A DNA stretch of 64,000 nucleotides from Planobacterium oryzisoli. Its GTDB lineage: Bacteria > Bacteroidota > Bacteroidia > Flavobacteriales > Weeksellaceae. This document shows positions 1 to 64,000 of the stretch, piece by piece. The notes under the pieces were generated by a model. The model searched no databases. It was not told the DNA's origin and saw nothing but the letters and a program-made list of their open reading frames with translations. Position 1 is the first letter of the stretch. Each line of letters opens with the position of its first letter. Both the position numbers and the translations under genes were made by a program. The stretch spans positions 1-64,000 of the forward strand of contig NZ_JADKYY010000004.1 in the NCBI RefSeq assembly GCF_015354315.1, in the 5' to 3' direction.

Positions 1-149
1 AAAACGGATTTTGTCGAAAAATGACTATTTTTACTCATCGTATTTTTTATGTCGCAAACACAAATTTACGATGTTTTCAAGAAGCCATTAAATTGGCTTC
101 TTGTTTTATCGGACAACAATGATTATTAATATAAAAACATTATAAAATT
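1..149. other. leader before the polysaccharide locus
   Basis: No gene can be supported here. Positions 79-108 hold a terminator hairpin belonging to a gene left of the window. The rest, up to the first ATG at 150, is AT-rich (runs such as attaatataaaaacattat) and probably carries the promoter or A-rich translation leader of the first sugar gene. I see no clear TTG-N19-TAnnTTTG promoter. Confidence 0.4.
79..108 (+). terminator. intrinsic terminator of the gene left of the window
   Basis: AAGAAGCCA (79-87) and TGGCTTCTT (94-102) form a perfect 9-bp stem with a 6-nt loop, followed by GTTTTAT. This probably ends a transcript entering from the left, so the polysaccharide genes start a new transcription unit. 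Confidence 0.7.
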
Positions 150-1316
150 ATGAAAATCACCGTAGTAGGATCCGGTTACGTTGGTATGTCCAACGCCGTA
201 CTTTTATCTCAAAAAAATGAAGTGGTTCTATTAGATATTATACCGGAAAAGGTCGAAATGATCAATGCAGGGAAGTCTCCAATTGAAGATTCAGAAATAC
301 ATAACTATTTAACCGAGAAAAATATAAATCTAAGAGCAACCACGGATAAAACGGTTGCTTACCAAAACGCAGAATATATTATAATTGCCACTCCTACAGA
401 CTACGATCCAAAAGAAAATTTTTTTAATACCAAATCTGTAGAATCTGTGATAGATGATGTCATTAAAATTAATCCCAATACGATAATTATTATAAAATCG
501 ACTGTTCCGGTTGGTTTTACAAAACAGATTAAAGAAAAAACCAATTTCCAGAATATTATTTTTTCTCCGGAGTTTTTACGCGAAGGGAAAGCGCTATACG
601 ACAACCTCTATCCATCAAGAATTATAGTGGGCGAAAGAAGTGAGAGAGCTGAGAAATTTGCGAACCTGTTAAGCGAGAATGCATTGAAATATGATATTCC
701 AGTTCTTCTAACAGATTCTACTGAGGCGGAAGCTATTAAACTATTTTCAAATACCTTTTTGGCAATGCGTGTTGCCTACTTCAATGAACTTGATAGTTAT
801 GCGCAGGTTTATGGCCTGAATACCAGGCAAATTATAGAAGGAGTTGGACTTGATCCCAGAATTGGATCACATTATAACAATCCTTCATTTGGTTATGGAG
901 GTTACTGCTTACCGAAAGATACCAAGCAACTATTGGCGAACTATGAACAGGTTCCAAACAATTTGATAAGGGCTGTGGTAGATGCAAATAGAACTCGGAA
1001 AGATTTTATTGCAGACTCCATTCTTTCTCTTAATCCTAAAGTGGTTGGTATTTACAGGTTGGTAATGAAGGCGGGTTCGGATAATTTCAGGGCTTCGGCA
1101 ATTCAAGGTATTATGAAGCGAATAAAAGCAAAAGGAGTGGAAGTGGTGGTTTATGAACCAGTTTTGAATGAGCCTAGTTTTTTTGGATCTAGAGTTTATC
1201 AAAACTTGAACGATTTTAAAGTGGTTAGCGATGTTATTGTAGCAAATCGTGTGACAGATGAAATATCTGATGTGTCTGAAAAAATTTATACAAGAGATTT
1301 GTTTGGTAATGATTGA
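150..1316 (+). CDS. UDP-glucose/UDP-N-acetyl-hexosamine dehydrogenase family protein
   Basis: NAD-dependent nucleotide-sugar dehydrogenase that oxidises the C6 alcohol of a UDP-hexose to a uronic acid in two steps, in the cytoplasm. The N-terminal Rossmann motif GSGYVG is at residues 7-12. The family's catalytic cysteine lies in [12 protein letters not shown] (Cys253). At 388 residues it is normal for the short Ugd type of streptococcal and Bacteroidota capsule loci. First gene of the polysaccharide locus, 23 bases before the glycosyltransferase. It probably supplies a uronic-acid donor; whether the substrate is UDP-Glc or UDP-GlcNAc/ManNAc cannot be told by eye. Strongly AT-rich third positions. 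Confidence 0.93.
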
Positions 1317-1339
1317 TATAACGTATAACTACATTTAAT

Positions 1340-2536
1340 ATGCATATATTGTACATTCATCAATATTTTTTAACACCAAAGGAACCTGGAGGTACCCGTT
1401 CATATTGGCTTACACAAGAATTACTAAAGAAAGGACACAAAGTTACAATGCTAACCTCTTCAGGGAAATTTGAAGAAAATATTAAAGAAATTAATATAGA
1501 TGGTATTGATGTAATTTATATTAAAGAAGAATATAACCAAAATATGGGTATTTTTCAACGGTTAAAAGCATTTTTGAGTTTTATGTATAAAGCAACAAAT
1601 ATTGCTTTGAAGCAGAGAAATATAGATTTGGTGTTTGCTACATCAACTCCGTTAACGGTTGGTATTCCTGCGTTAATTTTAAAATGGACAAAAAAAATAC
1701 CATTTGTTTTTGAAGTAAGAGATCTTTGGCCAGAGGTGCCTATTCAAATGGGCGCGCTTGACAATCCTGTAATGAAATGGGTAGCTGTACTTCTGGAAAA
1801 GACAATTTATAGAAATGCTGAACACGTCATCGCGCTTTCTCCTGGGATGCAGGATGGTGTTATAAAGTATATTTCGAAAGAAAAGACATCTATGATTCCA
1901 AATATGGCTAAAAAAGATGAATTTTGGCCCCGAGAAAAAAATATTCACTTACAAAAAGAGTTAGGCTTAGAAGCTGATAGTTTTAAAATTATTCATTTTG
2001 GCTCGCTTGGATTAGCCAATGGAGCAGATACAATTATTGAATCAGCAAAAATACTTAAAGACGATCCCTCAGTAGAATTTCTATTTGTTGGAGGTGGTTC
2101 TACTGAAAATCAATTAATTGAACAGTGTAGAAAACACCAGATGACTAATGTGAAGTTTCTTGGTAAATTTTCTATGAAAGAAACATCTGAAATTGTAAAT
2201 CTTTCTGATGTTTCCATAATTTCTTTTAAAGATTTACCTATTTTATATACTAACTCTCCAAATAAACTTTTCGATTCTTTGTCTGCCGGTAAGCCAATCA
2301 TTGTAAATTCAGCAGGGTGGACAAAAGATATGGTTGAAGATCATAATTGTGGATACTATATTAATCCTCATAAGCCTCAAGATTTAGTTGATAAAATTAA
2401 ATATTTACAGTCAAACTCAGATATTGCATCCCAGATGGGAAGAAATGCACGTAATTTAGCTGAAACTAAATTTGATAAAACTATACAATCAAAAAAATTC
2501 TCTGATATTATTGAACAGGTTTATTCTAAGATTTAA
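1340..2536 (+). CDS. glycosyltransferase family 4 (WbuB-like)
   Basis: Probable GT-B fold transferase adding a sugar to a lipid-linked oligosaccharide on the inner face of the membrane. The N-terminus MHILYIHQYFLTPKEPGGTR is typical of WbuB-like GT4 enzymes, with a glycine-rich acceptor loop. VRDLWPEVPIQMGAL near residue 130 fits the family. The C-terminal half (residues ~215-390) has the nucleotide-sugar-binding Rossmann domain, including FLGKF and SPNKLFDSLSAGKPII, where the conserved glutamate-containing stretch is partly replaced. 398 residues is full length. Donor and acceptor sugars are unknown. Confidence 0.9.
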   Translation: MHILYIHQYFLTPKEPGGTRSYWLTQELLKKGHKVTMLTSSGKFEENIKEINIDGIDVIYIKEEYNQNMGIFQRLKAFLSFMYKATNIALKQRNIDLVFATSTPLTVGIPALILKWTKKIPFVFEVRDLWPEVPIQMGALDNPVMKWVAVLLEKTIYRNAEHVIALSPGMQDGVIKYISKEKTSMIPNMAKKDEFWPREKNIHLQKELGLEADSFKIIHFGSLGLANGADTIIESAKILKDDPSVEFLFVGGGSTENQLIEQCRKHQMTNVKFLGKFSMKETSEIVNLSDVSIISFKDLPILYTNSPNKLFDSLSAGKPIIVNSAGWTKDMVEDHNCGYYINPHKPQDLVDKIKYLQSNSDIASQMGRNARNLAETKFDKTIQSKKFSDIIEQVYSKI

Positions 2537-2558
2537 TATTATCTTATTTTTAAACAAA

Positions 2559-2690
2559 ATGCTTAAGCTTACGAAAGAGGTTTCTTCAATTCACTTAGTT
2601 TTTCTTCTAATTGGAGTTTTTCTAGCATCGCTGTTAAGTTATTTTTCAATCAAAGTAATCTTAATTATTTTACTTATCCATTCAGAATAG
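2559..2690 (+). pseudogene. N-terminal piece of the Wzy-like polymerase, out of frame with the rest
   Basis: An ATG at 2559 opens a 43-codon reading frame made almost wholly of hydrophobic residues (two helix-like stretches) that ends at TAG 2688-2690. The next frame (-1 relative to this one) is open without a start from about 2567 and becomes hydrophobic after about 2675, running into the polymerase. The simplest reading is one gene of roughly 395 codons broken by a single-base change in the T-rich stretch 2665-2680. A sequencing error or a true mutation are both possible. Confidence 0.55.
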
Positions 2691-2752
2691 TTTGTTTAAT
2701 TTTTGCCAGTATTATTATTTTCAATAACCTAACAATTAAGACGCCTAAGGCT

Positions 2753-3748
2753 TTGATTGTTTTTTTACTTTTCTTTATACTGTATTCATTTAGAATTTTT
2801 TTTGATCTGTTCATTTCGGAGATCAATTATAAGAAACCCCCAATAAATTATTTGGCAACTTTTTATGGAGCAGTTGCATTTCCGATGCTTTCAGTTTTTT
2901 TTATTGATTTTAAAACCGTAAAACTAAATATTGTTTTGAAATCAGTTTATATCATTTATTTTATTTTTTGTTTTATAAATATTTTATTTTATGAAATTCC
3001 TGCTGTCCCTACAAGATCATCAGGAATTTCAGGATTGTGGCCTATAAGTTTTGGACAGGCGGGAACTACTCTTTCTTTGTTGAGTCTTTATATGTTTGGA
3101 TTAAATTTGTCTGTGATGGATAAGATTCTACATATTATAGGATACATATTAGGAGTTACAATTGTTTTTATTTCGGGAAGTAAAGGTCCGGTAATTAGCT
3201 TAGCTATTATTTCTCTTTTTTATTTACTTTATAATAAAAAGATTATTTTAAAAAGAAATAATGTGATTTATATAGCATTAGGTGTTTTTATTGGAACTTC
3301 GATAATATATTTATTTTATATAAATACTAATTCACTTGTTTTAATAAATAGAATCAATTACGTAAATCTGATTTCAGATCCGTCAACCATTCAAAGACTA
3401 AATATTCTTAAAGCAACAATTCTAAACATCTATAAAAATCCATTTTTTGGCAGTTCTTTTCTAATCACAGAACATGGTCTAACCTCTTCATATCCACATT
3501 TTCTTATTTTAGAAGCTTTTATGACTACGGGAATATTTGGAGGTGTTCTTTTTTTAACAATTAATATAGTTATATTACGTTCTGCATATATTTTAATGCC
3601 ATTTAAGGAATATCACTGGATAATATTAGTTTTTTTGCAGTATTTTCTTCAAACTTTTGTTTCTTCCTCATTGTATGCCAGTACTTTTTTTTGGATATTT
3701 TCGGCTATGCTAATAACAATATCCTTCCAAAAGAAACTTATTGATTAA
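2753..3748 (+). CDS. O-antigen/capsule polymerase-like membrane protein (Wzy-like), 5' end uncertain
   Basis: Very hydrophobic protein with about nine or ten membrane spans and the look of an O-antigen polymerase/ligase: a central SGSKGP loop (around residue 140), a longer loop with the ISDPSTIQRL region, and ITEHG...YPHFLILEAF near residue 245. Such proteins join repeat units on the periplasmic side of the inner membrane. The given start is a TTG inside a hydrophobic segment; the frame stays open upstream to about 2567 with no ATG, and the missing N-terminus lies in another frame at 2559-2690. About 331 residues is short for the family. Extremely AT-rich, as is common for exchangeable polymerase genes. 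Confidence 0.65.
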   Translation: MIVFLLFFILYSFRIFFDLFISEINYKKPPINYLATFYGAVAFPMLSVFFIDFKTVKLNIVLKSVYIIYFIFCFINILFYEIPAVPTRSSGISGLWPISFGQAGTTLSLLSLYMFGLNLSVMDKILHIIGYILGVTIVFISGSKGPVISLAIISLFYLLYNKKIILKRNNVIYIALGVFIGTSIIYLFYINTNSLVLINRINYVNLISDPSTIQRLNILKATILNIYKNPFFGSSFLITEHGLTSSYPHFLILEAFMTTGIFGGVLFLTINIVILRSAYILMPFKEYHWIILVFLQYFLQTFVSSSLYASTFFWIFSAMLITISFQKKLID

Positions 3749-3757
3749 TTTTGTAAA

Positions 3758-4366
3758 ATGTATAAAGTTTTTCTTAAAAGAATTATAGATTTAGTACTAG
3801 CTTCAGTAGGGTTTGTGCTATTAAGTCCACTTTTTATTTTTACAACAATTAGTTTATATTTAGCTAACAATGGTAAACCTTTTTTCTTCCAAACCAGACC
3901 GGGAAAAGACGGAAAGCTCTTCCGTATCATTAAGTTCAAAACCATGACCGATAAAAAAGATGCTGATGGAAATCTCTTGCCTGATGCCGAAAGACTAACG
4001 TCAATCGGTAGTTTTGTAAGAAGAACCTCATTGGATGAGATTCCGCAATTAATCAATGTTATAAAAGGAGATATGTCGCTCATTGGCCCCAGGCCATTAT
4101 TGCCACAGTATCTTGAACGTTACAACGATTTTCAACGGCGTAGAAACGAAGTAAAGCCAGGAATTACCGGCTGGGCTCAGGTCAATGGCAGAAATACCAT
4201 TTCCTGGGAGAAAAAATTTGAATACGATGTATGGTATGTAGATCATATCAGCTTTTTATTAGACTTGAAAATTCTTTTTTTAACCATAAAGAAAGTTTTT
4301 ATTAGAGAAGGAATTTCACAGGAAGGACAGGCTACCGCAGAAGAATTTAAAGGAAATTTACAATGA
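3758..4366 (+). CDS. initiating phosphosugar transferase, PglC-like bacterial sugar transferase
   Basis: Monotopic phosphoglycosyl transferase that moves a sugar phosphate from a UDP-sugar to undecaprenyl phosphate, starting the repeat unit. One N-terminal hydrophobic re-entrant helix (about residues 8-32, KRIIDLVLASVGFVLLSP) is followed by the catalytic core. DEIPQL carries the Asp-Glu pair, and MSLIGPRPLLPQY and KPGITGWAQVNGRN are family signatures. At 202 residues it matches the short PglC form, not the long WbaP/WcaJ form. It overlaps the next gene by 4 bases (ATGA), so the PglC-PglD-PglE-like trio is co-translated; the likely substrate is a bacillosamine-type sugar. Confidence 0.92.
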   Translation: MYKVFLKRIIDLVLASVGFVLLSPLFIFTTISLYLANNGKPFFFQTRPGKDGKLFRIIKFKTMTDKKDADGNLLPDAERLTSIGSFVRRTSLDEIPQLINVIKGDMSLIGPRPLLPQYLERYNDFQRRRNEVKPGITGWAQVNGRNTISWEKKFEYDVWYVDHISFLLDLKILFLTIKKVFIREGISQEGQATAEEFKGNLQ

Positions 4367-4977
4367 TCGTTTTATTTGGAGCAAGTGGACATGCAAAGCC
4401 AATTTTGGATATTTTCTTTCAGAACGGAGAAACAGTGGCTAAAATACTGGATGATAATCCCAAAGTTTCAGAAATCTTTGGTGTAGAAGTTGTGAAAAAT
4501 AATTTTGATTTAGATTACAATCAAAATGCAGTTATTTCGATTGGAAACAACCGTATTCGTAAAAAAATAGCTAAAGAATTACCTTTTAATTATATCAAAG
4601 CTGTTCATCCCAAATCTTCTGTGTCAGATTTGGCTCAGCTAGGAGAAGGAACAGTGGTTATGGCTAATGTTTCCGTGAATCCGGATGCGCTGATTGGCGA
4701 ACATTGTATTTTGAATACGGGTTGCGTGATTGAGCATGATTGTAAAATCGGTGATTATGTTCATATTTCACCAAATGCATCGTTAGCCGGCGATGTTTCT
4801 GTGGGTGAGGGAAGTCATATTGGTATTGGTGCATCAGTAATACAAGGAATTAAGATTGGAAAATGGGCTACGATTGGCGCCGGAGCCGTTATTATAAAAG
4901 ATATTCCGGATTTTGCTATAGTAGTTGGGAATCCCGGAAAGATTATTAAAATAAAAACAGAAGAAAATGAACTCTAA
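4363..4977 (+). CDS. sugar O/N-acetyltransferase, PglD/NeuD-like
   Basis: Acetyl-CoA-dependent transferase acting on a UDP-4-amino sugar. An N-terminal Rossmann-like part (GASGHAKPILDIF, residues 5-17) precedes a left-handed beta-helix of hexapeptide repeats (residues ~90-190). The PglD-type catalytic histidine is in VIEHDCKIGD, and the C-terminal IVVGNPGKIIK is typical. 204 residues fits the family. It lies between PglC-like and PglE-like genes and overlaps the latter by 11 bases, which suggests UDP-N,N'-diacetylbacillosamine or a related sugar. The matching 4,6-dehydratase (PglF) is not in this window. Confidence 0.9.
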   Translation: MIVLFGASGHAKPILDIFFQNGETVAKILDDNPKVSEIFGVEVVKNNFDLDYNQNAVISIGNNRIRKKIAKELPFNYIKAVHPKSSVSDLAQLGEGTVVMANVSVNPDALIGEHCILNTGCVIEHDCKIGDYVHISPNASLAGDVSVGEGSHIGIGASVIQGIKIGKWATIGAGAVIIKDIPDFAIVVGNPGKIIKIKTEENEL

Positions 4978-6100
4978 AATTTGGCTTTCCTCTCCACATA
5001 TGGGAGGCAACGAACAGAAATATATCAACGAAGCATTTGCTGAAAACTGGGTGGCACCTTTAGGTCCTAATGTTAATGAATTTGAGATTGATCTCAAAAA
5101 TTTTTTGGGACAGAATTCAGAGATTGCTGCATTAAGTGCGGGAACAGCAGCATTACATTTGGCACTAATCATCCTTGATGTAAAGTTTGGTGATGAAGTC
5201 ATTTGCCAAAGTTTTACCTTTTCAGCATCCGCCAATCCCATCACTTATCAGGGTGCTACGCCTATTTTCATTGACAGCGAAACCGATACGTGGAATATTT
5301 GTCCGAAAATGCTTGAACAAGCAATAGAGGACAGAATTTCTAAAGGTAAAGTTCCTAAAGCAATAATCGTGGTTCACTTGTACGGAATGCCTGCCAAAAT
5401 GGATGAAATTATAACAGTGGCAGACCGTTACGGGATACCAGTTTTGGAAGATGCAGCGGAATCATTAGGCAGCTCTTATAAGGGCCAAAAATGCGGCACC
5501 TTTGGAGAAATGGCTATCTTAAGTTTTAACGGTAATAAGATCATTACTACTTCAGGCGGCGGAGCATTAGTATGTAAAACTCCAGAACAAAAAAACCGCG
5601 CAGTTTATTTATCTACACAAGCTAGGGATCATGCGCCGCATTATCAGCACTCGGAAATTGGATACAACTACCGAATGAGTAATATATGTGCTGGCATTGG
5701 TAGAGGGCAAATGGAAGTCTTAGACGAGAGGGTTCAAGCAAGGAGAGCGAATCATTTCTTTTATGTGGAATTATTTAAAGAATTTGAAGGAATTGAAGTT
5801 CTGTCCGAGCCTAACGAGGATTATTTTTCAAATCATTGGCTATCGGCAATAGTGATTGATCAAAAGAAAGCTGGCTTTGGAAGAGACGATTTACGTCTTG
5901 CATTAGAAGCTGAAAATATTGAATCAAGGCCGCTTTGGAAGCCTATGCACTTACAGCCTGTATTTGCAGACTGCCCTTACTACGGGGGTGCTGTAGCAGA
6001 AGATTTATTTAATAGAGGCCTATGCTTGCCTTCCGGATCCAATTTGTCAGATGCCGATCGAGAGAGGATAAAAGAAGTAATCTTACGATTTAAAAAGTAA
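4967..6100 (+). CDS. DegT/DnrJ/EryC1-type PLP aminotransferase, PglE-like
   Basis: Pyridoxal-phosphate aminotransferase converting a 4-keto-6-deoxy nucleotide sugar to the 4-amino sugar. SAGTAALHLALI (about residue 56) forms the PLP phosphate region, EDAAESLGSSYKG the PLP-ring aspartate site, and SFNGNKIITTSGGGALV contains the Schiff-base lysine. 377 residues is full length. It starts inside the end of the acetyltransferase gene, and the three consecutive activities match the Campylobacter pglCDE order (possibly acting on a rare amino sugar that starts the glycan). The 4-bp gap to rfbC suggests the same transcript. Confidence 0.92.
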   Translation: MNSKIWLSSPHMGGNEQKYINEAFAENWVAPLGPNVNEFEIDLKNFLGQNSEIAALSAGTAALHLALIILDVKFGDEVICQSFTFSASANPITYQGATPIFIDSETDTWNICPKMLEQAIEDRISKGKVPKAIIVVHLYGMPAKMDEIITVADRYGIPVLEDAAESLGSSYKGQKCGTFGEMAILSFNGNKIITTSGGGALVCKTPEQKNRAVYLSTQARDHAPHYQHSEIGYNYRMSNICAGIGRGQMEVLDERVQARRANHFFYVELFKEFEGIEVLSEPNEDYFSNHWLSAIVIDQKKAGFGRDDLRLALEAENIESRPLWKPMHLQPVFADCPYYGGAVAEDLFNRGLCLPSGSNLSDADRERIKEVILRFKK

Positions 6101-6104
6101 GAAT

Positions 6105-6650
6105 ATGCAACTGCAAGAAACTCTTTTAAAAGACTGTTATATTCTCTCACCTACACTGTTTGAAGATTCCAGGGGCTATTTTTATGAAAAATTTAATGAG
6201 CGAGCGTTTGAACAGCAAACTAATCTCAATGGTAATTTTGTACAGGATAATATCTCTAGATCCATCTATGGTGTTGTTCGGGGAATACACTTACAAGAAG
6301 GCGGGCATGCACAGGCAAAATTAGTATCTTGTTTGGAGGGTAGAGTCTGGGATGTAGCAGTGGACCTACGAAGAAACTCTCCTACCTTTGGACAGTGGTA
6401 CGGTATTGAACTGTCAGCGGAGAATAAACTTCAACTCTATGTTCCAAGAGGTTTTGGTCACGGGTTTTCCGTGCTTTCCGAAACAGCTATATTTTCATAC
6501 AAGTGCGATAATTATTATAATAAAGAATCAGAAGGAGGGATCGTGTGGAACGATCCGGATTTAAATATAGATTGGAAATTACCCTTAGAAGATATTATCC
6601 TTTCCGATAAGGACAAAATTCTTCCTACTTTTGCAGAAGGTAACTTCTGA
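6105..6650 (+). CDS. rfbC: dTDP-4-dehydrorhamnose 3,5-epimerase
   Basis: Cupin-fold epimerase of the dTDP-L-rhamnose pathway, cytoplasmic. The N-terminus has YFYEKFNERAFEQQT, the active-site histidine lies in GVVRGIHLQ (about residue 62), and VPRGFGHGFSVLSE is the second catalytic/substrate region. 181 residues is the normal size. It is followed by rfbB and rfbA in the same direction. The reductase rfbD is not found next to them, so either it lies elsewhere or the end product is a different dTDP-6-deoxy sugar. Confidence 0.95.
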   Translation: MQLQETLLKDCYILSPTLFEDSRGYFYEKFNERAFEQQTNLNGNFVQDNISRSIYGVVRGIHLQEGGHAQAKLVSCLEGRVWDVAVDLRRNSPTFGQWYGIELSAENKLQLYVPRGFGHGFSVLSETAIFSYKCDNYYNKESEGGIVWNDPDLNIDWKLPLEDIILSDKDKILPTFAEGNF

Positions 6651-6661
6651 AATATATTATT

Positions 6662-7762
6662 TTGAATCAACTATCCTCTTTTAAAACCATATTCATTACC
6701 GGTGGCGCTGGCTTTATAGGATCCCACGTAGTCCGGGAATTTGTAACCAACCTTCCTAAAACCACTATTGTAAATCTCGATGCGCTAACTTATGCTGGAA
6801 ATCTCGAGAACCTTAAGGATGTTGAGCATCTTCCTAACTACAGATTCGAAAGAGTTGACATAACGAATACTGTGGCGCTTGCTGAGGTATTTAATAGGTA
6901 TACACCAGATGCAGTGGTGCACCTTGCTGCAGAGAGCCATGTAGATCGCAGCATTACTGACCCCAACGCTTTTATCCAAACAAATGTTATGGGTACTGCC
7001 AATCTACTTAATTTGTGTAGGACTATTTGGAAATTCAATCCCGAACATGCCCATGGAAGATTTTCATTAGAAGAGAGACAAAACTTATTCTATCACATTT
7101 CCACCGACGAAGTGTACGGCTCTCTTGGTGAAAAAGGTCTATTTACTGAGACCACTCCGTACGATCCCAAATCGCCCTATTCTGCTAGCAAAGCAGCCTC
7201 TGATCATCTAGTTCGCTCCTATGGAAATACCTACGGCCTGCCGTATATCCTATCTAACTGCTCTAATAACTACGGTCCAAACCATTTTCCCGAAAAACTC
7301 ATTCCACTTGCTATCAATCAGATAATCAATGAGAAACCTATTCCGATATACGGTGATGGGGATTATACTCGGGACTGGTTGTATGTGGTAGACCATGCGA
7401 AGGCGATATTTCAGATTTTCCATGAAGCTAGAACGGGTGAAACTTACAATATTGGTGGATTTAACGAGTGGAAAAACATCGATTTAATAAGGGAGCTTAT
7501 TTCGCAAATGGATAAGAAGCTAAGAAGACCAGAAGGGTATTCTTTGAAGCTCATGGAATTTGTAAAAGACCGACCAGGTCACGATAAGCGCTATGCCATT
7601 GATGCTAGCAAGTTAAACAGGGAGCTAGGCTGGAAGCCAAGCGTCACGTTTGAGCAGGGACTTTCAAAAACCATTGATTGGTTTTTGGAAAATAGAGAAT
7701 GGCTGGATAATGTGACGAGTGGTGAGTACCAAAAGTATTACGAATCGCATTACAATAATTAG
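6662..7762 (+). CDS. rfbB: dTDP-glucose 4,6-dehydratase
   Basis: Extended short-chain dehydrogenase that makes dTDP-4-keto-6-deoxyglucose. The NAD-binding motif TGGAGFIGSH begins at residue 14, STDEVYG holds the catalytic Thr-Asp-Glu, and YSASKAASD supplies the YxxxK pair. GDGDYTRDWLYV and the C-terminal RPGHDKRYAIDASK are diagnostic of RfbB. 366 residues is full length. The start is taken at TTG 6662 because no in-frame ATG precedes the Rossmann motif; the stop of rfbC is 12 bases upstream. Confidence 0.95.
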   Translation: MNQLSSFKTIFITGGAGFIGSHVVREFVTNLPKTTIVNLDALTYAGNLENLKDVEHLPNYRFERVDITNTVALAEVFNRYTPDAVVHLAAESHVDRSITDPNAFIQTNVMGTANLLNLCRTIWKFNPEHAHGRFSLEERQNLFYHISTDEVYGSLGEKGLFTETTPYDPKSPYSASKAASDHLVRSYGNTYGLPYILSNCSNNYGPNHFPEKLIPLAINQIINEKPIPIYGDGDYTRDWLYVVDHAKAIFQIFHEARTGETYNIGGFNEWKNIDLIRELISQMDKKLRRPEGYSLKLMEFVKDRPGHDKRYAIDASKLNRELGWKPSVTFEQGLSKTIDWFLENREWLDNVTSGEYQKYYESHYNN

Positions 7763-7783
7763 TATTCCACCAATAACAACTTT

Positions 7784-8641
7784 ATGAAAGGTATTATCCT
7801 AGCAGGTGGTTCAGGAACCAGGCTTTACCCTCTTACGATAGCCGTAAGTAAGCAGCTTATGCCTGTTTACGACAAGCCAATGATTTATTATCCTCTTTCT
7901 GTGTTACTGCTTGCAGGAATTAGAGAGATTCTGATAATAACTACCCCTGAGGATCAGAAATCTTTCCAGAAATTACTTGGTGATGGTAGTGCTTTAGGAT
8001 GTACATTTGAGTATAAAGTACAACCGTCTCCGGACGGCCTAGCCCAAGCCTTCATTTTGGGTGAAGAATTCATAGGAAGAGATTCCGTGGCACTCGTTCT
8101 GGGCGATAATATTTTTTATGGTTCTGGGCTTTCAGAGCTTCTTGCAAGTAAAACTAGCATCCACGGAGGATGCGTATTTGCGTATCAGGTTTCAGACCCG
8201 GAAAGATATGGAGTCGTACAGTTTGATGAAAAATTAAAAGCAATTTCTATCGAAGAAAAACCAGTGAGACCTAAATCCAATTTTGCGGTTCCTGGTCTTT
8301 ATTTTTACGATAACTCGGTGGTCCAGTACGCTAAGAATTTAAAGCCCTCTCCAAGGGGCGAGCTGGAAATTACCGATATAAATAAGATTTACTTGGAAAA
8401 AGGTCAGTTGGAAGTAGGAGTCATGAGTAGAGGTACTGCATGGCTTGATACTGGGACTTTTGACTCGCTACATGAAGCCTCGGAGTTTGTGAAGGTACTT
8501 GAAAAAAGACAGGGCTTTAAGATTTCCTGTATTGAAGAAATAGCCTACAAGAAAGGTTTTATAACGAAAGAGCAGCTCTTGGAATCTGCCGAAAAATACG
8601 GTAAAAGTGGTTACGGTGAATATCTACGTAGCATAGTTTAA
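7784..8641 (+). CDS. rfbA: glucose-1-phosphate thymidylyltransferase
   Basis: Makes dTDP-glucose from glucose-1-phosphate and dTTP, the entry step for dTDP-6-deoxy sugars. The N-terminal nucleotide-binding motif is [13 protein letters not shown] (residues 6-18). VLGDNIFYG carries the metal-binding Asp, and [14 protein letters not shown] and TAWLDTGT are family signatures. 285 residues is normal. Last gene of the sugar locus: a strong terminator follows 23 bases after the stop. Confidence 0.96.
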
Positions 8642-8663
8642 ATTCCATTACCTCTTAAAGAAT

Positions 8664-8700
8664 AAAACGCCTCGGATATTTGAATTTCGAGGCGTTTTTT
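8664..8700 (+). terminator. intrinsic terminator after rfbA
   Basis: AAAACGCCTCG (8664-8674) pairs with CGAGGCGTTTT (8688-8698) around a 13-nt loop, and the 3' arm runs into a T tract. It closes the polysaccharide operon; the A tract on the other side would also allow termination from the minus strand. Confidence 0.9.
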
Positions 8701-9005
8701 CTTTCGTGTGCATGTGGTTTTGAAGCAATTATAGGCTCTTTCTTTTTTTCACGGGATGTCAATACTTCAGTCTTTAACCTATTTCTTGACTTTTTTAGGA
8801 CCTATATTTAAGAATCACGATGATTAAAAAATACAATTCGTCCAGATAGTTGGCTTGAAGCACGCAAAATTGTCCATTACAGTCCAGATTTTATGTTTAT
8901 AGTCCTTGAGCTAGTACATATGACGAATTAGCAAAAGTTTTTAGTGAGATTTGCTCAAGAGATGATTCCAATAGAGGAATTCTTCTTTTTGTAAATCCTA
9001 CCACC
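8701..9005. other. gene-free junction between the sugar locus and the conjugation module; candidate oriT/left boundary
   Basis: No convincing gene. The stretch lies directly upstream of the relaxase gene, where oriT usually sits in MOBP elements. It contains TTGAAGCA at 8720-8727 and 8855-8862, three GTCC copies between 8871 and 8904, and a 7-bp inverted repeat CTTGAGC/GCTCAAG (8905-8911 and 8953-8959). TTTTGAAGCAA at 8718-8728 recurs at 30559-30569 beyond the other end of the module. None of these alone proves an attachment or transfer origin. Confidence 0.3.
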
Positions 9006-10427
9006 ATGATCGTAAAAATTCTTAGTTCTAAAGGTGACTCTTTTCATGCCGTGCGCTATACCACAAGCAAAGTGCAAAAAGGCCAAGGTGAACTGCTCCT
9101 AATGGAAAACTTTCCAAAGGGCTTCTCAAAATCCTCTTCTGCTGGCAAAGTACGAGCATACTATAAAGAGCTAGGTGATAGAAACGCACGCTGTAAGAAA
9201 AAGCAATTTCATATGGTACTTTCCTCAAGATACCAATCCGAGAAATCCTCTAGATGCTTGGAGGGTGCGCGAAGTGTCATGCAAGGATTAGGGTATAAAG
9301 ACCAACCGGTTATTTATGTGGAGCATCGTGACACGGAAAACACCCATTTGCACGTAGTGTCTGTTCGTGTAAATGTACATACTGGTAAAGTGATCTCAGA
9401 TTTCTGGGACGGTATTAGAGCTTATAAAGAACTAAGCCTATTCAAGAATCAAGACCACACTAAGAAAATTAAGGACCTGTTGTCGTATAAAATCCAAAAC
9501 TTGGAGCATCTTAAAATTCTGCTTTTCCGCGGTGGGTATAAGATATTCCCCTGCAAAAAAGACGAAGGAATTTACAAAGTGTTCCGTGGAGTTGTTCTAC
9601 ATAGTTTTAATCCAAATGATTTGGGCATAAGTAAATCGCCTTCCAAGGAAAGCGCTACAAGAGTGCTTTCTATAGCTAAAAAAAAGGCTATAGAATATTC
9701 CCCGCTACTATTTACAGTAAATAGTGACCGTAAAGAACCGGTAGTAAGAGAAGGCGTATCAAGGGCATTTACCAAGGAACTGCAAAGTGAACTTCAAAGC
9801 CATTTAAAAAGGAACCTTGGGATAGACATTATTCTTGAGCGAGCAGGAACAAATGCAGATCGCTTACTTGGTGGACTTGTAATCGATCACGACTCCAAGG
9901 AAGTGTATCCTCTGGATCAAGTAGTAGGATTACAGAATCAGTTTAATTTGACAAAAGAGGAAATTTCCAAAAGGGAGTTTTTACGACTTCAGAACTACGA
10001 AATTTCTTCCATTGCTCAAAGAGATCTACTTCTTTCAGCATTAAAGAATCCTTCTATAAAGCCGTTCATGGTATTTAATTCTAAGGAAAAGAAAAGGCCA
10101 GAGACTATGGATTTAATAGCCCAGGATGCGTTAAGCTCTACCGAAGGCTGCTTTATAAAGGGCGCAAAAATAGTACTTGATCTCGAGGGCAGCGAATTCC
10201 ATTTTTTACACCAACGCCTGCATTTTCTAGGAGAACTCAAGTCTCTTATCGGAAATGACCGTTACCAGGAATTTGAAAAATCACCCAAAGCGATGCAGTT
10301 AAGGACTTTGCACGAGTCCCGGAAAATGCTTCCGGTGCAACAACCTAAAGCGCAAGAAAGAACTGCTTATTCCCCGGACGTATCCAACACAGAGTCCAAG
10401 CGGCAGCATCAACTTATTAAAAGGTGA
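9006..10427 (+). CDS. relaxase/mobilization nuclease (MobB-like)
   Basis: Relaxase that nicks and covalently holds one strand at oriT for conjugative transfer. The N-terminus MIVKILSSKGDSFHAVRYTTSKVQ and the metal-binding histidine motif NTHLHVVSVRVN (about residues 113-124), preceded by VEHRDTEN, match the Bacteroidetes MobB / Pfam relaxase type. The catalytic residue is likely one of the tyrosines in the first 60 residues. The C-terminal ~250 residues have no domain I recognise. 473 residues is usual for the family. It overlaps the ParA-like gene by 4 bases (GTGA). First gene of the transfer module; no RHH-type accessory gene (MobA) is seen next to it. Confidence 0.88.
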   Translation: MIVKILSSKGDSFHAVRYTTSKVQKGQGELLLMENFPKGFSKSSSAGKVRAYYKELGDRNARCKKKQFHMVLSSRYQSEKSSRCLEGARSVMQGLGYKDQPVIYVEHRDTENTHLHVVSVRVNVHTGKVISDFWDGIRAYKELSLFKNQDHTKKIKDLLSYKIQNLEHLKILLFRGGYKIFPCKKDEGIYKVFRGVVLHSFNPNDLGISKSPSKESATRVLSIAKKKAIEYSPLLFTVNSDRKEPVVREGVSRAFTKELQSELQSHLKRNLGIDIILERAGTNADRLLGGLVIDHDSKEVYPLDQVVGLQNQFNLTKEEISKREFLRLQNYEISSIAQRDLLLSALKNPSIKPFMVFNSKEKKRPETMDLIAQDALSSTEGCFIKGAKIVLDLEGSEFHFLHQRLHFLGELKSLIGNDRYQEFEKSPKAMQLRTLHESRKMLPVQQPKAQERTAYSPDVSNTESKRQHQLIKR

Positions 10428-11029
10428 TTATTTCCTGCACCTCACCCAAAGGAGGCTCAGGAAAAAGTACCGTAAGTCTTTTTCTCTCCAAGTATTTGGC
10501 TTTTAAGGGATATAGAGTCCTGCTTTATTCCAGTGATTTGAGCGCTGTGCTCCCTTTAGAACGGGGTACACTTAATTACGAAGTATCGGTAGAAATACAG
10601 AGCTTTCCTGAGGTATCGACGCTGCTGCAAGACGTAGAACAGAATAAAACACCACATACGGTTCAAATAGTAGACCTAAAGGATCCTTTACAATTTGAAA
10701 TCCTAGAGGTTCTGGAATTATCCGATTTAATTGTAATTCCTTGCCCGCCCACTGCGTTAAGTATCCAGAGTAATCTCGTATTTCTTTCGTACTTGAAAGA
10801 AATGGAGTTGCAACATAAAGTTTTAGTGCTGTTCAACCAATGTAGTAACATTCGAAAATATTCTCAGATCAAAACGATGGAAATGCACCTACTAGGAACA
10901 GTGCAGATTATAAAACAAACCTTGCCCAATCTGGCCCTTTTCGAACACATAGCTCTCCAACCTATAACTGAAGAGGAGTTTAGAATCTTAGAGCCAGTTT
11001 TTAGCCCGATTTATTGCCTTATAAAATAA
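10424..11029 (+). CDS. ParA/MinD-like ATPase, conjugation TraA-type
   Basis: Small Walker-type ATPase. The deviant Walker A motif KGGSGKST is at residues 9-16, preceded by a short beta strand. The GTG start overlaps the relaxase stop; no ATG is available before the P-loop. 201 residues is at the small end for ParA. Bacteroidetes conjugative elements commonly have a ParA-like TraA at this position; whether it places the transfer machinery or helps maintain the element is not shown. The typical switch Asp is less clear, with DLKD near residue 85 in its place. Confidence 0.8.
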   Translation: MIISCTSPKGGSGKSTVSLFLSKYLAFKGYRVLLYSSDLSAVLPLERGTLNYEVSVEIQSFPEVSTLLQDVEQNKTPHTVQIVDLKDPLQFEILEVLELSDLIVIPCPPTALSIQSNLVFLSYLKEMELQHKVLVLFNQCSNIRKYSQIKTMEMHLLGTVQIIKQTLPNLALFEHIALQPITEEEFRILEPVFSPIYCLIK

Positions 11030-11041
11030 AAGACTCTCCCC

Positions 11042-11902
11042 ATGACAGAAAACAGTATGTCTATTCCAACCTATTTGGTCGCACTATTTGCGCTGTACGG
11101 AGCGTACTTTATATCCAACCTGATTTACGATCTGTATTTTAAACTTAAGGGTAGGGCCTCCAACGAAAGTTCCTCCCTATATTCCACCTACGAAATCGAG
11201 CAGGAGAAGCCCGAGCAGGTCTTGGTAGAAGAACAGTCTCTGCCTGTGGAGCGCTCTTACGTTTGGGAGGAGGGGGAAGAGATATCTAATGATCTCCAGA
11301 ACCAGAGGAGTTGCACTCAGACGGATCTCTCTTTATCCGCTGGAAGCGAAGATCAGCCAGCACTGCTACTTCATGAAAGTGAAAATGAGGAAGAATACAA
11401 TTCCACTCCGGAAACACATGGAAAGGAAGACTCCGCTTTAGAAAAACTTTCGTTTGAGGAGCAAGAATTTGATGAGAAATCTTCTCACCATCTTGGAGAA
11501 AAAGCGCCCATTAGTAACGTACTCTCCGGTGAAAGTAACTATATGAAAGCAGAGCCCCAATCTTCTGTAGTATTTAGACCCCCAGTAAAAGAGGCCAGCA
11601 ATCAGAAATCAGAAATCTCCGAAGAAAATAGAGCTAACGCGCAAAAAACATTGGCCTCTTCCCCGCGCACGCAGAAGGGCTCCATTTCAACTACTAAAAA
11701 ACCGGTAGTGTCAAAAGAGCGCGCAAAAATGGAGAATCTGTTTTTAGAATCTTCCCTAAATGAACCCGCGCCAAAAGACGTTCTTGAGGAGAAAAAATTA
11801 AAATGGAAAAAACTATTGGAGCTTTCTCAAACCTCGGTGGAAATCCAAAATAAGGACGGACAGATAACCTACCGATCGCTTCTTAATGCTAAAGAAGGCT
11901 AA
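11042..11902 (+). CDS. membrane-anchored acidic protein of the transfer module, function unknown
   Basis: Not recognised. One hydrophobic segment (about residues 8-30, PTYLVALFALYGAYFISNL) is followed by a long polar, Glu/Ser-rich, probably disordered stretch (residues 45-215). A basic, Lys-rich C-terminus with an EKKLKWKKLLEL helix follows. The layout is of a single-span anchor with a flexible cytoplasmic tail. Its place between the ParA-like gene and traE is where Bacteroidetes elements carry the poorly conserved TraB/C/D genes. Starts 12 bases after the ATPase; a 100-base gap follows before traE. Confidence 0.75.
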   Translation: MTENSMSIPTYLVALFALYGAYFISNLIYDLYFKLKGRASNESSSLYSTYEIEQEKPEQVLVEEQSLPVERSYVWEEGEEISNDLQNQRSCTQTDLSLSAGSEDQPALLLHESENEEEYNSTPETHGKEDSALEKLSFEEQEFDEKSSHHLGEKAPISNVLSGESNYMKAEPQSSVVFRPPVKEASNQKSEISEENRANAQKTLASSPRTQKGSISTTKKPVVSKERAKMENLFLESSLNEPAPKDVLEEKKLKWKKLLELSQTSVEIQNKDGQITYRSLLNAKEG

Positions 11903-12005
11903 ACCAACTAAGAGAGAGCGTATCAATCCGTACTTAGCCCCAAGCCTTACCATTCAAAAGATTAACAATTCAACTACTAACAATTAATCCATTAAATACT
12001 TTATT

Positions 12006-12332
12006 ATGACACAATTTATTACCTCAAAACGTACGCTATTCAAAATCGCGCTACTTGCTCTATTCTGTTTCTCCTACGCACCGATGATGGCGCAGTACGG
12101 AGGCGCTAGTGCCCTGTCGGGAGCCAACACCTCCATACGTGCCTATTGGGAGCCCATGAAGCTGATCATTCAGGCCATAGGCGCTGTGGTGGGTCTTATC
12201 GGTGGCGTTCGTATCTATAACAAATGGACCAACGGGGACCAGGATATCAATAAAGAAATCGTCGGCTGGGCCGGAGCCTGTCTTTTCCTTGTAATCGTTC
12301 CTCAATTCGTAGGCGCTTTCTTTGGTCTCTAA
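12006..12332 (+). CDS. traE: conjugation protein TraE (DUF4134), VirB2-like pilin candidate
   Basis: Small protein with a cleavable-looking signal peptide (MTQFITSKRTLFKIALLALFCFSYAPMMAQ) and two membrane spans, AIGAVVGLIGGVRIYNKW and EIVGWAGACLFLVIVPQFVGAFFGL. The layout, the 108-residue length and the position just before TraF and TraG match the TraE family, thought to be the pilin-like VirB2 counterpart of Bacteroidetes type IV secretion. The start is set by ATG 12006 after a ttatt leader like the one at 26261. The stop overlaps the ATG of traF by one base. Confidence 0.88.
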   Translation: MTQFITSKRTLFKIALLALFCFSYAPMMAQYGGASALSGANTSIRAYWEPMKLIIQAIGAVVGLIGGVRIYNKWTNGDQDINKEIVGWAGACLFLVIVPQFVGAFFGL

Positions 12333-12616
12333 TGCAGTATAAGATCTATAGGGGTCTTAAAAAGCCCCTACTTCTCTTTGGTCTTAAGGACCGATTCATC
12401 TATCAGGCGTTGGGAGCAGGCGCTATCGGCCTTCTTTTGGCAGTGCTTCTTTCCACCCTTTTTGGAATACTAGGAATGCTTCTAGGTCTTGCCTTGGGCG
12501 CAGGTCTTATAGCGCTTGTCTACAAAAGACAAGATAGCCAAGGCCTGTACCCGAAAACGCGCTCTAATGGGACGCTCTACGTCTTTTCTCCAACCCTTAG
12601 TAAACGAAAACTATGA
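12332..12616 (+). CDS. traF: conjugation protein TraF (DUF4133), VirB3-like
   Basis: 94 residues with the Bacteroidetes TraF start pattern (YKIYRGLKKPLLLFGLKDRFIY) and a glycine-rich hydrophobic hairpin of two spans, GAGAIGLLLAVLLSTLFGILGMLLG and onwards. Counterpart of VirB3, an inner-membrane partner of the VirB4 ATPase. It overlaps traE by 1 base and traG by 4, so all three are translationally coupled. Confidence 0.88.
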   Translation: MQYKIYRGLKKPLLLFGLKDRFIYQALGAGAIGLLLAVLLSTLFGILGMLLGLALGAGLIALVYKRQDSQGLYPKTRSNGTLYVFSPTLSKRKL

Positions 12617-15606
12617 ACCTTCAAAAAAAGTCTTTTCATTTGCCCTACCTGGGATGCGATTTAGCAGAGGCCCAAGGCCTTCCCTACGATACGCTTGTGG
12701 GCCCGTTTGGAGAGCCCACCGTGGGGCTGGAGATTAGAAATCTGCCCCTGCAGTGGTGCTGCAATTCAAACAGCTATTCCAGTTACCACCGCGTGCTTCT
12801 TCAGATCTGTCAGATTCTGGGGGAAGGATATACCATTCAAAAACTGGACGTATTTACTAAGAAAACCTTTAATGCGGCCCCAAGAGAATCAGCCATCGAG
12901 AAGAAGTACGATGCCCATTTTAGTGGAAGAGCTTATAAAGAGCTTAGAACGTTTCTGCTTTTCTCTCCTCTTCTAAGCGCTACGAAAAGGAAAGGAATAA
13001 ATCTCTCTGAGGCTACCGCTTCCCTAACTCCTCTGAAGGAAAAGTTCTCTAAAATCTACCTGCTGCTTGATTCTGTTGGAGCACATCCAAAGTATCTGCG
13101 CCTTAAGGACTACGAAAACTACCTTGCCCTACTTTTTCAGGGCAAAGAGACTAGCACTCCCGTAAAGGAAAATATACTTTCGGGTCCGGAGTTTCTTCAG
13201 GTAGGAGAGATGCTACTAAAAACTGTCTCTCTGGTAGATCTTGAAGAGCTTTCCATTCCTGTAGATGTCTCTCCCAGTGCGTCTGACGGCAAAAACCTGG
13301 GCGCAGCGGTGGATCCTTTTTCCTTTCTGTTTGATCTTAAAGAATCTCCCCTTATAGTCTATAACCAGATCCTTCGAATTCCCTTGCAGTCGAAACTTCA
13401 CAGGGAACTGGAGCGAAAGAAAAAGCGCCACGAAGGGGTATCCAGCTCAGCTCCTTCCAATTTACTGGTAGCCCGTGAAATAGAATCACTCCTCGAAGAA
13501 GTAGCTCGCGAGGGGTCCCTACTCGTAGAAGGGCATTTTTCGGTGCTCTATAGTGCTGAGGATAAACTATCCCAGGAGAAGATCCAGGGATCTCTCGAGA
13601 CCGGCTTTTTCCGTCGCGGCATTGTGCTTTCCAAAAATGCATACAACCAAATGGAGCTTTTCCGCTCTTTCTTTCCGGGAGGGGCAGTAGAACTTAAGTC
13701 CTACGATTTCTTTTTATCGCCTTTGGAGCCTATGCTTTGCTTTTTATTTAAGGAGCATCTTCCCGAAAATGAATCCCGTGGGTTTGCACTAGACTTTACT
13801 TCCAGAGAGGGTATTCCTCTTCGTATTGATCCCTCGGACATTCCTATGCAGACGGGAAGGATCTCCAACCGCAATAAGTTTGTCCTAGGACCCTCGGGCA
13901 GTGGGAAATCTTTTCTTATGAATTCCCTAGTGGAGCAGTACCTTAGGTACAATTACGATGTGGTCATTGTGGACACCGGGGACTCCTACCAGGGTCTTAC
14001 ACGCTACAAGGAGGGACGCTACATTCAGTACTCCGAAAAGGATCCTATCACCATGAATCCTTTTCAGTTATCTAAAGAGGAACTCGGAATAGAAAAAATG
14101 GAGTTTCTCTCCAGCCTTATCTATCTAATATGGCAGGGACAGGAAAAGGAGATGAGTCCGAGTGAAAAATCGGTACTGGACTCCCTTCTTCTTTGCTACT
14201 ACGAGCTGTACTTTTTAAAGAAAGAGGGAATCGAAAACTACCCAGTAGAAAAAAGGACTGGTTTATACCAAAAATACCTCCCGTACGCCTCTGCGCTTTC
14301 CTCGAAGGGCAGCATAAGGAAAAATAACATTGGTGGTAGAAGTCTGCATACTGGATCCTCTACAAGCTACTATGAAGTTTTAGGAATAGAGTCCACTCTT
14401 CCCATAAAAGAGATCAGGCAACACGGGAAGCGACTGCAGGGGGAGATGCAGCAAGGAGGATTAGTGGATACGCCAGAGGTGCTCTCTGAGGCACTTACAG
14501 TTCTTTCCAATTACACCACCAAAAGGGCCTACGATAAGACGCTTGTTAGTAGCAGAGAGAAGATAGCAGCTTCCCTGCCGCATTTAAAACAAAAGGATCC
14601 AGTTACTGCGGAGGAAAAATTTCAGAACCTTCTTTTTCATCTAGCGCCCGAGGCACTCTGTTTTGATTCATTCTATAAGTTCTCAGAGCATTTTTTGCCT
14701 GTATTTTTAAATGGGGGGCAGCTTCCTATCTCGGAGGCTTCCTTTAACCAAAGCACCTTCTTTTTGGTGCTTCGGGATTTCTGCTCGGGCGGAAAGTATG
14801 GAGAGACCCTGAACCGACCCCAAGAGAAAAGCCTTTTTGAGGAGCAGCTCATAGTCTTTGAAATCGATGCCATAAAGGATAATCCTAAGCTCTTTCCTAT
14901 TGTTACCCTTATCATTATGGATACGTTCATTCAGAAGATGCGCTATAGAAAGGGTCGCCGTAAGGCGCTCATCATTGAAGAGGCCTGGAAAGCCATCGCA
15001 TCAAAACTCATGGGAGGCTACATACTCTACCTTTATAAGACGGTTCGAAAATTCTACGGTGAAGCCATTGTAGTAACGCAGGAACTTCAGGACATCCTTT
15101 CCAATCCGGTAGTGAAAGACTCCATCCTAAGTAACTCCGATACCTTAGTACTATTAGACCAGAGTAAATTCCAGGAGAACTACCAAAGCGTGGCGTCCCT
15201 ACTAAACTTAAATGCCGTGGAGCAAAGTAAGATCTTTACCATGAACCGCCTGGATAATAAAGAGGGTAGGGAAAGGTTTAAAGAATTCTATTTAAAACGG
15301 GGGGACTCGGGAGAAGTGTACGGTAATGAGGTGTCTCTGATGCAGTACCTTTTATACACCACCGAAAAGCCCGAAAAAGAGGCCCTGGAATTTTACTACG
15401 AAAATGCGGGGAGTCTTAATGAAGGGCTGGAGCGGTTCCTTTTGGACCATAAATCGCTTGGACTTTCCCTCTCCGAGATGGTCTCACTTGTGAATCTTTT
15501 AAAGAGACCTCTTAAATCGAGCGATGCCCTTAATTTTCAAAACATAAAAAAAGAATATCCTACAATAGACCCGTGGGAATTACTCCGAAAAGAGCTAGCT
15601 CAGTAG
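12613..15606 (+). CDS. traG: TraG (VirB4-type) conjugation ATPase with an internal J-like domain
   Basis: Motor ATPase of the conjugative type IV secretion system, at the inner membrane. Walker A GPSGSGKS is at residues ~426-433 and is preceded by the SNRNKFVLGP context of TraG. LIVFEIDAIKDNP, the Walker B region KALIIEEAWKAI (around 785) and TVRKFYGEAIVVTQELQDI match the family. At 997 residues it is about 170 longer than usual. The extra sequence lies between Walker A and B and includes residues ~584-644, which read like a J domain (YYEVLGI, EIRQHGKRL, ALTVLSNYTTKRAYDK) but lack HPD. The N-terminal ~400 residues are the VirB4-like membrane-associated part. Reading frame is intact across the insert. 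Confidence 0.92.
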   Translation: MNLQKKSFHLPYLGCDLAEAQGLPYDTLVGPFGEPTVGLEIRNLPLQWCCNSNSYSSYHRVLLQICQILGEGYTIQKLDVFTKKTFNAAPRESAIEKKYDAHFSGRAYKELRTFLLFSPLLSATKRKGINLSEATASLTPLKEKFSKIYLLLDSVGAHPKYLRLKDYENYLALLFQGKETSTPVKENILSGPEFLQVGEMLLKTVSLVDLEELSIPVDVSPSASDGKNLGAAVDPFSFLFDLKESPLIVYNQILRIPLQSKLHRELERKKKRHEGVSSSAPSNLLVAREIESLLEEVAREGSLLVEGHFSVLYSAEDKLSQEKIQGSLETGFFRRGIVLSKNAYNQMELFRSFFPGGAVELKSYDFFLSPLEPMLCFLFKEHLPENESRGFALDFTSREGIPLRIDPSDIPMQTGRISNRNKFVLGPSGSGKSFLMNSLVEQYLRYNYDVVIVDTGDSYQGLTRYKEGRYIQYSEKDPITMNPFQLSKEELGIEKMEFLSSLIYLIWQGQEKEMSPSEKSVLDSLLLCYYELYFLKKEGIENYPVEKRTGLYQKYLPYASALSSKGSIRKNNIGGRSLHTGSSTSYYEVLGIESTLPIKEIRQHGKRLQGEMQQGGLVDTPEVLSEALTVLSNYTTKRAYDKTLVSSREKIAASLPHLKQKDPVTAEEKFQNLLFHLAPEALCFDSFYKFSEHFLPVFLNGGQLPISEASFNQSTFFLVLRDFCSGGKYGETLNRPQEKSLFEEQLIVFEIDAIKDNPKLFPIVTLIIMDTFIQKMRYRKGRRKALIIEEAWKAIASKLMGGYILYLYKTVRKFYGEAIVVTQELQDILSNPVVKDSILSNSDTLVLLDQSKFQENYQSVASLLNLNAVEQSKIFTMNRLDNKEGRERFKEFYLKRGDSGEVYGNEVSLMQYLLYTTEKPEKEALEFYYENAGSLNEGLERFLLDHKSLGLSLSEMVSLVNLLKRPLKSSDALNFQNIKKEYPTIDPWELLRKELAQ
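14362..14544 (+). other. J-like domain inserted in the TraG ATPase, HPD motif absent
   Basis: Codons 584-644 of the TraG gene. Read by eye against DnaJ: YYEVLGI aligns to YYEILGV (helix I), IKEIRQHGKRLQGEM to EIRKAYKRLAMKY (helix II), and EALTVLSNYTTKRAYDK to EAYEVLTDSQKRAAYDQ (helix III plus the KRAYD end). Where HPD should follow helix II the sequence is QQGGLVDTPE, so it should not stimulate Hsp70 ATPase. J-like domains without HPD, such as Tim16/Pam16, act as binding modules; a structural role in TraG is inference. Confidence 0.72.
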
Positions 15607-15832
15607 GGAGTGACTTCTGACTAAACTAACAAGCTGTAGAAGAGTAGTAATCACTTGCCGTTAGTCTTGGTTACCGATCTAATTAAAAAATCTTTTTTAA
15701 TCCTTACCCCATAGAAAAATGCTTTCGGGATTTGTGCGAATTACCACCAAGCATAGTTGCCATCGAATGCACGTACCTAAAATATTTAATGAGGTACCGC
15801 AGTTATCCCTTATGCCCTACAATTTATACACT
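15607..15832. other. gene-free stretch after traG
   Basis: Nothing gene-like. It holds an AT-only inverted repeat, ATTAAAAAA (15682-15690) against TTTTTTAAT (15693-15701), with a 2-base loop. The frame of the next gene is open from 15719 but the first ~38 codons do not look coding; the signal peptide starts at 15833. This is the largest gap in the front part of the transfer module and may hold an internal promoter. Confidence 0.4.
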
Positions 15833-16489
15833 ATGTACTATTACTTGATTCCTTTTCTTTTGGTGTTAAGCGGCTTTTTAAGCGCGCAGAATACCTATAT
15901 CGATCCCACCACAACTGCAGCGCTACTTCTCTACAGCAGCGAGCTTAAAAAGTCGCAGGAGAAAACGCTTGTGGAGCAAAAGAATCTGCAAAAAGCGCAA
16001 CTTTTTCTCTCCTCCCAGATGGCGGCCGTCTCCTCCTTACAGCAAAAAGTGTTTAAGGGCCTCTCCGAGGTTTCTACGAGCCTCTCGGGAGGAATTAAAG
16101 TAAAAGAAATTTACTCGGATCTTTCCGAGTGCGCAGGCCTTTTACGGCGTATTGGATTGCTCACTGCCCAGGCGCCCCAGTACGCCGTCTTTGGCGCAAA
16201 GGCCTCGGAAGAAACCTACCACCGTACACTTGCAATGACCTCTGAGATCTCGGAGCTACTTCAAGGCGGAGAGCTTAACCTAATGCTTGCAGGAGATCGC
16301 TACCGCCTTCTTTTTTCCCTTTCAGAAAAAATAAAGACCCTTAAAATGCATCTTTTCTCGATTTCCTTTGCGATGGAACGGGCCGCGCGCCTGGGTTTCT
16401 TACGGGCCCTAAACCCCTTCCAGGGATACATCAATACCGACAAATCCATAGTGGAGGAAATCATGCGCCGCTACAAACATTCGTTCTAA
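15833..16489 (+). CDS. exported protein 1 of 4 in the TraI position
   Basis: Function unknown. ATG 15833 is chosen because it gives a signal peptide, MYYYLIPFLLVLSGFLSAQ, cut after SAQ. The 218-residue product is then mostly alpha-helical and periplasmic. It ends with DKSIVEEIMRRYKHSF (from residue 203), a tail shared by the next three products. The position between TraG and TraJ is that of TraI in CTnDOT-like elements, and the helical content with QKNLQKAQ-type repeats fits a VirB5/TraI-like component. The stop overlaps the next ATG by one base. Confidence 0.8.
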   Translation: MYYYLIPFLLVLSGFLSAQNTYIDPTTTAALLLYSSELKKSQEKTLVEQKNLQKAQLFLSSQMAAVSSLQQKVFKGLSEVSTSLSGGIKVKEIYSDLSECAGLLRRIGLLTAQAPQYAVFGAKASEETYHRTLAMTSEISELLQGGELNLMLAGDRYRLLFSLSEKIKTLKMHLFSISFAMERAARLGFLRALNPFQGYINTDKSIVEEIMRRYKHSF

Positions 16490-17181
16490 TGAAAATTACT
16501 TATCCACTTTTTACCCTGTTCGCTTTTCTACTGCCTGCAGTGCTGATCTTAAGTTCCTCTTCCGGTCCTGTAGAGGAGCCGTGGGCTCAGGAGAACGTCT
16601 CTTTCCCTATGCTCAATATGGAGATCCGCCACAGCCTGGAAGAGCACGAAAGGCAAACGCAGCTGCTACGCTCGGGCGCCACGCTTTCAACCCTAGAAGA
16701 AACTAATTCCAGGCTGTGGGAAAAAACGTTTCAGCGCGCAGAGGATATCTCTTCCAGACTCGGGAGCGTATCTATAGCGCTAGAGGCCTCACCAACCGCG
16801 TACGGAATCTACCTAGAGGCAGAGAAAATAATACGTAACCAAACGCTGCTCTATAAAGAAATTGAAAAGGCTCCTTATGCAGTAGGGCAGGTGCTTTCAG
16901 GTCAGATCCGTTTTGTAAAGGACCTGGAAATGACCCTGCGGCTTATTGTGGGCCTCTCTGCTTCCTCAGGATTGCTCTTAGAGATGGAAAAAACGGACCG
17001 CGCTACGCTCTTTTCCTTTGCCCTAAGTGAAGTGCAGTCTCTCGAGCAGCAGTCTTTTCTGTTGCTCTACCGAGTACGGCAGTTTCTGGAAAAACTTGGG
17101 AATACACAAAGCACCCTCATGTACTACGTTAATCGGGATAAAGAGATGGTGCGTAGTATTCTTAGCGGACTTAAATTCTAA
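16489..17181 (+). CDS. exported protein 2 of 4 in the TraI position
   Basis: 230 residues. The N-terminal hydrophobic stretch MKITYPLFTLFAFLLPAVLILSS is a signal peptide or anchor. The rest is amphipathic helix with many Leu/Glu/Gln residues, and the end is DKEMVRSILSGLKF (from residue 217), the same tail as its neighbours. Overlaps protein 1 by one base; protein 3 starts 4 bases after its stop, so the set is one translational unit. No enzyme motif is visible. Confidence 0.78.
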   Translation: MKITYPLFTLFAFLLPAVLILSSSSGPVEEPWAQENVSFPMLNMEIRHSLEEHERQTQLLRSGATLSTLEETNSRLWEKTFQRAEDISSRLGSVSIALEASPTAYGIYLEAEKIIRNQTLLYKEIEKAPYAVGQVLSGQIRFVKDLEMTLRLIVGLSASSGLLLEMEKTDRATLFSFALSEVQSLEQQSFLLLYRVRQFLEKLGNTQSTLMYYVNRDKEMVRSILSGLKF

Positions 17182-17185
17182 GGAC

Positions 17186-17860
17186 ATGAAGCAACTACTA
17201 AAAGTTTCTCTGGGACTAACTCTTTTTACCGCCGCATACCTACCGGCCCAAAGCCTGGTGGTAGTAAATGAAAAATTACTTTTTCAACTATCTAAAAACC
17301 AGCTTGCCCGAAAGGCCAGCACCACGCAGTTTGAGTCCTCGATTAAAAAACAGAATGCACTTTTGGAGTCGGCTAGTAAAAAAGCGGCCCTGGTGCTTTA
17401 TTCCCATGAGGTGCTCTATCAGAAACTCTACGAAGTGGACGCCCTTATTAAAGACTCCCACCAGGTGCTTAAAATAGGAAAACTCCTCGAGGATCTGGGA
17501 AAAAGCCTTGGGAAGCTCTCTAGGCACTCTCTAGATAGTCCAGAGTACAGTCTGCTGCTTAGCCGCTTCTATCTTCATTTTTATTCCGAATCCCTGCTTT
17601 TAAAGGATTTAATTGCAAAGGAAATCCTCTCTGAGGACCCGAAGCTTCTTCTTACTTCCTACCACAGGGACCTACTGCTCTCTAAGGTAGTGCACCGACT
17701 GCAGAGCCTCTACAATACCTCTAGTTATATTCTCTCGGCGCTGGAATTCTCTAAAAAGCGTCCGTACCTGGAGCAGATCCCAGGACTTGAGGACTATATA
17801 AACCTGGACCGGGAGCTAGTGCGCTCCATTCTTTCTAAATACCAATCTATAACGCGCTAA
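17186..17860 (+). CDS. exported protein 3 of 4 in the TraI position
   Basis: Start is ATG 17186, directly after the stop of protein 2, because it gives a signal peptide (MKQLLKVSLGLTLFTAAYLPAQ, cut after PAQ); the open frame extends further upstream but overlaps protein 2. The 224-residue product is helical with SSIKKQN and ALLESASKKAALV-type coils, and ends with DRELVRSILSKYQSITR (from residue 208). Likely periplasmic, same family as its neighbours by tail and layout. Confidence 0.8.
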   Translation: MKQLLKVSLGLTLFTAAYLPAQSLVVVNEKLLFQLSKNQLARKASTTQFESSIKKQNALLESASKKAALVLYSHEVLYQKLYEVDALIKDSHQVLKIGKLLEDLGKSLGKLSRHSLDSPEYSLLLSRFYLHFYSESLLLKDLIAKEILSEDPKLLLTSYHRDLLLSKVVHRLQSLYNTSSYILSALEFSKKRPYLEQIPGLEDYINLDRELVRSILSKYQSITR

Positions 17861-17864
17861 TGTT

Positions 17865-18710
17865 ATGCAATTCTCTCAAAAACTATCTTTTCAGCCCTTA
17901 CGATTTTCCTTAGTACTACTCGCTCCCCTTGCACTGGGACAGGCGCCTGTAAAAAAGCTCAATGATCCCTCCATCGTCTCCATGCAAAAGCGAAGGGTCT
18001 TTGAGTCCTGGGGCGAGTTCTCTCCGTACCCTAAATACCTACTCGGAGTACAGACCAATCTGGCCTATGCCACCGTGTGGGGAATGTGGTCTCCCCAGCG
18101 CAATAGGACCTATCGCGAAGGCAGAGACCTTCGGCCCTTGGGGCCTAGCGGAGAAGAAACCCAGCGGCAGGTTCTGCAAAGGGAAGGGGAAAAGAGCTCT
18201 CTTTCGCTTTCCCTTGCAGCGGATTCTTTGTCCCAAGTTTCCCTAAAGGAGCTCTCCCAGGTGCTTCCCGTTACCTTAAAAGCAGATCCCCTGTATCTAC
18301 TATACTACAAACTCATGCTAAGGCCCTTAAAGGAGTGTCCTGTAGAGCCTTTTGCTCCAAAGGATTGGGATTTAAATCCTAGTCTTAATCTGGAGCTCTT
18401 TAAATGGGAAGGAAGGCACCTGCCGCTACAGGAAAAACTTATGGTCTTAAAAGATAGGCTCGAGCTCTCAGAGAATAGCCTGATGAAAAAAGGAGAGCGG
18501 CTTTTACTACAGCACCATCTGCTGCTCTCCTTTCGAAAGCTTAAAAAAGAAATGCACTATGCAGCCCTCACTTTTTCCTTGGCCCAGCGAGCGAATCAAA
18601 AGCTAATAGAAGCTAAAGAAAGTTCTTCCTCTCCTGATAAGTACTCCAGGCGCTCTGATAAAGAGATCGTACAAGGGATTCTCTCCTATTATAAATCCAA
18701 AGAACTATGA
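17865..18710 (+). CDS. exported protein 4 of 4 in the TraI position
   Basis: 281 residues, the most divergent of the set. Signal peptide QPLRFSLVLLAPLALGQA is followed by an aromatic, proline-containing segment with YPKYLLGVQTNLAYATVWGMW, which the other three lack. A helical C-terminal half follows and the tail DKEIVQGILSYYKSKEL begins at residue 265. The stop overlaps the TraJ start by 4 bases (ATGA). No known domain recognised. Confidence 0.78.
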   Translation: MQFSQKLSFQPLRFSLVLLAPLALGQAPVKKLNDPSIVSMQKRRVFESWGEFSPYPKYLLGVQTNLAYATVWGMWSPQRNRTYREGRDLRPLGPSGEETQRQVLQREGEKSSLSLSLAADSLSQVSLKELSQVLPVTLKADPLYLLYYKLMLRPLKECPVEPFAPKDWDLNPSLNLELFKWEGRHLPLQEKLMVLKDRLELSENSLMKKGERLLLQHHLLLSFRKLKKEMHYAALTFSLAQRANQKLIEAKESSSSPDKYSRRSDKEIVQGILSYYKSKEL

Positions 18711-19861
18711 AATTTTTCGCTCTTTTTCTTACGTTTTTCCTGATACTGCTCCCGCAGGAGGCCTTGGCCCTAGAGCCTGAGAGCGCTTCCAAGATGCTCG
18801 AGTTTTTAAAAGGTGACGGAGCCTTTGAGAAATGGTTTATGGAAGTCTTTACCACGCTCGACCAGCAGGTGGAATCCAGTGCCCTCTCGGCCTCGATGCT
18901 CGGAAGATCGATCGGAGGCCTGGGCTCTCTTATCTACCTGGGGTATCTGGGGTTTCAGATGCAGGAGGGGGCGCGGCCCTGGGAAGTAACCCCCATGCTT
19001 CGGCCAATCGTCATTGGACTGATCCTTTTAAACTGGGTAGGTTTTTGCCAGCTGATCCAGTACCCTTTGCAAAAACTTGCAGAGCCTTCTAAGGAGATTT
19101 TTTTCAGTATTGAAAGGGAGGCGAACCTAGTGCGCACTGAGCGTTTTAAAAAGCAGAACCAGCTCCTGGAATTTCTAATTCGGCAGCAGGCCGAAGAAAA
19201 AGCCCGCGAAAGGGAGATGTCGCTTTCGGAGTCCGGCGGCCTTGGCGATGGGATACTTGAAGGGGTGAGCAGTCTTTTTGTGCCTGTGGAAGAATGGGTG
19301 ATCCGGATGGATTTCCAGTTCCAAAAACTTTTGGCAGAGCTCCTGGAAGCCCTTTCCCTTACGGTTCTTAGAGTATGTACCTACCTTATCTTTTTTATCC
19401 AGAAAATCTGGTCCTATGTGCTGATAGTATTAGGCCCCATTGCGGTGGGACTTTCTCTTATCCCCGGCTTTGAACATTCCTTCTCCTCCTGGGTAGCTAA
19501 GTTCATTAACATCAACCTCTATACCATTATTTCCTATACGATCATAAATATTGGCCAGCAGCTGATTATCTCCGGCTACCACCTGGAAATAGAGCGCTAC
19601 GATACGCTTCTTAATGAAGGTACCGTAACGGACCTTGCCATGCTCTCTACCTACATTGCCAACAACGGGATGATTCACACGGTACTTTTTCCCTGCGTGG
19701 CGTACCTAGTGACCGGCATAGGCATCCTTCTTACCCCATCCATTGCCGATTCCATAGTCTCTGGCGGTGGAGCAGGTGTAATGAGTAAAGGAAAAGCCGC
19801 CGCCAGTAAAATTACCTCCCTGTCCAAAGGCGCCTTTTCTTCGCTTAAGGTGCCTCGGTAG
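18707..19861 (+). CDS. traJ: conjugation protein TraJ, VirB6-like inner-membrane component
   Basis: 384 residues. Signal peptide MKFFALFLTFFLILLPQEALA, then several hydrophobic spans: GSLIYLGYLGFQM, PIVIGLILLNWVGFCQL, VLRVCTYLIFFIQKIWSYVLIVLGPIAVGLSLIPGF and VLFPCVAYLVTGIGILLTPSI. PWEVTPMLRPIVIGLILLNW and LGPIAVGLS are the signatures of Bacteroidetes TraJ. VirB6-type channel proteins span the inner membrane and pass DNA or effectors. A charged, Glu-rich loop (residues 140-175) sits between span groups. Confidence 0.9.
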   Translation: MKFFALFLTFFLILLPQEALALEPESASKMLEFLKGDGAFEKWFMEVFTTLDQQVESSALSASMLGRSIGGLGSLIYLGYLGFQMQEGARPWEVTPMLRPIVIGLILLNWVGFCQLIQYPLQKLAEPSKEIFFSIEREANLVRTERFKKQNQLLEFLIRQQAEEKAREREMSLSESGGLGDGILEGVSSLFVPVEEWVIRMDFQFQKLLAELLEALSLTVLRVCTYLIFFIQKIWSYVLIVLGPIAVGLSLIPGFEHSFSSWVAKFININLYTIISYTIINIGQQLIISGYHLEIERYDTLLNEGTVTDLAMLSTYIANNGMIHTVLFPCVAYLVTGIGILLTPSIADSIVSGGGAGVMSKGKAAASKITSLSKGAFSSLKVPR

Positions 19862-19903
19862 CTCTTTTGTCTTCCCTATACTTTTCAATTTAAAACTTCC
19901 TTT

Positions 19904-20518
19904 ATGCTTATAAAAAACATACTTGAGCGCATCGAAATCAACCGCAAGGTATCCCTTGCAGCGATCTTCCTCTCAGCCCTTATTGTTCTTGCCGGATTTT
20001 TCCTGTCCTATCAGATCGTACGAGACTCTCGGAAATCCATCTACGTTCTGGACCAGGGAACGCCCATACTTCTGGAGCGCAGCGACTACCTTGTCAACCG
20101 GCCCGTGGAGTACCGCTCGCAGGTGGAGCTTTTTCACCGCCTTTTCTTTACCCTTCCCCCGGACGATCAGTACATAAAGGAGAATATTGAAAAATCCCTC
20201 TACCTAATCGATGAGACCGGAAAAAAAGAATACACCAACCTTCGGGAGAAGGGCTTTTACAATCAGCTGATTTCTTCAAGCTCGATGCTGAGCGTCTCGG
20301 TGGATTCGATCCGAATCGACGTGGAACGAAAAAAATTCTACTACTACGGAAAACAGACCATCAACCGTAAGACCTCCCTTATTACCCGCCGTCTTCATAC
20401 CGAAGGAAGCTTCAAGGACATGCCGCGAACACCGCATAACCCCCACGGGGTGATGCTACTGCACTGGCAGATTACTGACAACTCGGAGCTTTCCACGCAA
20501 AGTAAATCCTCCTACTGA
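19904..20518 (+). CDS. traK: conjugation protein TraK, VirB8-like
   Basis: 204 residues with the TraK pattern: a short cytoplasmic N-terminus, one membrane span VSLAAIFLSALIVLAGFFLSYQIV (about 15-38), and a periplasmic NTF2-like domain. RPVEYRSQVELFHRLFFTLPPDDQYIKENIEKSLYLID is the conserved TraK core. VirB8-like proteins are bitopic assembly factors linking the core channel to the inner membrane. Shares one base with the next gene (ATGA). Confidence 0.9.
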   Translation: MLIKNILERIEINRKVSLAAIFLSALIVLAGFFLSYQIVRDSRKSIYVLDQGTPILLERSDYLVNRPVEYRSQVELFHRLFFTLPPDDQYIKENIEKSLYLIDETGKKEYTNLREKGFYNQLISSSSMLSVSVDSIRIDVERKKFYYYGKQTINRKTSLITRRLHTEGSFKDMPRTPHNPHGVMLLHWQITDNSELSTQSKSSY

Positions 20519-20886
20519 TGAAGCCCGCCTCGTTTCTTACTCTTATTCCTTCCTCGTGGAAACTCTGGATAAAATCGAATCCAAAGAAAGTCTTTGTACT
20601 CTCTGTCTCGCTTATGATCGCTTCGTTTCTTTTTTCTCTGCTTCAGCATTTTTTCTTTCCACCGGATAACCTTTTTGGAGCCAAGGTCTATGAAGACTCT
20701 AAAGAAGTTGTGACTATTTCCGGTAGTAAGCCCACAACCCCGCAGGTGGACCTTAAGAAAGAACATATCCTTAAGGAGATTCTCTCGTTTCGGCAGAAAG
20801 CGAAAAACAGAATGCTTTCCTCAAAGGATTCCCTCAAACTTAACCTTCTAATTCAACGTTATGAACAGCTTACTCCTTCGCCTTAA
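20518..20886 (+). CDS. small membrane protein in the TraL position
   Basis: 122 residues with one membrane span (PKKVFVLSVSLMIASFLFSLLQHFFF, about residues 22-48) and a short periplasmic tail with a predicted helix (KEHILKEILSFRQKAKNRM). Its place between TraK and TraM is that of TraL in CTnDOT-like operons; sequence similarity is too weak to assert. The 3' end overlaps the traM start by 26 bases. Confidence 0.75.
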   Translation: MKPASFLTLIPSSWKLWIKSNPKKVFVLSVSLMIASFLFSLLQHFFFPPDNLFGAKVYEDSKEVVTISGSKPTTPQVDLKKEHILKEILSFRQKAKNRMLSSKDSLKLNLLIQRYEQLTPSP

Positions 20887-22045
20887 GTCCGTACCTTTTT
20901 CTTCCAAGCGCTACGTACTGCCTCTAATTGCCTTGCCGTTTCTACTCTTTATGGGTTTTCAGTTCTCCAGGTTCTCTGCCCAGAGCCCGCAGCCAGATCT
21001 TCCTCCCGAACTCTCCCTCTCCCTAGGGGAATCGAGCGATTCTATTCTAACTAAGAATGAGGCCTACGATCATTTCTTTGCCCTGGGCGAGACGCCCAGC
21101 TCCCTGATGGGACTCGAAGAGGAACCTGCTACCCAACAGGCCCTGGGAGAGTCGCCTAATCCGTATAACGATAATACGTCGGGGGCTCTGCGGCCTAGGG
21201 ACAATAAAGGCTATGCAGGTATGGAGGGATCAAGGGATTTAATCCGACGAATCAATGAGGCCAGTAGCCAAAGGCCCGCGGCCAGTTTTTCTTCCCTTCC
21301 GCATACTACTGCTCCCTCGTATGGGACATCAGAATATAATAGTCCACCGCCCAGCGCTCCCAAAGAAAGGGAGCTTTCCCCGGCCGAGATGATGCGCGAG
21401 CAGATGCTGCTTTTGGATTCCCTGGAAAAGGCGCGAGATCCCGAGCAGAAAAAAAAGGTTCAGGAGGATAAGGAGAAAAAGCAGCAGCTGGAAAGAAAGC
21501 AAAAGGAGCTTCTTTCCGTAAAGAAAATCTCCAGCCGGCCCGAAGGAAGCAGATTTAACGGAAGTACTTCCGTAAAAGACTCGCCGTTTCTCTCTGCCGT
21601 CCTGGACCAGGGCCAAAGCGGCTATCTGGGCTCTCGGATTTCCATTCGGCTTTTGCAGGATATCTACGTGGGGGATAGAAAGATTCCTTCCCAGAGTCTT
21701 CTTTACGCACAGGTGACGGGTTTTACCCAGGAGCGTATCAAGCTCTCGGTAGTATCGCTACTGCTGGAAGGAGAGATTCTTCCCGTCAGGCTTTCTATCT
21801 ACGATCTGGACGGATTGGAAGGGCTTTACGTTCCCGGAAGCGCCTTTAGGGAGATGCTTTTAGAGATGGGGGAGTCCAGCGTTCAGGGGACCACCCTTGA
21901 TGCTCCGGGACAGGCCTTTTATACCTCGCTTCTCTCCTCGGCCCTGCGCTCGGCCTCCCAGAGTGCCTCACGAATGCTTCGAAAAAATAAAGCGCACCTT
22001 AAACTAAGTACCCAGATCTACCTTAAGGACGTATCGGGAAGTTAA
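20861..22045 (+). CDS. traM: conjugation protein TraM, VirB10-like
   Basis: 394 residues. One N-terminal span (RYVLPLIALPFLLFMGFQF, about 18-36), a proline/serine/glutamate-rich periplasmic linker with a coiled coil (KARDPEQKKKVQEDKEKKQQ), and a C-terminal beta domain from about residue 255, where IRLLQDIYVGDRKIPSQSLLYAQV and SIYDLDGLEGLYVPG are TraM/VirB10 signatures. VirB10 proteins bridge inner and outer membrane. The ATG lies inside the end of the TraL-position gene. Confidence 0.9.
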   Translation: MNSLLLRLKSVPFSSKRYVLPLIALPFLLFMGFQFSRFSAQSPQPDLPPELSLSLGESSDSILTKNEAYDHFFALGETPSSLMGLEEEPATQQALGESPNPYNDNTSGALRPRDNKGYAGMEGSRDLIRRINEASSQRPAASFSSLPHTTAPSYGTSEYNSPPPSAPKERELSPAEMMREQMLLLDSLEKARDPEQKKKVQEDKEKKQQLERKQKELLSVKKISSRPEGSRFNGSTSVKDSPFLSAVLDQGQSGYLGSRISIRLLQDIYVGDRKIPSQSLLYAQVTGFTQERIKLSVVSLLLEGEILPVRLSIYDLDGLEGLYVPGSAFREMLLEMGESSVQGTTLDAPGQAFYTSLLSSALRSASQSASRMLRKNKAHLKLSTQIYLKDVSGS

Positions 22046-22092
22046 TATCCAAAGGGCAGGCCCTTAGGGGAAGCGCTCGGCAGTAATTACGC

Positions 22093-22126
22093 AAAGCAGC
22101 CCTGTGGCAAGGCGAGCCACTGCTTT
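22093..22126. repeat. inverted repeat between traM and traN
   Basis: AAAGCA (22093-22098) with TGGC pairs with GCCA and TGCTTT (22121-22126), with a mismatched interior bulge and an aaggcga loop. There is no T tract afterwards, so it is not a standard terminator. It sits in the 209-base traM-traN gap and may be an mRNA-processing or attenuation site, or chance. Confidence 0.4.
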
Positions 22127-22254
22127 ATTCGTAGGTCTTTCCTTACGCGTTTTATTTTTCCAAGCTTTTTAATTTCCATTCTTTTTAGTGCCAATGGAGC
22201 GTTCTGTATTTCAATTCAATTCAATTCTATTCTTTTTCAACCAATATTTTCCTT

Positions 22255-23079
22255 ATGAAAACACCTCTTTTTTACTGTATATCCCTACTATTTACCCTAA
22301 ATCTCTATCAAAGTCAGAGCCTTCCTGTGCTGAAAATGCGGGAGGGTACCACGGTGCATATTCTCTCTCCCGAGCCCATTGAATTCATTGACCTTTCTTC
22401 TGAGCATCTTTACTCAGATCTTCCCAAGAGCCAGATTGCCAGAATTGCCCTAAAAAAGGATACTACCGCAGGAGATTTTTTGGAAGTCCCCCAAAGGGAT
22501 CTGGGCATTATTACCGTCGGGACCGGTAGTTTTATAGCGCAGTACCGGGCTGTAGAGTCCTTTAACCCGCACGAAGAGATGCCCTCGAGTCTTACCATAG
22601 AACCTTTCCATACGCTTCCGATAGAAAAAGGACCTGGAGAACTCTCCCTTTCCAAGCTCCAGGAGCTCTCTCTTCGTATGGCGGCCCTTTCCCCAGAGCG
22701 TCCGCTGCAAAAAGAAAAATCCGGACAGTTATCTGCGGCCCTGAACAACCTCTACGTACTGGGGGATTATCTGTTCTTGGACATAAGTCTCTTAAACCAC
22801 TCGGCGCATTATTTTTCCCTGGATAAGGTGCTGTTCTCCTTGGAAGACAAAAAGGTGCGGCGCCTTACCAACGCGCAGAGCGTTTCGCTTCTTCCGGTGT
22901 TTTCCCTTCAGCAGGCGGGAAGTTTTAAAAAAAGCTTCCGCAATATCTATGTGCTTAAAAAACTAAGCTTCTCCGCCTCCAAACACCTTACAATCCGGTT
23001 TTTGGAAAAGCAGCTTTCGGGAAGGTCCCTTGAGCTCTCCTTAAGCTACCGGGATCTGCTCTCGGCCGACACGTTTTAA
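22255..23079 (+). CDS. traN: conjugation protein TraN, VirB9-like (DUF4138)
   Basis: 274 residues. Signal peptide MKTPLFYCISLLFTLNLYQSQS precedes a beta-rich TraN pattern: REGTTVHILSPEPIEFIDLSSEHLYSDLP, then LNNLYVLGDYLFLDISLLNHSAHYFSLDKVLFSLEDKKVRR. The last phrase, N-S-A..Y.L..V.F.IEDKK..R, is diagnostic for the family. It is an outer-membrane-associated part of the core channel, working with TraM. ATG 22255 follows a C/T-rich leader. Confidence 0.9.
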   Translation: MKTPLFYCISLLFTLNLYQSQSLPVLKMREGTTVHILSPEPIEFIDLSSEHLYSDLPKSQIARIALKKDTTAGDFLEVPQRDLGIITVGTGSFIAQYRAVESFNPHEEMPSSLTIEPFHTLPIEKGPGELSLSKLQELSLRMAALSPERPLQKEKSGQLSAALNNLYVLGDYLFLDISLLNHSAHYFSLDKVLFSLEDKKVRRLTNAQSVSLLPVFSLQQAGSFKKSFRNIYVLKKLSFSASKHLTIRFLEKQLSGRSLELSLSYRDLLSADTF

Positions 23080-23094
23080 TATTCTCTTTCCCCA

Positions 23095-25089
23095 ATGCAA
23101 GAACAGGCCCACCAAATACGCATCTACAGTTTCTTTCAGAAAATAGTCTACGCCGTAGTAGTTCTGGAAGTACTTCTCGTGGCGCTCTACGACTCAGAGA
23201 TTAAAGCGTTCTCGGGATTTTTGCTGAGTTTCTCTCGCATGCCCCTTATTTTTCCACCCCTCCACGCCAAGTTATTTACCTTACTTCTTATCTTCATTGT
23301 CTCCCTGGGTACTAAGGCCGAGAAGACGGTGGAACTTCACGTATGGCGCTCGGTGGTCTTTCCTATTACCCTAGGGCTCCTGCTCATGGGAGGGAGTCTT
23401 TACCTTTTGGAGCATTTTTTCTGGCGCTCCCCGTGGGAGTTAAGCCTAGAGTTTTCTCTAGTGGAAGGACTCTACGGACTCTTTTCCCTTTTAGGGGCTC
23501 TTTTTGTACAGATGGGCTCCGACCAGATCTCGCGCTATATGAAGCAGTCCCTGGGCCGGGACCGCTGGAACATTCAGGAGGAGAGTTTTGAGCAGAACAG
23601 GGAGCTCCACCTAAGCCCTACCTCGATTAATCTTCCCTACCATTTTCGCTTGGAGGGTAAGGCCCAGGAAGGTTGGATTAATATCAATCCTTTTCGCGGT
23701 ACGCTCGTTTTGGGAACTCCGGGAAGCGGGAAGAGTTTCGGGGTCATTGCTCCTTCGATCCGGCAGATGCTTGGAAAAGGGTACTGCATGTGCCTCTACG
23801 ATTTTAAGTATCCGGATCTAAGCCAGGTGGCCTACGGAGCCTTTCTGCAGCAAAAAGAAAAAAGCAATCAGTACGTCCACCGCTTCCATATGGTGAATCT
23901 CGACCGCGTGGAATCTTCCCGTAGGGTGAACCCTTTCCACGAGCGCTATATAAAGAACCTTGCAGGCGCCCAGGAAATCTCCGAGGCGATGGTCTTTGCC
24001 CTGCAGCGGGGCGGGGGCGCCTCAGGAGGCTCGGACCAGTTCTTTACCCAGTCGGCAGTGAATTTTCTCTCTGCCTGCGTGTATTTTTTCTCTCGGTACC
24101 AGAACGGTAAATACTCTACGCTCCCGCATATCCTCTCGTTTCTTTCCTTAAGCTATGAGGAGATCTTTTCTACGCTCTTTTCCATGGAGGAGCTGGGAGC
24201 GCTTCTCTCACCGTTTCATTCCGCCTTTAAGAACAGAGCTTTTGACCAATTGGAAGGACAGGTAGGAACTCTTCGGGTGTTTCTCTCGCGCCTTTCCACT
24301 CTGGAGAGCTACTGGGTGTTTTCTGGCGAGGACGTAGACCTGAAACTAACGGACCCGCAGGCTCCCGGAATACTGGTTCTGGCCTCCTCCCCAGAGAGTC
24401 AGGAGATTAACTCGGCCCTGTATTCCGCGGTACTAAACCGGGTCCTAAGACTTATCAATGAGAAAGGGAACCTTCCGGGCGCCGTGGTGGCCGATGAGTT
24501 TCCCACACTCTATATGCACCGGATTGAAAATGTGGTGGCCACGGCCCGGAGTTCTAAAATCGCGGTGCTTCTGGGCCTTCAGGAAATGCCCCAACTCCGT
24601 CAGCTCTACCGCAAGGAAGTAGCCGATACAATTGCTTCACTCGTGGGAAACATACTCGCTGGATCGGTCCGCGACAAACAGACCCTCGACTGGCTCGAGA
24701 GGCTCTTTGGCAAGATCAAGCAAAAAAGTCTTTCGGTCTCCATATCCCGGCAGGGAACCTCCCACAGCCAGAGCGAGCGGATGGAGGTACTGGTTCCTGC
24801 AGGAAAAATTGCCTCGCTACGCGCCGGGGAGATGGTGGGGCTTTTAGCCAGAGACTCCGACGGGGGCTCAGAGAACTATGAGACGGGGGTTTTCTCCGGA
24901 AAAATCAGGGTGCAGACTTCTAAGGAGCAGCTCCATTGGGAAGAATCCCTAAGCCTGCCTGAATACTACGATTTTAAGGGCAGGGACGGTGTCTGTAGAA
25001 AACAGCAGTTGCTTCTGGAAAATTTCCGTCGCATTCAGGGGCAGGTACAGGAGGTGGTTCGTAGTAGCGCAACGGTAGTTTCCCTATAG
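23095..25089 (+). CDS. type IV coupling protein (VirD4/TraG-like; MobC-type in Bacteroidetes)
   Basis: Coupling ATPase that recruits the relaxase-DNA complex to the secretion channel. Three to four N-terminal membrane spans (residues ~15-140) precede Walker A GTPGSGKS (residues ~207-214), QMLGKGYCMCLYDFKYPDLS, and Walker B GAVVADEFPTLYM (~464-475). A TraG/VirD4 signature TARSSKIAVLLGLQEMPQL follows. 664 residues is full length. Located after TraN, starting 15 bases downstream. Two motor ATPases (this and TraG) plus a relaxase complete the transfer core. Confidence 0.92.
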   Translation: MQEQAHQIRIYSFFQKIVYAVVVLEVLLVALYDSEIKAFSGFLLSFSRMPLIFPPLHAKLFTLLLIFIVSLGTKAEKTVELHVWRSVVFPITLGLLLMGGSLYLLEHFFWRSPWELSLEFSLVEGLYGLFSLLGALFVQMGSDQISRYMKQSLGRDRWNIQEESFEQNRELHLSPTSINLPYHFRLEGKAQEGWININPFRGTLVLGTPGSGKSFGVIAPSIRQMLGKGYCMCLYDFKYPDLSQVAYGAFLQQKEKSNQYVHRFHMVNLDRVESSRRVNPFHERYIKNLAGAQEISEAMVFALQRGGGASGGSDQFFTQSAVNFLSACVYFFSRYQNGKYSTLPHILSFLSLSYEEIFSTLFSMEELGALLSPFHSAFKNRAFDQLEGQVGTLRVFLSRLSTLESYWVFSGEDVDLKLTDPQAPGILVLASSPESQEINSALYSAVLNRVLRLINEKGNLPGAVVADEFPTLYMHRIENVVATARSSKIAVLLGLQEMPQLRQLYRKEVADTIASLVGNILAGSVRDKQTLDWLERLFGKIKQKSLSVSISRQGTSHSQSERMEVLVPAGKIASLRAGEMVGLLARDSDGGSENYETGVFSGKIRVQTSKEQLHWEESLSLPEYYDFKGRDGVCRKQQLLLENFRRIQGQVQEVVRSSATVVSL

Positions 25090-25158
25090 AACGAAAAAAA
25101 GAGTACCGTAGTTCGGTGCTAGAAAAACAAAATTTTTAATGCAAACTAAACTTTCTCT

Positions 25159-26100
25159 ATGCTTTTTTCAATAGTAAATAAAACCACTACAGGACCCTTC
25201 AGCGCCCTGGATTCCTCACGGTGGGTCCTTGGTGGGGGTGTGCTACCCTTTTTTAAGCTTTTTATTAGTGTTCTCGTTCTTTTCTATTCGCACGGTATTT
25301 TCGCGCAGAGTCTACTTGGGCGTAGTCCAGGCACGGGGCTCGCTTTAAAAAATAAGACCCGTAGCGGGATGTTCTTCTCTTCTAAACAGAGCAAAACTAG
25401 TAGAATTAACGCCCGCCTGGGGAACCTTGAGGCCAAGGAACTATCCCCTGCGGGAGTTTTATTAACAGAACTCGAAGAGAAAGAAAAAGAGCGGGAGAAG
25501 GCGCTCCTGGAGGTTTCCCTAGAGCTCGAGGAGCTTAAAAAAAGAGAGGCAAGCAGGAGCAGCCTTTCCAGGGAGAGAAGACTGTTTCTACTCGCCTATG
25601 CTACCCTTGGTACCGCGCATGTTTCCAAAATAGAAAAACAAGATTCTACGCGGGAGCATAGGCTCCCGGCAGCAGGGGAGCCCCTTTCCAACTATTCCCT
25701 TCCTCTTAAAGGTCCCCTGGTGCTTACCTCTAGCTATGGACCGAGACTCCATCCAGTACTTGGAAAAAGGATGCTCCATCAGGGAGCCGATTTTAGGGCG
25801 CACTTTGAGCCGGTCTATGCGGTCCTTCCCGGAGTGGTCCTTTTTAGTGGAGAGGATAAAAAAGGAGGAGGGCTGATGCTTAAGATAAAACATCCGGGAG
25901 GCCTAGAGTCTCTTTATCTCCATCTCTCGGAGCTTTACTACCGCAGGGGAGAGAGAGTAGAAGCGGGCTTTACAATCGCGCGCAGTGGAAACTCCGGAAG
26001 GTCCTCCGGACCGCATCTTCATTTCGCAGTCCACCGGGAAGGACAACCTATAGACCCAACCAAATTCTTACTCACCCTGGTCTCTCCTGGGCCCTTATAA
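25159..26100 (+). CDS. M23-family peptidoglycan endopeptidase
   Basis: Probable periplasmic zinc endopeptidase that opens the wall for the transfer channel. A hydrophobic N-terminal region (VLPFFKLFISVLVLFYSHGIFAQ, ending in an AQ cleavage site) precedes a Glu-rich coiled coil (residues 95-140). The LytM domain spans 180-300: first zinc-binding His in HQGADF (H207, D211), HLHFAVH (H286, H288), and LTSSYGPRLHPVLGKRM. The catalytic residues are all present, so it is likely active. It follows the T4CP gene by 69 bases. Confidence 0.88.
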   Translation: MLFSIVNKTTTGPFSALDSSRWVLGGGVLPFFKLFISVLVLFYSHGIFAQSLLGRSPGTGLALKNKTRSGMFFSSKQSKTSRINARLGNLEAKELSPAGVLLTELEEKEKEREKALLEVSLELEELKKREASRSSLSRERRLFLLAYATLGTAHVSKIEKQDSTREHRLPAAGEPLSNYSLPLKGPLVLTSSYGPRLHPVLGKRMLHQGADFRAHFEPVYAVLPGVVLFSGEDKKGGGLMLKIKHPGGLESLYLHLSELYYRRGERVEAGFTIARSGNSGRSSGPHLHFAVHREGQPIDPTKFLLTLVSPGPL

Positions 26101-26260
26101 AGCGGCTGGGGTATATCGTAGGGCACTATGTACTACACTAATCCTTAATAGACCGATTTTCTCTCTGTCCTTTAAGTGCTTAAGCTTCTGCTCCTTTCCT
26201 AAATTAAACGAGCAAACAACTAAACAAGTAAATAATCTAATAACCAAATACTTTTTTATT

Positions 26261-26947
26261 ATGACAGTACTATCCAGAGCCGCGCGCTCTACCCTTAAAG
26301 ACTACGGGCTACTTCTTCCAGGAGGCAGCTTCCATTCCAAAATATCTCCTGCACACCAGCGCGGCCTACTGGAAGGAAAACCTTTGGTACTTACCTCAGG
26401 GAGCCACCGGCTCTATCTCCAACTAAGCCCCGTAAGTGGAAAGCTCCAGGTGCAGCAGGCCCAGCTGAGTCACAAAACCCAGTCGCTGCTGGAAGGACTT
26501 TCCACTAGGCCCATTGTTTTTGGCAAAGAGAAAAAAGAAGAGGCCACAGGAGTCTCTACCTCACGCAAAGCCTACCTAAAGGATCCGGGCTCGGGAGCGC
26601 TTTTGGAACTTCCTTTACATAGTAGCGCCTTAAAGCTGCGCAGACTCCTTGCCCAGAGCCCTGAGGGTCTTTCCCTCTACCAAAAGGAACTCGAGCGGAG
26701 CTACCGAGCACTGAAGGCGGAGCTAAAGTCCGCGCCCGAAAATAAAGTGCTTCTTTCTTCGGCGCTTAATAAAAACCGCAGAGAGCTCTTGGAGCTTCAT
26801 AAACAAAGCCCCGCACTGGAACATCAGCCTTTGGGTCCTACGAAAGGGGCTCTTAAGGAAAGAGCCGCTATTAAGCAGCCGTGGGCTCTGGACGAGGCTG
26901 AAAGTAGAGACCAGTCCTTAGAACCTACCACACGCCGTAAGCGCTAA
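26261..26947 (+). CDS. accessory protein of the transfer module, weak DUF3945-like look
   Basis: 228 residues, soluble. LLLPGGSFHSKISPAHQRGLLEGKPLVL (from residue 16) and the following beta strands resemble the short repeats of DUF3945-type proteins common in Bacteroidetes mobile elements; I would not call it firmly. The rest is charged and coiled (residues 140-180, ELERSYRALKAELKSAPENKV). ATG 26261 is preceded by the same leader as traE (AAATACT, T run, ATT, then ATGACA). Confidence 0.72.
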   Translation: MTVLSRAARSTLKDYGLLLPGGSFHSKISPAHQRGLLEGKPLVLTSGSHRLYLQLSPVSGKLQVQQAQLSHKTQSLLEGLSTRPIVFGKEKKEEATGVSTSRKAYLKDPGSGALLELPLHSSALKLRRLLAQSPEGLSLYQKELERSYRALKAELKSAPENKVLLSSALNKNRRELLELHKQSPALEHQPLGPTKGALKERAAIKQPWALDEAESRDQSLEPTTRRKR

Positions 26948-26965
26948 CCTTTTAAATTAACTGCC

Positions 26966-28267
26966 ATGCAAATCGATCTATTTAACTACCAGGAATTTTC
27001 CGTTTTCAATTCCAATTTCGGGTTTCCCTTTGATAAGGAGTCCCTCACGCTTCGCGATTCCCTGGGGAAGCGTCTGGGCTACCGGCTCTTTTCGGGAGGA
27101 AGGCTCCAGGGAACCCACGATGCTCCGCCTTTCCTACAGGAGCTACCTAATTCCTTTAGGGCCCATCCTTCGGAGGATTTTGCCCTTATGGAGCGGCAGT
27201 TTTCTCTAGCTTCGGGCTTTTGCTTTCTTTCCGGGCCCAAGGTACGCTCGGCCGGCGAAGTGGCCTTTCTATTCAAAAGTCTAGAAAGCGAGGCCATAGA
27301 ACATACCTTTCTTTTGTACCGGTTCTCCTCGGGAGCCTATCTCGTGCAGCACTTATCTTCCGGGGGCATCTCCTCGGCCGTAGTAGATCTGAGGCTTGTA
27401 GCCGGAAACGTACTTAGGCTTCAGCCCAGCTCCATTACGCTCGTCCACAACCATCCTTCAGGGCAGCTCATCTCCTCTCCCCAGGACCGGGCGATGCAAA
27501 AGCGGCTCGAGGACATTTTCTGCGGCACGGATGTTAGGGTGGAAAAGGGCATCATTCTAAATTTACGTTCGGGAAAGTTTTTGCAGTTTGGCTCTAGTTC
27601 GGGAAAGGACCGAAAGGAAAAATTTCCTGAGATAGAGGATAGCCTGGAGCGGGCCCGGATCTACCGTTTTGACAAGCAGGTGTTTTGCAAAAACTACCAG
27701 CCGGAAAAAATCACTTCGCCCGAGGAGGCTGCGGCCTACATCGCAAGCCAGAAGCTGGGACTCTCGGACCGCCTCGAAGTACTCAGCCTTAATAATGCCA
27801 GTGAAATCGTTGGGAAATTCATTTTACCTATGGAGGGGACGCTCTCTCAGTTAATTGAGCTTCTTACCCTCTACGGGGGAACGTCGGCAATCCTTTACGG
27901 GAACTCTCTTACGAAAGAGATCTTTGAATCCTACAAGGATGCCCTGGACCTCATTGGCTTCCATACCTTGGACGGACTCCAGCTAAAGAGCGGAAATTTC
28001 TATTCCCTCTACCAGGAGGCCACTATCTCCTTTAAAAAAGAGCTCCGCGCACTCTACGCTTCCAAAGGAAAATCCGCTATTTGCTCAGCTGCGGGAAAAG
28101 AGCAGAAGCAAGAGTTTCCCTTAGATAAAAAGGAGGCCTGTGCGAAGGGCAGTAAGGCGCCTTGTACAGCTCCTACAGAGGTGCGGGAGACTAGAGTACG
28201 CGAAGCGTCCAATTTTCTAGAGTATTCCCAATTTCCTAAACTACTGCTAGGTCCTGGCACGCCCTAA
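26966..28267 (+). CDS. RadC-like (JAB/MPN) protein with a second, degenerate RadC half
   Basis: 433 residues, cytoplasmic. The first JAB-like domain (residues ~90-205) begins near EHTFLLYRF and holds the intact metal motif HNHPSG (His161, His163) and the following D (SPQD). The second half (residues ~255-350) has the same strand pattern: DRLEVLSLNNASEIVGKF, GTLSQLIELLTLYGGTSAILYGN, ALDLIGFHTLDGLQLKSGNFYSLYQ. HNHPSG is there replaced by LYGN (310-313). RadC-like genes are frequent on Bacteroidetes elements; the role is unknown. Between the accessory protein and a lipoprotein gene. Confidence 0.85.
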   Translation: MQIDLFNYQEFSVFNSNFGFPFDKESLTLRDSLGKRLGYRLFSGGRLQGTHDAPPFLQELPNSFRAHPSEDFALMERQFSLASGFCFLSGPKVRSAGEVAFLFKSLESEAIEHTFLLYRFSSGAYLVQHLSSGGISSAVVDLRLVAGNVLRLQPSSITLVHNHPSGQLISSPQDRAMQKRLEDIFCGTDVRVEKGIILNLRSGKFLQFGSSSGKDRKEKFPEIEDSLERARIYRFDKQVFCKNYQPEKITSPEEAAAYIASQKLGLSDRLEVLSLNNASEIVGKFILPMEGTLSQLIELLTLYGGTSAILYGNSLTKEIFESYKDALDLIGFHTLDGLQLKSGNFYSLYQEATISFKKELRALYASKGKSAICSAAGKEQKQEFPLDKKEACAKGSKAPCTAPTEVRETRVREASNFLEYSQFPKLLLGPGTP

Positions 28268-28349
28268 GTAGGAGCGGACCTTTTCCAGACGCCTGCTAGG
28301 AAAAACAAGACCCTTAGCCCTAGCCCAAATATTTTAAAACAGACTTCTT

Positions 28350-28994
28350 ATGAAAACCATCTTTACTAGTTCCATCATTTTACTACTTCTTACTCTTGTG
28401 CTGGGATGCAAAAAGCGTCCCGAGAAATCTACGGGAGAAATTAAAGTCCTCTCCGGTATCTACCCCAGCGTAAGTAAGGGCCTGGAGAGGGGCAGGACCT
28501 TTCATATCTCCACCCTTTCTTTTTCTCCAAAGGGCCTTATAGAATCTGCCCTGGAGCCCGACGGTTCCCGAGGGTGGCACCACCTGGGAAAAGAAGGCTA
28601 TTGGACTCTGCCTGTAGTGGGAGGTATTACGGGTGAGAACCTTGCGCCCCATTCGTACCGAACGAAGCAGTCGGGGGCTCCATTTCTAAAGGGGCTTCCT
28701 CCGGGGTACGCCAGGCGAGAGGAGCTATCCGATACTCTTCTTTTCAAGAAACGCTACCGCCGTTTCGAGATCCGTACCCCGCACAGCTTTACGCGCTACT
28801 ACATTTTTAAAACCGATACGCTCTGCCCCTACGAGGTCTATCCCGGGTTGTACGGAAAGTACAAGGGCCGGCTGGAGCGCATTGATTCCTACGATAAGAA
28901 ACGCGATGTGTTCACCACCTTTCAGCTTCTGCACTACGCTACGGTGTCTTCAGAGGCCTCGCGCGTGCTCTCCCTACTAAAACCTAGGCTATGA
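28350..28994 (+). CDS. putative lipoprotein of the transfer module
   Basis: 214 residues. A typical signal peptide ends in a lipobox, SIILLLLTLVLGC, with Cys20 as the probable lipidation site. The mature part is rich in Tyr, Arg and Gly and ends with a basic tail. No family recognised. Tra modules need an outer-membrane lipoprotein (VirB7-like), but this one is larger than usual, so that role is only possible. Overlaps the primase gene by 4 bases. Confidence 0.78.
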   Translation: MKTIFTSSIILLLLTLVLGCKKRPEKSTGEIKVLSGIYPSVSKGLERGRTFHISTLSFSPKGLIESALEPDGSRGWHHLGKEGYWTLPVVGGITGENLAPHSYRTKQSGAPFLKGLPPGYARREELSDTLLFKKRYRRFEIRTPHSFTRYYIFKTDTLCPYEVYPGLYGKYKGRLERIDSYDKKRDVFTTFQLLHYATVSSEASRVLSLLKPRL

Positions 28995-29917
28995 GCGAGC
29001 GAAAATACTACGACCCGGAGCAGATCCGAGCTCTACACGAGCTCAGGGCCGTGCAGAGTTATTTCTGGCTGCTCTGCCAGAAAGGAGTGGTGAAGTTTCT
29101 GTTTCGCTCCGGAGAGCACCTGTACTTTAAATCCCCTACCGGAAAATATGCGGTAAACGAAAAGTACTTCTATGAGTTCAAGGAAGGAAAAGGTGGCGCC
29201 CTAATAAGGGCCGTAATGCTTCTGGAAAATAAGTCCTGGTATGAGGCCGTAGGCTACCTCCTGGAGGAATTCTCCGGCCTTAACTTAGGAGCAATCCCTA
29301 CTAAGTCTGTTAGTGCGCAGGAAAAATCTACCGGGGAGCGTAGTAGAAAGGGGGTAGAAGTATTACTGGAGCGCGCGCCACAAAACGGAGCGCTCCTTTC
29401 GTATTTTCTTCGCAGGGGGATTAGTTACCATACCGTTTTACGCTACTGCCGCGAGGTGCACGTGCGGCTTAATGGAAAGATCTACATTACCTTAGGGCTT
29501 AAAAACAGTAAAGAGGGTTGGGATCTTCGCAGCCGAAGGCTTAAGATAAAGAGTGGAGAAAATTCTTTTGCGGTAGTAGGCGACCTAGTAGCCTCTACGG
29601 TAGTGGTTGTGGAAGGACTATGCGATCTTCTCTCCTACGTGCAGTTCTTTGGGATGCGGGGTCTTGCAAAATCCTGGCAGGTGGTCTCGCTTAACTCGGT
29701 CGGAAATCTCTCGCGCTTTATTTCCCAGTACGGGGAGTTTACGGGAAAGGTGCTCTTACTTCTGGATGCGGACGCGGCAGGAGATAAGGCAACCAGCCGG
29801 CTGCTCGATCATTTTGGCTGCAGGGCCACGGACATCCGCTCTACGCTCGGACTAAGGCCTGAGGGACCAAGGGATGTAAACGAGCTTCTAAAAAGGCGCG
29901 CACCCTTTTTAGTTTAG
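28991..29917 (+). CDS. primase-like protein with Toprim domain, CHC2 zinc site lost (TraP-like)
   Basis: 308 residues. The N-terminal half follows the fold pattern of CHC2 primases (FKSPTGKYAVNEKYFYEFKEGKGGALIRAVMLLE), but none of the usual zinc-binding Cys/His set is present. The C-terminal half is a Toprim domain: VVVEGLCDLLS with Glu208, and VLLLLDADAAGDKAT with Asp259 and Asp261. TraP-type primases in Bacteroidetes elements make primers for the transferred strand. The Toprim catalytic residues look intact. Confidence 0.85.
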   Translation: MSERKYYDPEQIRALHELRAVQSYFWLLCQKGVVKFLFRSGEHLYFKSPTGKYAVNEKYFYEFKEGKGGALIRAVMLLENKSWYEAVGYLLEEFSGLNLGAIPTKSVSAQEKSTGERSRKGVEVLLERAPQNGALLSYFLRRGISYHTVLRYCREVHVRLNGKIYITLGLKNSKEGWDLRSRRLKIKSGENSFAVVGDLVASTVVVVEGLCDLLSYVQFFGMRGLAKSWQVVSLNSVGNLSRFISQYGEFTGKVLLLLDADAAGDKATSRLLDHFGCRATDIRSTLGLRPEGPRDVNELLKRRAPFLV

Positions 29918-29925
29918 TAAAAAAA

Positions 29926-29965
29926 GGCAGCGCCCTTTACGTACTAAAAAGTCGCTGCTTTTTTT
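29926..29965. terminator. bidirectional terminator between the primase and the DUF3853-like gene
   Basis: GCAGCG (29927-29932) and CGCTGC (29953-29958) form the stem base, flanked by a long A run on the left and T7 on the right. It ends the rightward transfer transcript and, in the other direction, the leftward gene at 29992-30312. A modest loop pairing may exist inside. Confidence 0.75.
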
Positions 29966-29991
29966 ATTTGTGGGATTTCGCTCCCGCCGGC

Positions 29992-30312
29992 TTAGGCCCT
30001 AGGACCGCTCCGGTGGGAGCTCATTGGGATAATGGGCTTAGTAGGGGATGGTTTTTTATATTCCATACCCAGGAGCTGCAGGGCCTTTTCGCAGTCAATG
30101 ATAATGATCTTACCATTCTGGGTAATGGCCTTGTCAATAACACCGGAAGCTTTGATTTCGTAGGCTTTGGAGCGGGAGCAGCCTAAAAGCTGCGCAAGGC
30201 CTTTAATGCCGTATTCCATCCGGCGGTCCTGCATCATGCTTCGGTGCAGGTCACGGTACTCGGCCACGGTGAGTTGCCAGAGAAATTTAGCGTCTTCGTT
30301 TTGGTACATCAT
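29992..30312 (-). CDS. DUF3853-like small DNA-binding protein
   Basis: About 106 residues if it starts at ATG 30312 (MMYQNEDAKFLWQLTVAEYRDL); the frame is open further upstream without good start context. GIKGLAQLLGCSRSKAYEIKASGVIDKAITQNGKIIIIDCEKALQLL is a winged/helix-turn-helix core as in the DUF3853 family of Bacteroidetes mobile elements, where a MerR/Xis-like role is suspected. The gene is convergent to the transfer operon. It could be its regulator or excision factor. Confidence in the family is moderate. Confidence 0.78.
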   Translation of the reverse strand: MMYQNEDAKFLWQLTVAEYRDLHRSMMQDRRMEYGIKGLAQLLGCSRSKAYEIKASGVIDKAITQNGKIIIIDCEKALQLLGMEYKKPSPTKPIIPMSSHRSGPRA

Positions 30313-30779
30313 AAGCAAAAAGAGTTTTTTGGGGTTATTAGTGTATACCAATGTACAACTTATTTCCTCTACTTACATCTTAGTAGCTAATTGTACCTGA
30401 CTATTTTAGTCCATTGCCGGAAAAAAACGGTTGGGACAAATAAAAATGTGCGCGGAGCGTATGAAAAAATTTAGGGGATGCTTCTGAAAAAATTAGCAGC
30501 AAAATCCGAACTTTAAACAAACGTTTCATTAGTCTAAAAATCAGTACGTTACAATAAATTTTGAAGCAAAAAAGACCTTTTTTAGTTAATTATGTTAACA
30601 GAAGACCCTATTTTTTAACACAAATTAACAAATAGCGGGATTTCCCATAACCACGGGTATTAGAAAGGGTATTAACAAAATTTTAAGAATATGTTAAGAG
30701 TATTTAACAATGTGGATTTGGAGCGAATTAGTCCTGGAATACCTTTGCCCCGTCAAAACCAATAAAAATATTCAAAGTG
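30313..30779. other. gene-free stretch between the transfer module and rlpA
   Basis: No gene seen. AT-rich, with several short TTAACA repeats at 30594-30625 and 30672-30710 and a good promoter at 30718-30747. TTTTGAAGCAA at 30559-30569 repeats 8718-8728 beyond the other end of the module and is the only candidate for a boundary repeat I found. TTGAAGCA also occurs at 8855-8862. Confidence 0.35.
30718..30747 (+). promoter_or_regulatory. flavobacterial promoter of the rlpA-like gene
   Basis: TTG (30718-30720), a 19-base spacer and TACCTTTG (30740-30747). This matches the flavobacterial consensus TTG-N17-23-TAnnTTTG. The likely start of transcription is 4-7 bases later, giving a leader of about 25-30 bases before the ATG at 30780. 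Confidence 0.75.
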
Positions 30780-31154
30780 ATGAAAAGAGGATTTCTCGTA
30801 ATCATAATGATGATTTCAACTCTTGGCCTAAGTTCTTTCAATTCCTATGCCAATGAGAACGATGAGGTAAAAACAAGTTATGCGTCGTACTACCACGACA
30901 AGTTCAATGGCCGCAGAACCGCGAGCGGAGAGGTGTTTAACAACACCCGTCTTACGGCTGCCCACAGAACCCTTCCTTTCGGAACGAAAGTGAAAGTAAC
31001 CAACCTTAGAAACGGAGAAAGTGTAGTTGTAGTAATCAACGACCGCGGACCGTTTCACTCTTCAAGAGCGCTGGACCTAAGTAAAGCTGCTTTTGATGAG
31101 ATCGGAAACCTTTCCAGAGGCACCATGCCGGTACAGTACGAAATTATCGATTAA
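30780..31154 (+). CDS. RlpA-like septal-ring / DPBB-domain secreted protein
   Basis: 124 residues with a signal peptide (MKRGFLVIIMMISTLGLSSFNSYA) and a double-psi beta-barrel: ASYYHDKFNGRRTASGEVFNNTRLTAAHRTLPFGTKVKVTNL, then VVVVINDRGPFHSSRALDLSKAAFDEIG. The Asp-Arg-Gly-Pro-Phe core is typical of RlpA lytic transglycosylases. No SPOR domain, so it is a short form. ATG 30780 is taken rather than GTG 30777. Own promoter and terminator. Confidence 0.9.
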   Translation: MKRGFLVIIMMISTLGLSSFNSYANENDEVKTSYASYYHDKFNGRRTASGEVFNNTRLTAAHRTLPFGTKVKVTNLRNGESVVVVINDRGPFHSSRALDLSKAAFDEIGNLSRGTMPVQYEIID

Positions 31155-31184
31155 GACAAAATTTTACGATTTTAAATGATTCAG

Positions 31185-31213
31185 GGCCGTTTCTTTCTAG
31201 AGACGGCCTTTTT
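31185..31213 (+). terminator. intrinsic terminator after the rlpA-like gene
   Basis: GGCCGTTTCT (31185-31194) pairs with AGAGACGGCC (31199-31208), one G-T wobble, 4-base loop, followed by TTTTTG. Strong, monocistronic end. Confidence 0.85.
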
Positions 31214-31384
31214 GTTTGCCTGTTTGTAGGTGGGGTAGCAGGAAGGAAAGATGTGAAAGTCCCCTTGAGCGTTTTTTATTCTATTTTTTTTAAGGTCGGT
31301 ATAAAAGGATAGGGGGTCTAGAGACAGAGGATTGTGAATTTCCTGTATATTTAATCCCGAAGTATCCCTAACCTTTTTTTTCTC

Positions 31385-31915
31385 ATGAATCTATCTACTC
31401 CTAGACTTGAACTAACCCCACTTTCGGGCGGTGACCGCTCCTTTATTTTTACGCTACTTAATACCCGGGGATGGATAGAGAATATTGGAGATAGAAACAT
31501 TAAATCCCTTGCGGATGCAGCCGCCTATATTCAAAAGATGCAGCAGATGCCTCAGGCTAGGTTTTATGTGGTCTCTACCCAAGAGGACTCTCTACTCATT
31601 GGCTTAATTACTCTAATCAAGCGGGACTACCTTGCTTTCCACGATATTGGATTTGCTTTCCTGGAGCAGTACCATGCAAGAGGCTATGGATACGAGGCCA
31701 CCGCAAAGGTTGTAGAGAATTTCTTAAAAGAAGCAGATTCTGAAAAAATTATGGGAATTACCCTGGACTCCAACCACAGCTCCACACGGCTCTTAGAGCG
31801 CTTAGGACTTTGCCTCCAGGAAAAAATTAATCCGGAGGGCACCGAGCTGCTGCTCTATTCTGGAGGAAGAAAGGAGGTGCTTGCTGCAGTTACTGCTCCC
31901 TCATCTAAGTACTAA
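31385..31915 (+). CDS. GNAT-family N-acetyltransferase (RimJ/RimL-like)
   Basis: 176 residues. LSTPRLELTPLSGGDRSFIFTLLNT is a RimJ/RimL-type start. The acetyl-CoA pocket is AFLEQYHARGYGYEATAKVV, with the R/Q-x-x-G-x-G/A signature as HARGYGYE near residue 98. LTLDSNHSSTRLLERLG is the family C-terminal motif (N.SI.llEklG). Substrate unknown. Opposite in direction to the next gene; it begins after a T-rich leader. Confidence 0.88.
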   Translation: MNLSTPRLELTPLSGGDRSFIFTLLNTRGWIENIGDRNIKSLADAAAYIQKMQQMPQARFYVVSTQEDSLLIGLITLIKRDYLAFHDIGFAFLEQYHARGYGYEATAKVVENFLKEADSEKIMGITLDSNHSSTRLLERLGLCLQEKINPEGTELLLYSGGRKEVLAAVTAPSSKY

Positions 31916-31946
31916 GTACTACCAGAAGGAAAATAGAAAAGATTTT

Positions 31947-32708
31947 TTACTGCAATTCCACCAGCACAGGACAGTGGTCTGAATGGAAGACTTCCTTTAG
32001 AATGGCTGCTCTAAAAAGGCGCTCTTTTAGCTCGTAGGAAACAAAGTTATAATCCAGGCGCCAGCCTTTGTTACGCTCTCTGGAATTTTGCCGGTAGGAC
32101 CACCAGGAATAGTTTTCCGGGTCCTGATTGAAATAGCGGAACGAATCAATCAGTCCGCATTCTTCAATAAAACGCGTGAGCCATTCCCGCTCCATAGGAA
32201 GGAATCCCGATACGTTTTTAAGTCCCTCTGGATTATGGATGTCAATGGGTTGGTGGCAGATATTGAAATCCCCGGAGATAATAAGGTTGCTTTTAGTTTT
32301 CTTAAGCTCCTTTACGTAGAGAAGAAAATCCTCGCAGAACTCCATCTTGTAGGAGAGGCGCTCGGGATTGGAGGCCGAAGGTACGTAGACCGAGATAACG
32401 GAATACTCGTCGTAGTCCGCCCTAAGAATCCTCCCTTCAGAATCGTAATTCTCAATGCCGCATCCGTAATGCACCGCTACAGGCTCCTTTTTAGACGCAA
32501 TGCCTACTCCGCTGTAGCCTTTTCTCCTTGCCGAATGCCAAAAGCTGTGGTAGCCTTCCTGGGTGAAGGAGAGGGTGTCTATCTGGTCTTCTCCGGCTTT
32601 GGACTCCTGTATACAGATGATGTCCGGAGAGGCGGCCCTAAGCCATCCTAAAAAGTCTTTACCAAATGCGGCGCGGATGCCGTTTACGTTGTAGGAGATG
32701 AGTTTCAT
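31947..32708 (-). CDS. xth: exodeoxyribonuclease III
   Basis: Endonuclease/exonuclease/phosphatase-fold AP endonuclease for base-excision repair. MKLISYNVNGIRAAFGKDFLGWL, IICIQESKAGEDQID (catalytic Glu), SGDFNICHQPIDIHNP (Asp-Asn pair) and the C-terminal SDHCPVLVEL (Asp-His) are all present. 253 residues is normal. Upstream on its strand, TATCTTTG (complement of 32737-32744) is a -7-like element about 29 bases before the ATG; no good TTG partner is seen. Confidence 0.95.
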   Translation of the reverse strand: MKLISYNVNGIRAAFGKDFLGWLRAASPDIICIQESKAGEDQIDTLSFTQEGYHSFWHSARRKGYSGVGIASKKEPVAVHYGCGIENYDSEGRILRADYDEYSVISVYVPSASNPERLSYKMEFCEDFLLYVKELKKTKSNLIISGDFNICHQPIDIHNPEGLKNVSGFLPMEREWLTRFIEECGLIDSFRYFNQDPENYSWWSYRQNSRERNKGWRLDYNFVSYELKERLFRAAILKEVFHSDHCPVLVELQ

Positions 32709-32945
32709 ATGTAAGGGAACTAGATTTTAGTATCTGCAAAGATAGCCAATCGCGCAAGTATATAGCGGGCGCAGAGCCTAGAAAAGGCTCCCATTTTTTC
32801 ATAGGGTGGTGGGGTGCTAGTTCAAAGCGAGTTAGCAGACAATAGAGCAAGGTAAATTGTATAACAATTCGGGACTTATGCTGGAAATACTATTTTCAAG
32901 AAAAGTGTTAAGTTCGTAGAAGCTAAACCCTTACACTTTTACGCT

Positions 32946-33707
32946 ATGCACAAATCCCTTACGCTTGCCTTTTTATCCCTTTGGGGATTTTTCTCTGCTC
33001 AGGTGGTGGAAGAAAAACTACCGCCTGTACCTATAGAAAAAGCAAATATTATTAAAACCAACGCTACGGCCTACGCTTTTCGAAATTTCAACCTTACCTA
33101 CGAGCGAATATTCTCTAAGACTTTTTCCCTCTCGGCCGGCTACAGTACCATGCCCGAGGGCAAGGTGCCTTTTATAGATTATTTTGCCTCTGCTGAGGAG
33201 CAGCTGCGCGACGTAGAAGTTTCGCACCAGGGCCTTACCCTGGAGGGACGGTTCTATGTAGGAAAAAAAGGCTACGGAGAGGGCTTCTACCTGGCGCCCT
33301 ACGCGCGCCACGGTAAAGTGGATGCCCCGGAATTTATCTACTACTATACCTACTCGGACGCCCTAGTCGGGGAGCAGGAAATTCCTCTTACGGTACGTGG
33401 AGACGCCTCGGGTCTTTCGGGAGGTCTGCTTTTAGGAACGCAGTTTCTGATGGGAAAAAAGAAGAACTTTGTGCTCGACCTTTGGATCCTAGGGGTGCAC
33501 TACGGAGGGGGTAGTGGGGATTTTTCGGCCCGCAGTCCCTACAGCTTAAACCAGGAGCAGCAAAACCAGCTCAAGAGGGAACTCGAGGAGCTCGACATAC
33601 CAATGGTAAAATACACCGTCACCACCAATCCTAATGGAGCGGACGTTGCGATGGACGGGCCATGGGCAGGTCTTCGAAGCGGCCTTTCTCTGGGCTTTAA
33701 GTTCTAA
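32946..33707 (+). CDS. DUF3575-like outer-membrane beta-barrel protein
   Basis: 253 residues with a signal peptide (MHKSLTLAFLSLWGFFSAQ, cut after SAQ). EKANIIKTNATAYAFRNFNLTYERIFSKTFSLSAGYSTMP matches DUF3575-like barrels of Bacteroidota; the end LRSGLSLGFKF has the aromatic C-terminus of outer-membrane proteins. Alternating hydrophobic strands throughout. Function unknown. Confidence 0.82.
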   Translation: MHKSLTLAFLSLWGFFSAQVVEEKLPPVPIEKANIIKTNATAYAFRNFNLTYERIFSKTFSLSAGYSTMPEGKVPFIDYFASAEEQLRDVEVSHQGLTLEGRFYVGKKGYGEGFYLAPYARHGKVDAPEFIYYYTYSDALVGEQEIPLTVRGDASGLSGGLLLGTQFLMGKKKNFVLDLWILGVHYGGGSGDFSARSPYSLNQEQQNQLKRELEELDIPMVKYTVTTNPNGADVAMDGPWAGLRSGLSLGFKF

Positions 33708-34050
33708 TAAAAACAAAAGCGGAAGAAACATTAAATACGTTTCTTCCGCCAGAACCCAAAAACAAATAAACTATGAAAAAAAACGAATTGGGTTAATTTC
33801 AGCTCTTTTGGAGCTCTTGAGAACTTCACTGACCTCACTATCGGGCAGATCCGTACTCAATTCTTTTTTTAGTTTTTTTCTCGTGTAGTAAATATCAAAA
33901 ACCTGACCAAAATTTACTAATTTGATAGGAAATTTACAACCTAAACCGTTAAAATTCAGTTAATTTTCTCTCCCGCGCTGTTAGAGAGCGTTACAAGGTA
34001 AAATTCGTACCTTTCAGGCCGTAAATTCAGTCCCCGAAAGACCTCTTCTC
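33708..34050. other. intergenic stretch with a strong 11-bp inverted repeat
   Basis: No gene seen. GCGGAAGAAAC (33719-33729) and GTTTCTTCCGC (33739-33749) form a perfect stem with a 9-base loop. On the plus strand no T tract follows, but on the minus strand TTTTGTTTTTATT follows, so it works best as a terminator for leftward transcription, although no leftward gene is visible. TACCTTTC at about 34006-34013 is a weak -7-like element for the HD gene. Confidence 0.5.
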
Positions 34051-35265
34051 ATGCAGAACAAACTCAAGATCATTAACGATCCCGTACACGGATTTATCAA
34101 AATACCTTTCGAGCTGCTGTTCGATGTGATTGAGCATCCCTTTTTCCAGCGCTTGCGCCGTATTGGACAAACCGGACTCTTAAGCCAGATATTCCCGGGA
34201 GCCAACCATACTAGGTTCCACCACGCCCTGGGCGCCATGCACCTGATGTTCTCGGCCTTGGAGACCTTAAAACTCAAAGGGGTAGAGATTTCTGTAAAGG
34301 AAGAGCAGTCGGCCCTACTGGCCATTCTTCTCCACGACATTGGCCACGGACCGTTTTCCCATGCGCTGGAAAGTATGCTACTGGAAGACTGGCACCACGA
34401 GAAGCTTTCGCTTCTTCTCATGCAGGAGCTCAATAGGGAATTTTCCGGTGAGCTTTCCACGGCTATTGAGATGTTCCAGGGGCGCTACCACCGAGGGTTT
34501 TTCAATCAGCTGATCTCCTCACAACTCGATGTAGATCGTATGGACTATTTGAAGCGCGATAGTTTCTTTACCGGCGTATCGGAAGGAAATGTAAATTCCG
34601 AGCGGATCATCTCGATGATGAACGTCTGTCGGGACGAGCTGGTAATTGACCAGAAAGGGGTCTACAGTATTGAGAACTACCTTACGGCACGAATGTTCAT
34701 GTACTGGCAAGTCTACTACCACAAGACGGCCGCACTCTCCGAGCATATGCTGGTAAAAATTCTTCGTAGAGCCAGGGAACTATCCCTTAAAGGGGAGGCG
34801 CTTCAGGCCTCCGAGGATCTGTCCTATTTCCTTAAAAAACCCAGGACCCACACCGCCACAGAGGAGGATTTACTGCGGTTCACGCGTCTGGACGATAACG
34901 ATATCATTCAGGCCATGAAATTCTGGCAGCATGCTGGTGACCCCTTACTTTCCTATTTGTGTACGGCCGTGGTACAGCGACGGATGCTCAAGACCCAGAT
35001 CTCTTCAGCCCCGTTTCCCACCGATACAATCGATACGCTGGTGCGCAAATCCGGTACGATGCTTCCAAGTATTCCAGGAAAATCTCTGGTAGGGGAGATC
35101 AGTAGGACACTTCTTCCCTACAGTAAGGATCTTCAGCCCATTTATCTCCTGCGCAAGGACCAGAGCCTGGTACGCCTCAATGAAAGTGAGAACCAGATCC
35201 TCTCTTCTTCCATGGTTCATCCCACCACGAAGTACATCCTGTATTACCCCCGTGAGATTGTCTAA
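34051..35265 (+). CDS. HD-superfamily phosphohydrolase (dNTPase-like)
   Basis: 404 residues. KLKIINDPVHGFIKIPFELLFDVIEHPFFQRLRRIGQTGLLSQIFPGANHTRFHHALGAMHL is the standard opening of this group. The HD motif is LLHDIGHGPFSHALES, giving His-His-Asp metal ligands, and the Asp of the QLDVDRMDYLKRDS segment completes the site. Related to SAMHD1-like dNTP triphosphohydrolases; actual substrate unknown. Metal residues are intact. Confidence 0.9.
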   Translation: MQNKLKIINDPVHGFIKIPFELLFDVIEHPFFQRLRRIGQTGLLSQIFPGANHTRFHHALGAMHLMFSALETLKLKGVEISVKEEQSALLAILLHDIGHGPFSHALESMLLEDWHHEKLSLLLMQELNREFSGELSTAIEMFQGRYHRGFFNQLISSQLDVDRMDYLKRDSFFTGVSEGNVNSERIISMMNVCRDELVIDQKGVYSIENYLTARMFMYWQVYYHKTAALSEHMLVKILRRARELSLKGEALQASEDLSYFLKKPRTHTATEEDLLRFTRLDDNDIIQAMKFWQHAGDPLLSYLCTAVVQRRMLKTQISSAPFPTDTIDTLVRKSGTMLPSIPGKSLVGEISRTLLPYSKDLQPIYLLRKDQSLVRLNESENQILSSSMVHPTTKYILYYPREIV

Positions 35266-35493
35266 GCGATTTACAAAGTTTTCCCTTTGTGTGCTTAAAA
35301 CTGTGAAAAAACTACCTAGATATGGGTATGTGTAAGTTATACACATTTTATTTATTTTGGTACCTACCCAATGGGACCGTTTTTTATTTACAAAAGTCAA
35401 AGCAAGAGGCTACTAATCCAGTAAATAAACCCGCCCATTCAAAGGTATCCAATAGAAAATTTGATTTACTAATGCCTACTAAAATATAGTTGT

Positions 35494-36627
35494 ATGAAGA
35501 CACTTTTACTTACTCTATTTTTTCTTTTTTCGGCAACTGCTTCACCTATCCGGGCGCAGCAGGAATTAGCGGACTTAGAGTCCTACCGCCTAGAGCTTCT
35601 GGAGAAACAGCTTAATAGGGCCCTGCAATACCATGCTTTTGAGCGGCATTATTTACAAGATTTGGATAGTAAAATAGCGCAAGAATTAGCGAAAAAGCCA
35701 GAAAGCCCAGAGCTTCATTATCTTATGGGAAAGCTCCACCGGCATATGATGGACCAGGTTGAGGCTATTTATAAGATCGAGTGGACAAACGAAGAATTTT
35801 TGGCATTTCTGGGAGACGAGCTTTCGGGGGAGGCGCTTAGAAAAGCCCAGAGCTATTATACGCTTAAGGCTTCCCATTCTAAGAAGGCGGAGTTGCACCT
35901 TAAAAAAGCCTCAGATTCCGGTATGGGGCGCTACCAGTTTGAATATGCAGAGTTCCTGCGCGCAGGATACCATCCCCAACTCTACAAGGAGAAAAGAGGC
36001 TACGCCCCGCTGGAAGTACGTGTAGATGAGACCACAATCGGCCTCTTAGAATCTTCCTACCGTAAAGGTATTGTACAGGCAGGTACCCGGCTTGCCACCG
36101 TGTATCTAAAAGGAGAGGGCGAGGTAGGACAAGATACGGCGAAAGGAGAAAAGATCCTCTCGGAAGTACTCAAATTCTACGATTCCCCGGCCCCTGTATA
36201 CTTTGAACTGGGAAAAGGGTTTTTACTGGGCGAGGATCCCAGGTTCTCCACCCTGGACTACCCGCATTCCCTGCAGCTTGCAGAGCGGTACCTAAAGAAA
36301 TCTTCTGAGCTCAATTACCAAAAGGCGGATCTCTATTTGGGATACGCACATTTAGGAGTACTCGGAGAAAAGGGTTTTACTCCACCGGATCCCTCTAAGG
36401 CTGCACAGTACCTGCTTCGTGGCGCACCAAGTGCAAAGCAGGCGCCCTACGGCTATTTTGCATTGGCAGTATTCTACTATAACGGAGAGGCAGGACTCGC
36501 GCAGAACCAAGAGAAGGCCCGCGCTATGTTTAAAGAGTTAGAGAATATAACTCCCTTGCCGGACCAACTTGCCGTGATGGACTGGAAAGAAGTGCAAAAG
36601 TACATTAAAGAGGTACTTCAGCCCTAG
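35494..36627 (+). CDS. secreted Sel1-like repeat protein, copy 1
   Basis: 377 residues with a signal peptide (MKTLLLTLFFLFSATASPIRAQ). Sel1-like helical pairs run from about 180 to 350: GTRLATVYLKGEGEVGQDTAKGEKIL, and GYFALAVFYYNGEAGLAQNQEKARAMF. N-terminal part shows PELHYLMGKLHRHMMDQVEA. It is a paralogue of the next gene (about 1.2 kb on), sharing the YLKGEGE, GYFALA and AKQAPYGYF-type stretches. Probably periplasmic or secreted scaffold. No catalytic motif. Confidence 0.85.
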   Translation: MKTLLLTLFFLFSATASPIRAQQELADLESYRLELLEKQLNRALQYHAFERHYLQDLDSKIAQELAKKPESPELHYLMGKLHRHMMDQVEAIYKIEWTNEEFLAFLGDELSGEALRKAQSYYTLKASHSKKAELHLKKASDSGMGRYQFEYAEFLRAGYHPQLYKEKRGYAPLEVRVDETTIGLLESSYRKGIVQAGTRLATVYLKGEGEVGQDTAKGEKILSEVLKFYDSPAPVYFELGKGFLLGEDPRFSTLDYPHSLQLAERYLKKSSELNYQKADLYLGYAHLGVLGEKGFTPPDPSKAAQYLLRGAPSAKQAPYGYFALAVFYYNGEAGLAQNQEKARAMFKELENITPLPDQLAVMDWKEVQKYIKEVLQP

Positions 36628-36781
36628 CGTACAAAGAGAACAGGCAGAGTTCTCGGGAATGATTTTCTGTCGGATAAGTAAAAGGAGTGTCTCTTTTTTG
36701 GCTAGGCTAAAGGATGTATACACAGAGTAATCCGCTTCCCGCGGCACCTAAAGCAACTTATTAATTAACTAGCATAAAGAT

Positions 36782-37897
36782 ATGATGAAAAAATGGATTT
36801 TTTTAGTGGCGGTTATCAGTCTTGGTCTACTACCTAGAATTAGCGCACAAAGTCCTGAGGAAATGAGACGTTGGCAGACCCCAGCCTTCGAATTGGCTGT
36901 ACTTATGATGGAAGGAATTACCAGTGGGCAGGAGTTAAAGAATGCTTCGGTATACACAGAGTTGGAAAGCTACCTGCGCGATGTAATTAAGCAGGACCCC
37001 AGCAATGCGCTACTTCATTATTATGCGGGTATGGTCCAAAACCACAAGATGTATCATGCCCACTTGGTAGCCGGGATTGAGAATCCTATAGAAGGAACCT
37101 CAGTAAACGATGCCAAACTCTCCATGCAGGAAAAGCTACAGTTGCGCGCTTTTTATCAAGTTCAGGAAGAGAGCTTCCAGCAGGCAGAGCACAACTATCT
37201 GAAATCCGCCGAACTGGGATTTTCCGGAGCGCTTATACAGCTAGCCCACATGCTGCGCTCTGGCCATCCCGTGAAGGGATCGCTAAGCAAGCAGGGATTT
37301 ACGCAGTGGCAAGAGAAAACCGACCCTTTGGTTATGGACTTTCTACAGCGTGCGGCAAAAATGGGAAGTAACGAGGGGAAAGAGCAGCTCGCCTCCCTCT
37401 ACCTACGGGGGGAAGGGGAAATCAAGCAAGATATCAAGAAAGGCGAAGAGATTGCCCGAACGGTTAAAGACCCGGCCGATTTTTACTTCCGACTGGCTTC
37501 GGGATTTCTTTCCGCAAAGACTAAACGTGACTCTGCTACGGAATTTGATTATTCCTTAGAACGAGGAAAAGAATACATGCTGAAGGCCGCCGCAATGAAC
37601 CAACCCGATGCCCTCTACGAGCTGGCACTTTCTTATCTGCGCTTTCCTGAGGCGGCTCCACTTACCCCAGAGGACCATAAATTAGGGTATGCTACCATGG
37701 TTAAAGTGGCCACAAGTGCGAAAGAAGCTCCACAGGCGTATTTCTATCTCTCGCAGCTTCTTCGGCAAGGAAAAGGAACGGAAAAGAATCTTCCAAAAGC
37801 CATCGAAATGGTAGAGGAATTAGCCGGCCAGAGCAGCGATGCGGAAGAAAAGGAGTTTCTACAGAAAGAACTCTCTAAAATGAAAGCAGAGCTTTGA
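36782..37897 (+). CDS. secreted Sel1-like repeat protein, copy 2
   Basis: 371 residues, two possible ATG codons in a row (36782, 36785). Signal peptide KKWIFLVAVISLGLLPRISAQ. Helical repeats as in copy 1: GKEQLASLYLRGEGEIKQDIKKGEEIA and AYFYLSQLLRQGKGTEKNLPKAIEMV. The same order of segments (HYYAGMVQNHKMYHAHLVAGI, QQAEHNYLKSAELGFSGALIQLAHMLRSGHP) supports a tandem duplication with divergence. Role unknown. Confidence 0.85.
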   Translation: MMKKWIFLVAVISLGLLPRISAQSPEEMRRWQTPAFELAVLMMEGITSGQELKNASVYTELESYLRDVIKQDPSNALLHYYAGMVQNHKMYHAHLVAGIENPIEGTSVNDAKLSMQEKLQLRAFYQVQEESFQQAEHNYLKSAELGFSGALIQLAHMLRSGHPVKGSLSKQGFTQWQEKTDPLVMDFLQRAAKMGSNEGKEQLASLYLRGEGEIKQDIKKGEEIARTVKDPADFYFRLASGFLSAKTKRDSATEFDYSLERGKEYMLKAAAMNQPDALYELALSYLRFPEAAPLTPEDHKLGYATMVKVATSAKEAPQAYFYLSQLLRQGKGTEKNLPKAIEMVEELAGQSSDAEEKEFLQKELSKMKAEL

Positions 37898-38242
37898 GCT
37901 GGTTAGTCGTAAAAACTCTGGGAAAGAGACAGGAAGTAGGCCGCAAATTGCGGGACTCTTACCCTTAGCGGCCTAATCATACGCAGTTCCTTATTTAAGA
38001 AGGAGATTCTGGGGCTTTAAGGATCTAGGAAAATTTGATCCTACTGCAAAGAAAAACTCCCAGGCGCTACTCTCTCTTCACTTGGGAGCGTGAGTACTTT
38101 ACTGGTGCGCCCCGACGTTTGAGGCGCATTAGCCCGGCCCCTGAGACCCTGGTTTTCAAAAGTGAGATCTTCCCTTGGTAGATTTCTTCTACGGGCGAAT
38201 AAAAAAGACGAAATTTTTCATAATTTCCTATCTTTGCAGGAT
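37898..38242. other. gene-free stretch before lpxD, with a palindrome
   Basis: No gene seen. It holds a 13-base palindrome CCGCAAATTGCGG (37941-37953) that overlaps TAGGCCGC (37937-37944), which could pair with GCGGCCTA (37968-37975). These two structures exclude each other and no T tract follows, so neither is a clear terminator. TATCTTTG (38229-38236) ends 6 bases before the lpxD ATG and is a -7-like element without a good TTG partner. Confidence 0.45.
38229..38236 (+). promoter_or_regulatory. possible -7 element immediately before lpxD
   Basis: TATCTTTG fits TAnnTTTG, but I find no TTG at the usual 17-23-base distance. If used, the transcript would start within a few bases of the ATG at 38243 and be almost leaderless. 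Confidence 0.4.
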
Positions 38243-39277
38243 ATGGAATTTACAGCTTCTCAGATTGCAAGCTTCATAGAGGGCGAGATCCTTGGGGATC
38301 CTTCGGCTCTTATCACAGGGGTCTCTCCGATCGAAAGGGGAGAAAAAGGCCATATGTCCTTTATCGCCCAGGAGAAGTTTGCCCCACACCTTAAGACCTC
38401 CGAGTGTTCGGTCTTAATCGTTTCCAGAAACCTTTTAAAGGAAAACGAAACGTATCCCTCCACCATTATTGCCGTAGAGAATGCCTACCTATCCTTTCAG
38501 GTACTGATGCACATGTACCAGGAAATGAAAGGCCGCAAAAAAGGCATTGAACCCCATACCTCCATTGACGACTCGGCAGTGTTGGGAGAAGAGGTGTATG
38601 TGGGATCCTTCAGCTATATTTCCAAGAATTCCAAAATCGGTGAAGGGAGCCAGATCTATCCCCAGGTATATATTGGACAGAACGTGAAGATCGGTAAAAA
38701 CTGCCAGATATTCTCCGGCGTGAGAATCTACGATTACTGCGTTATAGGAGATAACTGCACCATACATGCCAATACGGTGATAGGATCCGACGGCTTTGGA
38801 TTCCAGCCCATGGAAAAAGGCTACAGTAAGATTCCACAGCTAGGAAACGTAGTGATAGAAAACGATGTGGAAATAGGCTCGAACTGTACCATTGATAGGG
38901 GAACCATTGGTTCGACCATCATAGGGGAGGGAACCAAGATCGATAATCTGATTCAGATCGCCCACAACGTAGTGGTAGGAAAGCACAACGTGATCGCCGC
39001 GCAGGCAGGTATCGCAGGCTCCACCACCATCGGAGACTGGAATATGATCGGAGGACAGGTAGGTGTGGCAGGCCATATCACCTTAGGCTCTAAGGTGCGC
39101 ATTCAAGCGCAGGCCGGAGTGAACGCCTCGGTAAAGGACGGAGAGACCCTCTACGGATCGCCCGCCTTTGAGGCCGGAAATTTCCGTCGCAGTTACATCC
39201 ACTTCAAAAACCTAAGCCAACTGGTAGAAAGAATAAATAAACTTGAACAAAACTCAAAAGAATCTTCCAATGAGTGA
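38243..39277 (+). CDS. lpxD: UDP-3-O-acylglucosamine N-acyltransferase LpxD
   Basis: Third step of lipid A synthesis: adds the N-linked hydroxyacyl chain. ATG 38243 is chosen because MEFTASQIASFIEGEILGDPSALITGVSPIE is the family start; the upstream open frame to 38162 has no such match. 344 residues with the left-handed beta-helix of hexapeptide repeats (residues ~110-290) and VGSDGFGFQ and IDNLIQIAHNVVVGKH, where the catalytic His is in IAHN. It overlaps the LpxC-FabZ gene by 8 bases if that starts at 39270. Confidence 0.94.
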   Translation: MEFTASQIASFIEGEILGDPSALITGVSPIERGEKGHMSFIAQEKFAPHLKTSECSVLIVSRNLLKENETYPSTIIAVENAYLSFQVLMHMYQEMKGRKKGIEPHTSIDDSAVLGEEVYVGSFSYISKNSKIGEGSQIYPQVYIGQNVKIGKNCQIFSGVRIYDYCVIGDNCTIHANTVIGSDGFGFQPMEKGYSKIPQLGNVVIENDVEIGSNCTIDRGTIGSTIIGEGTKIDNLIQIAHNVVVGKHNVIAAQAGIAGSTTIGDWNMIGGQVGVAGHITLGSKVRIQAQAGVNASVKDGETLYGSPAFEAGNFRRSYIHFKNLSQLVERINKLEQNSKESSNE

Positions 39278-40667
39278 TATGCAGAAAACCCTGAAATCGG
39301 AAATTACCCTTTCAGGTATTGGTCTTCACACCGGTAAGAAGGTCAACTTAACGATGAAACCGGCCAAGGAGAACACCGGTTTTGTCTTTGTACGGACGGA
39401 CCTCGAGGGTCATCCCCAGGTGGAGGCCGACGTTAATTATGTAACGACTACCGAGCGGGGAACCACACTGGAGAAACTCGGCGTTAGAATCCACACCTGT
39501 GAGCACCTTCTGGCAGCCCTCGTAGGTTGTGATATAGACAATGCCCTTTTAGAAATGGACAGCGCGGAGCCTCCCATCATGGACGGAAGCTCCAAATTTT
39601 TTGTAGAAGCTATTGAAAAGGCGGGAATTGAAGAGCAGAGCGTAGCCAGAGAATACCTGGTAGTAAAAGAGGTGCTTAACTACGTGGATCCTTCCAGCGG
39701 ATCGGAGATCACCATCATCCCTTCCGATACCTACGAGGTAACTACCATGGTGGATTTTGGAACCAAAGTGCTGGGTACGCAGAATGCGACCATGAAAGAT
39801 ATTTCAGAATTCAAGGAAGAGATTGCCTCGGCCAGGACGTTTTCCTTTCTGCACGAGCTCGAGATGCTCCTAGATGCAGGACTTATTAAGGGAGGGGATA
39901 TTTCCAACGCCATCGTCTATGTGGATAAGGAGCTGACGGCAGAGACCGCGGAGAAACTCAAAAAAGCCTTCGGAAAAGACGATGTAGCCATTAGGCCCAA
40001 CGGTATCCTTGATAACCTTACCCTTAATTACCCCAACGAAGCGGCAAGGCACAAACTGCTGGATGTGATTGGAGACCTTGCCTTAACCGGCGTGAAGCTG
40101 AAAGGTAAAGTAATTGCCACCAAACCGGGACACTTTGTAAATACCCAGTTTGCCAAGAAGCTCAACCGCCAGTGGAAACTCCAGAAAAGAAAAAATGTGC
40201 CGGATTTTGACTTAAGCAAACCTCCGGTATTTGATATCAACGGGATCATGAAGCTTCTCCCGCACCGTCCGCCATTTCTTTTGGTGGATAAGATCCTGGA
40301 ACTCTCCGACTCGCACGTAGTGGGTCTAAAGAACGTCTCTATGAACGAGCCTTTCTTCGTAGGGCACTTCCCTAAGGAGCCGGTAATGCCAGGGGTACTA
40401 CAGATCGAAGCTATGGCCCAGACCGGAGGCATTCTGGTTCTTGCCAACGTCCCGGATCCGGAAAACTATTCCACGTACTTCGTGAAAATAGACAACGTGA
40501 AGTTCAAACGTAAAGTGATACCTGGCGATACCCTTATCTTCAAAATTGAGCTTATGGAACCTATACGCCGGGGCATCGTGCACATGCAGGGCTACGGATA
40601 TGTGGGAGACAGCGTAGCCGTAGAGGCCGAACTTATGGCGCAGGTGGCCAAGAACAAAACAGAATAG
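39270..40667 (+). CDS. lpxC: bifunctional UDP-3-O-acyl-GlcNAc deacetylase / 3-hydroxyacyl-ACP dehydratase (LpxC-FabZ)
   Basis: 465 residues in two parts. LpxC (residues ~7-305): GIGLHTGKKV, HTCEHLLAAL (zinc His), and HKLLDVIGDLALTG (second His and Asp ligands). FabZ (residues ~325-463): IMKLLPHRPPFLLVDKI with the catalytic His, GHFPKEPVMPGVLQIEAMAQ with the catalytic Glu. The fusion is known in Bacteroidota. LpxC commits lipid A synthesis; FabZ serves fatty acid elongation and competes for the same hydroxyacyl-ACP pool. Start is ATG 39270; TTG 39243 and ATG 39279 are alternatives. Between lpxD and lpxA in one operon. Confidence 0.95.
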   Translation: MSDMQKTLKSEITLSGIGLHTGKKVNLTMKPAKENTGFVFVRTDLEGHPQVEADVNYVTTTERGTTLEKLGVRIHTCEHLLAALVGCDIDNALLEMDSAEPPIMDGSSKFFVEAIEKAGIEEQSVAREYLVVKEVLNYVDPSSGSEITIIPSDTYEVTTMVDFGTKVLGTQNATMKDISEFKEEIASARTFSFLHELEMLLDAGLIKGGDISNAIVYVDKELTAETAEKLKKAFGKDDVAIRPNGILDNLTLNYPNEAARHKLLDVIGDLALTGVKLKGKVIATKPGHFVNTQFAKKLNRQWKLQKRKNVPDFDLSKPPVFDINGIMKLLPHRPPFLLVDKILELSDSHVVGLKNVSMNEPFFVGHFPKEPVMPGVLQIEAMAQTGGILVLANVPDPENYSTYFVKIDNVKFKRKVIPGDTLIFKIELMEPIRRGIVHMQGYGYVGDSVAVEAELMAQVAKNKTE

Positions 40668-40673
40668 GAGTTT

Positions 40674-41462
40674 ATGATACACCAACTGGCCGCCGTAGAC
40701 AAGCGCGCAAAAATTAAAAAGAACGTCATTGTAGAGCCGTTCACCACCATCGCCGCCGATGTAGAAATTGGTGAAGGCACCTGGATAGGTCCCAACGTGA
40801 CCATCATGGACGGAGCCCGCATAGGCAAGAACTGTAGGATCTTTCCAGGCACTGTGATTGCCGCCATTCCTCAGGACCTAAAATTCGAGGGCGAAGAATC
40901 GCAGGTGATAATCGGGGACCATACCACCGTACGCGAATCGGTGACCATCAACCGGGGTACCAAGGCCCTGGGCTATACCCAAATTGGAAGCCACTGCCTT
41001 ATTATGGCGACCTCCCATATTGCCCACGACTGCGTACTTGGAGACTACGTGGTGATTGTCAACGGCTGCGCCGTGGCAGGACACGTGGAGATAGGGGACC
41101 ATACCATCATGGGGGGACTCTCCGCCGTACATCAGTTTTCCAAGATTGGAAAACACGTGATGATCTCGGGAGGAACCCTCGTTAGAAAGGACATACCGCC
41201 GTACGTGAAAGTGGCGCGTGAGCCCATGACCTACGCGGGGATCAACTCGGTAGGCCTAAGAAGAAGAGGCTTTACCAACGATAAGATCTTTGAGATCCAG
41301 AAGATCTACCGCTATATCTTCCAGATGAAGATGAACGTCACCCAGGCGATGGGTCTCATTGAAAAAGAGATGCTTCCTACCGCCGAGCGCGACGAGATCC
41401 TGGAGTTCATACGCAACTCCCCAAGGGGAATTGTCAAAGGCTACGGTACCGGAAAAGAATAG
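40674..41462 (+). CDS. lpxA: acyl-[ACP]-UDP-N-acetylglucosamine O-acyltransferase LpxA
   Basis: First step of lipid A synthesis. 262 residues with a hexapeptide left-handed beta-helix and catalytic His in MATSHIAHDCVLGDYV. AAVDKRAKIKKNVIVEPFTTI and GLRRRGFTNDKIFEIQKIYRYIF are the standard N- and C-terminal signatures. Six bases after LpxC-FabZ, so lpxD, lpxC-fabZ, lpxA and probably efp form one operon. Confidence 0.96.
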   Translation: MIHQLAAVDKRAKIKKNVIVEPFTTIAADVEIGEGTWIGPNVTIMDGARIGKNCRIFPGTVIAAIPQDLKFEGEESQVIIGDHTTVRESVTINRGTKALGYTQIGSHCLIMATSHIAHDCVLGDYVVIVNGCAVAGHVEIGDHTIMGGLSAVHQFSKIGKHVMISGGTLVRKDIPPYVKVAREPMTYAGINSVGLRRRGFTNDKIFEIQKIYRYIFQMKMNVTQAMGLIEKEMLPTAERDEILEFIRNSPRGIVKGYGTGKE

Positions 41463-41496
41463 AGAAAATACCCAATAAAAGAACTAAACCCAATTA

Positions 41497-42060
41497 ATGG
41501 CAACAACAGCTGATATCAGAAAAGGTCTTTGCATCGAGTACAGCAACGACATCTACAAAGTAATTGAATTCCTGCACGTAAAACCAGGCAAAGGCCCTGC
41601 GTTTGTACGTACCAAACTCAAGTCCGTAACTAATGGTAAGGTCCTGGACAATACCTTCTCTGCAGGTCATAAGATCGAGGAGGTACGCGTGATCACACGT
41701 AAGTACCAATACCTCTACGAAGACGATAACGGATACCACTTCATGAATAACGACGATTTTTCCCAGATCTACATCGGAAAGGAAATGATCGAGAACGCAC
41801 AGTTCATGAAAGCAGGCGAGGAGGTGACCATCATCCTAAAGGAAGCCGACGAGACCCCTCTTTCTGCAGAGATTCCCCCGTCGGTGTACCTGGAGGTAGT
41901 AGAGGCGGATCCGGGAGTGAAAGGAAATACCGCTACCAACGCACTTAAAAATGCGATCGTAGAGACCGGAGCACGCGTGATGGTTCCCCTGTTTATAGAA
42001 CCGGGAGACAAGATCAAGGTAAATACCGAAGACGGTAGCTACCTGGAGCGCGTTAAATAA
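41497..42060 (+). CDS. efp: translation elongation factor P
   Basis: 187 residues. MATTADIRKGLCIEYSNDIYKVIEFLHVKPGKGPAFVRTKLKS: the lysine of KPGKGPAF is the modification site at the tip of domain I. Three OB/KOW-like domains end with RVMVPLFIEPGDKIKVNTEDGSYLERVK. Rescues ribosomes stalled at polyproline. Its modification enzymes are not in this window. 34 bases after lpxA; a terminator follows. Confidence 0.96.
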   Translation: MATTADIRKGLCIEYSNDIYKVIEFLHVKPGKGPAFVRTKLKSVTNGKVLDNTFSAGHKIEEVRVITRKYQYLYEDDNGYHFMNNDDFSQIYIGKEMIENAQFMKAGEEVTIILKEADETPLSAEIPPSVYLEVVEADPGVKGNTATNALKNAIVETGARVMVPLFIEPGDKIKVNTEDGSYLERVK

Positions 42061-42074
42061 ATTTTTGACCTGCG

Positions 42075-42106
42075 GCCGGTCCTTTTTTAAAAGGCCGGCT
42101 TTTTTC
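42075..42106 (+). terminator. intrinsic terminator after efp
   Basis: GCCGG-T-CCTTTT pairs with AAAAGG-CCGGC (42075-42099, one bulged T), then TTTTTTC. Ends the lipid A-efp operon. Confidence 0.8.
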
Positions 42107-42165
42107 TCTTTCGGCCTGCACTCTGGCCCCTTTCTTTAAAAACCTCTAATTCAGTATTTTTAGAT

Positions 42166-43068
42166 ATGCGATTTTCTACCCCACAGACTCTTGAAAACCT
42201 TGCTACACTTATTGGAGCCCGCTACGTGGGAGATTCTTTGCAGCAGGTTCTAGGCACAAACGAAATCCACCGCGTGGAGGCGGGGGAGATCGTCTTTGTA
42301 AACCATCCCAAATACTACGATAAGGCGCTAAATTCCAAAGCCACCGTTATTTTGATCGACAAGCAGGTGGAATGTCCTTCGGGCAAAGGTCTGCTTATTT
42401 CAGGCGATCCCTTTGGGGACTTTAACCGCATTAATCTGCATTTTGGAGCCCTTAGCCAGTTTAAATCACCCGCGGAAAACACCTCCGTAGGAGAAAATAC
42501 CTTCATTCACCCCTCGGTAGTACTTGGTCGCGACGTAGAGATCGGGTCGAACTGCTACATAGGTCCCGGAAGCGTCATTGGAGACAAAACCCGTATTGGA
42601 AACCACGTGGTGATTCAGTCAGCAACAATCATAGGCGGCGATGCGTTTTACTACCGAAAAACGCCACAGCGCTACGAGCGTCTGGAGTCGGTAGGGGATG
42701 TAGTGATAGAAGACTACGTAGAGATTGGAAACGCCTGTACGATAGATAGGGGCGTTACGGCCTCCACCATTATAGGGGAAGGCTCTGTGCTGGACAATCA
42801 GATCCAGCTGGGCCACGATACCATCGTTGGAAAACGGGTGCTTATTGCGGCTCAGACCGGAATTGCAGGGTGCTGCAACATAGGAGACGATGTGACCATC
42901 TGGGGGCAGGTAGGAATGGCCTCCGGGGTAACTATTGAAGCAGGTACCGTACTTCTGGCCAAGACCGGAGCGCACCGTTCCCTTAAGAAAGGAACCTACT
43001 TCGGGCAGCTGGCCAGAGAGTTCAAGGCCTACCTAAGGGATGAGATCAAGGTGAAGAATCTGCCGTAA
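42166..43068 (+). CDS. second LpxD-like acyltransferase
   Basis: 300 residues, a LpxD-like protein outside the lipid A operon. The N-terminal uridine-binding-like domain (TLENLATLIGARYVGDSLQQVLGTNEIHRVEAGEIVFVNHPKYYDKAL) is followed by the beta-helix with IIGGDAFYYRKTPQRYERLESVG and LDNQIQLGHDTIVGKR. The catalytic-type His is retained in LGHDTIVG. DAFYYR replaces the DGFGFQ of LpxD, so the acyl or sugar substrate may differ. Separate from efp by a terminator. Confidence 0.88.
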   Translation: MRFSTPQTLENLATLIGARYVGDSLQQVLGTNEIHRVEAGEIVFVNHPKYYDKALNSKATVILIDKQVECPSGKGLLISGDPFGDFNRINLHFGALSQFKSPAENTSVGENTFIHPSVVLGRDVEIGSNCYIGPGSVIGDKTRIGNHVVIQSATIIGGDAFYYRKTPQRYERLESVGDVVIEDYVEIGNACTIDRGVTASTIIGEGSVLDNQIQLGHDTIVGKRVLIAAQTGIAGCCNIGDDVTIWGQVGMASGVTIEAGTVLLAKTGAHRSLKKGTYFGQLAREFKAYLRDEIKVKNLP

Positions 43069-43177
43069 AGCCAGTTTATTTTAAGAGCCTAGCACAGAAG
43101 CGAAAGAGACTGAAGCCAAAGAAAATTTCCCTAGGAATTAAAGCCCCTGTCGTACGTGCGCTTTCACTAATTATTAT

Positions 43178-43185
43178 TAATTTTG
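43178..43185 (+). promoter_or_regulatory. possible -7 element of sucD
   Basis: TAATTTTG fits TAnnTTTG and lies about 43 bases before the sucD ATG. No clean TTG is found 17-23 bases upstream, so the promoter is only possible. Confidence 0.4.
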
Positions 43186-43228
43186 TAGGAATTCATAGCA
43201 AGCTAAAAATTAAATAAAACAATAAACA

Positions 43229-44101
43229 ATGTCAGTATTAGTAAACAAAGATTCGAAAGTAATCGTACAGGGATTTACAGGCAACGAAGGGACCTTCCAC
43301 GCCACACAGATGATTGAATACGGAACCAACGTAGTGGGTGGGGTAACTCCAGGAAAAGGAGGCTCTGAGCACCTTGGTAAGCCGGTATTCAATACGGTGG
43401 CTGAGGCTGTGGAGAAGGCAGGTGCCAACGTATCGATCATCTTCGTACCGCCGGCATTTGCAGCGGACGCGATTATGGAGGCGGCCGAGGCAGGCATTAA
43501 AGTAATCGTTTGTATTACCGAAGGTATTCCTGTAGCTGACATGGTAAAAGTAAAAGACTATATCTCCACCCGCGACACGCGTCTTATTGGCCCGAACTGT
43601 CCGGGAATCATCACTTCCGATGAGGCGAAGATCGGTATCATGCCAGGATTCGTTTTCAAGAAAGGTCGCGTAGGAATCGTTTCCAAATCCGGAACCCTTA
43701 CCTACGAGGCTGCAGACCAGGTGGTACGCGCTGGATACGGAGTATCCACGGCCATCGGTATCGGTGGGGACCCAATCATTGGAACCACTACCAAAGAAGC
43801 ACTTGAGCTTTTCATCAACGATCCAGAAACCGACGCAGTGGTTATGATCGGAGAGATCGGAGGATCTCTAGAGGCCGAAGCAGCACGTTGGTACAAAGAG
43901 AGCGGATCGAAAAAACCGGTGGTAGGATTTATCGCAGGACAGACGGCCCCTAAAGGCCGTACTATGGGCCACGCGGGAGCCATCGTAGGAGGAGCGGAAG
44001 ATACCGCTCAGGCCAAGATGGAAATCATGGCAGAGAACGGGATTAACGTAGTAGACTCTCCGGCAGACATCGGTGCGATGGTAGCTAAAGTGCTCGGATA
44101 A
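43229..44101 (+). CDS. sucD: succinyl-CoA ligase alpha subunit
   Basis: 290 residues. [28 protein letters not shown] is the CoA-binding Rossmann start. GPNCPGII and [17 protein letters not shown]-type segments follow, and the phosphohistidine is in [14 protein letters not shown]-cycle step making ATP or GTP. The beta subunit sucC is not adjacent, as is common in Bacteroidota. A strong terminator follows. Confidence 0.96.
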
Positions 44102-44128
44102 CATTTAGTTTATCTTTTCAATTATACA

Positions 44129-44173
44129 AGCGCCCCTGGCTTTTTTTTAGCCAGGGGCGCTGCTGTTTTTTTT
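44129..44173 (+). terminator. intrinsic terminator after sucD
   Basis: AGCGCCCCTGGCT (44129-44141) pairs perfectly with AGCCAGGGGCGCT (44149-44161) across a T-rich loop, then a T8 run at 44166-44173. One of the strongest terminators in the window. Confidence 0.9.
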
Positions 44174-44229
44174 GGGTTCGGAGCGAGGCCTTTTAAGCCT
44201 TCAGCGTACTTTTAGAAGGAAGCAGATCG

Positions 44230-45354
44230 TTACTGCTCTGTAACGGCCCGGTAGGCGGCCTCTTTGATGGCCTGAAGTTCCACTGAAGTATAGCCCTCTG
44301 GAGTGAAGGGATTTTTCCGCACGTCTTCTCCCGTTAGGGCCATATACCAGGTGCAGGCGGCCACCAGCATGCCGGTGCGCTCCTCAAGGTGGAAGCCGTC
44401 CCGGGTCAGGTCCCTTCCAAAGAGACCGGTCTCTCGAAGGTTCTGCACGGCCTTACCCGAGGGTATAATCCTATGGGTGGGAATGAGCTCCGCGGCGTAG
44501 CGGTAGGCGGATTCTATCGCCTGAAACATGGTCTCCTGGTCTTTTCCGTAGTAGAGGAACCCCCCGTGGGTACTCTGGGGCCCGTAGGCCCAGGTCTGGT
44601 GCAAAAGGTATTTTGCCGGAGAAGAGCCCTTTAGGGAATCCACCATGCGGTGAAGGGTAGGAAGCTCCGTGGTGAAGGACTCTTTCTTTCCGGAGTCCTG
44701 ACTCACCTGTTGGAGGGAGATAAAATCCCACTGCTCGCCCTGGAGCATCTGCTTTAAAGGGGCCTGTTTTCTAGAGCGCGACCCGTCGGGAAGTACGGTA
44801 CGTACATTATAGGCCGGGGCTCCCGATTGTATCTCTTTTATATGCCGCTCAAGGCTTGCTCCTGGGATGTAGCCGTTTACAATATAGATATCGCGGCCAC
44901 TCTCTTTAAAGAGTCTCCAGAGAAAAGGGTTTTCCAGGGCATCTTCTGAAAAGCTGTTGCCTACGGCGGCCACTTTAATGAGATTTTCTTTTCCTACGTA
45001 CAGAAAGAGCGACTCCGTGCGGCCAGAAAGTGTCAGGGCAATGGAGCCTTTGCCTTCGTTTTTGGCCAAAAGCTCTAGGGTAGGACTACTTGGCGTAGGT
45101 CTTTTTAGAATATTTACCCTAGGATCGCTTTGGACCTTCAGCTTTTGATGCTTTTTAAGGCCGCGGCTCAATTCTACCCTAACGGTATCGCCTCGGGCAA
45201 TTACCAGGGTATCTTGCTCCAGAAGGGAATAGTCCTCTTTTGCTTCCACGCCGGTTGCTACGCTCACGCAGGAGCAGAGCAGCCCAGAGGAAAGTACCAT
45301 AAGGACACTTTTTAAGAGCGCCGGAGAAGAAAAAAAACTTTTTAGGGTTGCCAT
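44230..45354 (-). CDS. DUF4886-like SGNH-type lipoprotein
   Basis: 374 residues. Signal peptide with a lipobox (KSVLMVLSSGLLCSC, Cys29 candidate). A Big-like or Ig-like short N-terminal part is followed by KVAAVGNSFSEDALE, where GNSFS is the SGNH block I serine motif, and LHQTWAYGPQST plus GFHL near the end carry the later blocks. Resembles the DUF4886 group of Bacteroidota, often linked to carbohydrate esters, but the substrate here is not known. Probably outer-membrane or periplasmic. Downstream of the ABC exporter genes on the same strand. Confidence 0.85.
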   Translation of the reverse strand: MATLKSFFSSPALLKSVLMVLSSGLLCSCVSVATGVEAKEDYSLLEQDTLVIARGDTVRVELSRGLKKHQKLKVQSDPRVNILKRPTPSSPTLELLAKNEGKGSIALTLSGRTESLFLYVGKENLIKVAAVGNSFSEDALENPFLWRLFKESGRDIYIVNGYIPGASLERHIKEIQSGAPAYNVRTVLPDGSRSRKQAPLKQMLQGEQWDFISLQQVSQDSGKKESFTTELPTLHRMVDSLKGSSPAKYLLHQTWAYGPQSTHGGFLYYGKDQETMFQAIESAYRYAAELIPTHRIIPSGKAVQNLRETGLFGRDLTRDGFHLEERTGMLVAACTWYMALTGEDVRKNPFTPEGYTSVELQAIKEAAYRAVTEQ

Positions 45355-45388
45355 AGGATAGAGTTTTTGAATTGAGAAGAGTGGATCC

Positions 45389-46708
45389 TTAAGCGCGCAG
45401 CCATTTCCAAAGTTCTTTCAGGCTTGCTTTGTTTCCGTGCATGAGAATACCTACGCGGTAGATTTTTCCCGCTATATAGACCATGGCCGCCGCCGAGAGC
45501 AGTAGCAGCAGCAGCGATACTGCAATCTGCCAAAGGGGAACTCCGAAGGGAATGCGGGCAATCATAGCCACTGGGGAAGTAAAAGGGATCATCGAGAGCC
45601 ACAGCGCCAAGGGACCTTCCGGATTGTTGATGATGGTAATCGATCCGTACATACCTAGGGTCAAGGGAAGAATGGCAAATAGGGTGAACTGCTGGGTCTC
45701 TGTTTCGTTGTCTACGGCCGAGCCTATCGCCGCATAGATGGCGCTGTAGAAAATATAGCCCAGAAGGAAAAACAGTATAAAGCTCACTACAATAAGCGGC
45801 ACGTTAAGGGAAAGTAGAGTGGTGGAGATCTCTGCGGCCATTTGCTGTAGATTCCCCGCGTCGCTCTCTAGGTTCTCTGCTCCCGGCATGGAGCCCACGG
45901 CTCCTGCGGCAGGGAAAACAGAGGTGTTGAGCAAAAGAGCCGCCCCGATGCTCATAGTGATCCATACGGCAAACTGCGTAAGGGCCACCAGTGTTACCCC
46001 TAAGATCTTTCCCATCATAAGGGAGAAGGGTTTTACCGAGGAGATGATGATCTCCACCACACGGTTGTTCTTTTCTTCCAGAACGCTGCGCATCACGCGT
46101 ACTCCGTAGATGATGATAAACATGAAGATCACGTACATAAGTACCATGCTTAGACCGTATTTTACGCCGAAATTAAGTCCCGAATCTTCCACCTTATCGT
46201 CCTTGATGTTTTGGGGGACCAGCGTGAAAGGCTCCTCCAGCTGCTCGATCTGGCTGGCCTTAAGGCCTAAATCCTTAATTTTCTCTTCGCGAACGACCCT
46301 CGAGAGGTCCGAGGCAATGGTCGACTGGTGCTCCAAACCTATCTTCTGATTTACGTAGAGCTTTGTTTCTTTCTGTAGGCCTGGGTAGTCCTTTCCCTTA
46401 AGGCTTGGAATGACAAGAAGCGCCTGGGCCGTTTCGCTTTCCTTAAGTACCTTAAGAATCTGCTGCTCGGAGCTCTCGCCTACCACCACGTACTTAATGG
46501 TCTTAGTGGACTCAAGGTGCGGGGCAAAAAGTCCGCTGCGGTCAATGACATTGACGCTCGTGGTGGTTTCATTGGCCTTGAGCATAAGGGCAATAAGGCC
46601 TCCGAATCCTACCAGTAACAGGGGCGCTAAAAGGGTAATGAGAATAAAGGATTTCTTTTTCACCTGGGTTAGAAATTCCCTCTTGGTAATTAAAAGTATC
46701 TGGTTCAT
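45389..46708 (-). CDS. ABC-2 type exporter permease (NatB-like)
   Basis: 439 residues from ATG 46708 (MNQILLITKREFLTQVKKKSFI, the typical ABC-2 start). One span at 20-45, a periplasmic domain of ~150 residues, then five spans: YVIFMFIIIYGVRV, LVALTQFAVWITMSIGAALL, VPLIVVSFILFFLLGYIFYSAIYAAIGS and further. EEKNNRVVEIIISSVKPFSLMMGKILGV is the NatB/YhaP signature. Pairs with the ATPase gene immediately upstream (5 bases between them). Substrate unknown; Na+ export or peptide stress is only a family guess. Confidence 0.92.
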   Translation of the reverse strand: MNQILLITKREFLTQVKKKSFILITLLAPLLLVGFGGLIALMLKANETTTSVNVIDRSGLFAPHLESTKTIKYVVVGESSEQQILKVLKESETAQALLVIPSLKGKDYPGLQKETKLYVNQKIGLEHQSTIASDLSRVVREEKIKDLGLKASQIEQLEEPFTLVPQNIKDDKVEDSGLNFGVKYGLSMVLMYVIFMFIIIYGVRVMRSVLEEKNNRVVEIIISSVKPFSLMMGKILGVTLVALTQFAVWITMSIGAALLLNTSVFPAAGAVGSMPGAENLESDAGNLQQMAAEISTTLLSLNVPLIVVSFILFFLLGYIFYSAIYAAIGSAVDNETETQQFTLFAILPLTLGMYGSITIINNPEGPLALWLSMIPFTSPVAMIARIPFGVPLWQIAVSLLLLLLSAAAMVYIAGKIYRVGILMHGNKASLKELWKWLRA

Positions 46709-46712
46709 AGTC

Positions 46713-47627
46713 TTAGCGGGTATGGTCTTTAACGGCACTTATAAACACTTCGTTCATGCTGGGGATCTTCTCTTCAAAGGAGCGGATTTCTCCTACTTCC
46801 ATAAGGCGTGAAAGAAGAATGTTGCGGTCTTCTACGGAAGAGATCTCAAAACTGCGAACCGCGCCACGCTGAGTGATCTCTGAAAGGGGGTAGAGCCTAG
46901 AGAACGCTTCCAGATTTTCTTCTTTGGGATTTAAAAGAGAAATAGAATAGATATGCCTTTTGAACTGTTCGCGCACCTGAAATACCTCTCCGTCGAGAAT
47001 TTTCTTGCTGTGGTTGATAAGGGCCACCCGCTCGCAGAGCTGCTCCACGCTCTCCATGCGGTGCGTGGAGAGGATAATGGTGGTGCCTAAATCTTTCAGG
47101 CGCAGGATTTCGTCCTTTATAAGGTTGGCATTTACCGGATCAAAGCCCGAGAAGGGCTCGTCCAGGATAAGTAGGTCCGGACGGTGAAGGACCGTCACCA
47201 CAAACTGTATCTTCTGGGCCATCCCCTTGGAGAGTTCTGAGAGCTTTTTGTTCCACCACTGCTCGATGGAAAGCCGTTCGAACCAGATCTTCGCCTGGGA
47301 AAGAGCATCGTGCTTTTTCATACCTTTCAGCTCGGCAAAGTATACCAGCTGATCGCCCACGCTCATATTCTTATAAAGACCCCGCTCCTCGGGCATATAG
47401 CCGATGCGCGAAATATGGTGGGGCGCCAGGGGCTCCCCATCAATGAATACCTTGCCGCTGTCGGGGGTAATGATCTGGTTTACGATGCGTATGAATGTGG
47501 TTTTTCCCGCTCCATTAGGTCCTAAAAGTCCGTAGATGGAGCCTTTGGGTACTTCAAGGGAAAAATCGTGCAGGGCGGTCTTTTTTCCCTGCTCGTAGGT
47601 TTTGGTAAGGTGCAATGCGCTTAGCAT
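46713..47627 (-). CDS. ABC transporter ATP-binding protein (NatA-like)
   Basis: 304 residues from ATG 47627 (MLSALHLTKTYEQGKKTAL). Walker A GPNGAGKTTFIRI, signature LSKGMAQKIQFVV, Walker B LLILDEPFSGFDP and the switch His in STHRMES are all present. A C-terminal ~80-residue part follows, as in NatA/YhaQ. With the neighbouring permease it forms one exporter. The open frame upstream of ATG 47627 has no family similarity. Confidence 0.93.
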   Translation of the reverse strand: MLSALHLTKTYEQGKKTALHDFSLEVPKGSIYGLLGPNGAGKTTFIRIVNQIITPDSGKVFIDGEPLAPHHISRIGYMPEERGLYKNMSVGDQLVYFAELKGMKKHDALSQAKIWFERLSIEQWWNKKLSELSKGMAQKIQFVVTVLHRPDLLILDEPFSGFDPVNANLIKDEILRLKDLGTTIILSTHRMESVEQLCERVALINHSKKILDGEVFQVREQFKRHIYSISLLNPKEENLEAFSRLYPLSEITQRGAVRSFEISSVEDRNILLSRLMEVGEIRSFEEKIPSMNEVFISAVKDHTR

Positions 47628-47691
47628 GGTAGTGTTTTTATAGTAGATTATTCCTCCCCTTGGGCGCAGCGCCAAAATTGCCGGCTTGCCT

Positions 47692-48690
47692 TTAAGAGAT
47701 GTCTAGGGGTGAATTTAAGTAAAATTCGTGGGTTTTGCCAATCTGCTCGCGCATCTGCTCCAAGGTTTCTACCTGCAGAAAAGCTTTGCGGAATTCCTTG
47801 AAGTGGGGGATGCCCCGAAAGTAGTTGCTGTAGTGCTGGCGCATCTCCACAAGTCCGGCGCGCTCCCCTTTCCACTCCACGCTCCAATGGGCATGCAATG
47901 AAACGGCCTCCAGGCGCTCTTCTATGGTGGGGCCAGCAAGGAGCTCTCCGGTCTCGAAGAAGTGCTTGATTTCCTTAAAGATCCAGGGGTAGCCAATGGC
48001 TCCGCGGCCGATCATAATCCCGTCGCAGGCGTATTTCTGGCGGTATTCCAGGGCTTTTTGTGGACTGTCCACATCGCCATTGCCAAAGATAGGGATCTCG
48101 ATGTTGGGGTTTTGTTTGATCCTAGAGATATGCTCCCAGTCGGCCTCGCCCTTGTACATCTGGGCGCGGGTACGCGCATGGATGGTTAGGGCTTTAATAC
48201 CGGTCTCCTGGAGCCGCTGGGCAACCTCGTCTATATTGATGGAGTCTGAGTCCCAGCCCAGGCGCGTCTTTACCGTCACGGGAAGATGGGTAGATGAGAC
48301 CACAGCCTTGGTGAGACGCACCATAAGATCAATATCCTTTAAAACACCTGCTCCAGCGCCTTTGCAGACCACTTTTTTCACCGGACAACCAAAGTTGATG
48401 TCTACCAGATCCGGCTGCACCGTCTCTACGATACGCGCCGAAAGGGCCATGGCCTCCTCGTCTCCTCCAAAGATCTGTATGCCTACAGGTCTTTCGTAAT
48501 CAAAGATATCCAGCTTCTTCCGGCTTTTGATAGCATCCCTGATGAGTCCCTCCGAGGAGATGAATTCCGAATACATCAGATCCGCTCCGTGCGCTTTACA
48601 AAGCCTTCTAAAGGGTGGGTCGCTTACATCCTCCATGGGAGCAAGAAGTAGAGGAAACTCCGGTAGGGTGATGGGTCCAATTTTTACCAT
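47692..48690 (-). CDS. dusB: tRNA-dihydrouridine synthase
   Basis: 332 residues, FMN-dependent. MVKIGPITLPEFPLLLAPMEDVSDPPFRRLCKAHGADLMYSEF, then DINFGCPVKKVVCKGAGAG with the catalytic Cys, and KTRLGWD. NGDVDSPQKAL and GRGAIGYPWIFKEI bind FMN. DusB-type. The promoter lies directly on the start (48695-48725), so the mRNA is nearly leaderless. The ATG at 48690 fits the family start. Confidence 0.94.
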   Translation of the reverse strand: MVKIGPITLPEFPLLLAPMEDVSDPPFRRLCKAHGADLMYSEFISSEGLIRDAIKSRKKLDIFDYERPVGIQIFGGDEEAMALSARIVETVQPDLVDINFGCPVKKVVCKGAGAGVLKDIDLMVRLTKAVVSSTHLPVTVKTRLGWDSDSINIDEVAQRLQETGIKALTIHARTRAQMYKGEADWEHISRIKQNPNIEIPIFGNGDVDSPQKALEYRQKYACDGIMIGRGAIGYPWIFKEIKHFFETGELLAGPTIEERLEAVSLHAHWSVEWKGERAGLVEMRQHYSNYFRGIPHFKEFRKAFLQVETLEQMREQIGKTHEFYLNSPLDIS

Positions 48691-48694
48691 GGTG

Positions 48695-48725
48695 CAAAAA
48701 TACGGCTCTTTGTTGAAACTGCCAA
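48695..48725 (-). promoter_or_regulatory. flavobacterial promoter of dusB, placing transcription at the start codon
   Basis: On the minus strand TTG (complement of 48723-48725), a 20-base spacer and TATTTTTG (48702-48695) match the consensus well. Only CACC separates the -7 element from ATG at 48690, so transcription should begin on or just before the start codon. Confidence 0.7.
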
Positions 48726-48887
48726 TCCAGAGCTTTCGGTTATCTTGCCTAGGGTTTAGATTTATGGATTAGCTGCAAGTGGTATTATTTTTTCAATCTT
48801 ATGAATTCTTTTTATGACATTTTAACACATTCTTTTTCGCTTTGTGAAAATTTCCTACTTTAGACAGTCCAAAGAAGATGAAAGCCA

Positions 48888-50333
48888 ATGCAACGAATTG
48901 TATTTTTGGTGCTTGTGCTATGTGCCTGCACCGAAATAGTACGAGGTGAGGAATACCCAGGAATCAACCAATACACACTGTTTTTAGATGGACGCACCAA
49001 AGAGATCCGTATCATTGAGAGGGACTCGCTACTCTATACTGGAAATTTTACCCGACCGGTAAAGCTGCAAAAGGATACCTACCCCGAAACGCTCGGGGCC
49101 TACAACTACGCCTATACTATTGGTGGGAAGAACTACTTCGTGCACAGTGGCGCAGGAGTAGTACTGGAGCAGGAGGGTAACAGTCTTCGGCGCATTGACA
49201 AATCCTTTCCGCACCAGAACCAGTTTCTGGCTTCTCCCTTTACCTATAAGGAGCAGATGTATCTTTTTGCGGGGTACGGTCTTTTTACCCATAAGAACAT
49301 TACCACCCGTTACGATTTCAATCGCGGGGAATGGTTTAATGTATTTTATTTGTCTGAGGCGGCGCCTCCACCGGGTAGGTACTATAAAACCTTTGTCCTT
49401 GGAAAGTACCTCTATGCCTTCAGTGGCGTTCTGCCCATCCACGGGGGAGACGACACCGAGCGCCCCAAGGAGAACGCGCTGTGGAGACTAGATCTGGAAA
49501 GCAGCCAGTGGAAAAACCTGGGAATAATAAATCTGGACGATTCCCATGTAGAGCGGCACCGCTATTTGCAAAGCTTTGTGGTGGGCGGGGTGTACTATTT
49601 GATAGACGATGGAACGAGTGTGGCCATCGATATAAAGAACCAGAAAATCCACTACTACCATACCCAGGCCCTTTTTCTAACGCCCAAGGTGGTGTATAAC
49701 CCTAAGGACAAGACCCTGAATTTTCTAACCATCTCCGGCCAGGACAGAGGCCCAGAGCTCTATACCATCCCCCTGGGACAGTTCCTGGGAAAACCCTACA
49801 GGACGGTAGATCTTTTAAAAGAAGAGAAGTCTAGCTCCCTTATAGCGCTGGGAGGCGTAGGTATGCTACTTTTACTGGGCGCCGGAGCCTATTTTCTTTT
49901 CTCCAGAAGAAACGACCAGAAGCAAACCGAAAATACCCTCGCGCTTGAAAAGCCGCTCGCTTCCCCGCCGGTCCATACCATTGTCTTTGACCGTTCGAGT
50001 GGAAAGATTCTCTATAAGGGCCGGGAGCTCATTGACTTCACTCCGCTGGAGCTTAAGGTGCTGCGTTATCTGCTCTACAGCTATGGGGTCTATCAGCCCA
50101 TTAATTCCCTCAATGATATTGTGGAAAAGGAACTACAGACTACCAGTATTAATTCCATCCTTCGTAAGAGAGAGTCGCTCATTCACCTGATAAAGACCAA
50201 GATTTCCATTCTTTTGGATATCAAGTACGAAGAGGTACTCTTAGAGCGGCGAAGTCAGGAAGACAGGCGCATTAAGGAAATCAAGCTCAATAAAAACTAT
50301 TTTACCCTACTGCCTGAGAAAGAGCAGTCTTAG
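48888..50333 (+). CDS. membrane-anchored putative transcription regulator with kelch-like periplasmic part
   Basis: 481 residues. Signal peptide (MQRIVFLVLVLCACTEIVRG), then a beta-rich domain of ~280 residues with repeated YAYTIGGKNYFVHSG, MYLFAGYGLF and YLYAFSGVLPIHGG motifs, like kelch blades. A membrane span SSLIALGGVGMLLLLGAGAYFLF is at about 316-338. The cytoplasmic C-terminus (residues 355-481) has FTPLELKVLRYLLYSYG and INSLNDIVEKEL, which look like a winged-helix DNA-binding or ToxR-like domain. It could sense a cell-surface signal. The 3' end overlaps the convergent next gene by 32 bases. Confidence 0.8.
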   Translation: MQRIVFLVLVLCACTEIVRGEEYPGINQYTLFLDGRTKEIRIIERDSLLYTGNFTRPVKLQKDTYPETLGAYNYAYTIGGKNYFVHSGAGVVLEQEGNSLRRIDKSFPHQNQFLASPFTYKEQMYLFAGYGLFTHKNITTRYDFNRGEWFNVFYLSEAAPPPGRYYKTFVLGKYLYAFSGVLPIHGGDDTERPKENALWRLDLESSQWKNLGIINLDDSHVERHRYLQSFVVGGVYYLIDDGTSVAIDIKNQKIHYYHTQALFLTPKVVYNPKDKTLNFLTISGQDRGPELYTIPLGQFLGKPYRTVDLLKEEKSSSLIALGGVGMLLLLGAGAYFLFSRRNDQKQTENTLALEKPLASPPVHTIVFDRSSGKILYKGRELIDFTPLELKVLRYLLYSYGVYQPINSLNDIVEKELQTTSINSILRKRESLIHLIKTKISILLDIKYEEVLLERRSQEDRRIKEIKLNKNYFTLLPEKEQS

Positions 50334-50931
50334 TACGGGGAAGGGACTGGATATGCTCGATTCGGTAGAGACCACCCTCCCACTCAAAAGCCCTTCCTTC
50401 CGGCTGCAGGTACAGGAGCTTTCCAAGGGCGCTCCCTATAGGGCATACCCTGCTAGAATCCTCGAGAGGCCTAGTTTCCTCTAAAGAAAGCTCGATCGGT
50501 AGTCTCTGGTGGGTACTTAGGCAGAGAAGCACTACGCGGTAGTTTTCCCTAGCCACTTCCCTTCCGTAGCGTAGCGATTCGGTAAATCCTTTCCAGGAAT
50601 TAAAGTTAGGATGGTGCGGAGTCAGTAACGATAAATCTCCACGGTTGTAGTACCCGATAATATAGGTTTTTTCCTCTCTTTTCTCGTAGAGTGGACCGTG
50701 GTAGGGATACCCTGGGCCCAGATAGATAAAAGAGGAGTCTCCCTTCCACGCAAAGAAAGGCTCGGGCTCCTGGAGCATCGTTTTCTGCCAGAGGTTGTAG
50801 CAGTAGGAGCCGGGATCTTTTGGGAATTGTGGCAGTGACTGTAGTAGTCGGGAGAGCTCCCCGTAGGAATAGGTATGGCCCCGCGTTAAGCAGTGGCCGA
50901 GAAGGTTCTGTAATTCAGTGTTCATATGCAT
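50302..50931 (-). CDS. uncharacterised protein, paralogue of 50936-51295
   Basis: 209 residues from ATG 50931 (MHMNTELQNLL; ATG 50925 also possible). THGYSYGEL-type start reads TYSYGELSRLLQSLP; NYCYNL in the region YCYNLWQKTML and PFFAWKGDSSFIYLGPGYPYHGPLY align with the neighbour YTRSEISSFLYSL, CNYTYNRWTYG and PLFEWLERGLYLYLGPQYPFTG. After about residue 85 it has an extra part not shared with the neighbour. No function recognised. The end overlaps the convergent regulator gene. Confidence 0.72.
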   Translation of the reverse strand: MHMNTELQNLLGHCLTRGHTYSYGELSRLLQSLPQFPKDPGSYCYNLWQKTMLQEPEPFFAWKGDSSFIYLGPGYPYHGPLYEKREEKTYIIGYYNRGDLSLLTPHHPNFNSWKGFTESLRYGREVARENYRVVLLCLSTHQRLPIELSLEETRPLEDSSRVCPIGSALGKLLYLQPEGRAFEWEGGLYRIEHIQSLPRTKTALSQAVG

Positions 50932-50935
50932 GCGG

Positions 50936-51295
50936 TTAAAGCATTTCAAAAGGTACGGCCTCAATCTCAATGGTATCCTGTAAGGAGGAGTCCGAAAAGC
51001 AGAATTTTCCCTCCACCCAGTATCCGGCAAAGACTTCCTCCTGGCCCTGCGCGATATAGAATACATCTCCTGTAAAAGGGTACTGGGGCCCAAGGTAGAG
51101 GTAGAGTCCGCGCTCAAGCCACTCAAAGAGTGGAAGGGGCCGGTGCGCACCGTAGGTCCAGCGGTTGTAGGTATAATTGCAGGGGTTCTTGCTTTCTGCC
51201 TCCTGGAGAGAGTATAAAAAGGAAGAAATTTCCGAGCGCGTATAGATATGTTCGCGCTGAAAGTGCTTTTCAAAAAGTGGGCTAAGTGACTCCAT
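50936..51295 (-). CDS. uncharacterised small protein, paralogue of 50302-50931
   Basis: 119 residues from ATG 51295 (MESLSPLFEKHFQ). The shared core is a helical N-terminus and a beta part with LYLYLGPQYPFTGDVFYIAQGQEEVFAGYWVEG. Tyr- and Phe-rich, acidic. Lies 4 bases before the paralogue in the same direction, so the two are probably co-transcribed. I do not recognise the family. Confidence 0.7.
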   Translation of the reverse strand: MESLSPLFEKHFQREHIYTRSEISSFLYSLQEAESKNPCNYTYNRWTYGAHRPLPLFEWLERGLYLYLGPQYPFTGDVFYIAQGQEEVFAGYWVEGKFCFSDSSLQDTIEIEAVPFEML

Positions 51296-51453
51296 AGAAC
51301 GGTGGGTTGTTTCTCTAAAGGCCAAATTAGAATTTCCCCTGCCCAAAGGCAAAAAAAGCATACACGGGTATACTTGTGGATATTTTGTGCCTATTATTTT
51401 TGGCTCAAAGTGAGAAATAGCGAAAAAAAATAACTGGAATCCACTCCCTTTGT

Positions 51454-54276
51454 TTAGAACCAGCCTCTACGGAAATGGTTGATAAGGGCCCCGAAATTTA
51501 GATTTAGAGTGTATCGGATGCGTTTGGAGTAGTCGTCTAGCGAGGGTTCAAATCCCAGGGAAGATTGTACAGGAAAATAAATTTCAAGAAAATCCGGGAT
51601 GAGCTTGAGTTTTACCCCACTGTCCCAGATAAACGCGGCGCGGGTATCGCGGTTTTGGAATACCCCGGCATCGGCGTAGATATTGAACATCTTCCAGACG
51701 TGGGCATCGAGGTTCGTGGAGACAATCCACTTATCCACCGAAGAGCCTACGTGGCTCTTGAATCCCCCTTCGGCCGGTACGTACTGCTGGGAGAGAATCC
51801 CCTCCGTGGCACTCTGACCCAGAAGATTGTAGGAGAAAGCGTAGTTGGAGACCCTTGAGACTCCAAAATCAAAGAGGTCGTTTCGGGTATTGTTCTTAAA
51901 GAACGTACCTGCAAAGAGCCGAAGCGCAATCTTCTTGTTCTCTGCGTACTCGTAGCGGTAGGAACCCTCCACCGAGAGCTTCTGAAAATCGTGCATCATC
52001 TGGTAGTTTGCGCCAAAGCTGATCTCATGGATCATCTTGGAATCCACATACCCGTAGCCCAGATTCCACAGGCCGTACTTGTCGTATTCGTTATTTTGCA
52101 CCATCTCCGGGGTGAGGTCTTTCTCAAAGTGGCTGTAGGAAAAATAGAGCGAGCGGTTGATCTCCGAGCGCAGGACTTTGGAGAAATTTAGACTCGAGGA
52201 GAGGGAGAGCTTTTTATAGGTCAAATCCTTATCGTAGTGGAAGGTGGAGCCCGAGGCTCCTATCTGAAGGGTCCTGAAGAAGGCATCCACGGGTCTAAAG
52301 GCATAGGATGCCGAGGCCGAGCCGGTGAACTTTCCGGGTCCGGTACTGTAGTACGGCGAGATACTATAGAGGAAATTCTGCTCAAAGAGGGATTTGTTCT
52401 GAAGGGTCATTCCCAGCTGCACCTTGTCGTAGGCATTGAAATTCAGCTTCGGGGAAATGTAGATCTCGTTGTACTCGGGATCGGGAATATCTTTAAGAAG
52501 CTTGAGCCGTATTTTTTTGGTGTTGGAAAAAAGTCCCTTGGTATAGAGGTAGTTGTCCCGGTAGTTACTCTCTGGGAAGAGGTATCCGTCGTTGAGCTGG
52601 ATTTTTCTAACATCCTCTTTGGGAATAAGGTATTCTCCACTGTGGCGCCCGTCGTGGGTATCGTACCAGAAGGCTGAGGTCTTTCCCTCGCTGTCTTCCG
52701 AGGTGATCTTTAAAGGGATTCCGTACTCGGTGTTCTTAAAGATCTTCACCAAATACCCCTCGTCGGTCTTTCGGTATTTCTTAAGGTTGAAGTTCAGCCG
52801 GTTCTCTTCAAAGAGGTGGGTCTGGAGAAAATCAGAGGAATATTGGGAGGCGATGCTTAGCCGGTCTAAAAAATCACCCGCGTCTATTTTCTCCAGGCTG
52901 TGGTCCTTCAAATAACTACGCACATAGAGCTCAAAGGTCTCTGGCCCCATCTTCTCGGCGATGTAATTAAAGAGACTCCCCATCTGGAAATGGCTGATGG
53001 CCATATCGTTGAAATTCGAGAGCACAGGGAACGGAGTGGCTATCTTCTGGTCCAGGTTCTGGTTCATGATGTACTGGTAGGCCAGACCGTAGCGCTCCGT
53101 AAGCTTCAGGCGCGAGACCGTTAGGTATTTTAAGGGGCGAATACCAAAGATGCTGGCCTGCTGGGGAAGGTCCCCGATAAGTCCTGCCTTAGGATAGTAG
53201 GTCTTTAGGTACTGCATCTCCAGATAGGTTTTAAGACCGTTCTTTAGCCAGTGGTTGGGAGCTTTCTCGGTGATCAGGCCCTGATTGATTACTTTCTTGG
53301 AGAGAATACTGAAATAGTCCATATCGGTTTTTTCCGAGTCCGAGAACATCTGGAACTTGAATTTCCAGAATTTGATATCGTCGTTACCGAAGAATTCTTC
53401 TTTTTTTCTGAATTTCTCGCTGATAAGCAGCTTGGGAGAATAAAGCCCCAGTCGGTTTGCTACAAAATTCAAATGGATCGGTGCAAGCATCGAGAGGGTA
53501 GAGAGCTCCTCTGTGGGGAGGGGATAGGAGAACACCACATCCGTAGGACCCTTTCCCGTCTCTACCGATAAAGTGGTAAAAGGGCCGTGGCCGATGATAA
53601 TCTCAGGGTCCTCCCGAAGCAGGCCCTGGAACCTTTCGCCCGAGCGCACAAGGTTACTCTCCGCTACAAATCCCGCGGGAAGTTCAAGCGTGATGTCCCA
53701 AGCGGCGCCTCCGCTCTGGGTTTCTTCCGTATCTTTATAGGTCCTGGAATAGTTATCCGTAGCGGCCCTCTCCTCTGGGGAGAAAAATGCATCGGGCGTA
53801 AGAAAAAAGTATTTTAAGTGCGCTCCATGCTCTGTGTAGCCGTAGCCGGTGAATTCTGCACTGGGAAGAGTAAGGGTATAGGAAAGCGAGAGGGTAGTAC
53901 GCGCTCCCGGGGAAAGGGAAGTCTGCAAAGGGATATCGAGCCTCTCCTCATTAAGATCTATCTCCAAGGGGGTGCCCTCCACCAGAAGTTCACTTAAGTA
54001 GCCGAGTTTCTCTCCGCCCGCAAAATAAAGTGCCTTCTCCCGGTCTTCAATTTTTCGTTTGGCCAGTGAGGTGACCTCGTTGCGGTAGGCTGCAATCCAG
54101 TTCAAAAGCCGGATCTGCTCAAGAGGCTGCTCAAGGGTATTGGTGTATTCGATCTGTTGCGAGACCTTTACGGTGCGAAGGTCCGGATGTACCGTAGCGT
54201 CAATGCGCACCGAGTGCTGGGCCTTTATGTAGCCCAAACATCCAAACAACAGACACCAACACAGCGTAAATCTCAT
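51454..54276 (-). CDS. M1-peptidase-like domain with lost zinc site, fused to an outer-membrane beta-barrel
   Basis: 940 residues from ATG 54276, which gives a signal peptide (MRFTLCWCLLFGCLGYIKAQ). Residues 25-~400 follow the M1 (gluzincin) layout: N-terminal beta domain, then IKFWKFKFQMFSDSEKTDMDYFSIL. Where the HEXXH motif should be is KKVIN (residues 327-331). The third zinc ligand, normally Glu in WLNEGFA, is Asn346 in HWLKNGLKTYLE. GAMEN is also missing. Residues ~600-940 are amphipathic beta-strands ending in NHFRRGWF, as in a barrel. Likely an inactive, surface-exposed binding or scaffold protein. Confidence 0.85.
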   Translation of the reverse strand: MRFTLCWCLLFGCLGYIKAQHSVRIDATVHPDLRTVKVSQQIEYTNTLEQPLEQIRLLNWIAAYRNEVTSLAKRKIEDREKALYFAGGEKLGYLSELLVEGTPLEIDLNEERLDIPLQTSLSPGARTTLSLSYTLTLPSAEFTGYGYTEHGAHLKYFFLTPDAFFSPEERAATDNYSRTYKDTEETQSGGAAWDITLELPAGFVAESNLVRSGERFQGLLREDPEIIIGHGPFTTLSVETGKGPTDVVFSYPLPTEELSTLSMLAPIHLNFVANRLGLYSPKLLISEKFRKKEEFFGNDDIKFWKFKFQMFSDSEKTDMDYFSILSKKVINQGLITEKAPNHWLKNGLKTYLEMQYLKTYYPKAGLIGDLPQQASIFGIRPLKYLTVSRLKLTERYGLAYQYIMNQNLDQKIATPFPVLSNFNDMAISHFQMGSLFNYIAEKMGPETFELYVRSYLKDHSLEKIDAGDFLDRLSIASQYSSDFLQTHLFEENRLNFNLKKYRKTDEGYLVKIFKNTEYGIPLKITSEDSEGKTSAFWYDTHDGRHSGEYLIPKEDVRKIQLNDGYLFPESNYRDNYLYTKGLFSNTKKIRLKLLKDIPDPEYNEIYISPKLNFNAYDKVQLGMTLQNKSLFEQNFLYSISPYYSTGPGKFTGSASASYAFRPVDAFFRTLQIGASGSTFHYDKDLTYKKLSLSSSLNFSKVLRSEINRSLYFSYSHFEKDLTPEMVQNNEYDKYGLWNLGYGYVDSKMIHEISFGANYQMMHDFQKLSVEGSYRYEYAENKKIALRLFAGTFFKNNTRNDLFDFGVSRVSNYAFSYNLLGQSATEGILSQQYVPAEGGFKSHVGSSVDKWIVSTNLDAHVWKMFNIYADAGVFQNRDTRAAFIWDSGVKLKLIPDFLEIYFPVQSSLGFEPSLDDYSKRIRYTLNLNFGALINHFRRGWF

Positions 54277-54364
54277 CCCTTCCAAAAAAAGCCAGAGCCA
54301 AATATAAGCTATAGTTTTTAAATAAGGCAAGCACTCTGAGCGGTAAATATTATGGTTTTCCCAC

Positions 54365-54417
54365 AAAAAAAACTTCGGCCTGTAGGCTTGCGCAAAAGGC
54401 AAGGATACAGGCCGAAG
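54365..54417 (-). terminator. intrinsic terminator after yceI
   Basis: On the minus strand TACAGGCCGAAG (from CTTCGGCCTGTA at 54373-54384) pairs with the complement of TACAGGCCGAAG at 54406-54417, then T8 (54365-54372). Perfect 12-bp stem. It lies inside the open frame upstream of the M1-like start, supporting ATG 54276 rather than 54402. Confidence 0.88.
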
Positions 54418-54467
54418 AATCGTATTTGTGTTTTGTGTTTTTAGGGAAGCAAATTCGCTACGTGCTT

Positions 54468-55040
54468 TTACTTCTCGGTAAGCTCGAAATCTCCTTTGAT
54501 GCGTACCAGATCACTGATGATCGCCTCAGGGAAGTTAGGACCTACACCGAAATCGCTGCGCTTTAAGGTTCCCAGCACCTGGTACCCGTGGGTGGTTTTC
54601 TTGCTCATTGGATTCACTGTGGATCCTCTGTAGATAAGGGTAAGTTCTACCGGCTTAGTGACTCCGTGCATTAGAAGGTTTCCGTAGAGTTTGTAGTAGT
54701 TCTTTTTCTGTTTTTTAAGCGAAGTACTGTTAAAGACCATGGTAGGGTAGGTCTCTACGTTAAAGAAGTCGGCGCTTTTCAGGTGGTTGTCTCTGGCCTC
54801 GATGTGGGTGTTGATGGAGGAAGGCTCCACCTGGAAGTTGATCTTGGAATTCACGAAGCTTTTTTCATCTGCATTGATGGTAAGGTTCGCTTTGTCAAAA
54901 TTTCCGGTGATGTCGTTAATGCCAAGGTGCATTACAGCAAACTCGATTCTAGAATGTGCAGGGTCGCTTACAAGCACTTTTTGTGCATAGACGGTTACAG
55001 TAACCAAAAGCACTGCAAGTAGGGATAGGATCTTTTTCAT
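54468..55040 (-). CDS. YceI family protein
   Basis: 190 residues with a signal peptide (MKKILSLLAVLLVTVTVYAQ). The lipocalin-like YceI signature is present: SDPAHSRIEFAVMHLGINDITGNFDKANLTINADE, then YPTMVFNSTSLKKQKKNYYKLYGNLLMHGVTKPVELTL. It binds polyisoprenoid-type ligands in the periplasm. A 20-base motif 77-96 bases upstream of the ATG recurs upstream of the FrnE-like gene. Confidence 0.92.
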   Translation of the reverse strand: MKKILSLLAVLLVTVTVYAQKVLVSDPAHSRIEFAVMHLGINDITGNFDKANLTINADEKSFVNSKINFQVEPSSINTHIEARDNHLKSADFFNVETYPTMVFNSTSLKKQKKNYYKLYGNLLMHGVTKPVELTLIYRGSTVNPMSKKTTHGYQVLGTLKRSDFGVGPNFPEAIISDLVRIKGDFELTEK

Positions 55041-55116
55041 ACGTTTTAATTTATTTTATTGAAGTTAATTGTCTTTAGTTTCTTGAAAGCAAAGCTCGTG
55101 TTTATTTTATAGCCTC

Positions 55117-55136
55117 GCATTGATCTAGGATAAGAA
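55117..55136 (-). promoter_or_regulatory. copy 1 of an 18/20-base motif upstream of yceI
   Basis: Plus-strand reading GCATTGATCTAGGATAAGAA. Copy 2 lies upstream of the FrnE-like gene at 55892-55911 and differs only at two bases. Both genes are on the minus strand, so the motif sits in the same orientation upstream of each. Candidate binding site of a common regulator. Confidence 0.55.
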
Positions 55137-55142
55137 AGTATT

Positions 55143-55844
55143 TTAGTTGCACTCTCCATCGGTGCTGCAGGCACCCTCCGGGCCCTCTATGGTCTCAAGG
55201 GATGATGGGGTATACTCTTTCCAGGCCTTTTCCAGTACTTCCAAAAACAGCTCAGGAGACTGCGCCCCCGAAACACCGTACTTCTCGTTAAAGACAAAAA
55301 AAGGTACTGCCCTAACGCCAATGGAGCGCGAGAGCTGCTCGTCCTGCTTGATATGGTAGGCCATCTCCTCGCTCCCCAAAGCCTCTTGAGCCTCTTCTAT
55401 AGAGAGACCTGCGCGCTGGGAAATACTAAGTAGCTGGTGTTTATCGTCGATGTTCTCGCCAAGAATAAACTGCGCCTTGAAAAGCTCCTCCTTTAAAGAG
55501 TCTGCCTTTCCCAGCAGTTTTGCTTTTTGAAGCAGAAGGTGCGCCTTAAAGGAATTTGCTACCTTCTGGTTCTGGAAATTAAAATCGATGCCCACTTCTT
55601 TTCCGGCCTCTTCGGCATGGCCGTGCATGGTACGGGTCTGCTCCAGGGTAAGGCCCTTGAGCTCGGAGAAAAATTCGTAGGGGTCTCTCTCGGGCTGCGT
55701 ACGAAGCGTGGGATCAAGCTGGAAGCTGTGCCATTCAATCTCTATCTGGTCCTTGTATGGAAATATTGAGAGCGCTTTTTCAAACTTTTTTTTTCCTACG
55801 TAGCAGAACGGGCAGCGCACGTCACTGAATATATGTACTTTCAT
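55143..55844 (-). CDS. DsbA-family oxidoreductase, FrnE-like
   Basis: 233 residues, no signal peptide, so probably cytoplasmic. The CPFC active site is in VRCPFCYVGKKKFEKAL (residues 10-13). HAEEAGKEVGIDFNFQNQKVANSFKAHLLLQKA and SIGVRAVPFFVFNEKYGVSGAQSPELFLEVL (with the cis-Pro VPFF) are FrnE family signatures. Such proteins catalyse thiol-disulphide or glutathione-dependent isomerisation. The C-terminus carries CSTDGECN. Confidence 0.93.
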   Translation of the reverse strand: MKVHIFSDVRCPFCYVGKKKFEKALSIFPYKDQIEIEWHSFQLDPTLRTQPERDPYEFFSELKGLTLEQTRTMHGHAEEAGKEVGIDFNFQNQKVANSFKAHLLLQKAKLLGKADSLKEELFKAQFILGENIDDKHQLLSISQRAGLSIEEAQEALGSEEMAYHIKQDEQLSRSIGVRAVPFFVFNEKYGVSGAQSPELFLEVLEKAWKEYTPSSLETIEGPEGACSTDGECN

Positions 55845-55864
55845 AAGGGTATTTTTTCGTACTG

Positions 55865-55881
55865 CTAAGATACCATCTTAG
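55865..55881. repeat. inverted repeat CTAAGAT-ACC-ATCTTAG upstream of the FrnE-like gene
   Basis: CTAAGAT (55865-55871), 3-base spacer, ATCTTAG (55875-55881). A third CTAAGAT copy lies at 55900-55906 inside the shared motif. Looks like an operator near the -7/-33 region of the gene, which starts at 55844 on the minus strand. Confidence 0.5.
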
Positions 55882-55891
55882 AAAGATGCCT

Positions 55892-55911
55892 GCATTGACC
55901 TAAGATAAGAA
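55892..55911 (-). promoter_or_regulatory. copy 2 of the 18/20-base motif, upstream of the FrnE-like gene
   Basis: Plus-strand reading GCATTGACCTAAGATAAGAA; T>C and G>A relative to copy 1 at 55117-55136. It lies 48-67 bases before the ATG. Confidence 0.55.
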
Positions 55912-55929
55912 TTTTATTGGGGCGGCTTT

Positions 55930-56832
55930 TTAAAGGAGAAGGTGCCAGGCGTAGAGCGTAAGAAGAGAGAGGGGAATACCTACTCCTATAAAGAGGTTAC
56001 AAAGCCGTGGAGCGAGCCCGTAGCTCGAGGCAAGGATGGAGGCCGTAATCATAGGACCCATGGCTGATTCCATAATGGCCACCTCGGCCATTTCTGTATC
56101 TACGCCCAGGATATGCCGGTACAGGATGAAGATAAAGAGTGGAAAGAGCAGGAGCTTAAAGAGTAGACCCAAAAGCAGGGGCTTTTCGTACGGGTGCCAC
56201 CGCTCCACTTTCAGTTGTAGTCCTACCGAAACCAGAGCCAGAGGCACGGTGGTAGCACCCAGGGAAGAAAACACCGAGTCCAGAGTCTTTGGGAAACTAA
56301 GACCCGAAAGAGCCATTAAAAGCGCTAAAAGAAACATCAGAAAGGGAGGGAAGGAAAATATACGCCTAAGGGACTGTACTACTCCTACGGCTTTGCCGCT
56401 GTAGAAGTTCACCAGAAAAATACCCACAGTGGAGAGGGCCACAAAACTGCCCGGCTGGTCCACGAGCATCACGGTCTTTATCGCCTCCGGCCCGTACAGG
56501 GCAGAAATCACGGGAATACCCACAAAGGAGGTGTTGCCAAAACCTACACATAAGACTACGGCGCCCGTTACTGCGCGGGAGAATCCCAGGCGGGGTCCCA
56601 GAAAATGAAAAATCAGAAAAGCCAGAGCGATATTGATCCATGCCACCGCCACGGGAAGCAGGATCTCGGTTGAAAAGGTGATCTTGGGAATATAATAGAG
56701 GCAGAGGGCCGAAAGCGATACGTTGATTACAAACGCGTTGAGGGAATGGTGCGCCCCTGGGGGAAACACCTTACCCCGTCCCAGCACTACGCCCAAGGAA
56801 AGGCACACGAAAAGTAAAAGCAGATTTTCCAT
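55930..56832 (-). CDS. AEC (auxin efflux carrier) family transporter
   Basis: 300 residues, about ten membrane spans with the glycine-rich break between two halves. Opening MENLLLLFVCLSLGVVLGRGKVFPPGAHHSLNAFVINVSLSALCLYYIP and GFGNTSFVGIPVISALYGPEAIKTVML match the AEC family, where the first half contains the NxSFxGxP-type motif. Substrate unknown; family members move organic acids. Opposite end of the pyrEF gene, sharing a terminator between them. Confidence 0.88.
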   Translation of the reverse strand: MENLLLLFVCLSLGVVLGRGKVFPPGAHHSLNAFVINVSLSALCLYYIPKITFSTEILLPVAVAWINIALAFLIFHFLGPRLGFSRAVTGAVVLCVGFGNTSFVGIPVISALYGPEAIKTVMLVDQPGSFVALSTVGIFLVNFYSGKAVGVVQSLRRIFSFPPFLMFLLALLMALSGLSFPKTLDSVFSSLGATTVPLALVSVGLQLKVERWHPYEKPLLLGLLFKLLLFPLFIFILYRHILGVDTEMAEVAIMESAMGPMITASILASSYGLAPRLCNLFIGVGIPLSLLTLYAWHLLL

Positions 56833-56836
56833 TGGT

Positions 56837-56865
56837 AAAAAAGGCCTCCCAGAAAAAGGGAGACC
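56837..56865 (-). terminator. intrinsic terminator after pyrE-pyrF
   Basis: Minus strand GGTCTCCC (from 56858-56865) pairs with GGGAGGCC (from 56843-56850), one mismatch, then T6 (56837-56842). It separates UMP synthase from the downstream AEC gene. Confidence 0.78.
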
Positions 56866-56901
56866 TATGCGCGTATTAAAAGTTCCGTTCTATAGACTTA
56901 C

Positions 56902-58260
56902 TTAAAGGCTTTCCAGGTAAGCGTTCCACCCCGCCATCTTATAACTTAGGGCTGCTTTCTCCGGGTTATCACTCTTGAAGATTCCCCTACCAACGATTAT
57001 AAAATCACTCTGCAGGTTCTTAAAGACATGCTCCGGGGTGTTGTACTGCTGGCCTTTGCCATCGCCTTTGCTCTCCAGGTTCACCCCCGGCGTGAAGAGA
57101 AGCAGCTCCGAAGGGAGCGCGTGCTGTGAAACGCCGCCAATCACATTGGGGTGGCTCACTGCTATTTTGGTGGCTTCCTCGCGGTACTGCGCATCGGTAA
57201 GTGTTCCACTGGAAGACATTCCGATAATGGCAATAACTCCCGAATTGTGGAAGAAATCCAGCGACTGGTACCCTCCAATGACCTGCGCGGTGATAAGATC
57301 CGCCCAGTTGGAGATTTTATAGGTCCCTTGCGAATACTGTAGCTCCTGCGTGGAGCCGATGTCGGCAAACTTGCGGTCCTCCATAAGCAGGAAATTATGC
57401 CTAGCCGCAAGGTCAATCAGGGGAAGTAGCGTTTGGTCGTAATCAAAATCCGTAATGATGTCCATGTGGGTCTTTAGGGCCACAATATGCGGACCTACGC
57501 GCTCGGCAAGTTCGTGAAGCTCCTTAGTGGTAAGCACATCGGCCGAGGCAATGAGGTTGCTTTGTTTTTCCAGGGCCAGTTCTAGGAGTTTCTTACTCTT
57601 GCTGTGGCCCACCGTCTCTATTTTCTGCTCGTAGGAAAGTCTTTGGGATTTTGCAAACTCCACGGTATTGCCTTTCAGGAACTCTCTTATGCGCTCCACC
57701 TCGTCCTGGCTGAGTTTGCCTTCCTCACTTAAGATCTTGCATATCTCGGTGATGGTAAAGAGGGTGTGGACGCGGTATCCTTTGGATTCCAGAAGCTCTC
57801 GGCCTCCCTGTTCACGGTCCAGTACCACTACGATATCGGAAACCTTGAGTCCTTGGTCCTCTATTTCAGGGATGGTTTCTAGTAGGCTCTGTCCGGAGGT
57901 GATCACGTCTTCCACTAGGAGGCAGTTCTGTCCCTTGTGGTAGATTCCTTCAATCATTTTCTTGGTACCGTGCGCCTTGGCTTCCTTACGCTTGATGATA
58001 AGAGGCAGATAGCTCTCCAGGCTCATTGCCGTAGCCATGGGAAGGGCCGCATAGGGAACACCGCAAATCAGATCGAAATTATCCAGTGGAAGGATATCGA
58101 GCATATGGTTGGCCAGCTGTTTAAGTATTTTAGGATCCGAGGCCAGTGGGCGCAGATCCACATAGAAAGGGCTTTCAATACCGGATTTTAAAGTGAAACG
58201 ACCGAATTTGATGATGTCCAGTTCGTAGGTTTGCAAAAAGAAGGCTTTTTTTGATTCCAT
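56902..58260 (-). CDS. bifunctional UMP synthase: orotate phosphoribosyltransferase fused to OMP decarboxylase
   Basis: 452 residues from ATG 58260. Residues 1-~190 are OPRT (PyrE): YVDLRPLASDP and the PRPP loop LLVEDVITSG (114-123). Residues ~225-452 are OMP decarboxylase (PyrF) of the type seen in animals and plants: Lys263 in ALKTHMDI, the catalytic EDRKFADIGST (Asp295, Lys297, Asp300), and WADLITAQVIGG. The phosphate-binding end is VGRGIF. OPRT-OMPDC order is that of eukaryotic UMPS, whereas most bacteria have separate PyrE and PyrF. TAACTTTG (complement of 58281-58288) is a -7-like element 20 bases upstream. Confidence 0.93.
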   Translation of the reverse strand: MESKKAFFLQTYELDIIKFGRFTLKSGIESPFYVDLRPLASDPKILKQLANHMLDILPLDNFDLICGVPYAALPMATAMSLESYLPLIIKRKEAKAHGTKKMIEGIYHKGQNCLLVEDVITSGQSLLETIPEIEDQGLKVSDIVVVLDREQGGRELLESKGYRVHTLFTITEICKILSEEGKLSQDEVERIREFLKGNTVEFAKSQRLSYEQKIETVGHSKSKKLLELALEKQSNLIASADVLTTKELHELAERVGPHIVALKTHMDIITDFDYDQTLLPLIDLAARHNFLLMEDRKFADIGSTQELQYSQGTYKISNWADLITAQVIGGYQSLDFFHNSGVIAIIGMSSSGTLTDAQYREEATKIAVSHPNVIGGVSQHALPSELLLFTPGVNLESKGDGKGQQYNTPEHVFKNLQSDFIIVGRGIFKSDNPEKAALSYKMAGWNAYLESL

Positions 58261-58400
58261 AAGTGGCAAAGGGGTTTGTACAAAGTTAAGGTTTAATTTT
58301 TTTCTTTAGCTCTTTCTAAACTCTTAAAAAAAAGGTTTTTTTCCTCCTCCACGCAGCAGTACCAGCAGAAAGCTAAGGCAAAGCGCACGGGGCTATCCTC

Positions 58401-58427
58401 TTGGAGCGGCAAGAATTGCTATCTTTG
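58401..58427 (+). promoter_or_regulatory. flavobacterial promoter of the serine hydrolase gene
   Basis: TTG (58401-58403), a 16-base spacer and TATCTTTG (58420-58427). The spacer is slightly short, but the -7 element is perfect. The ATG is at 58445. Confidence 0.6.
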
Positions 58428-58444
58428 GAAAAACCTTCAACACC

Positions 58445-59992
58445 ATGCAAAAAATACGCCTTAGTTTCCTGTTGTTATTTAGTACTGCTCTCCTTTGGGC
58501 GCAGATGGATAACCACAAACTTTCCGAGTTAATTGAAAAGACACGCAGCACTTTTGATGTACCGGGCATTTCGGTGGGAATCATCAAAGACGGAAAAGTA
58601 GTATATGCCCAGGGGCATGGAGTAGCCTCCTTAAAAGACCAGCGCCCTATGAATGAGAAAACCCTTGTGGGTATCGCCTCCAACTCCAAAGGCTTTACCG
58701 CTACGGCCCTGGCTATGCTTGTGGACGAGGGAAAACTTTCCTGGGACGACAGGGTCCAAAAGCACCTGCCGGAGTTTCAGATGTACGATCCCTACGTGTC
58801 AAAGAACATCACAGTACGCGACCTTATCACCCACCGCTCGGGCCTTGGCCTGGGGCAGGGAGATCTGATGTTTTTCCCTGAGGGCGGAACCCTCTCCATA
58901 AAAGACATAGTACATAATGTACGCTACTTAAAACCACAGAATGATTTCCGCTCTACGTTAGACTACAATAATATCATGTTTATCGTAGCTGGGGAAGTGA
59001 TTTCCCGGATCTCGGGAAAAAGCTGGGCCGAATTCATTGAAGAGCGCATACTTAGGCCTGTGGGAATGCTTTCCTCCTACGGAAGCTATAACCGCGCCCT
59101 AGGGGTAGAGAATAAAATCGATGCCCACGCTCCGGTCGGTGGTAAGGCCGTAGCGGTGCCCCACGACTGGAACGAGACGGCCAATGCCGCAGGAGGTATT
59201 ATGAGCAGCGTGGAGGACATGCTCGTATGGGCGGATTTTCTAATGAAAGGATTTACCACCAAGGACGGCAAGAAACTGGTAAGCGACCGCCAGATCCAGC
59301 AGCTCTGGCAGATCCAGCAGCCTTCCCCCGTGGCGCTTCAAAATCCCTACGATACCAAGTACTACGGATACGGACTGGGGTGGTTTGTAAGCGACGTGAA
59401 AGGGGTGCGGCAAATCCAGCACAGCGGAGGACTTATCGGTACCGTAACCCACTTTACGCTGCTTCCGGAGAAGAATCTGGGTATTGTGGTACTTACCAAC
59501 CAGCAGAGTGGTGCCGCCTTTACGGCTCTTACCAATACCATCAAGGATGCCTATCTGGGTCTGGAAGACCGGGATTGGGTAGGGACCTTAAGTGCGCGCA
59601 CGACCCAGTCCACTAAGCGCTTCGAGGAGCAAAAGAAAACCGCCTACGAGAAGGCCGCTAATTTCAAGAAGCAAAAAAACCAACAGATTGATCCCTCTAA
59701 TTTCTTAGGGACCTATAAGGATCCTTGGTTTGGAGAGGTAGTGCTCTCTAATGAAAATGGGAGTTACCGTATAGTCTCTAAAACTTCTCCACGCCTTAAA
59801 GGAACGCTACTTCCGTATTCTCCAGTGGCCTTTATTGCCCAGTGGGACGACCGTTCCTACGACGCCGATGCCTACTTTACCTTGGAAATGGACCAGGACG
59901 GCAAAGCCACAGGCGCAAAGATGAAGGCTATTTCCGATATCACCGATTTTAGTTTTGACTTTCAGGACCTGGATTTAAAGAAGGTTCCTTAA
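58445..59992 (+). CDS. serine hydrolase, beta-lactamase/esterase fold (DD-peptidase-like)
   Basis: 515 residues with a signal peptide (MQKIRLSFLLLFSTALLWAQ). The SxxK motif is in ASNSKGFTATAL, Tyr-x-Asn in LDYNNIMFI, and the third motif is HSGG in IQHSGGLIGT. The C-terminal ~120 residues form a separate beta domain common in this group (IDPSNFLGTYKDPWFGEVVL). Resembles EstB/PBP-type enzymes; true substrate unknown, and beta-lactam resistance should not be assumed. Confidence 0.9.
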   Translation: MQKIRLSFLLLFSTALLWAQMDNHKLSELIEKTRSTFDVPGISVGIIKDGKVVYAQGHGVASLKDQRPMNEKTLVGIASNSKGFTATALAMLVDEGKLSWDDRVQKHLPEFQMYDPYVSKNITVRDLITHRSGLGLGQGDLMFFPEGGTLSIKDIVHNVRYLKPQNDFRSTLDYNNIMFIVAGEVISRISGKSWAEFIEERILRPVGMLSSYGSYNRALGVENKIDAHAPVGGKAVAVPHDWNETANAAGGIMSSVEDMLVWADFLMKGFTTKDGKKLVSDRQIQQLWQIQQPSPVALQNPYDTKYYGYGLGWFVSDVKGVRQIQHSGGLIGTVTHFTLLPEKNLGIVVLTNQQSGAAFTALTNTIKDAYLGLEDRDWVGTLSARTTQSTKRFEEQKKTAYEKAANFKKQKNQQIDPSNFLGTYKDPWFGEVVLSNENGSYRIVSKTSPRLKGTLLPYSPVAFIAQWDDRSYDADAYFTLEMDQDGKATGAKMKAISDITDFSFDFQDLDLKKVP

Positions 59993-60307
59993 GTCTTGCC
60001 GCTACAGAGGACAAACTAGAATGCACCGACTGCGCGGTGAAAAGTTAGAAACGCTAAAAATAGCTTACAATGAGTTTACGATGTGGGAAAACCTTGTAGG
60101 TAACGATCTAGCGATGGTACGTGCTGCATCTAGCTTCACTCGAATTCAAAATCTCGATTTTCTATTGCAGAACAAGGACAAAAAGATTGCCATGTGGCAA
60201 TACCCGGCGAATGGGAAATAGCTTTGCAGAAAATGGACAACAATTAGGTAGATGCTTCGGATTTTCACCCATCCATGCAAGCCTATGCCTTGTCCGTTAC
60301 GTAGCAA

Positions 60308-60559
60308 TTATTGAGCAATAGCTTTGTGGATAAAAACCTGCGTATTCTGACCTGTCTCAAATTCCAGGCACATTAACTGTTCATCCGGTATGAAATATTC
60401 AACTGCCCCGATGAGGTATGCAATGGTTTTAAGTTCCGCAGTGTTTGCGGTGTGCAGTTTAGACTTACCGAAATTTAAAATCTCCTCAATAAAAGAACGA
60501 CCAATCTTATCAAAGGAATGAAAAGCAAGGCAGGGAAAAAATTTGGATGCATTCATCAT
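60308..60559 (-). CDS. small doubtful protein in the abiE island
   Basis: 83 residues, Met-Met start at 60559/60556. IGRSFIEEILNFGKSKLHTANTAELKTIAYLIGAVEYFIPDEQLMCLEFETGQ reads like a real folded protein, but no family is recognised. It faces away from the abiE promoter. Could also be a remnant of a larger gene. Confidence 0.4.
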   Translation of the reverse strand: MMNASKFFPCLAFHSFDKIGRSFIEEILNFGKSKLHTANTAELKTIAYLIGAVEYFIPDEQLMCLEFETGQNTQVFIHKAIAQ

Positions 60560-60633
60560 TCTGAAATATGATTGTAAAGGTCCCTTTTAGTTTATAATCT
60601 AAAAAAGAAGTAGTTTATTTAAAATTTGTTTAC

Positions 60634-60648
60634 CGGCGATAATCGCCG
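60634..60648. promoter_or_regulatory. candidate AbiEi operator 1
   Basis: CGGCGAT-A-ATCGCCG, a perfect 7+1+7 palindrome (60634-60648), upstream of the -33 element of the abiE promoter. In characterised AbiE systems the antitoxin AbiEi represses its operon by binding inverted repeats in the promoter. Confidence 0.7.
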
Positions 60649-60658
60649 TCGTTTTTAC

Positions 60659-60689
60659 TTGCATTAAATACAATATTTATATAATTTTG
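60659..60689 (+). promoter_or_regulatory. abiE promoter
   Basis: TTG (60659-60661), 20-base spacer, TAATTTTG (60682-60689). It sits between operator 1 and operator 2. Transcription would begin around 60693-60696, inside operator 2. Confidence 0.7.
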
Positions 60690-60694
60690 TTTAA

Positions 60695-60711
60695 ACGGCG
60701 ATATACACCGT
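60695..60711. promoter_or_regulatory. candidate AbiEi operator 2
   Basis: ACGGCGATATACACCGT (60695-60711). It contains the same CGGCGAT half-site (60696-60702) with a degenerate mirror ACACCG. With operator 1 the half-site occurs three times perfectly across the promoter. Confidence 0.6.
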
Positions 60712-60731
60712 CAAATGTAAAAATTGTAAAT

Positions 60732-61520
60732 ATGGGGCTTATTCCTGAAAGACGAAAATTGTTGGAACAGATCATGCCAGAAAATATGATAGTTACCCGG
60801 AACTGGCTGATAGAACAGGCTTCTCTGGACAAACACGCCATTGATAACCTAGTCAAAAGCGAACAACTGAAATCCCTATGGAAAGGACTTTACATCCGTG
60901 GTAAAGTTCAGTTTTCGTGGCAAAGCATGGTTTATACACTGCAAGCTGTTATGAAAACGGATTATGTAGTGGGTGGATTGACCGCACTGCAGCTCAAAGG
61001 TTTTTCGCACTACATACCGGCAGCAGAAAAGCAAACCGTGCACCTTTACGGTAATGATAAATTGCCTTTATGGGCGAATAAACTATCGGAAACCATAACC
61101 TTTGTACGCCATACTAGAAACGAACTTTTTTCTGGAATGGAAAGAGAGATATCCGACAGATACACTTCCTCTCTTTTTTGGAAGGAGGATTTGGAAGAAC
61201 TGAAAATCTCCTGTCCCGAAAGAGCATGCCTCGAAATGCTAAATGAAGTTCCCGCTAAAATATCATTGGAGCACGCTGATCAACTTATACAAGGAATGAC
61301 CGCATTATCTCCCCGGACCCTACAGAAGTTATTGGAAGCCTGTACCAACGTGAAAGTCAAACGACTTTTTCTTTGGTTCGGCTCACGGCACAAATACACG
61401 TGGTTTTTAAAGCTGAATACCGAAAATATCGACCTCGGTTCAGGCAACAGGGTAATTGTCAAAGGTGGCGAGCTCAATAAAACCTATAAAATAACCGTAC
61501 CTAGAAATTTTCAACCTTGA
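60732..61520 (+). CDS. type IV antitoxin AbiEi-like
   Basis: 262 residues from ATG 60732. An N-terminal winged-helix part (MIVTRNWLIEQASLDKHAIDNLVKSEQLKSLWKGLYIRGK) is followed by the AbiEi C-terminal domain with MKTDYVVGGLTALQLKGFSHY and SCPERACLEMLNEVP. The antitoxin represses its own promoter and counters the nucleotidyltransferase toxin without binding it. ATG chosen because it starts the winged helix and follows the operators; the open frame upstream crosses operator 2. The toxin gene begins 3 bases after its stop. Confidence 0.9.
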   Translation: MGLIPERRKLLEQIMPENMIVTRNWLIEQASLDKHAIDNLVKSEQLKSLWKGLYIRGKVQFSWQSMVYTLQAVMKTDYVVGGLTALQLKGFSHYIPAAEKQTVHLYGNDKLPLWANKLSETITFVRHTRNELFSGMEREISDRYTSSLFWKEDLEELKISCPERACLEMLNEVPAKISLEHADQLIQGMTALSPRTLQKLLEACTNVKVKRLFLWFGSRHKYTWFLKLNTENIDLGSGNRVIVKGGELNKTYKITVPRNFQP

Positions 61521-61523
61521 CAG

Positions 61524-62444
61524 ATGAAAAAAGACAGCATATATTACAGACAAGTTCAATTATTGGTGCGTGTCCTTCCGCTTTTGGACAGTGAAAAATG
61601 CTTTGCACTGAAAGGCGGAACGGCTATCAATCTTTTTTACAGGGAATTGCCCCGGCTTTCGGTTGATATTGACCTGTTGTATCTGCCTTCCGAATCCCGT
61701 GAGCAAGCATTGTTAAATATCCGAGAGGCCTTGTCCCGGTTGAGCGAACTGATTAAGAAAACCATTCCGAATGTTCATATTCAAAATACCCATGAACAGA
61801 GTAATGCTCTCCGCTTAATCCTGCAATCAGATGATGTGCGGATCAAAGTAGAGCTATCACCAGTTATCCGTGGAACGATATTTCCTGAAGTCCGTATGGA
61901 AGTCTGCGAAACCGTAGAACGTGAATTTGGTTATGCCGAAATACAGGTGGCTTCATTTCCTGATTTGTATGCAGGGAAAATTGCTGCTGCATTGGACAGA
62001 CAACACCCTCGTGATTTGTTTGATGTAAAGTTCCTACTCGAAGATGAGGGATTTACGGAAGATTTGCGCAAAGCATTTCTTTTGTTTTTAATTAGCCATC
62101 AGCGACCAATGGCAGAACTACTTGCTCCACACCGAAAAGAGATACGTAAGGTATATGAAGCGGAATTTGCACAAATGGCAGAAGTGGAGGTTCCTGTGGA
62201 AGAACTGGAACAGACAAGAGAAGAACTGATAGCCATTATCAACAATGAAATGACCGCAGACGAGCGAAAGTTTCTGTTGTCCTTTAAACAGCGGAACCCG
62301 CAATGGGAATTATTGGGTCTGCGCAATATGGAGGAAGTCGCGAATTTGCCGTCCGTCCAATGGAAACTATTCAACCTTTCAAAAATGGAAGACAAAAAGC
62401 ATAAACGGGCAGTTGAGAAACTTAAAGAGGTTTTAATGCTATAA
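61524..62444 (+). CDS. AbiEii-like nucleotidyltransferase toxin
   Basis: 306 residues, DNA polymerase beta-type nucleotidyltransferase fold. The core is FALKGGTAINLFYRELPRLSVDIDLLYLP: the GG motif and DxD (Asp-Ile-Asp) metal site. KVELSPVIRG carries the third carboxylate region, and ASFPDLYAGKIAAALDRQHPRDLFDVKFL is the family signature. Such toxins modify or block tRNA or another nucleotide target and cause growth arrest. Active residues are intact. Confidence 0.92.
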   Translation: MKKDSIYYRQVQLLVRVLPLLDSEKCFALKGGTAINLFYRELPRLSVDIDLLYLPSESREQALLNIREALSRLSELIKKTIPNVHIQNTHEQSNALRLILQSDDVRIKVELSPVIRGTIFPEVRMEVCETVEREFGYAEIQVASFPDLYAGKIAAALDRQHPRDLFDVKFLLEDEGFTEDLRKAFLLFLISHQRPMAELLAPHRKEIRKVYEAEFAQMAEVEVPVEELEQTREELIAIINNEMTADERKFLLSFKQRNPQWELLGLRNMEEVANLPSVQWKLFNLSKMEDKKHKRAVEKLKEVLML

Positions 62445-62631
62445 AAAGTGATTTGCCATTTCCAAAATGGATATTGATGTCAGGATTTTTGCTGACAATT
62501 TTAATTCATAAATCATAGAAGCATTTCATCCGCTCCCCCATCAAACCCGTTTCATAACCTACTTTGTCTTAGCGAACTTCTCCGTTTTGCTTATTTTAGC
62601 TTTCTTCTAATATTTTTTAAGAAAAAAATTT

Positions 62632-63109
62632 AAATATCCTTGGGCGTAAAAAAGGCCTTTAGGGTAATTTCCCCCTCTTCGAATGCGCTCCACTGCACTG
62701 CTGTGCTTTCAATTACAGCAACGGCGCACGTGGGGAATTCCATAAGGGTTTCCAGAAGTTTGCTGGCATACTGTGAGATCGTGGGGTTGTGGGAAAAAAC
62801 TGCGACCGAATGTAAGGGCTCACGTAAGGAAGAGAGCACCGTGGAGAAGTCTTCCAAAAGTGGCTCGTAGAGGTCTTCCACTTTTTTAATCTCCGGATTG
62901 GAGTAGGTCTCGGCGAAATACCTGCAGGTAGTAAGGGCCCGCTTGGCTGGAGATGAGACGAATTTCTCTATCCCGTAGCCTTCGCTTTTAAGGTGGCGCG
63001 CCATGCGTGGCGCATCGCTGTGGCCTCTTTCGTTTAAGGGTCTTTGAAAATCTTCCTCTTGGGTGGTCCAGTCGCTCTTGGCGTGACGTATCAGATACAA
63101 TGTCTTCAC
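62632..63109 (-). CDS. SixA-like histidine phosphatase
   Basis: 159 residues. The catalytic RHG-like motif is RHAKSDW (His8), followed by SSPAKRALTT and FSHNP with the second His. SixA-type phosphohistidine phosphatase or a related small hydrolase; target unknown. Separated from the AbiE pair by a 190-base gap. Confidence 0.9.
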
Positions 63110-63295
63110 AGGGGTAATTTACGTACAAACGAAAGTATACATTTTTTCTTTTCGGGCGCAATATTTTTTTTCTTCCCGGGCAATCTCCTTTCTGTATAGG
63201 GCAAGCAAAAGCCACTATGAGGAGAAGCAAAAGCCCCACCTGTCGCAAACTTTTCGTTCTGCTGCTGTTTTTTAAAAAAGGTGTAAATTTGCGCC

Positions 63296-63709
63296 ATGGG
63301 ACAAATCCTTGCCATAGACTACGGAAAGAAACGCTGCGGACTGGCCGCCACGGACGATATGCAGATCATCGCCTCCGGCCTGGAGACGGTGCCTACCGAG
63401 TCGCTTATGGCTTTTTTGGAGCGCTACCATAGGGAGCACACCATCGAGCGTTTCGTGGTGGGGCTTCCCCGGGACCTACGCGGGGAGATGAGCCAGGTGG
63501 AAGAGGATATTCTGCCCCTTATAGAAAAGCTCAAAACCACTTTTCCTTCGGTTCCCGTCGAGCGTTTTGACGAGCGCTTTACCTCCAAGATTGCGTCCTA
63601 TTATATTTCCCAAAGCGGGAAAAACAAGAAACAGAGAGAGAAAAAGGAACTGATCGATAAGGTCAGTGCCACCCTTATTCTTCAGAATTATTTAGATACC
63701 ATCCGATGA
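63296..63709 (+). CDS. ruvX: RuvX/YqgF-type Holliday junction resolvase-like protein
   Basis: 137 residues, RNase H fold. [25 protein letters not shown] is the N-terminal metal-site motif, with [15 protein letters not shown] and [12 protein letters not shown] (catalytic Asp-Glu-Arg-Phe-Thr). Essential in many bacteria for pre-16S rRNA maturation. The stop overlaps the def ATG (ATGA). Confidence 0.94.
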
Positions 63710-64000
63710 TATACCCAATCCGAGCCTTTGGCGATCCGGTTTTAAGAAAAGTAGCGCGCCCCATTGAGAAAGACTATCCGGGCCTTAAGGAACTCATAGA
63801 GAACATGTACGAGACTATGTACGGCGCCAGTGGTATTGGTCTGGCTGCACCGCAGATCGGTCTGGACATACGTCTCTTTATCATCGATGTTTCTCCCCTG
63901 GCCCAGGACGAAGATTATGCAGATATCGCCGAGGAGCTTAAAGACGGTAGAAAGGTCTTTATCAATGCGAAAATCCTGGAAGAGACCGGAGAGGAATGGA
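63706..64000 (+). CDS. def: peptide deformylase, truncated by the window edge
   Basis: About 98 residues are visible. [21 protein letters not shown] and [19 protein letters not shown] are the N-terminal motif I (GxGLAAPQ) of peptide deformylase. The later motifs EGCLS and HEXDH lie beyond 64000, so activity cannot be confirmed here. Coupled to ruvX by a 4-base overlap. Confidence 0.92.

Follow-up and report, generated by a model that had tools for sequence, protein, structure and literature searches.

Related systems

Omp85 proteins carry a loop, L6, between strands 11 and 12 of their barrel, and at least one POTRA domain is usual, though not universal, in Omp85/TpsB proteins. TamA/TamL and BamA of the Bacteroidota share with the protein described here the 16-stranded barrel and the long segment that joins its strands 11 and 12; they also have POTRA domains and the PF01103 signature, neither of which this protein possesses. 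PlpD and the other Omp85 fusions (patatin, WD40, PF00149 phosphoesterase) join an N-terminal enzyme-like domain to a 16-stranded barrel, as here (PMC11116518, PMC4104836); PlpD has one POTRA domain and our protein none, and, unlike in the PlpD-type fusions, the barrel is undetectable as Omp85 by sequence and the catalytic residues are lost. The enzyme domain of PlpD, once thought to be displayed outside, was found only in the periplasm (PMC11116518). Since the text of an Omp85 survey reports fusions to patatin, WD40, and PF00149 and names no peptidase family (PMC4104836), fusions to an M1 domain, whether active or dead, seem not to have been described in the literature searched, where we found neither an M1-barrel protein of Bacteroidota nor a function for one.

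The first ~490-600 residues of our protein have the same fold as the M1 zinc metallopeptidases (PF01433; ERAP1, IRAP, aminopeptidase N, tricorn factor F3). The helix pair of the HEXXH...E site is still predicted, but the zinc ligands, the general base, the catalytic Tyr, and the GxMEx motif are all gone, and after the beta-sandwich a barrel follows where the larger M1 enzymes have the helical domain IV. Yeast Tma108 also has an M1 fold in a protein treated as a pseudopeptidase, and a non-enzymatic role, the binding of polypeptides (nascent chains), has been reported for it; unlike our protein, it is cytosolic and ribosome-associated, keeps nearly all active-site residues, and has no barrel (PMC11266112). 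The intact class-wide M1-barrel proteins of the Bacteroidia (L091, L098-L105, L115-L119, L146-L171, L222-L261) share full-length homology and domain order with it, and they keep GGMEY and HEVGHNWFYG...WMDEG.

Gene and domain layout

The gene lies in a window of 64,000 nucleotides, which is the whole stretch of DNA analysed, from a 2.1 Mb Weeksellaceae assembly. As the sequence-only reading had described, it is an open reading frame of 940 codons at 51454-54276; it lies on the minus strand, running from 54276 to 51454, uninterrupted from Met to stop. The nearest named relatives of its product belong to Chryseobacterium and Epilithonimonas, with 48-52% identity. The AlphaFold model of the 940-residue protein, for which 60 homologues were the input, has a mean pLDDT of 91.2 and a pTM of 0.89, and the predicted architecture runs from a signal peptide through an M1-fold region and a beta-sandwich to a 16-stranded barrel at the C-terminus. 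In the model, residues 21-250 are beta-rich, 251-490 are helical like an M1 catalytic domain, and 491-600 are all beta, while about 16 strands are found in residues 601-924. The features are as follows.

51454..54276, minus strand: whole gene, pseudo-M1 peptidase and outer-membrane barrel, 940 aa plus stop (ORF, translation, orthologue survey)
54220..54276, minus strand: predicted signal peptide, ~residues 1-19, MRFTLCWCLLFGCLGYIKAQ (sequence; model helix 2-16; similar leaders in orthologues)
53527..54216, minus strand: M1 domain-I-like beta region, residues 21-250 (model, fold search)
52807..53526, minus strand: M1 catalytic-type region, inactive, residues 251-490 (sub-threshold PF01433 at 342-478; family profile; fold search)
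52477..52806, minus strand: beta-sandwich linker, M1 domain-III-like, residues 491-600, no POTRA seen (secondary structure of the model)
51457..52476, minus strand: C-terminal 16-stranded barrel, residues 601-940, the best conserved part of the protein in the zinc-less clade (models, fold matches, identity by domain)
51730..51891, minus strand: conserved long segment joining barrel strands 11 and 12, residues 796-849 (...NYAFSYNLLGQSATEGILSQQYVPAEGGFKS...), at the place of Omp85 L6 (models)

The single sequence of the window protein scores below the cut-off with Pfam Peptidase_M1 (PF01433; E 3.6e-4) and gave no match in a PDB sequence search. The family profile searched against the PDB found M1 aminopeptidases (glutamyl aminopeptidase at E 1.6e-10, tricorn factor F3, ERAP1), Foldseek matched the model to ERAP1 and IRAP at E 2e-18 over about 600 aligned columns, and the hhalign profile-profile comparison of the zinc-less family with the intact M1-barrel homologues gave E 1.8e-131 over 916 columns. 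Fold and sequence relationship both place the protein in the M1 fold superfamily, as an inactive homologue. A fold prediction without an M1 domain would have spoken against the sequence-only reading; the predicted fold does contain one, as the fold search indicates.

The lost zinc site

Class orthologues with an intact site align with the window protein without gaps through the zinc-site helix pair, and their HEVGH falls on S323-K327. No other register reproduces the 18-residue spacing that is canonical from second His to third ligand, here from K327 to N346, so SILSK represents the HEXXH register. The positions concerned are listed below.

53296..53310, minus strand: true HEXXH equivalent, S323-I324-L325-S326-K327 (SILSK), from alignment with the intact homologues, which have HE..H in 80/80
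53284..53298, minus strand: KKVIN, residues 327-331, the site named earlier, one helical turn past the true HEXXH position
53239..53241, minus strand: N346 at the position of the third zinc ligand (Glu), from alignment; Asn in 61/62 Weeksellaceae sequences
53383..53397, minus strand: E294-F-F-G-N298, equivalent of GGMEY (GAMEN-type), from alignment
52990..52992, minus strand: H429 at the position of the catalytic Tyr (VYxK), which is Tyr in 80/80 intact homologues

The sequence-only reading had given KKVIN as the remnant of HEXXH. Residues 327-331 (53284-53298) do read KKVIN, and no HEXXH occurs anywhere in the protein, but the register was mistaken, since it is SILSK that aligns with HEXXH, and the coordinates given for the zinc site were four residues off when judged by the alignment to intact homologues. 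Its other two observations were correct: the third ligand Glu is replaced by Asn, HWLKNGLKTYLE being present with Asn346, and the protein has no GAMEN.

The HEXXH-18-E site is absent from the 93/93 non-redundant full-length clade proteins checked and present in 80/80 intact relatives, and neither a GxMEN-type motif (residues 294-298 are EFFGN) nor the catalytic Tyr (H429) is found in the window protein. The His, Glu, His, Glu, and Tyr columns, invariant in the 80 intact relatives, are all substituted in the zinc-less clade, with S/I/K/N at the ligand columns and H/S/Q/N at the Tyr column in Weeksellaceae, and K/T,A/N,Y/D at the ligand columns and K at the Tyr column in the Flavobacteriaceae-type proteins. 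Because each lineage has its own residues in place of the ligands, no single binding site has been kept. From the missing residues we infer that the window protein has no peptidase activity and holds no zinc; its orthologues are probably mis-annotated as metallopeptidases.

Distribution and history of the loss

An orthologue is present in 271 of 297 Weeksellaceae genomes (about 91%), nearly always as one intact copy, and in a sample of 148 genomes from the order Flavobacteriales the window protein had a match in 78. The M1-barrel protein is absent from several Weeksellaceae genera and decayed in one genome, G057, whose copy has many stops, which indicates that some lineages can do without it. 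Homologues that keep the site come from deeper lineages of the Flavobacteriales and from the remainder of the class; they have the same layout, with HEVGH...E in 80/80. The family-profile search of class genomes gave some match in 116 of 119; many of the matches are full-length M1-barrel proteins with a complete zinc site, and others are ordinary M1 peptidases.

The trees were built with the active-site columns removed (FastTree, 105 rows; IQ-TREE, 46 rows). All zinc-less proteins fall into one clade, with SH support of 98 and 100, the label changes once, and the sister of the clade is L091, an intact protein; no other loss of the zinc site was seen among the class-level loci examined. The history that these trees describe is that of a zinc site lost once, long ago, on one branch. 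A local mutation, which the sequence-only reading had considered as a way in which its claim might fail, can be set aside, and so can a sequencing error: an intact HEXXH is confined to orthologues from outside the clade, and every non-redundant full-length clade orthologue examined (93/93) lacks the site, so the loss is ancient rather than local. The result is a clear enzyme-to-pseudoenzyme transition placed on one branch. Its descendants number in the hundreds, and many intact relatives have the whole architecture in common with them, which allows a direct measurement of how constraint shifted from active site to barrel.

Full-length fusions of an intact-site M1 peptidase and a barrel are common in the class Bacteroidia (L146-L171, L222-L261, and many class genomes). 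One genome, G384, has two copies (L094, L095), one zinc-less and the other intact, and offers a natural pair for functional comparison. We also observed a second group of proteins, of about 1080 aa, with an intact M1 site (HEIGHNWF...NETYR..LDEGFTQ) and a C-terminal part that the family profile does not match.

Constraint on the peptidase region and the barrel

Domain identities were compared between pairs matched for overall identity (0.38-0.50). Pairs from the intact clade share 51% of residues in the M1 catalytic region, 75% in the site, and 28% in the barrel; the corresponding values for zinc-less pairs are 43%, 45%, and 50%, and the segment between strands 11 and 12 has 34% identity in intact versus 59% in zinc-less pairs. 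In disjoint pairs, the mean difference of barrel minus M1 identity is -0.25 for intact and +0.14 for zinc-less proteins, with a p value of about 1e-10 to 1e-12 that is only indicative because disjoint pairs still share ancestry. The barrel is the variable part of the intact M1-barrel proteins, whereas in the zinc-less family it is the conserved part. The dN/dS of close pairs is mostly about 0.02-0.15 per domain, the lowest dN is that of the barrel in most zinc-less pairs, the most conserved stretch of the zinc-less clade is the segment of residues 796-849, and the clade-wide invariant residues concentrate in the barrel.

These comparisons, made at the level of sequence, show a transfer of constraint away from the peptidase and onto the barrel with its L6-like segment, under purifying selection. 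A protein that has been retained, with a barrel held tighter than the former enzyme, points to a different outer-membrane job. The barrel of the intact sister L091 has 35% identity to the zinc-less clade and 29% to other intact proteins; being somewhat closer to the former, it raises the possibility that the barrel may have started changing before the zinc site was lost.

Likeness of the barrel to Omp85

The barrel modelled alone has a pLDDT of 91.7. Its best 50 PDB fold matches are all of the Omp85/TpsB/Sam50 type (TamA, BamA, Sam50, FhaC, CdiB), at E 4e-7 to 2e-5 and TM 0.4-0.54 with large rmsd, a moderate fit; with about 16 predicted strands and these best 50 matches, it conforms to the Omp85-type 16-stranded fold, and the strand order of the models places the 54-residue segment (796-849) between strands 11 and 12. 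The C-terminal outer-membrane barrel that had been proposed from the sequence is thus borne out by the full-length and barrel-alone models, and with it the combination of a pseudo-peptidase (M1 fold, no zinc site) and a predicted barrel.

Pfam finds no family for the barrel and PF01103 has no hit at the locus, and hhalign detected no homology to the barrels of Bacteroidota BamA/Omp85 (probability 0.9%); by sequence, with these two tools, membership in Omp85 is rejected. No POTRA domain was seen in the secondary structure or by Pfam, residues 491-600 being all-beta and sandwich-like. The motif at the L6 place is LLG(R/Q)S...EGGFKS; the canonical RGF/RGY motif is missing in most family members, and [VILA]RG[FYW] occurs anywhere in 3/55 barrels. 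A phylum-wide search with the barrel alone returned essentially only the M1-barrel family, confined to the class. Since there is no sequence match and no POTRA domain, and the RGF-type motif is mostly missing, the predicted barrel is better called Omp85-like in fold than a proven member of Omp85.

When an even-stranded barrel follows a secreted N-terminal domain and the C-terminus comes after the last strand, both ends are expected in the periplasm. With both barrel ends there, the M1 region would be periplasmic and the 54-residue segment would lie on the outer side, as in BamA/TamA. By this topological reasoning on the modelled 16 strands, with both ends on one side, the pseudo-M1 region probably faces the periplasm and not the surface. 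The surface exposure assumed by the sequence-only reading is not supported, as the strand number, the position of the ends, and the Omp85-like segment between strands 11 and 12 all favour the periplasm, as for BamA, TamA, and PlpD.

Genomic context

The gene has no consistent operon partner; its neighbours are housekeeping genes that differ between lineages, namely uvrA, a LOG-family gene, and a 2-oxoacid dehydrogenase in Flavobacteriaceae, and pyrEF/DsbA-like/YceI in Weeksellaceae (names read from sequence). With such lineage-specific neighbours, a function based on an operon is ruled out. An LpxH-like phosphoesterase (name likewise read from sequence) stands beside intact loci: in three class-level genomes checked, intact M1-barrel genes are immediately followed by a look-alike of the LpxH type (lipid A synthesis), for example L189 4508-5260 next to 5267-8272.

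SprA and GldM are absent in both genomes of the window genus, G000 (the window assembly) and G022, which both keep the protein, and SprA is present in 10/10 tested genomes that lack the protein or have only a decayed copy. This distribution in the tested genomes rules out a component of type IX secretion. The type IX secretion system itself seems to have been lost in G000 and G022, as both SprA and GldM are missing there; unlike in these two, SprA was found in all other Weeksellaceae genomes tested. A role as a subunit of the BAM complex was also rejected, since the published BAM complexes of three Bacteroidota species (F. johnsoniae, B. thetaiotaomicron, P. gingivalis) include no M1-type subunit (PMC12611786, PMC12578637).

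Possible function

The account that we favour, and regard as plausible rather than probable, is that of an ancient, order-wide outer-membrane protein whose M1 zinc aminopeptidase module was inactivated once and kept as a scaffold for Omp85-like assembly or translocation. The barrel would span the outer membrane, its two ends on the periplasmic side, and the pseudo-M1 region beneath it, much like POTRA domains, would dock a partner or an unfolded client polypeptide. The function itself would be carried out by the conserved barrel and the L6-like segment, which most likely help a subset of outer-membrane proteins or lipids through assembly, quality control, or translocation. The M1 module of the intact relatives would act as a periplasmic aminopeptidase anchored to the membrane. 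Points against this scaffold are the moderate TM-scores and large rmsd of the fold matches, the lack of Omp85 sequence homology, of a POTRA domain, of the canonical RGF/RGY motif in most members, and of an operon partner, the absence from the three published BAM complexes, and the patchy presence. The stronger proposal of a new class of Omp85-like biogenesis/translocation factor, in which a dead aminopeptidase replaces POTRA as the periplasmic adaptor for clients or partners and which evolved once from an active membrane-anchored M1 peptidase, is arguable and, for now, doubtful. The analysis exposes a widely conserved outer-membrane protein of the Flavobacteriales whose barrel resembles the protein-assembly barrels BamA and TamA.

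The barrel and its inner-loop-like segment, as the most constrained parts, would also suit a substrate-specific outer-membrane channel or receptor that moves a small molecule in or out, with the pseudo-M1 region as a periplasmic cap or gate, and patchy loss in some genera fits a dispensable transporter. We consider this unlikely: no TonB box or plug domain was identified, the fold matches are Omp85 assembly/secretion barrels and not porins or receptors, and presence in about 91% of Weeksellaceae genomes with variable neighbours argues for housekeeping over the handling of one nutrient.

A surface pseudo-peptidase, in which the M1 cleft still captures extracellular peptides and may hand them to the barrel for uptake, agrees with the kept M1 fold and with the cleft residues conserved in Weeksellaceae (H342 62/62, N346 61/62, W343 61/62, G347 62/62, and the invariant D409, Q410, and N423). 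However, the M1 region is the fast-evolving part of the zinc-less clade, a domain N-terminal to an even-stranded barrel should lie in the periplasm, and the ligand-position residues vary (S/I/K/N in Weeksellaceae, K/T/N/D in Flavobacteriaceae), all of which makes this explanation distinctly improbable. Lineage-specific conserved polar residues near the old site (K323 in the Flavobacteriaceae-type, H342 and N346 in Weeksellaceae) could hint at an active hydrolase with a non-zinc or relocated site; with invariant residues concentrated in the barrel and no catalytic-type residue set invariant clade-wide in the M1 region, the chance of this is very small. That the gene is a degenerating relic, its enzyme function gone and its sequence drifting to decay, is scarcely credible, because the minority of genomes in which it is absent or decayed (many stops in G057; several genera without the gene) is set against the long open frame that the great majority retain, a dN/dS far under 1 for every domain, and a barrel identity above that of the active clade, so that conservation already contradicts it and dN/dS together with the open frames rules out pseudogene drift.

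Additional observations

A barrel-rich outer-membrane protein of ~1070 aa is encoded near the gene in many Chryseobacterium-like genomes (L122 15075-17987; L123 14221-17430); it does not adjoin the gene in the window. In G004 and G014, proteins of similar size (~1070 aa) are encoded next to the gene, and these give weak matches to the SprA profile. The GC content of window positions 1-16000 is 39%, versus 48-49% elsewhere in the window, a contrast that suggests a foreign segment.
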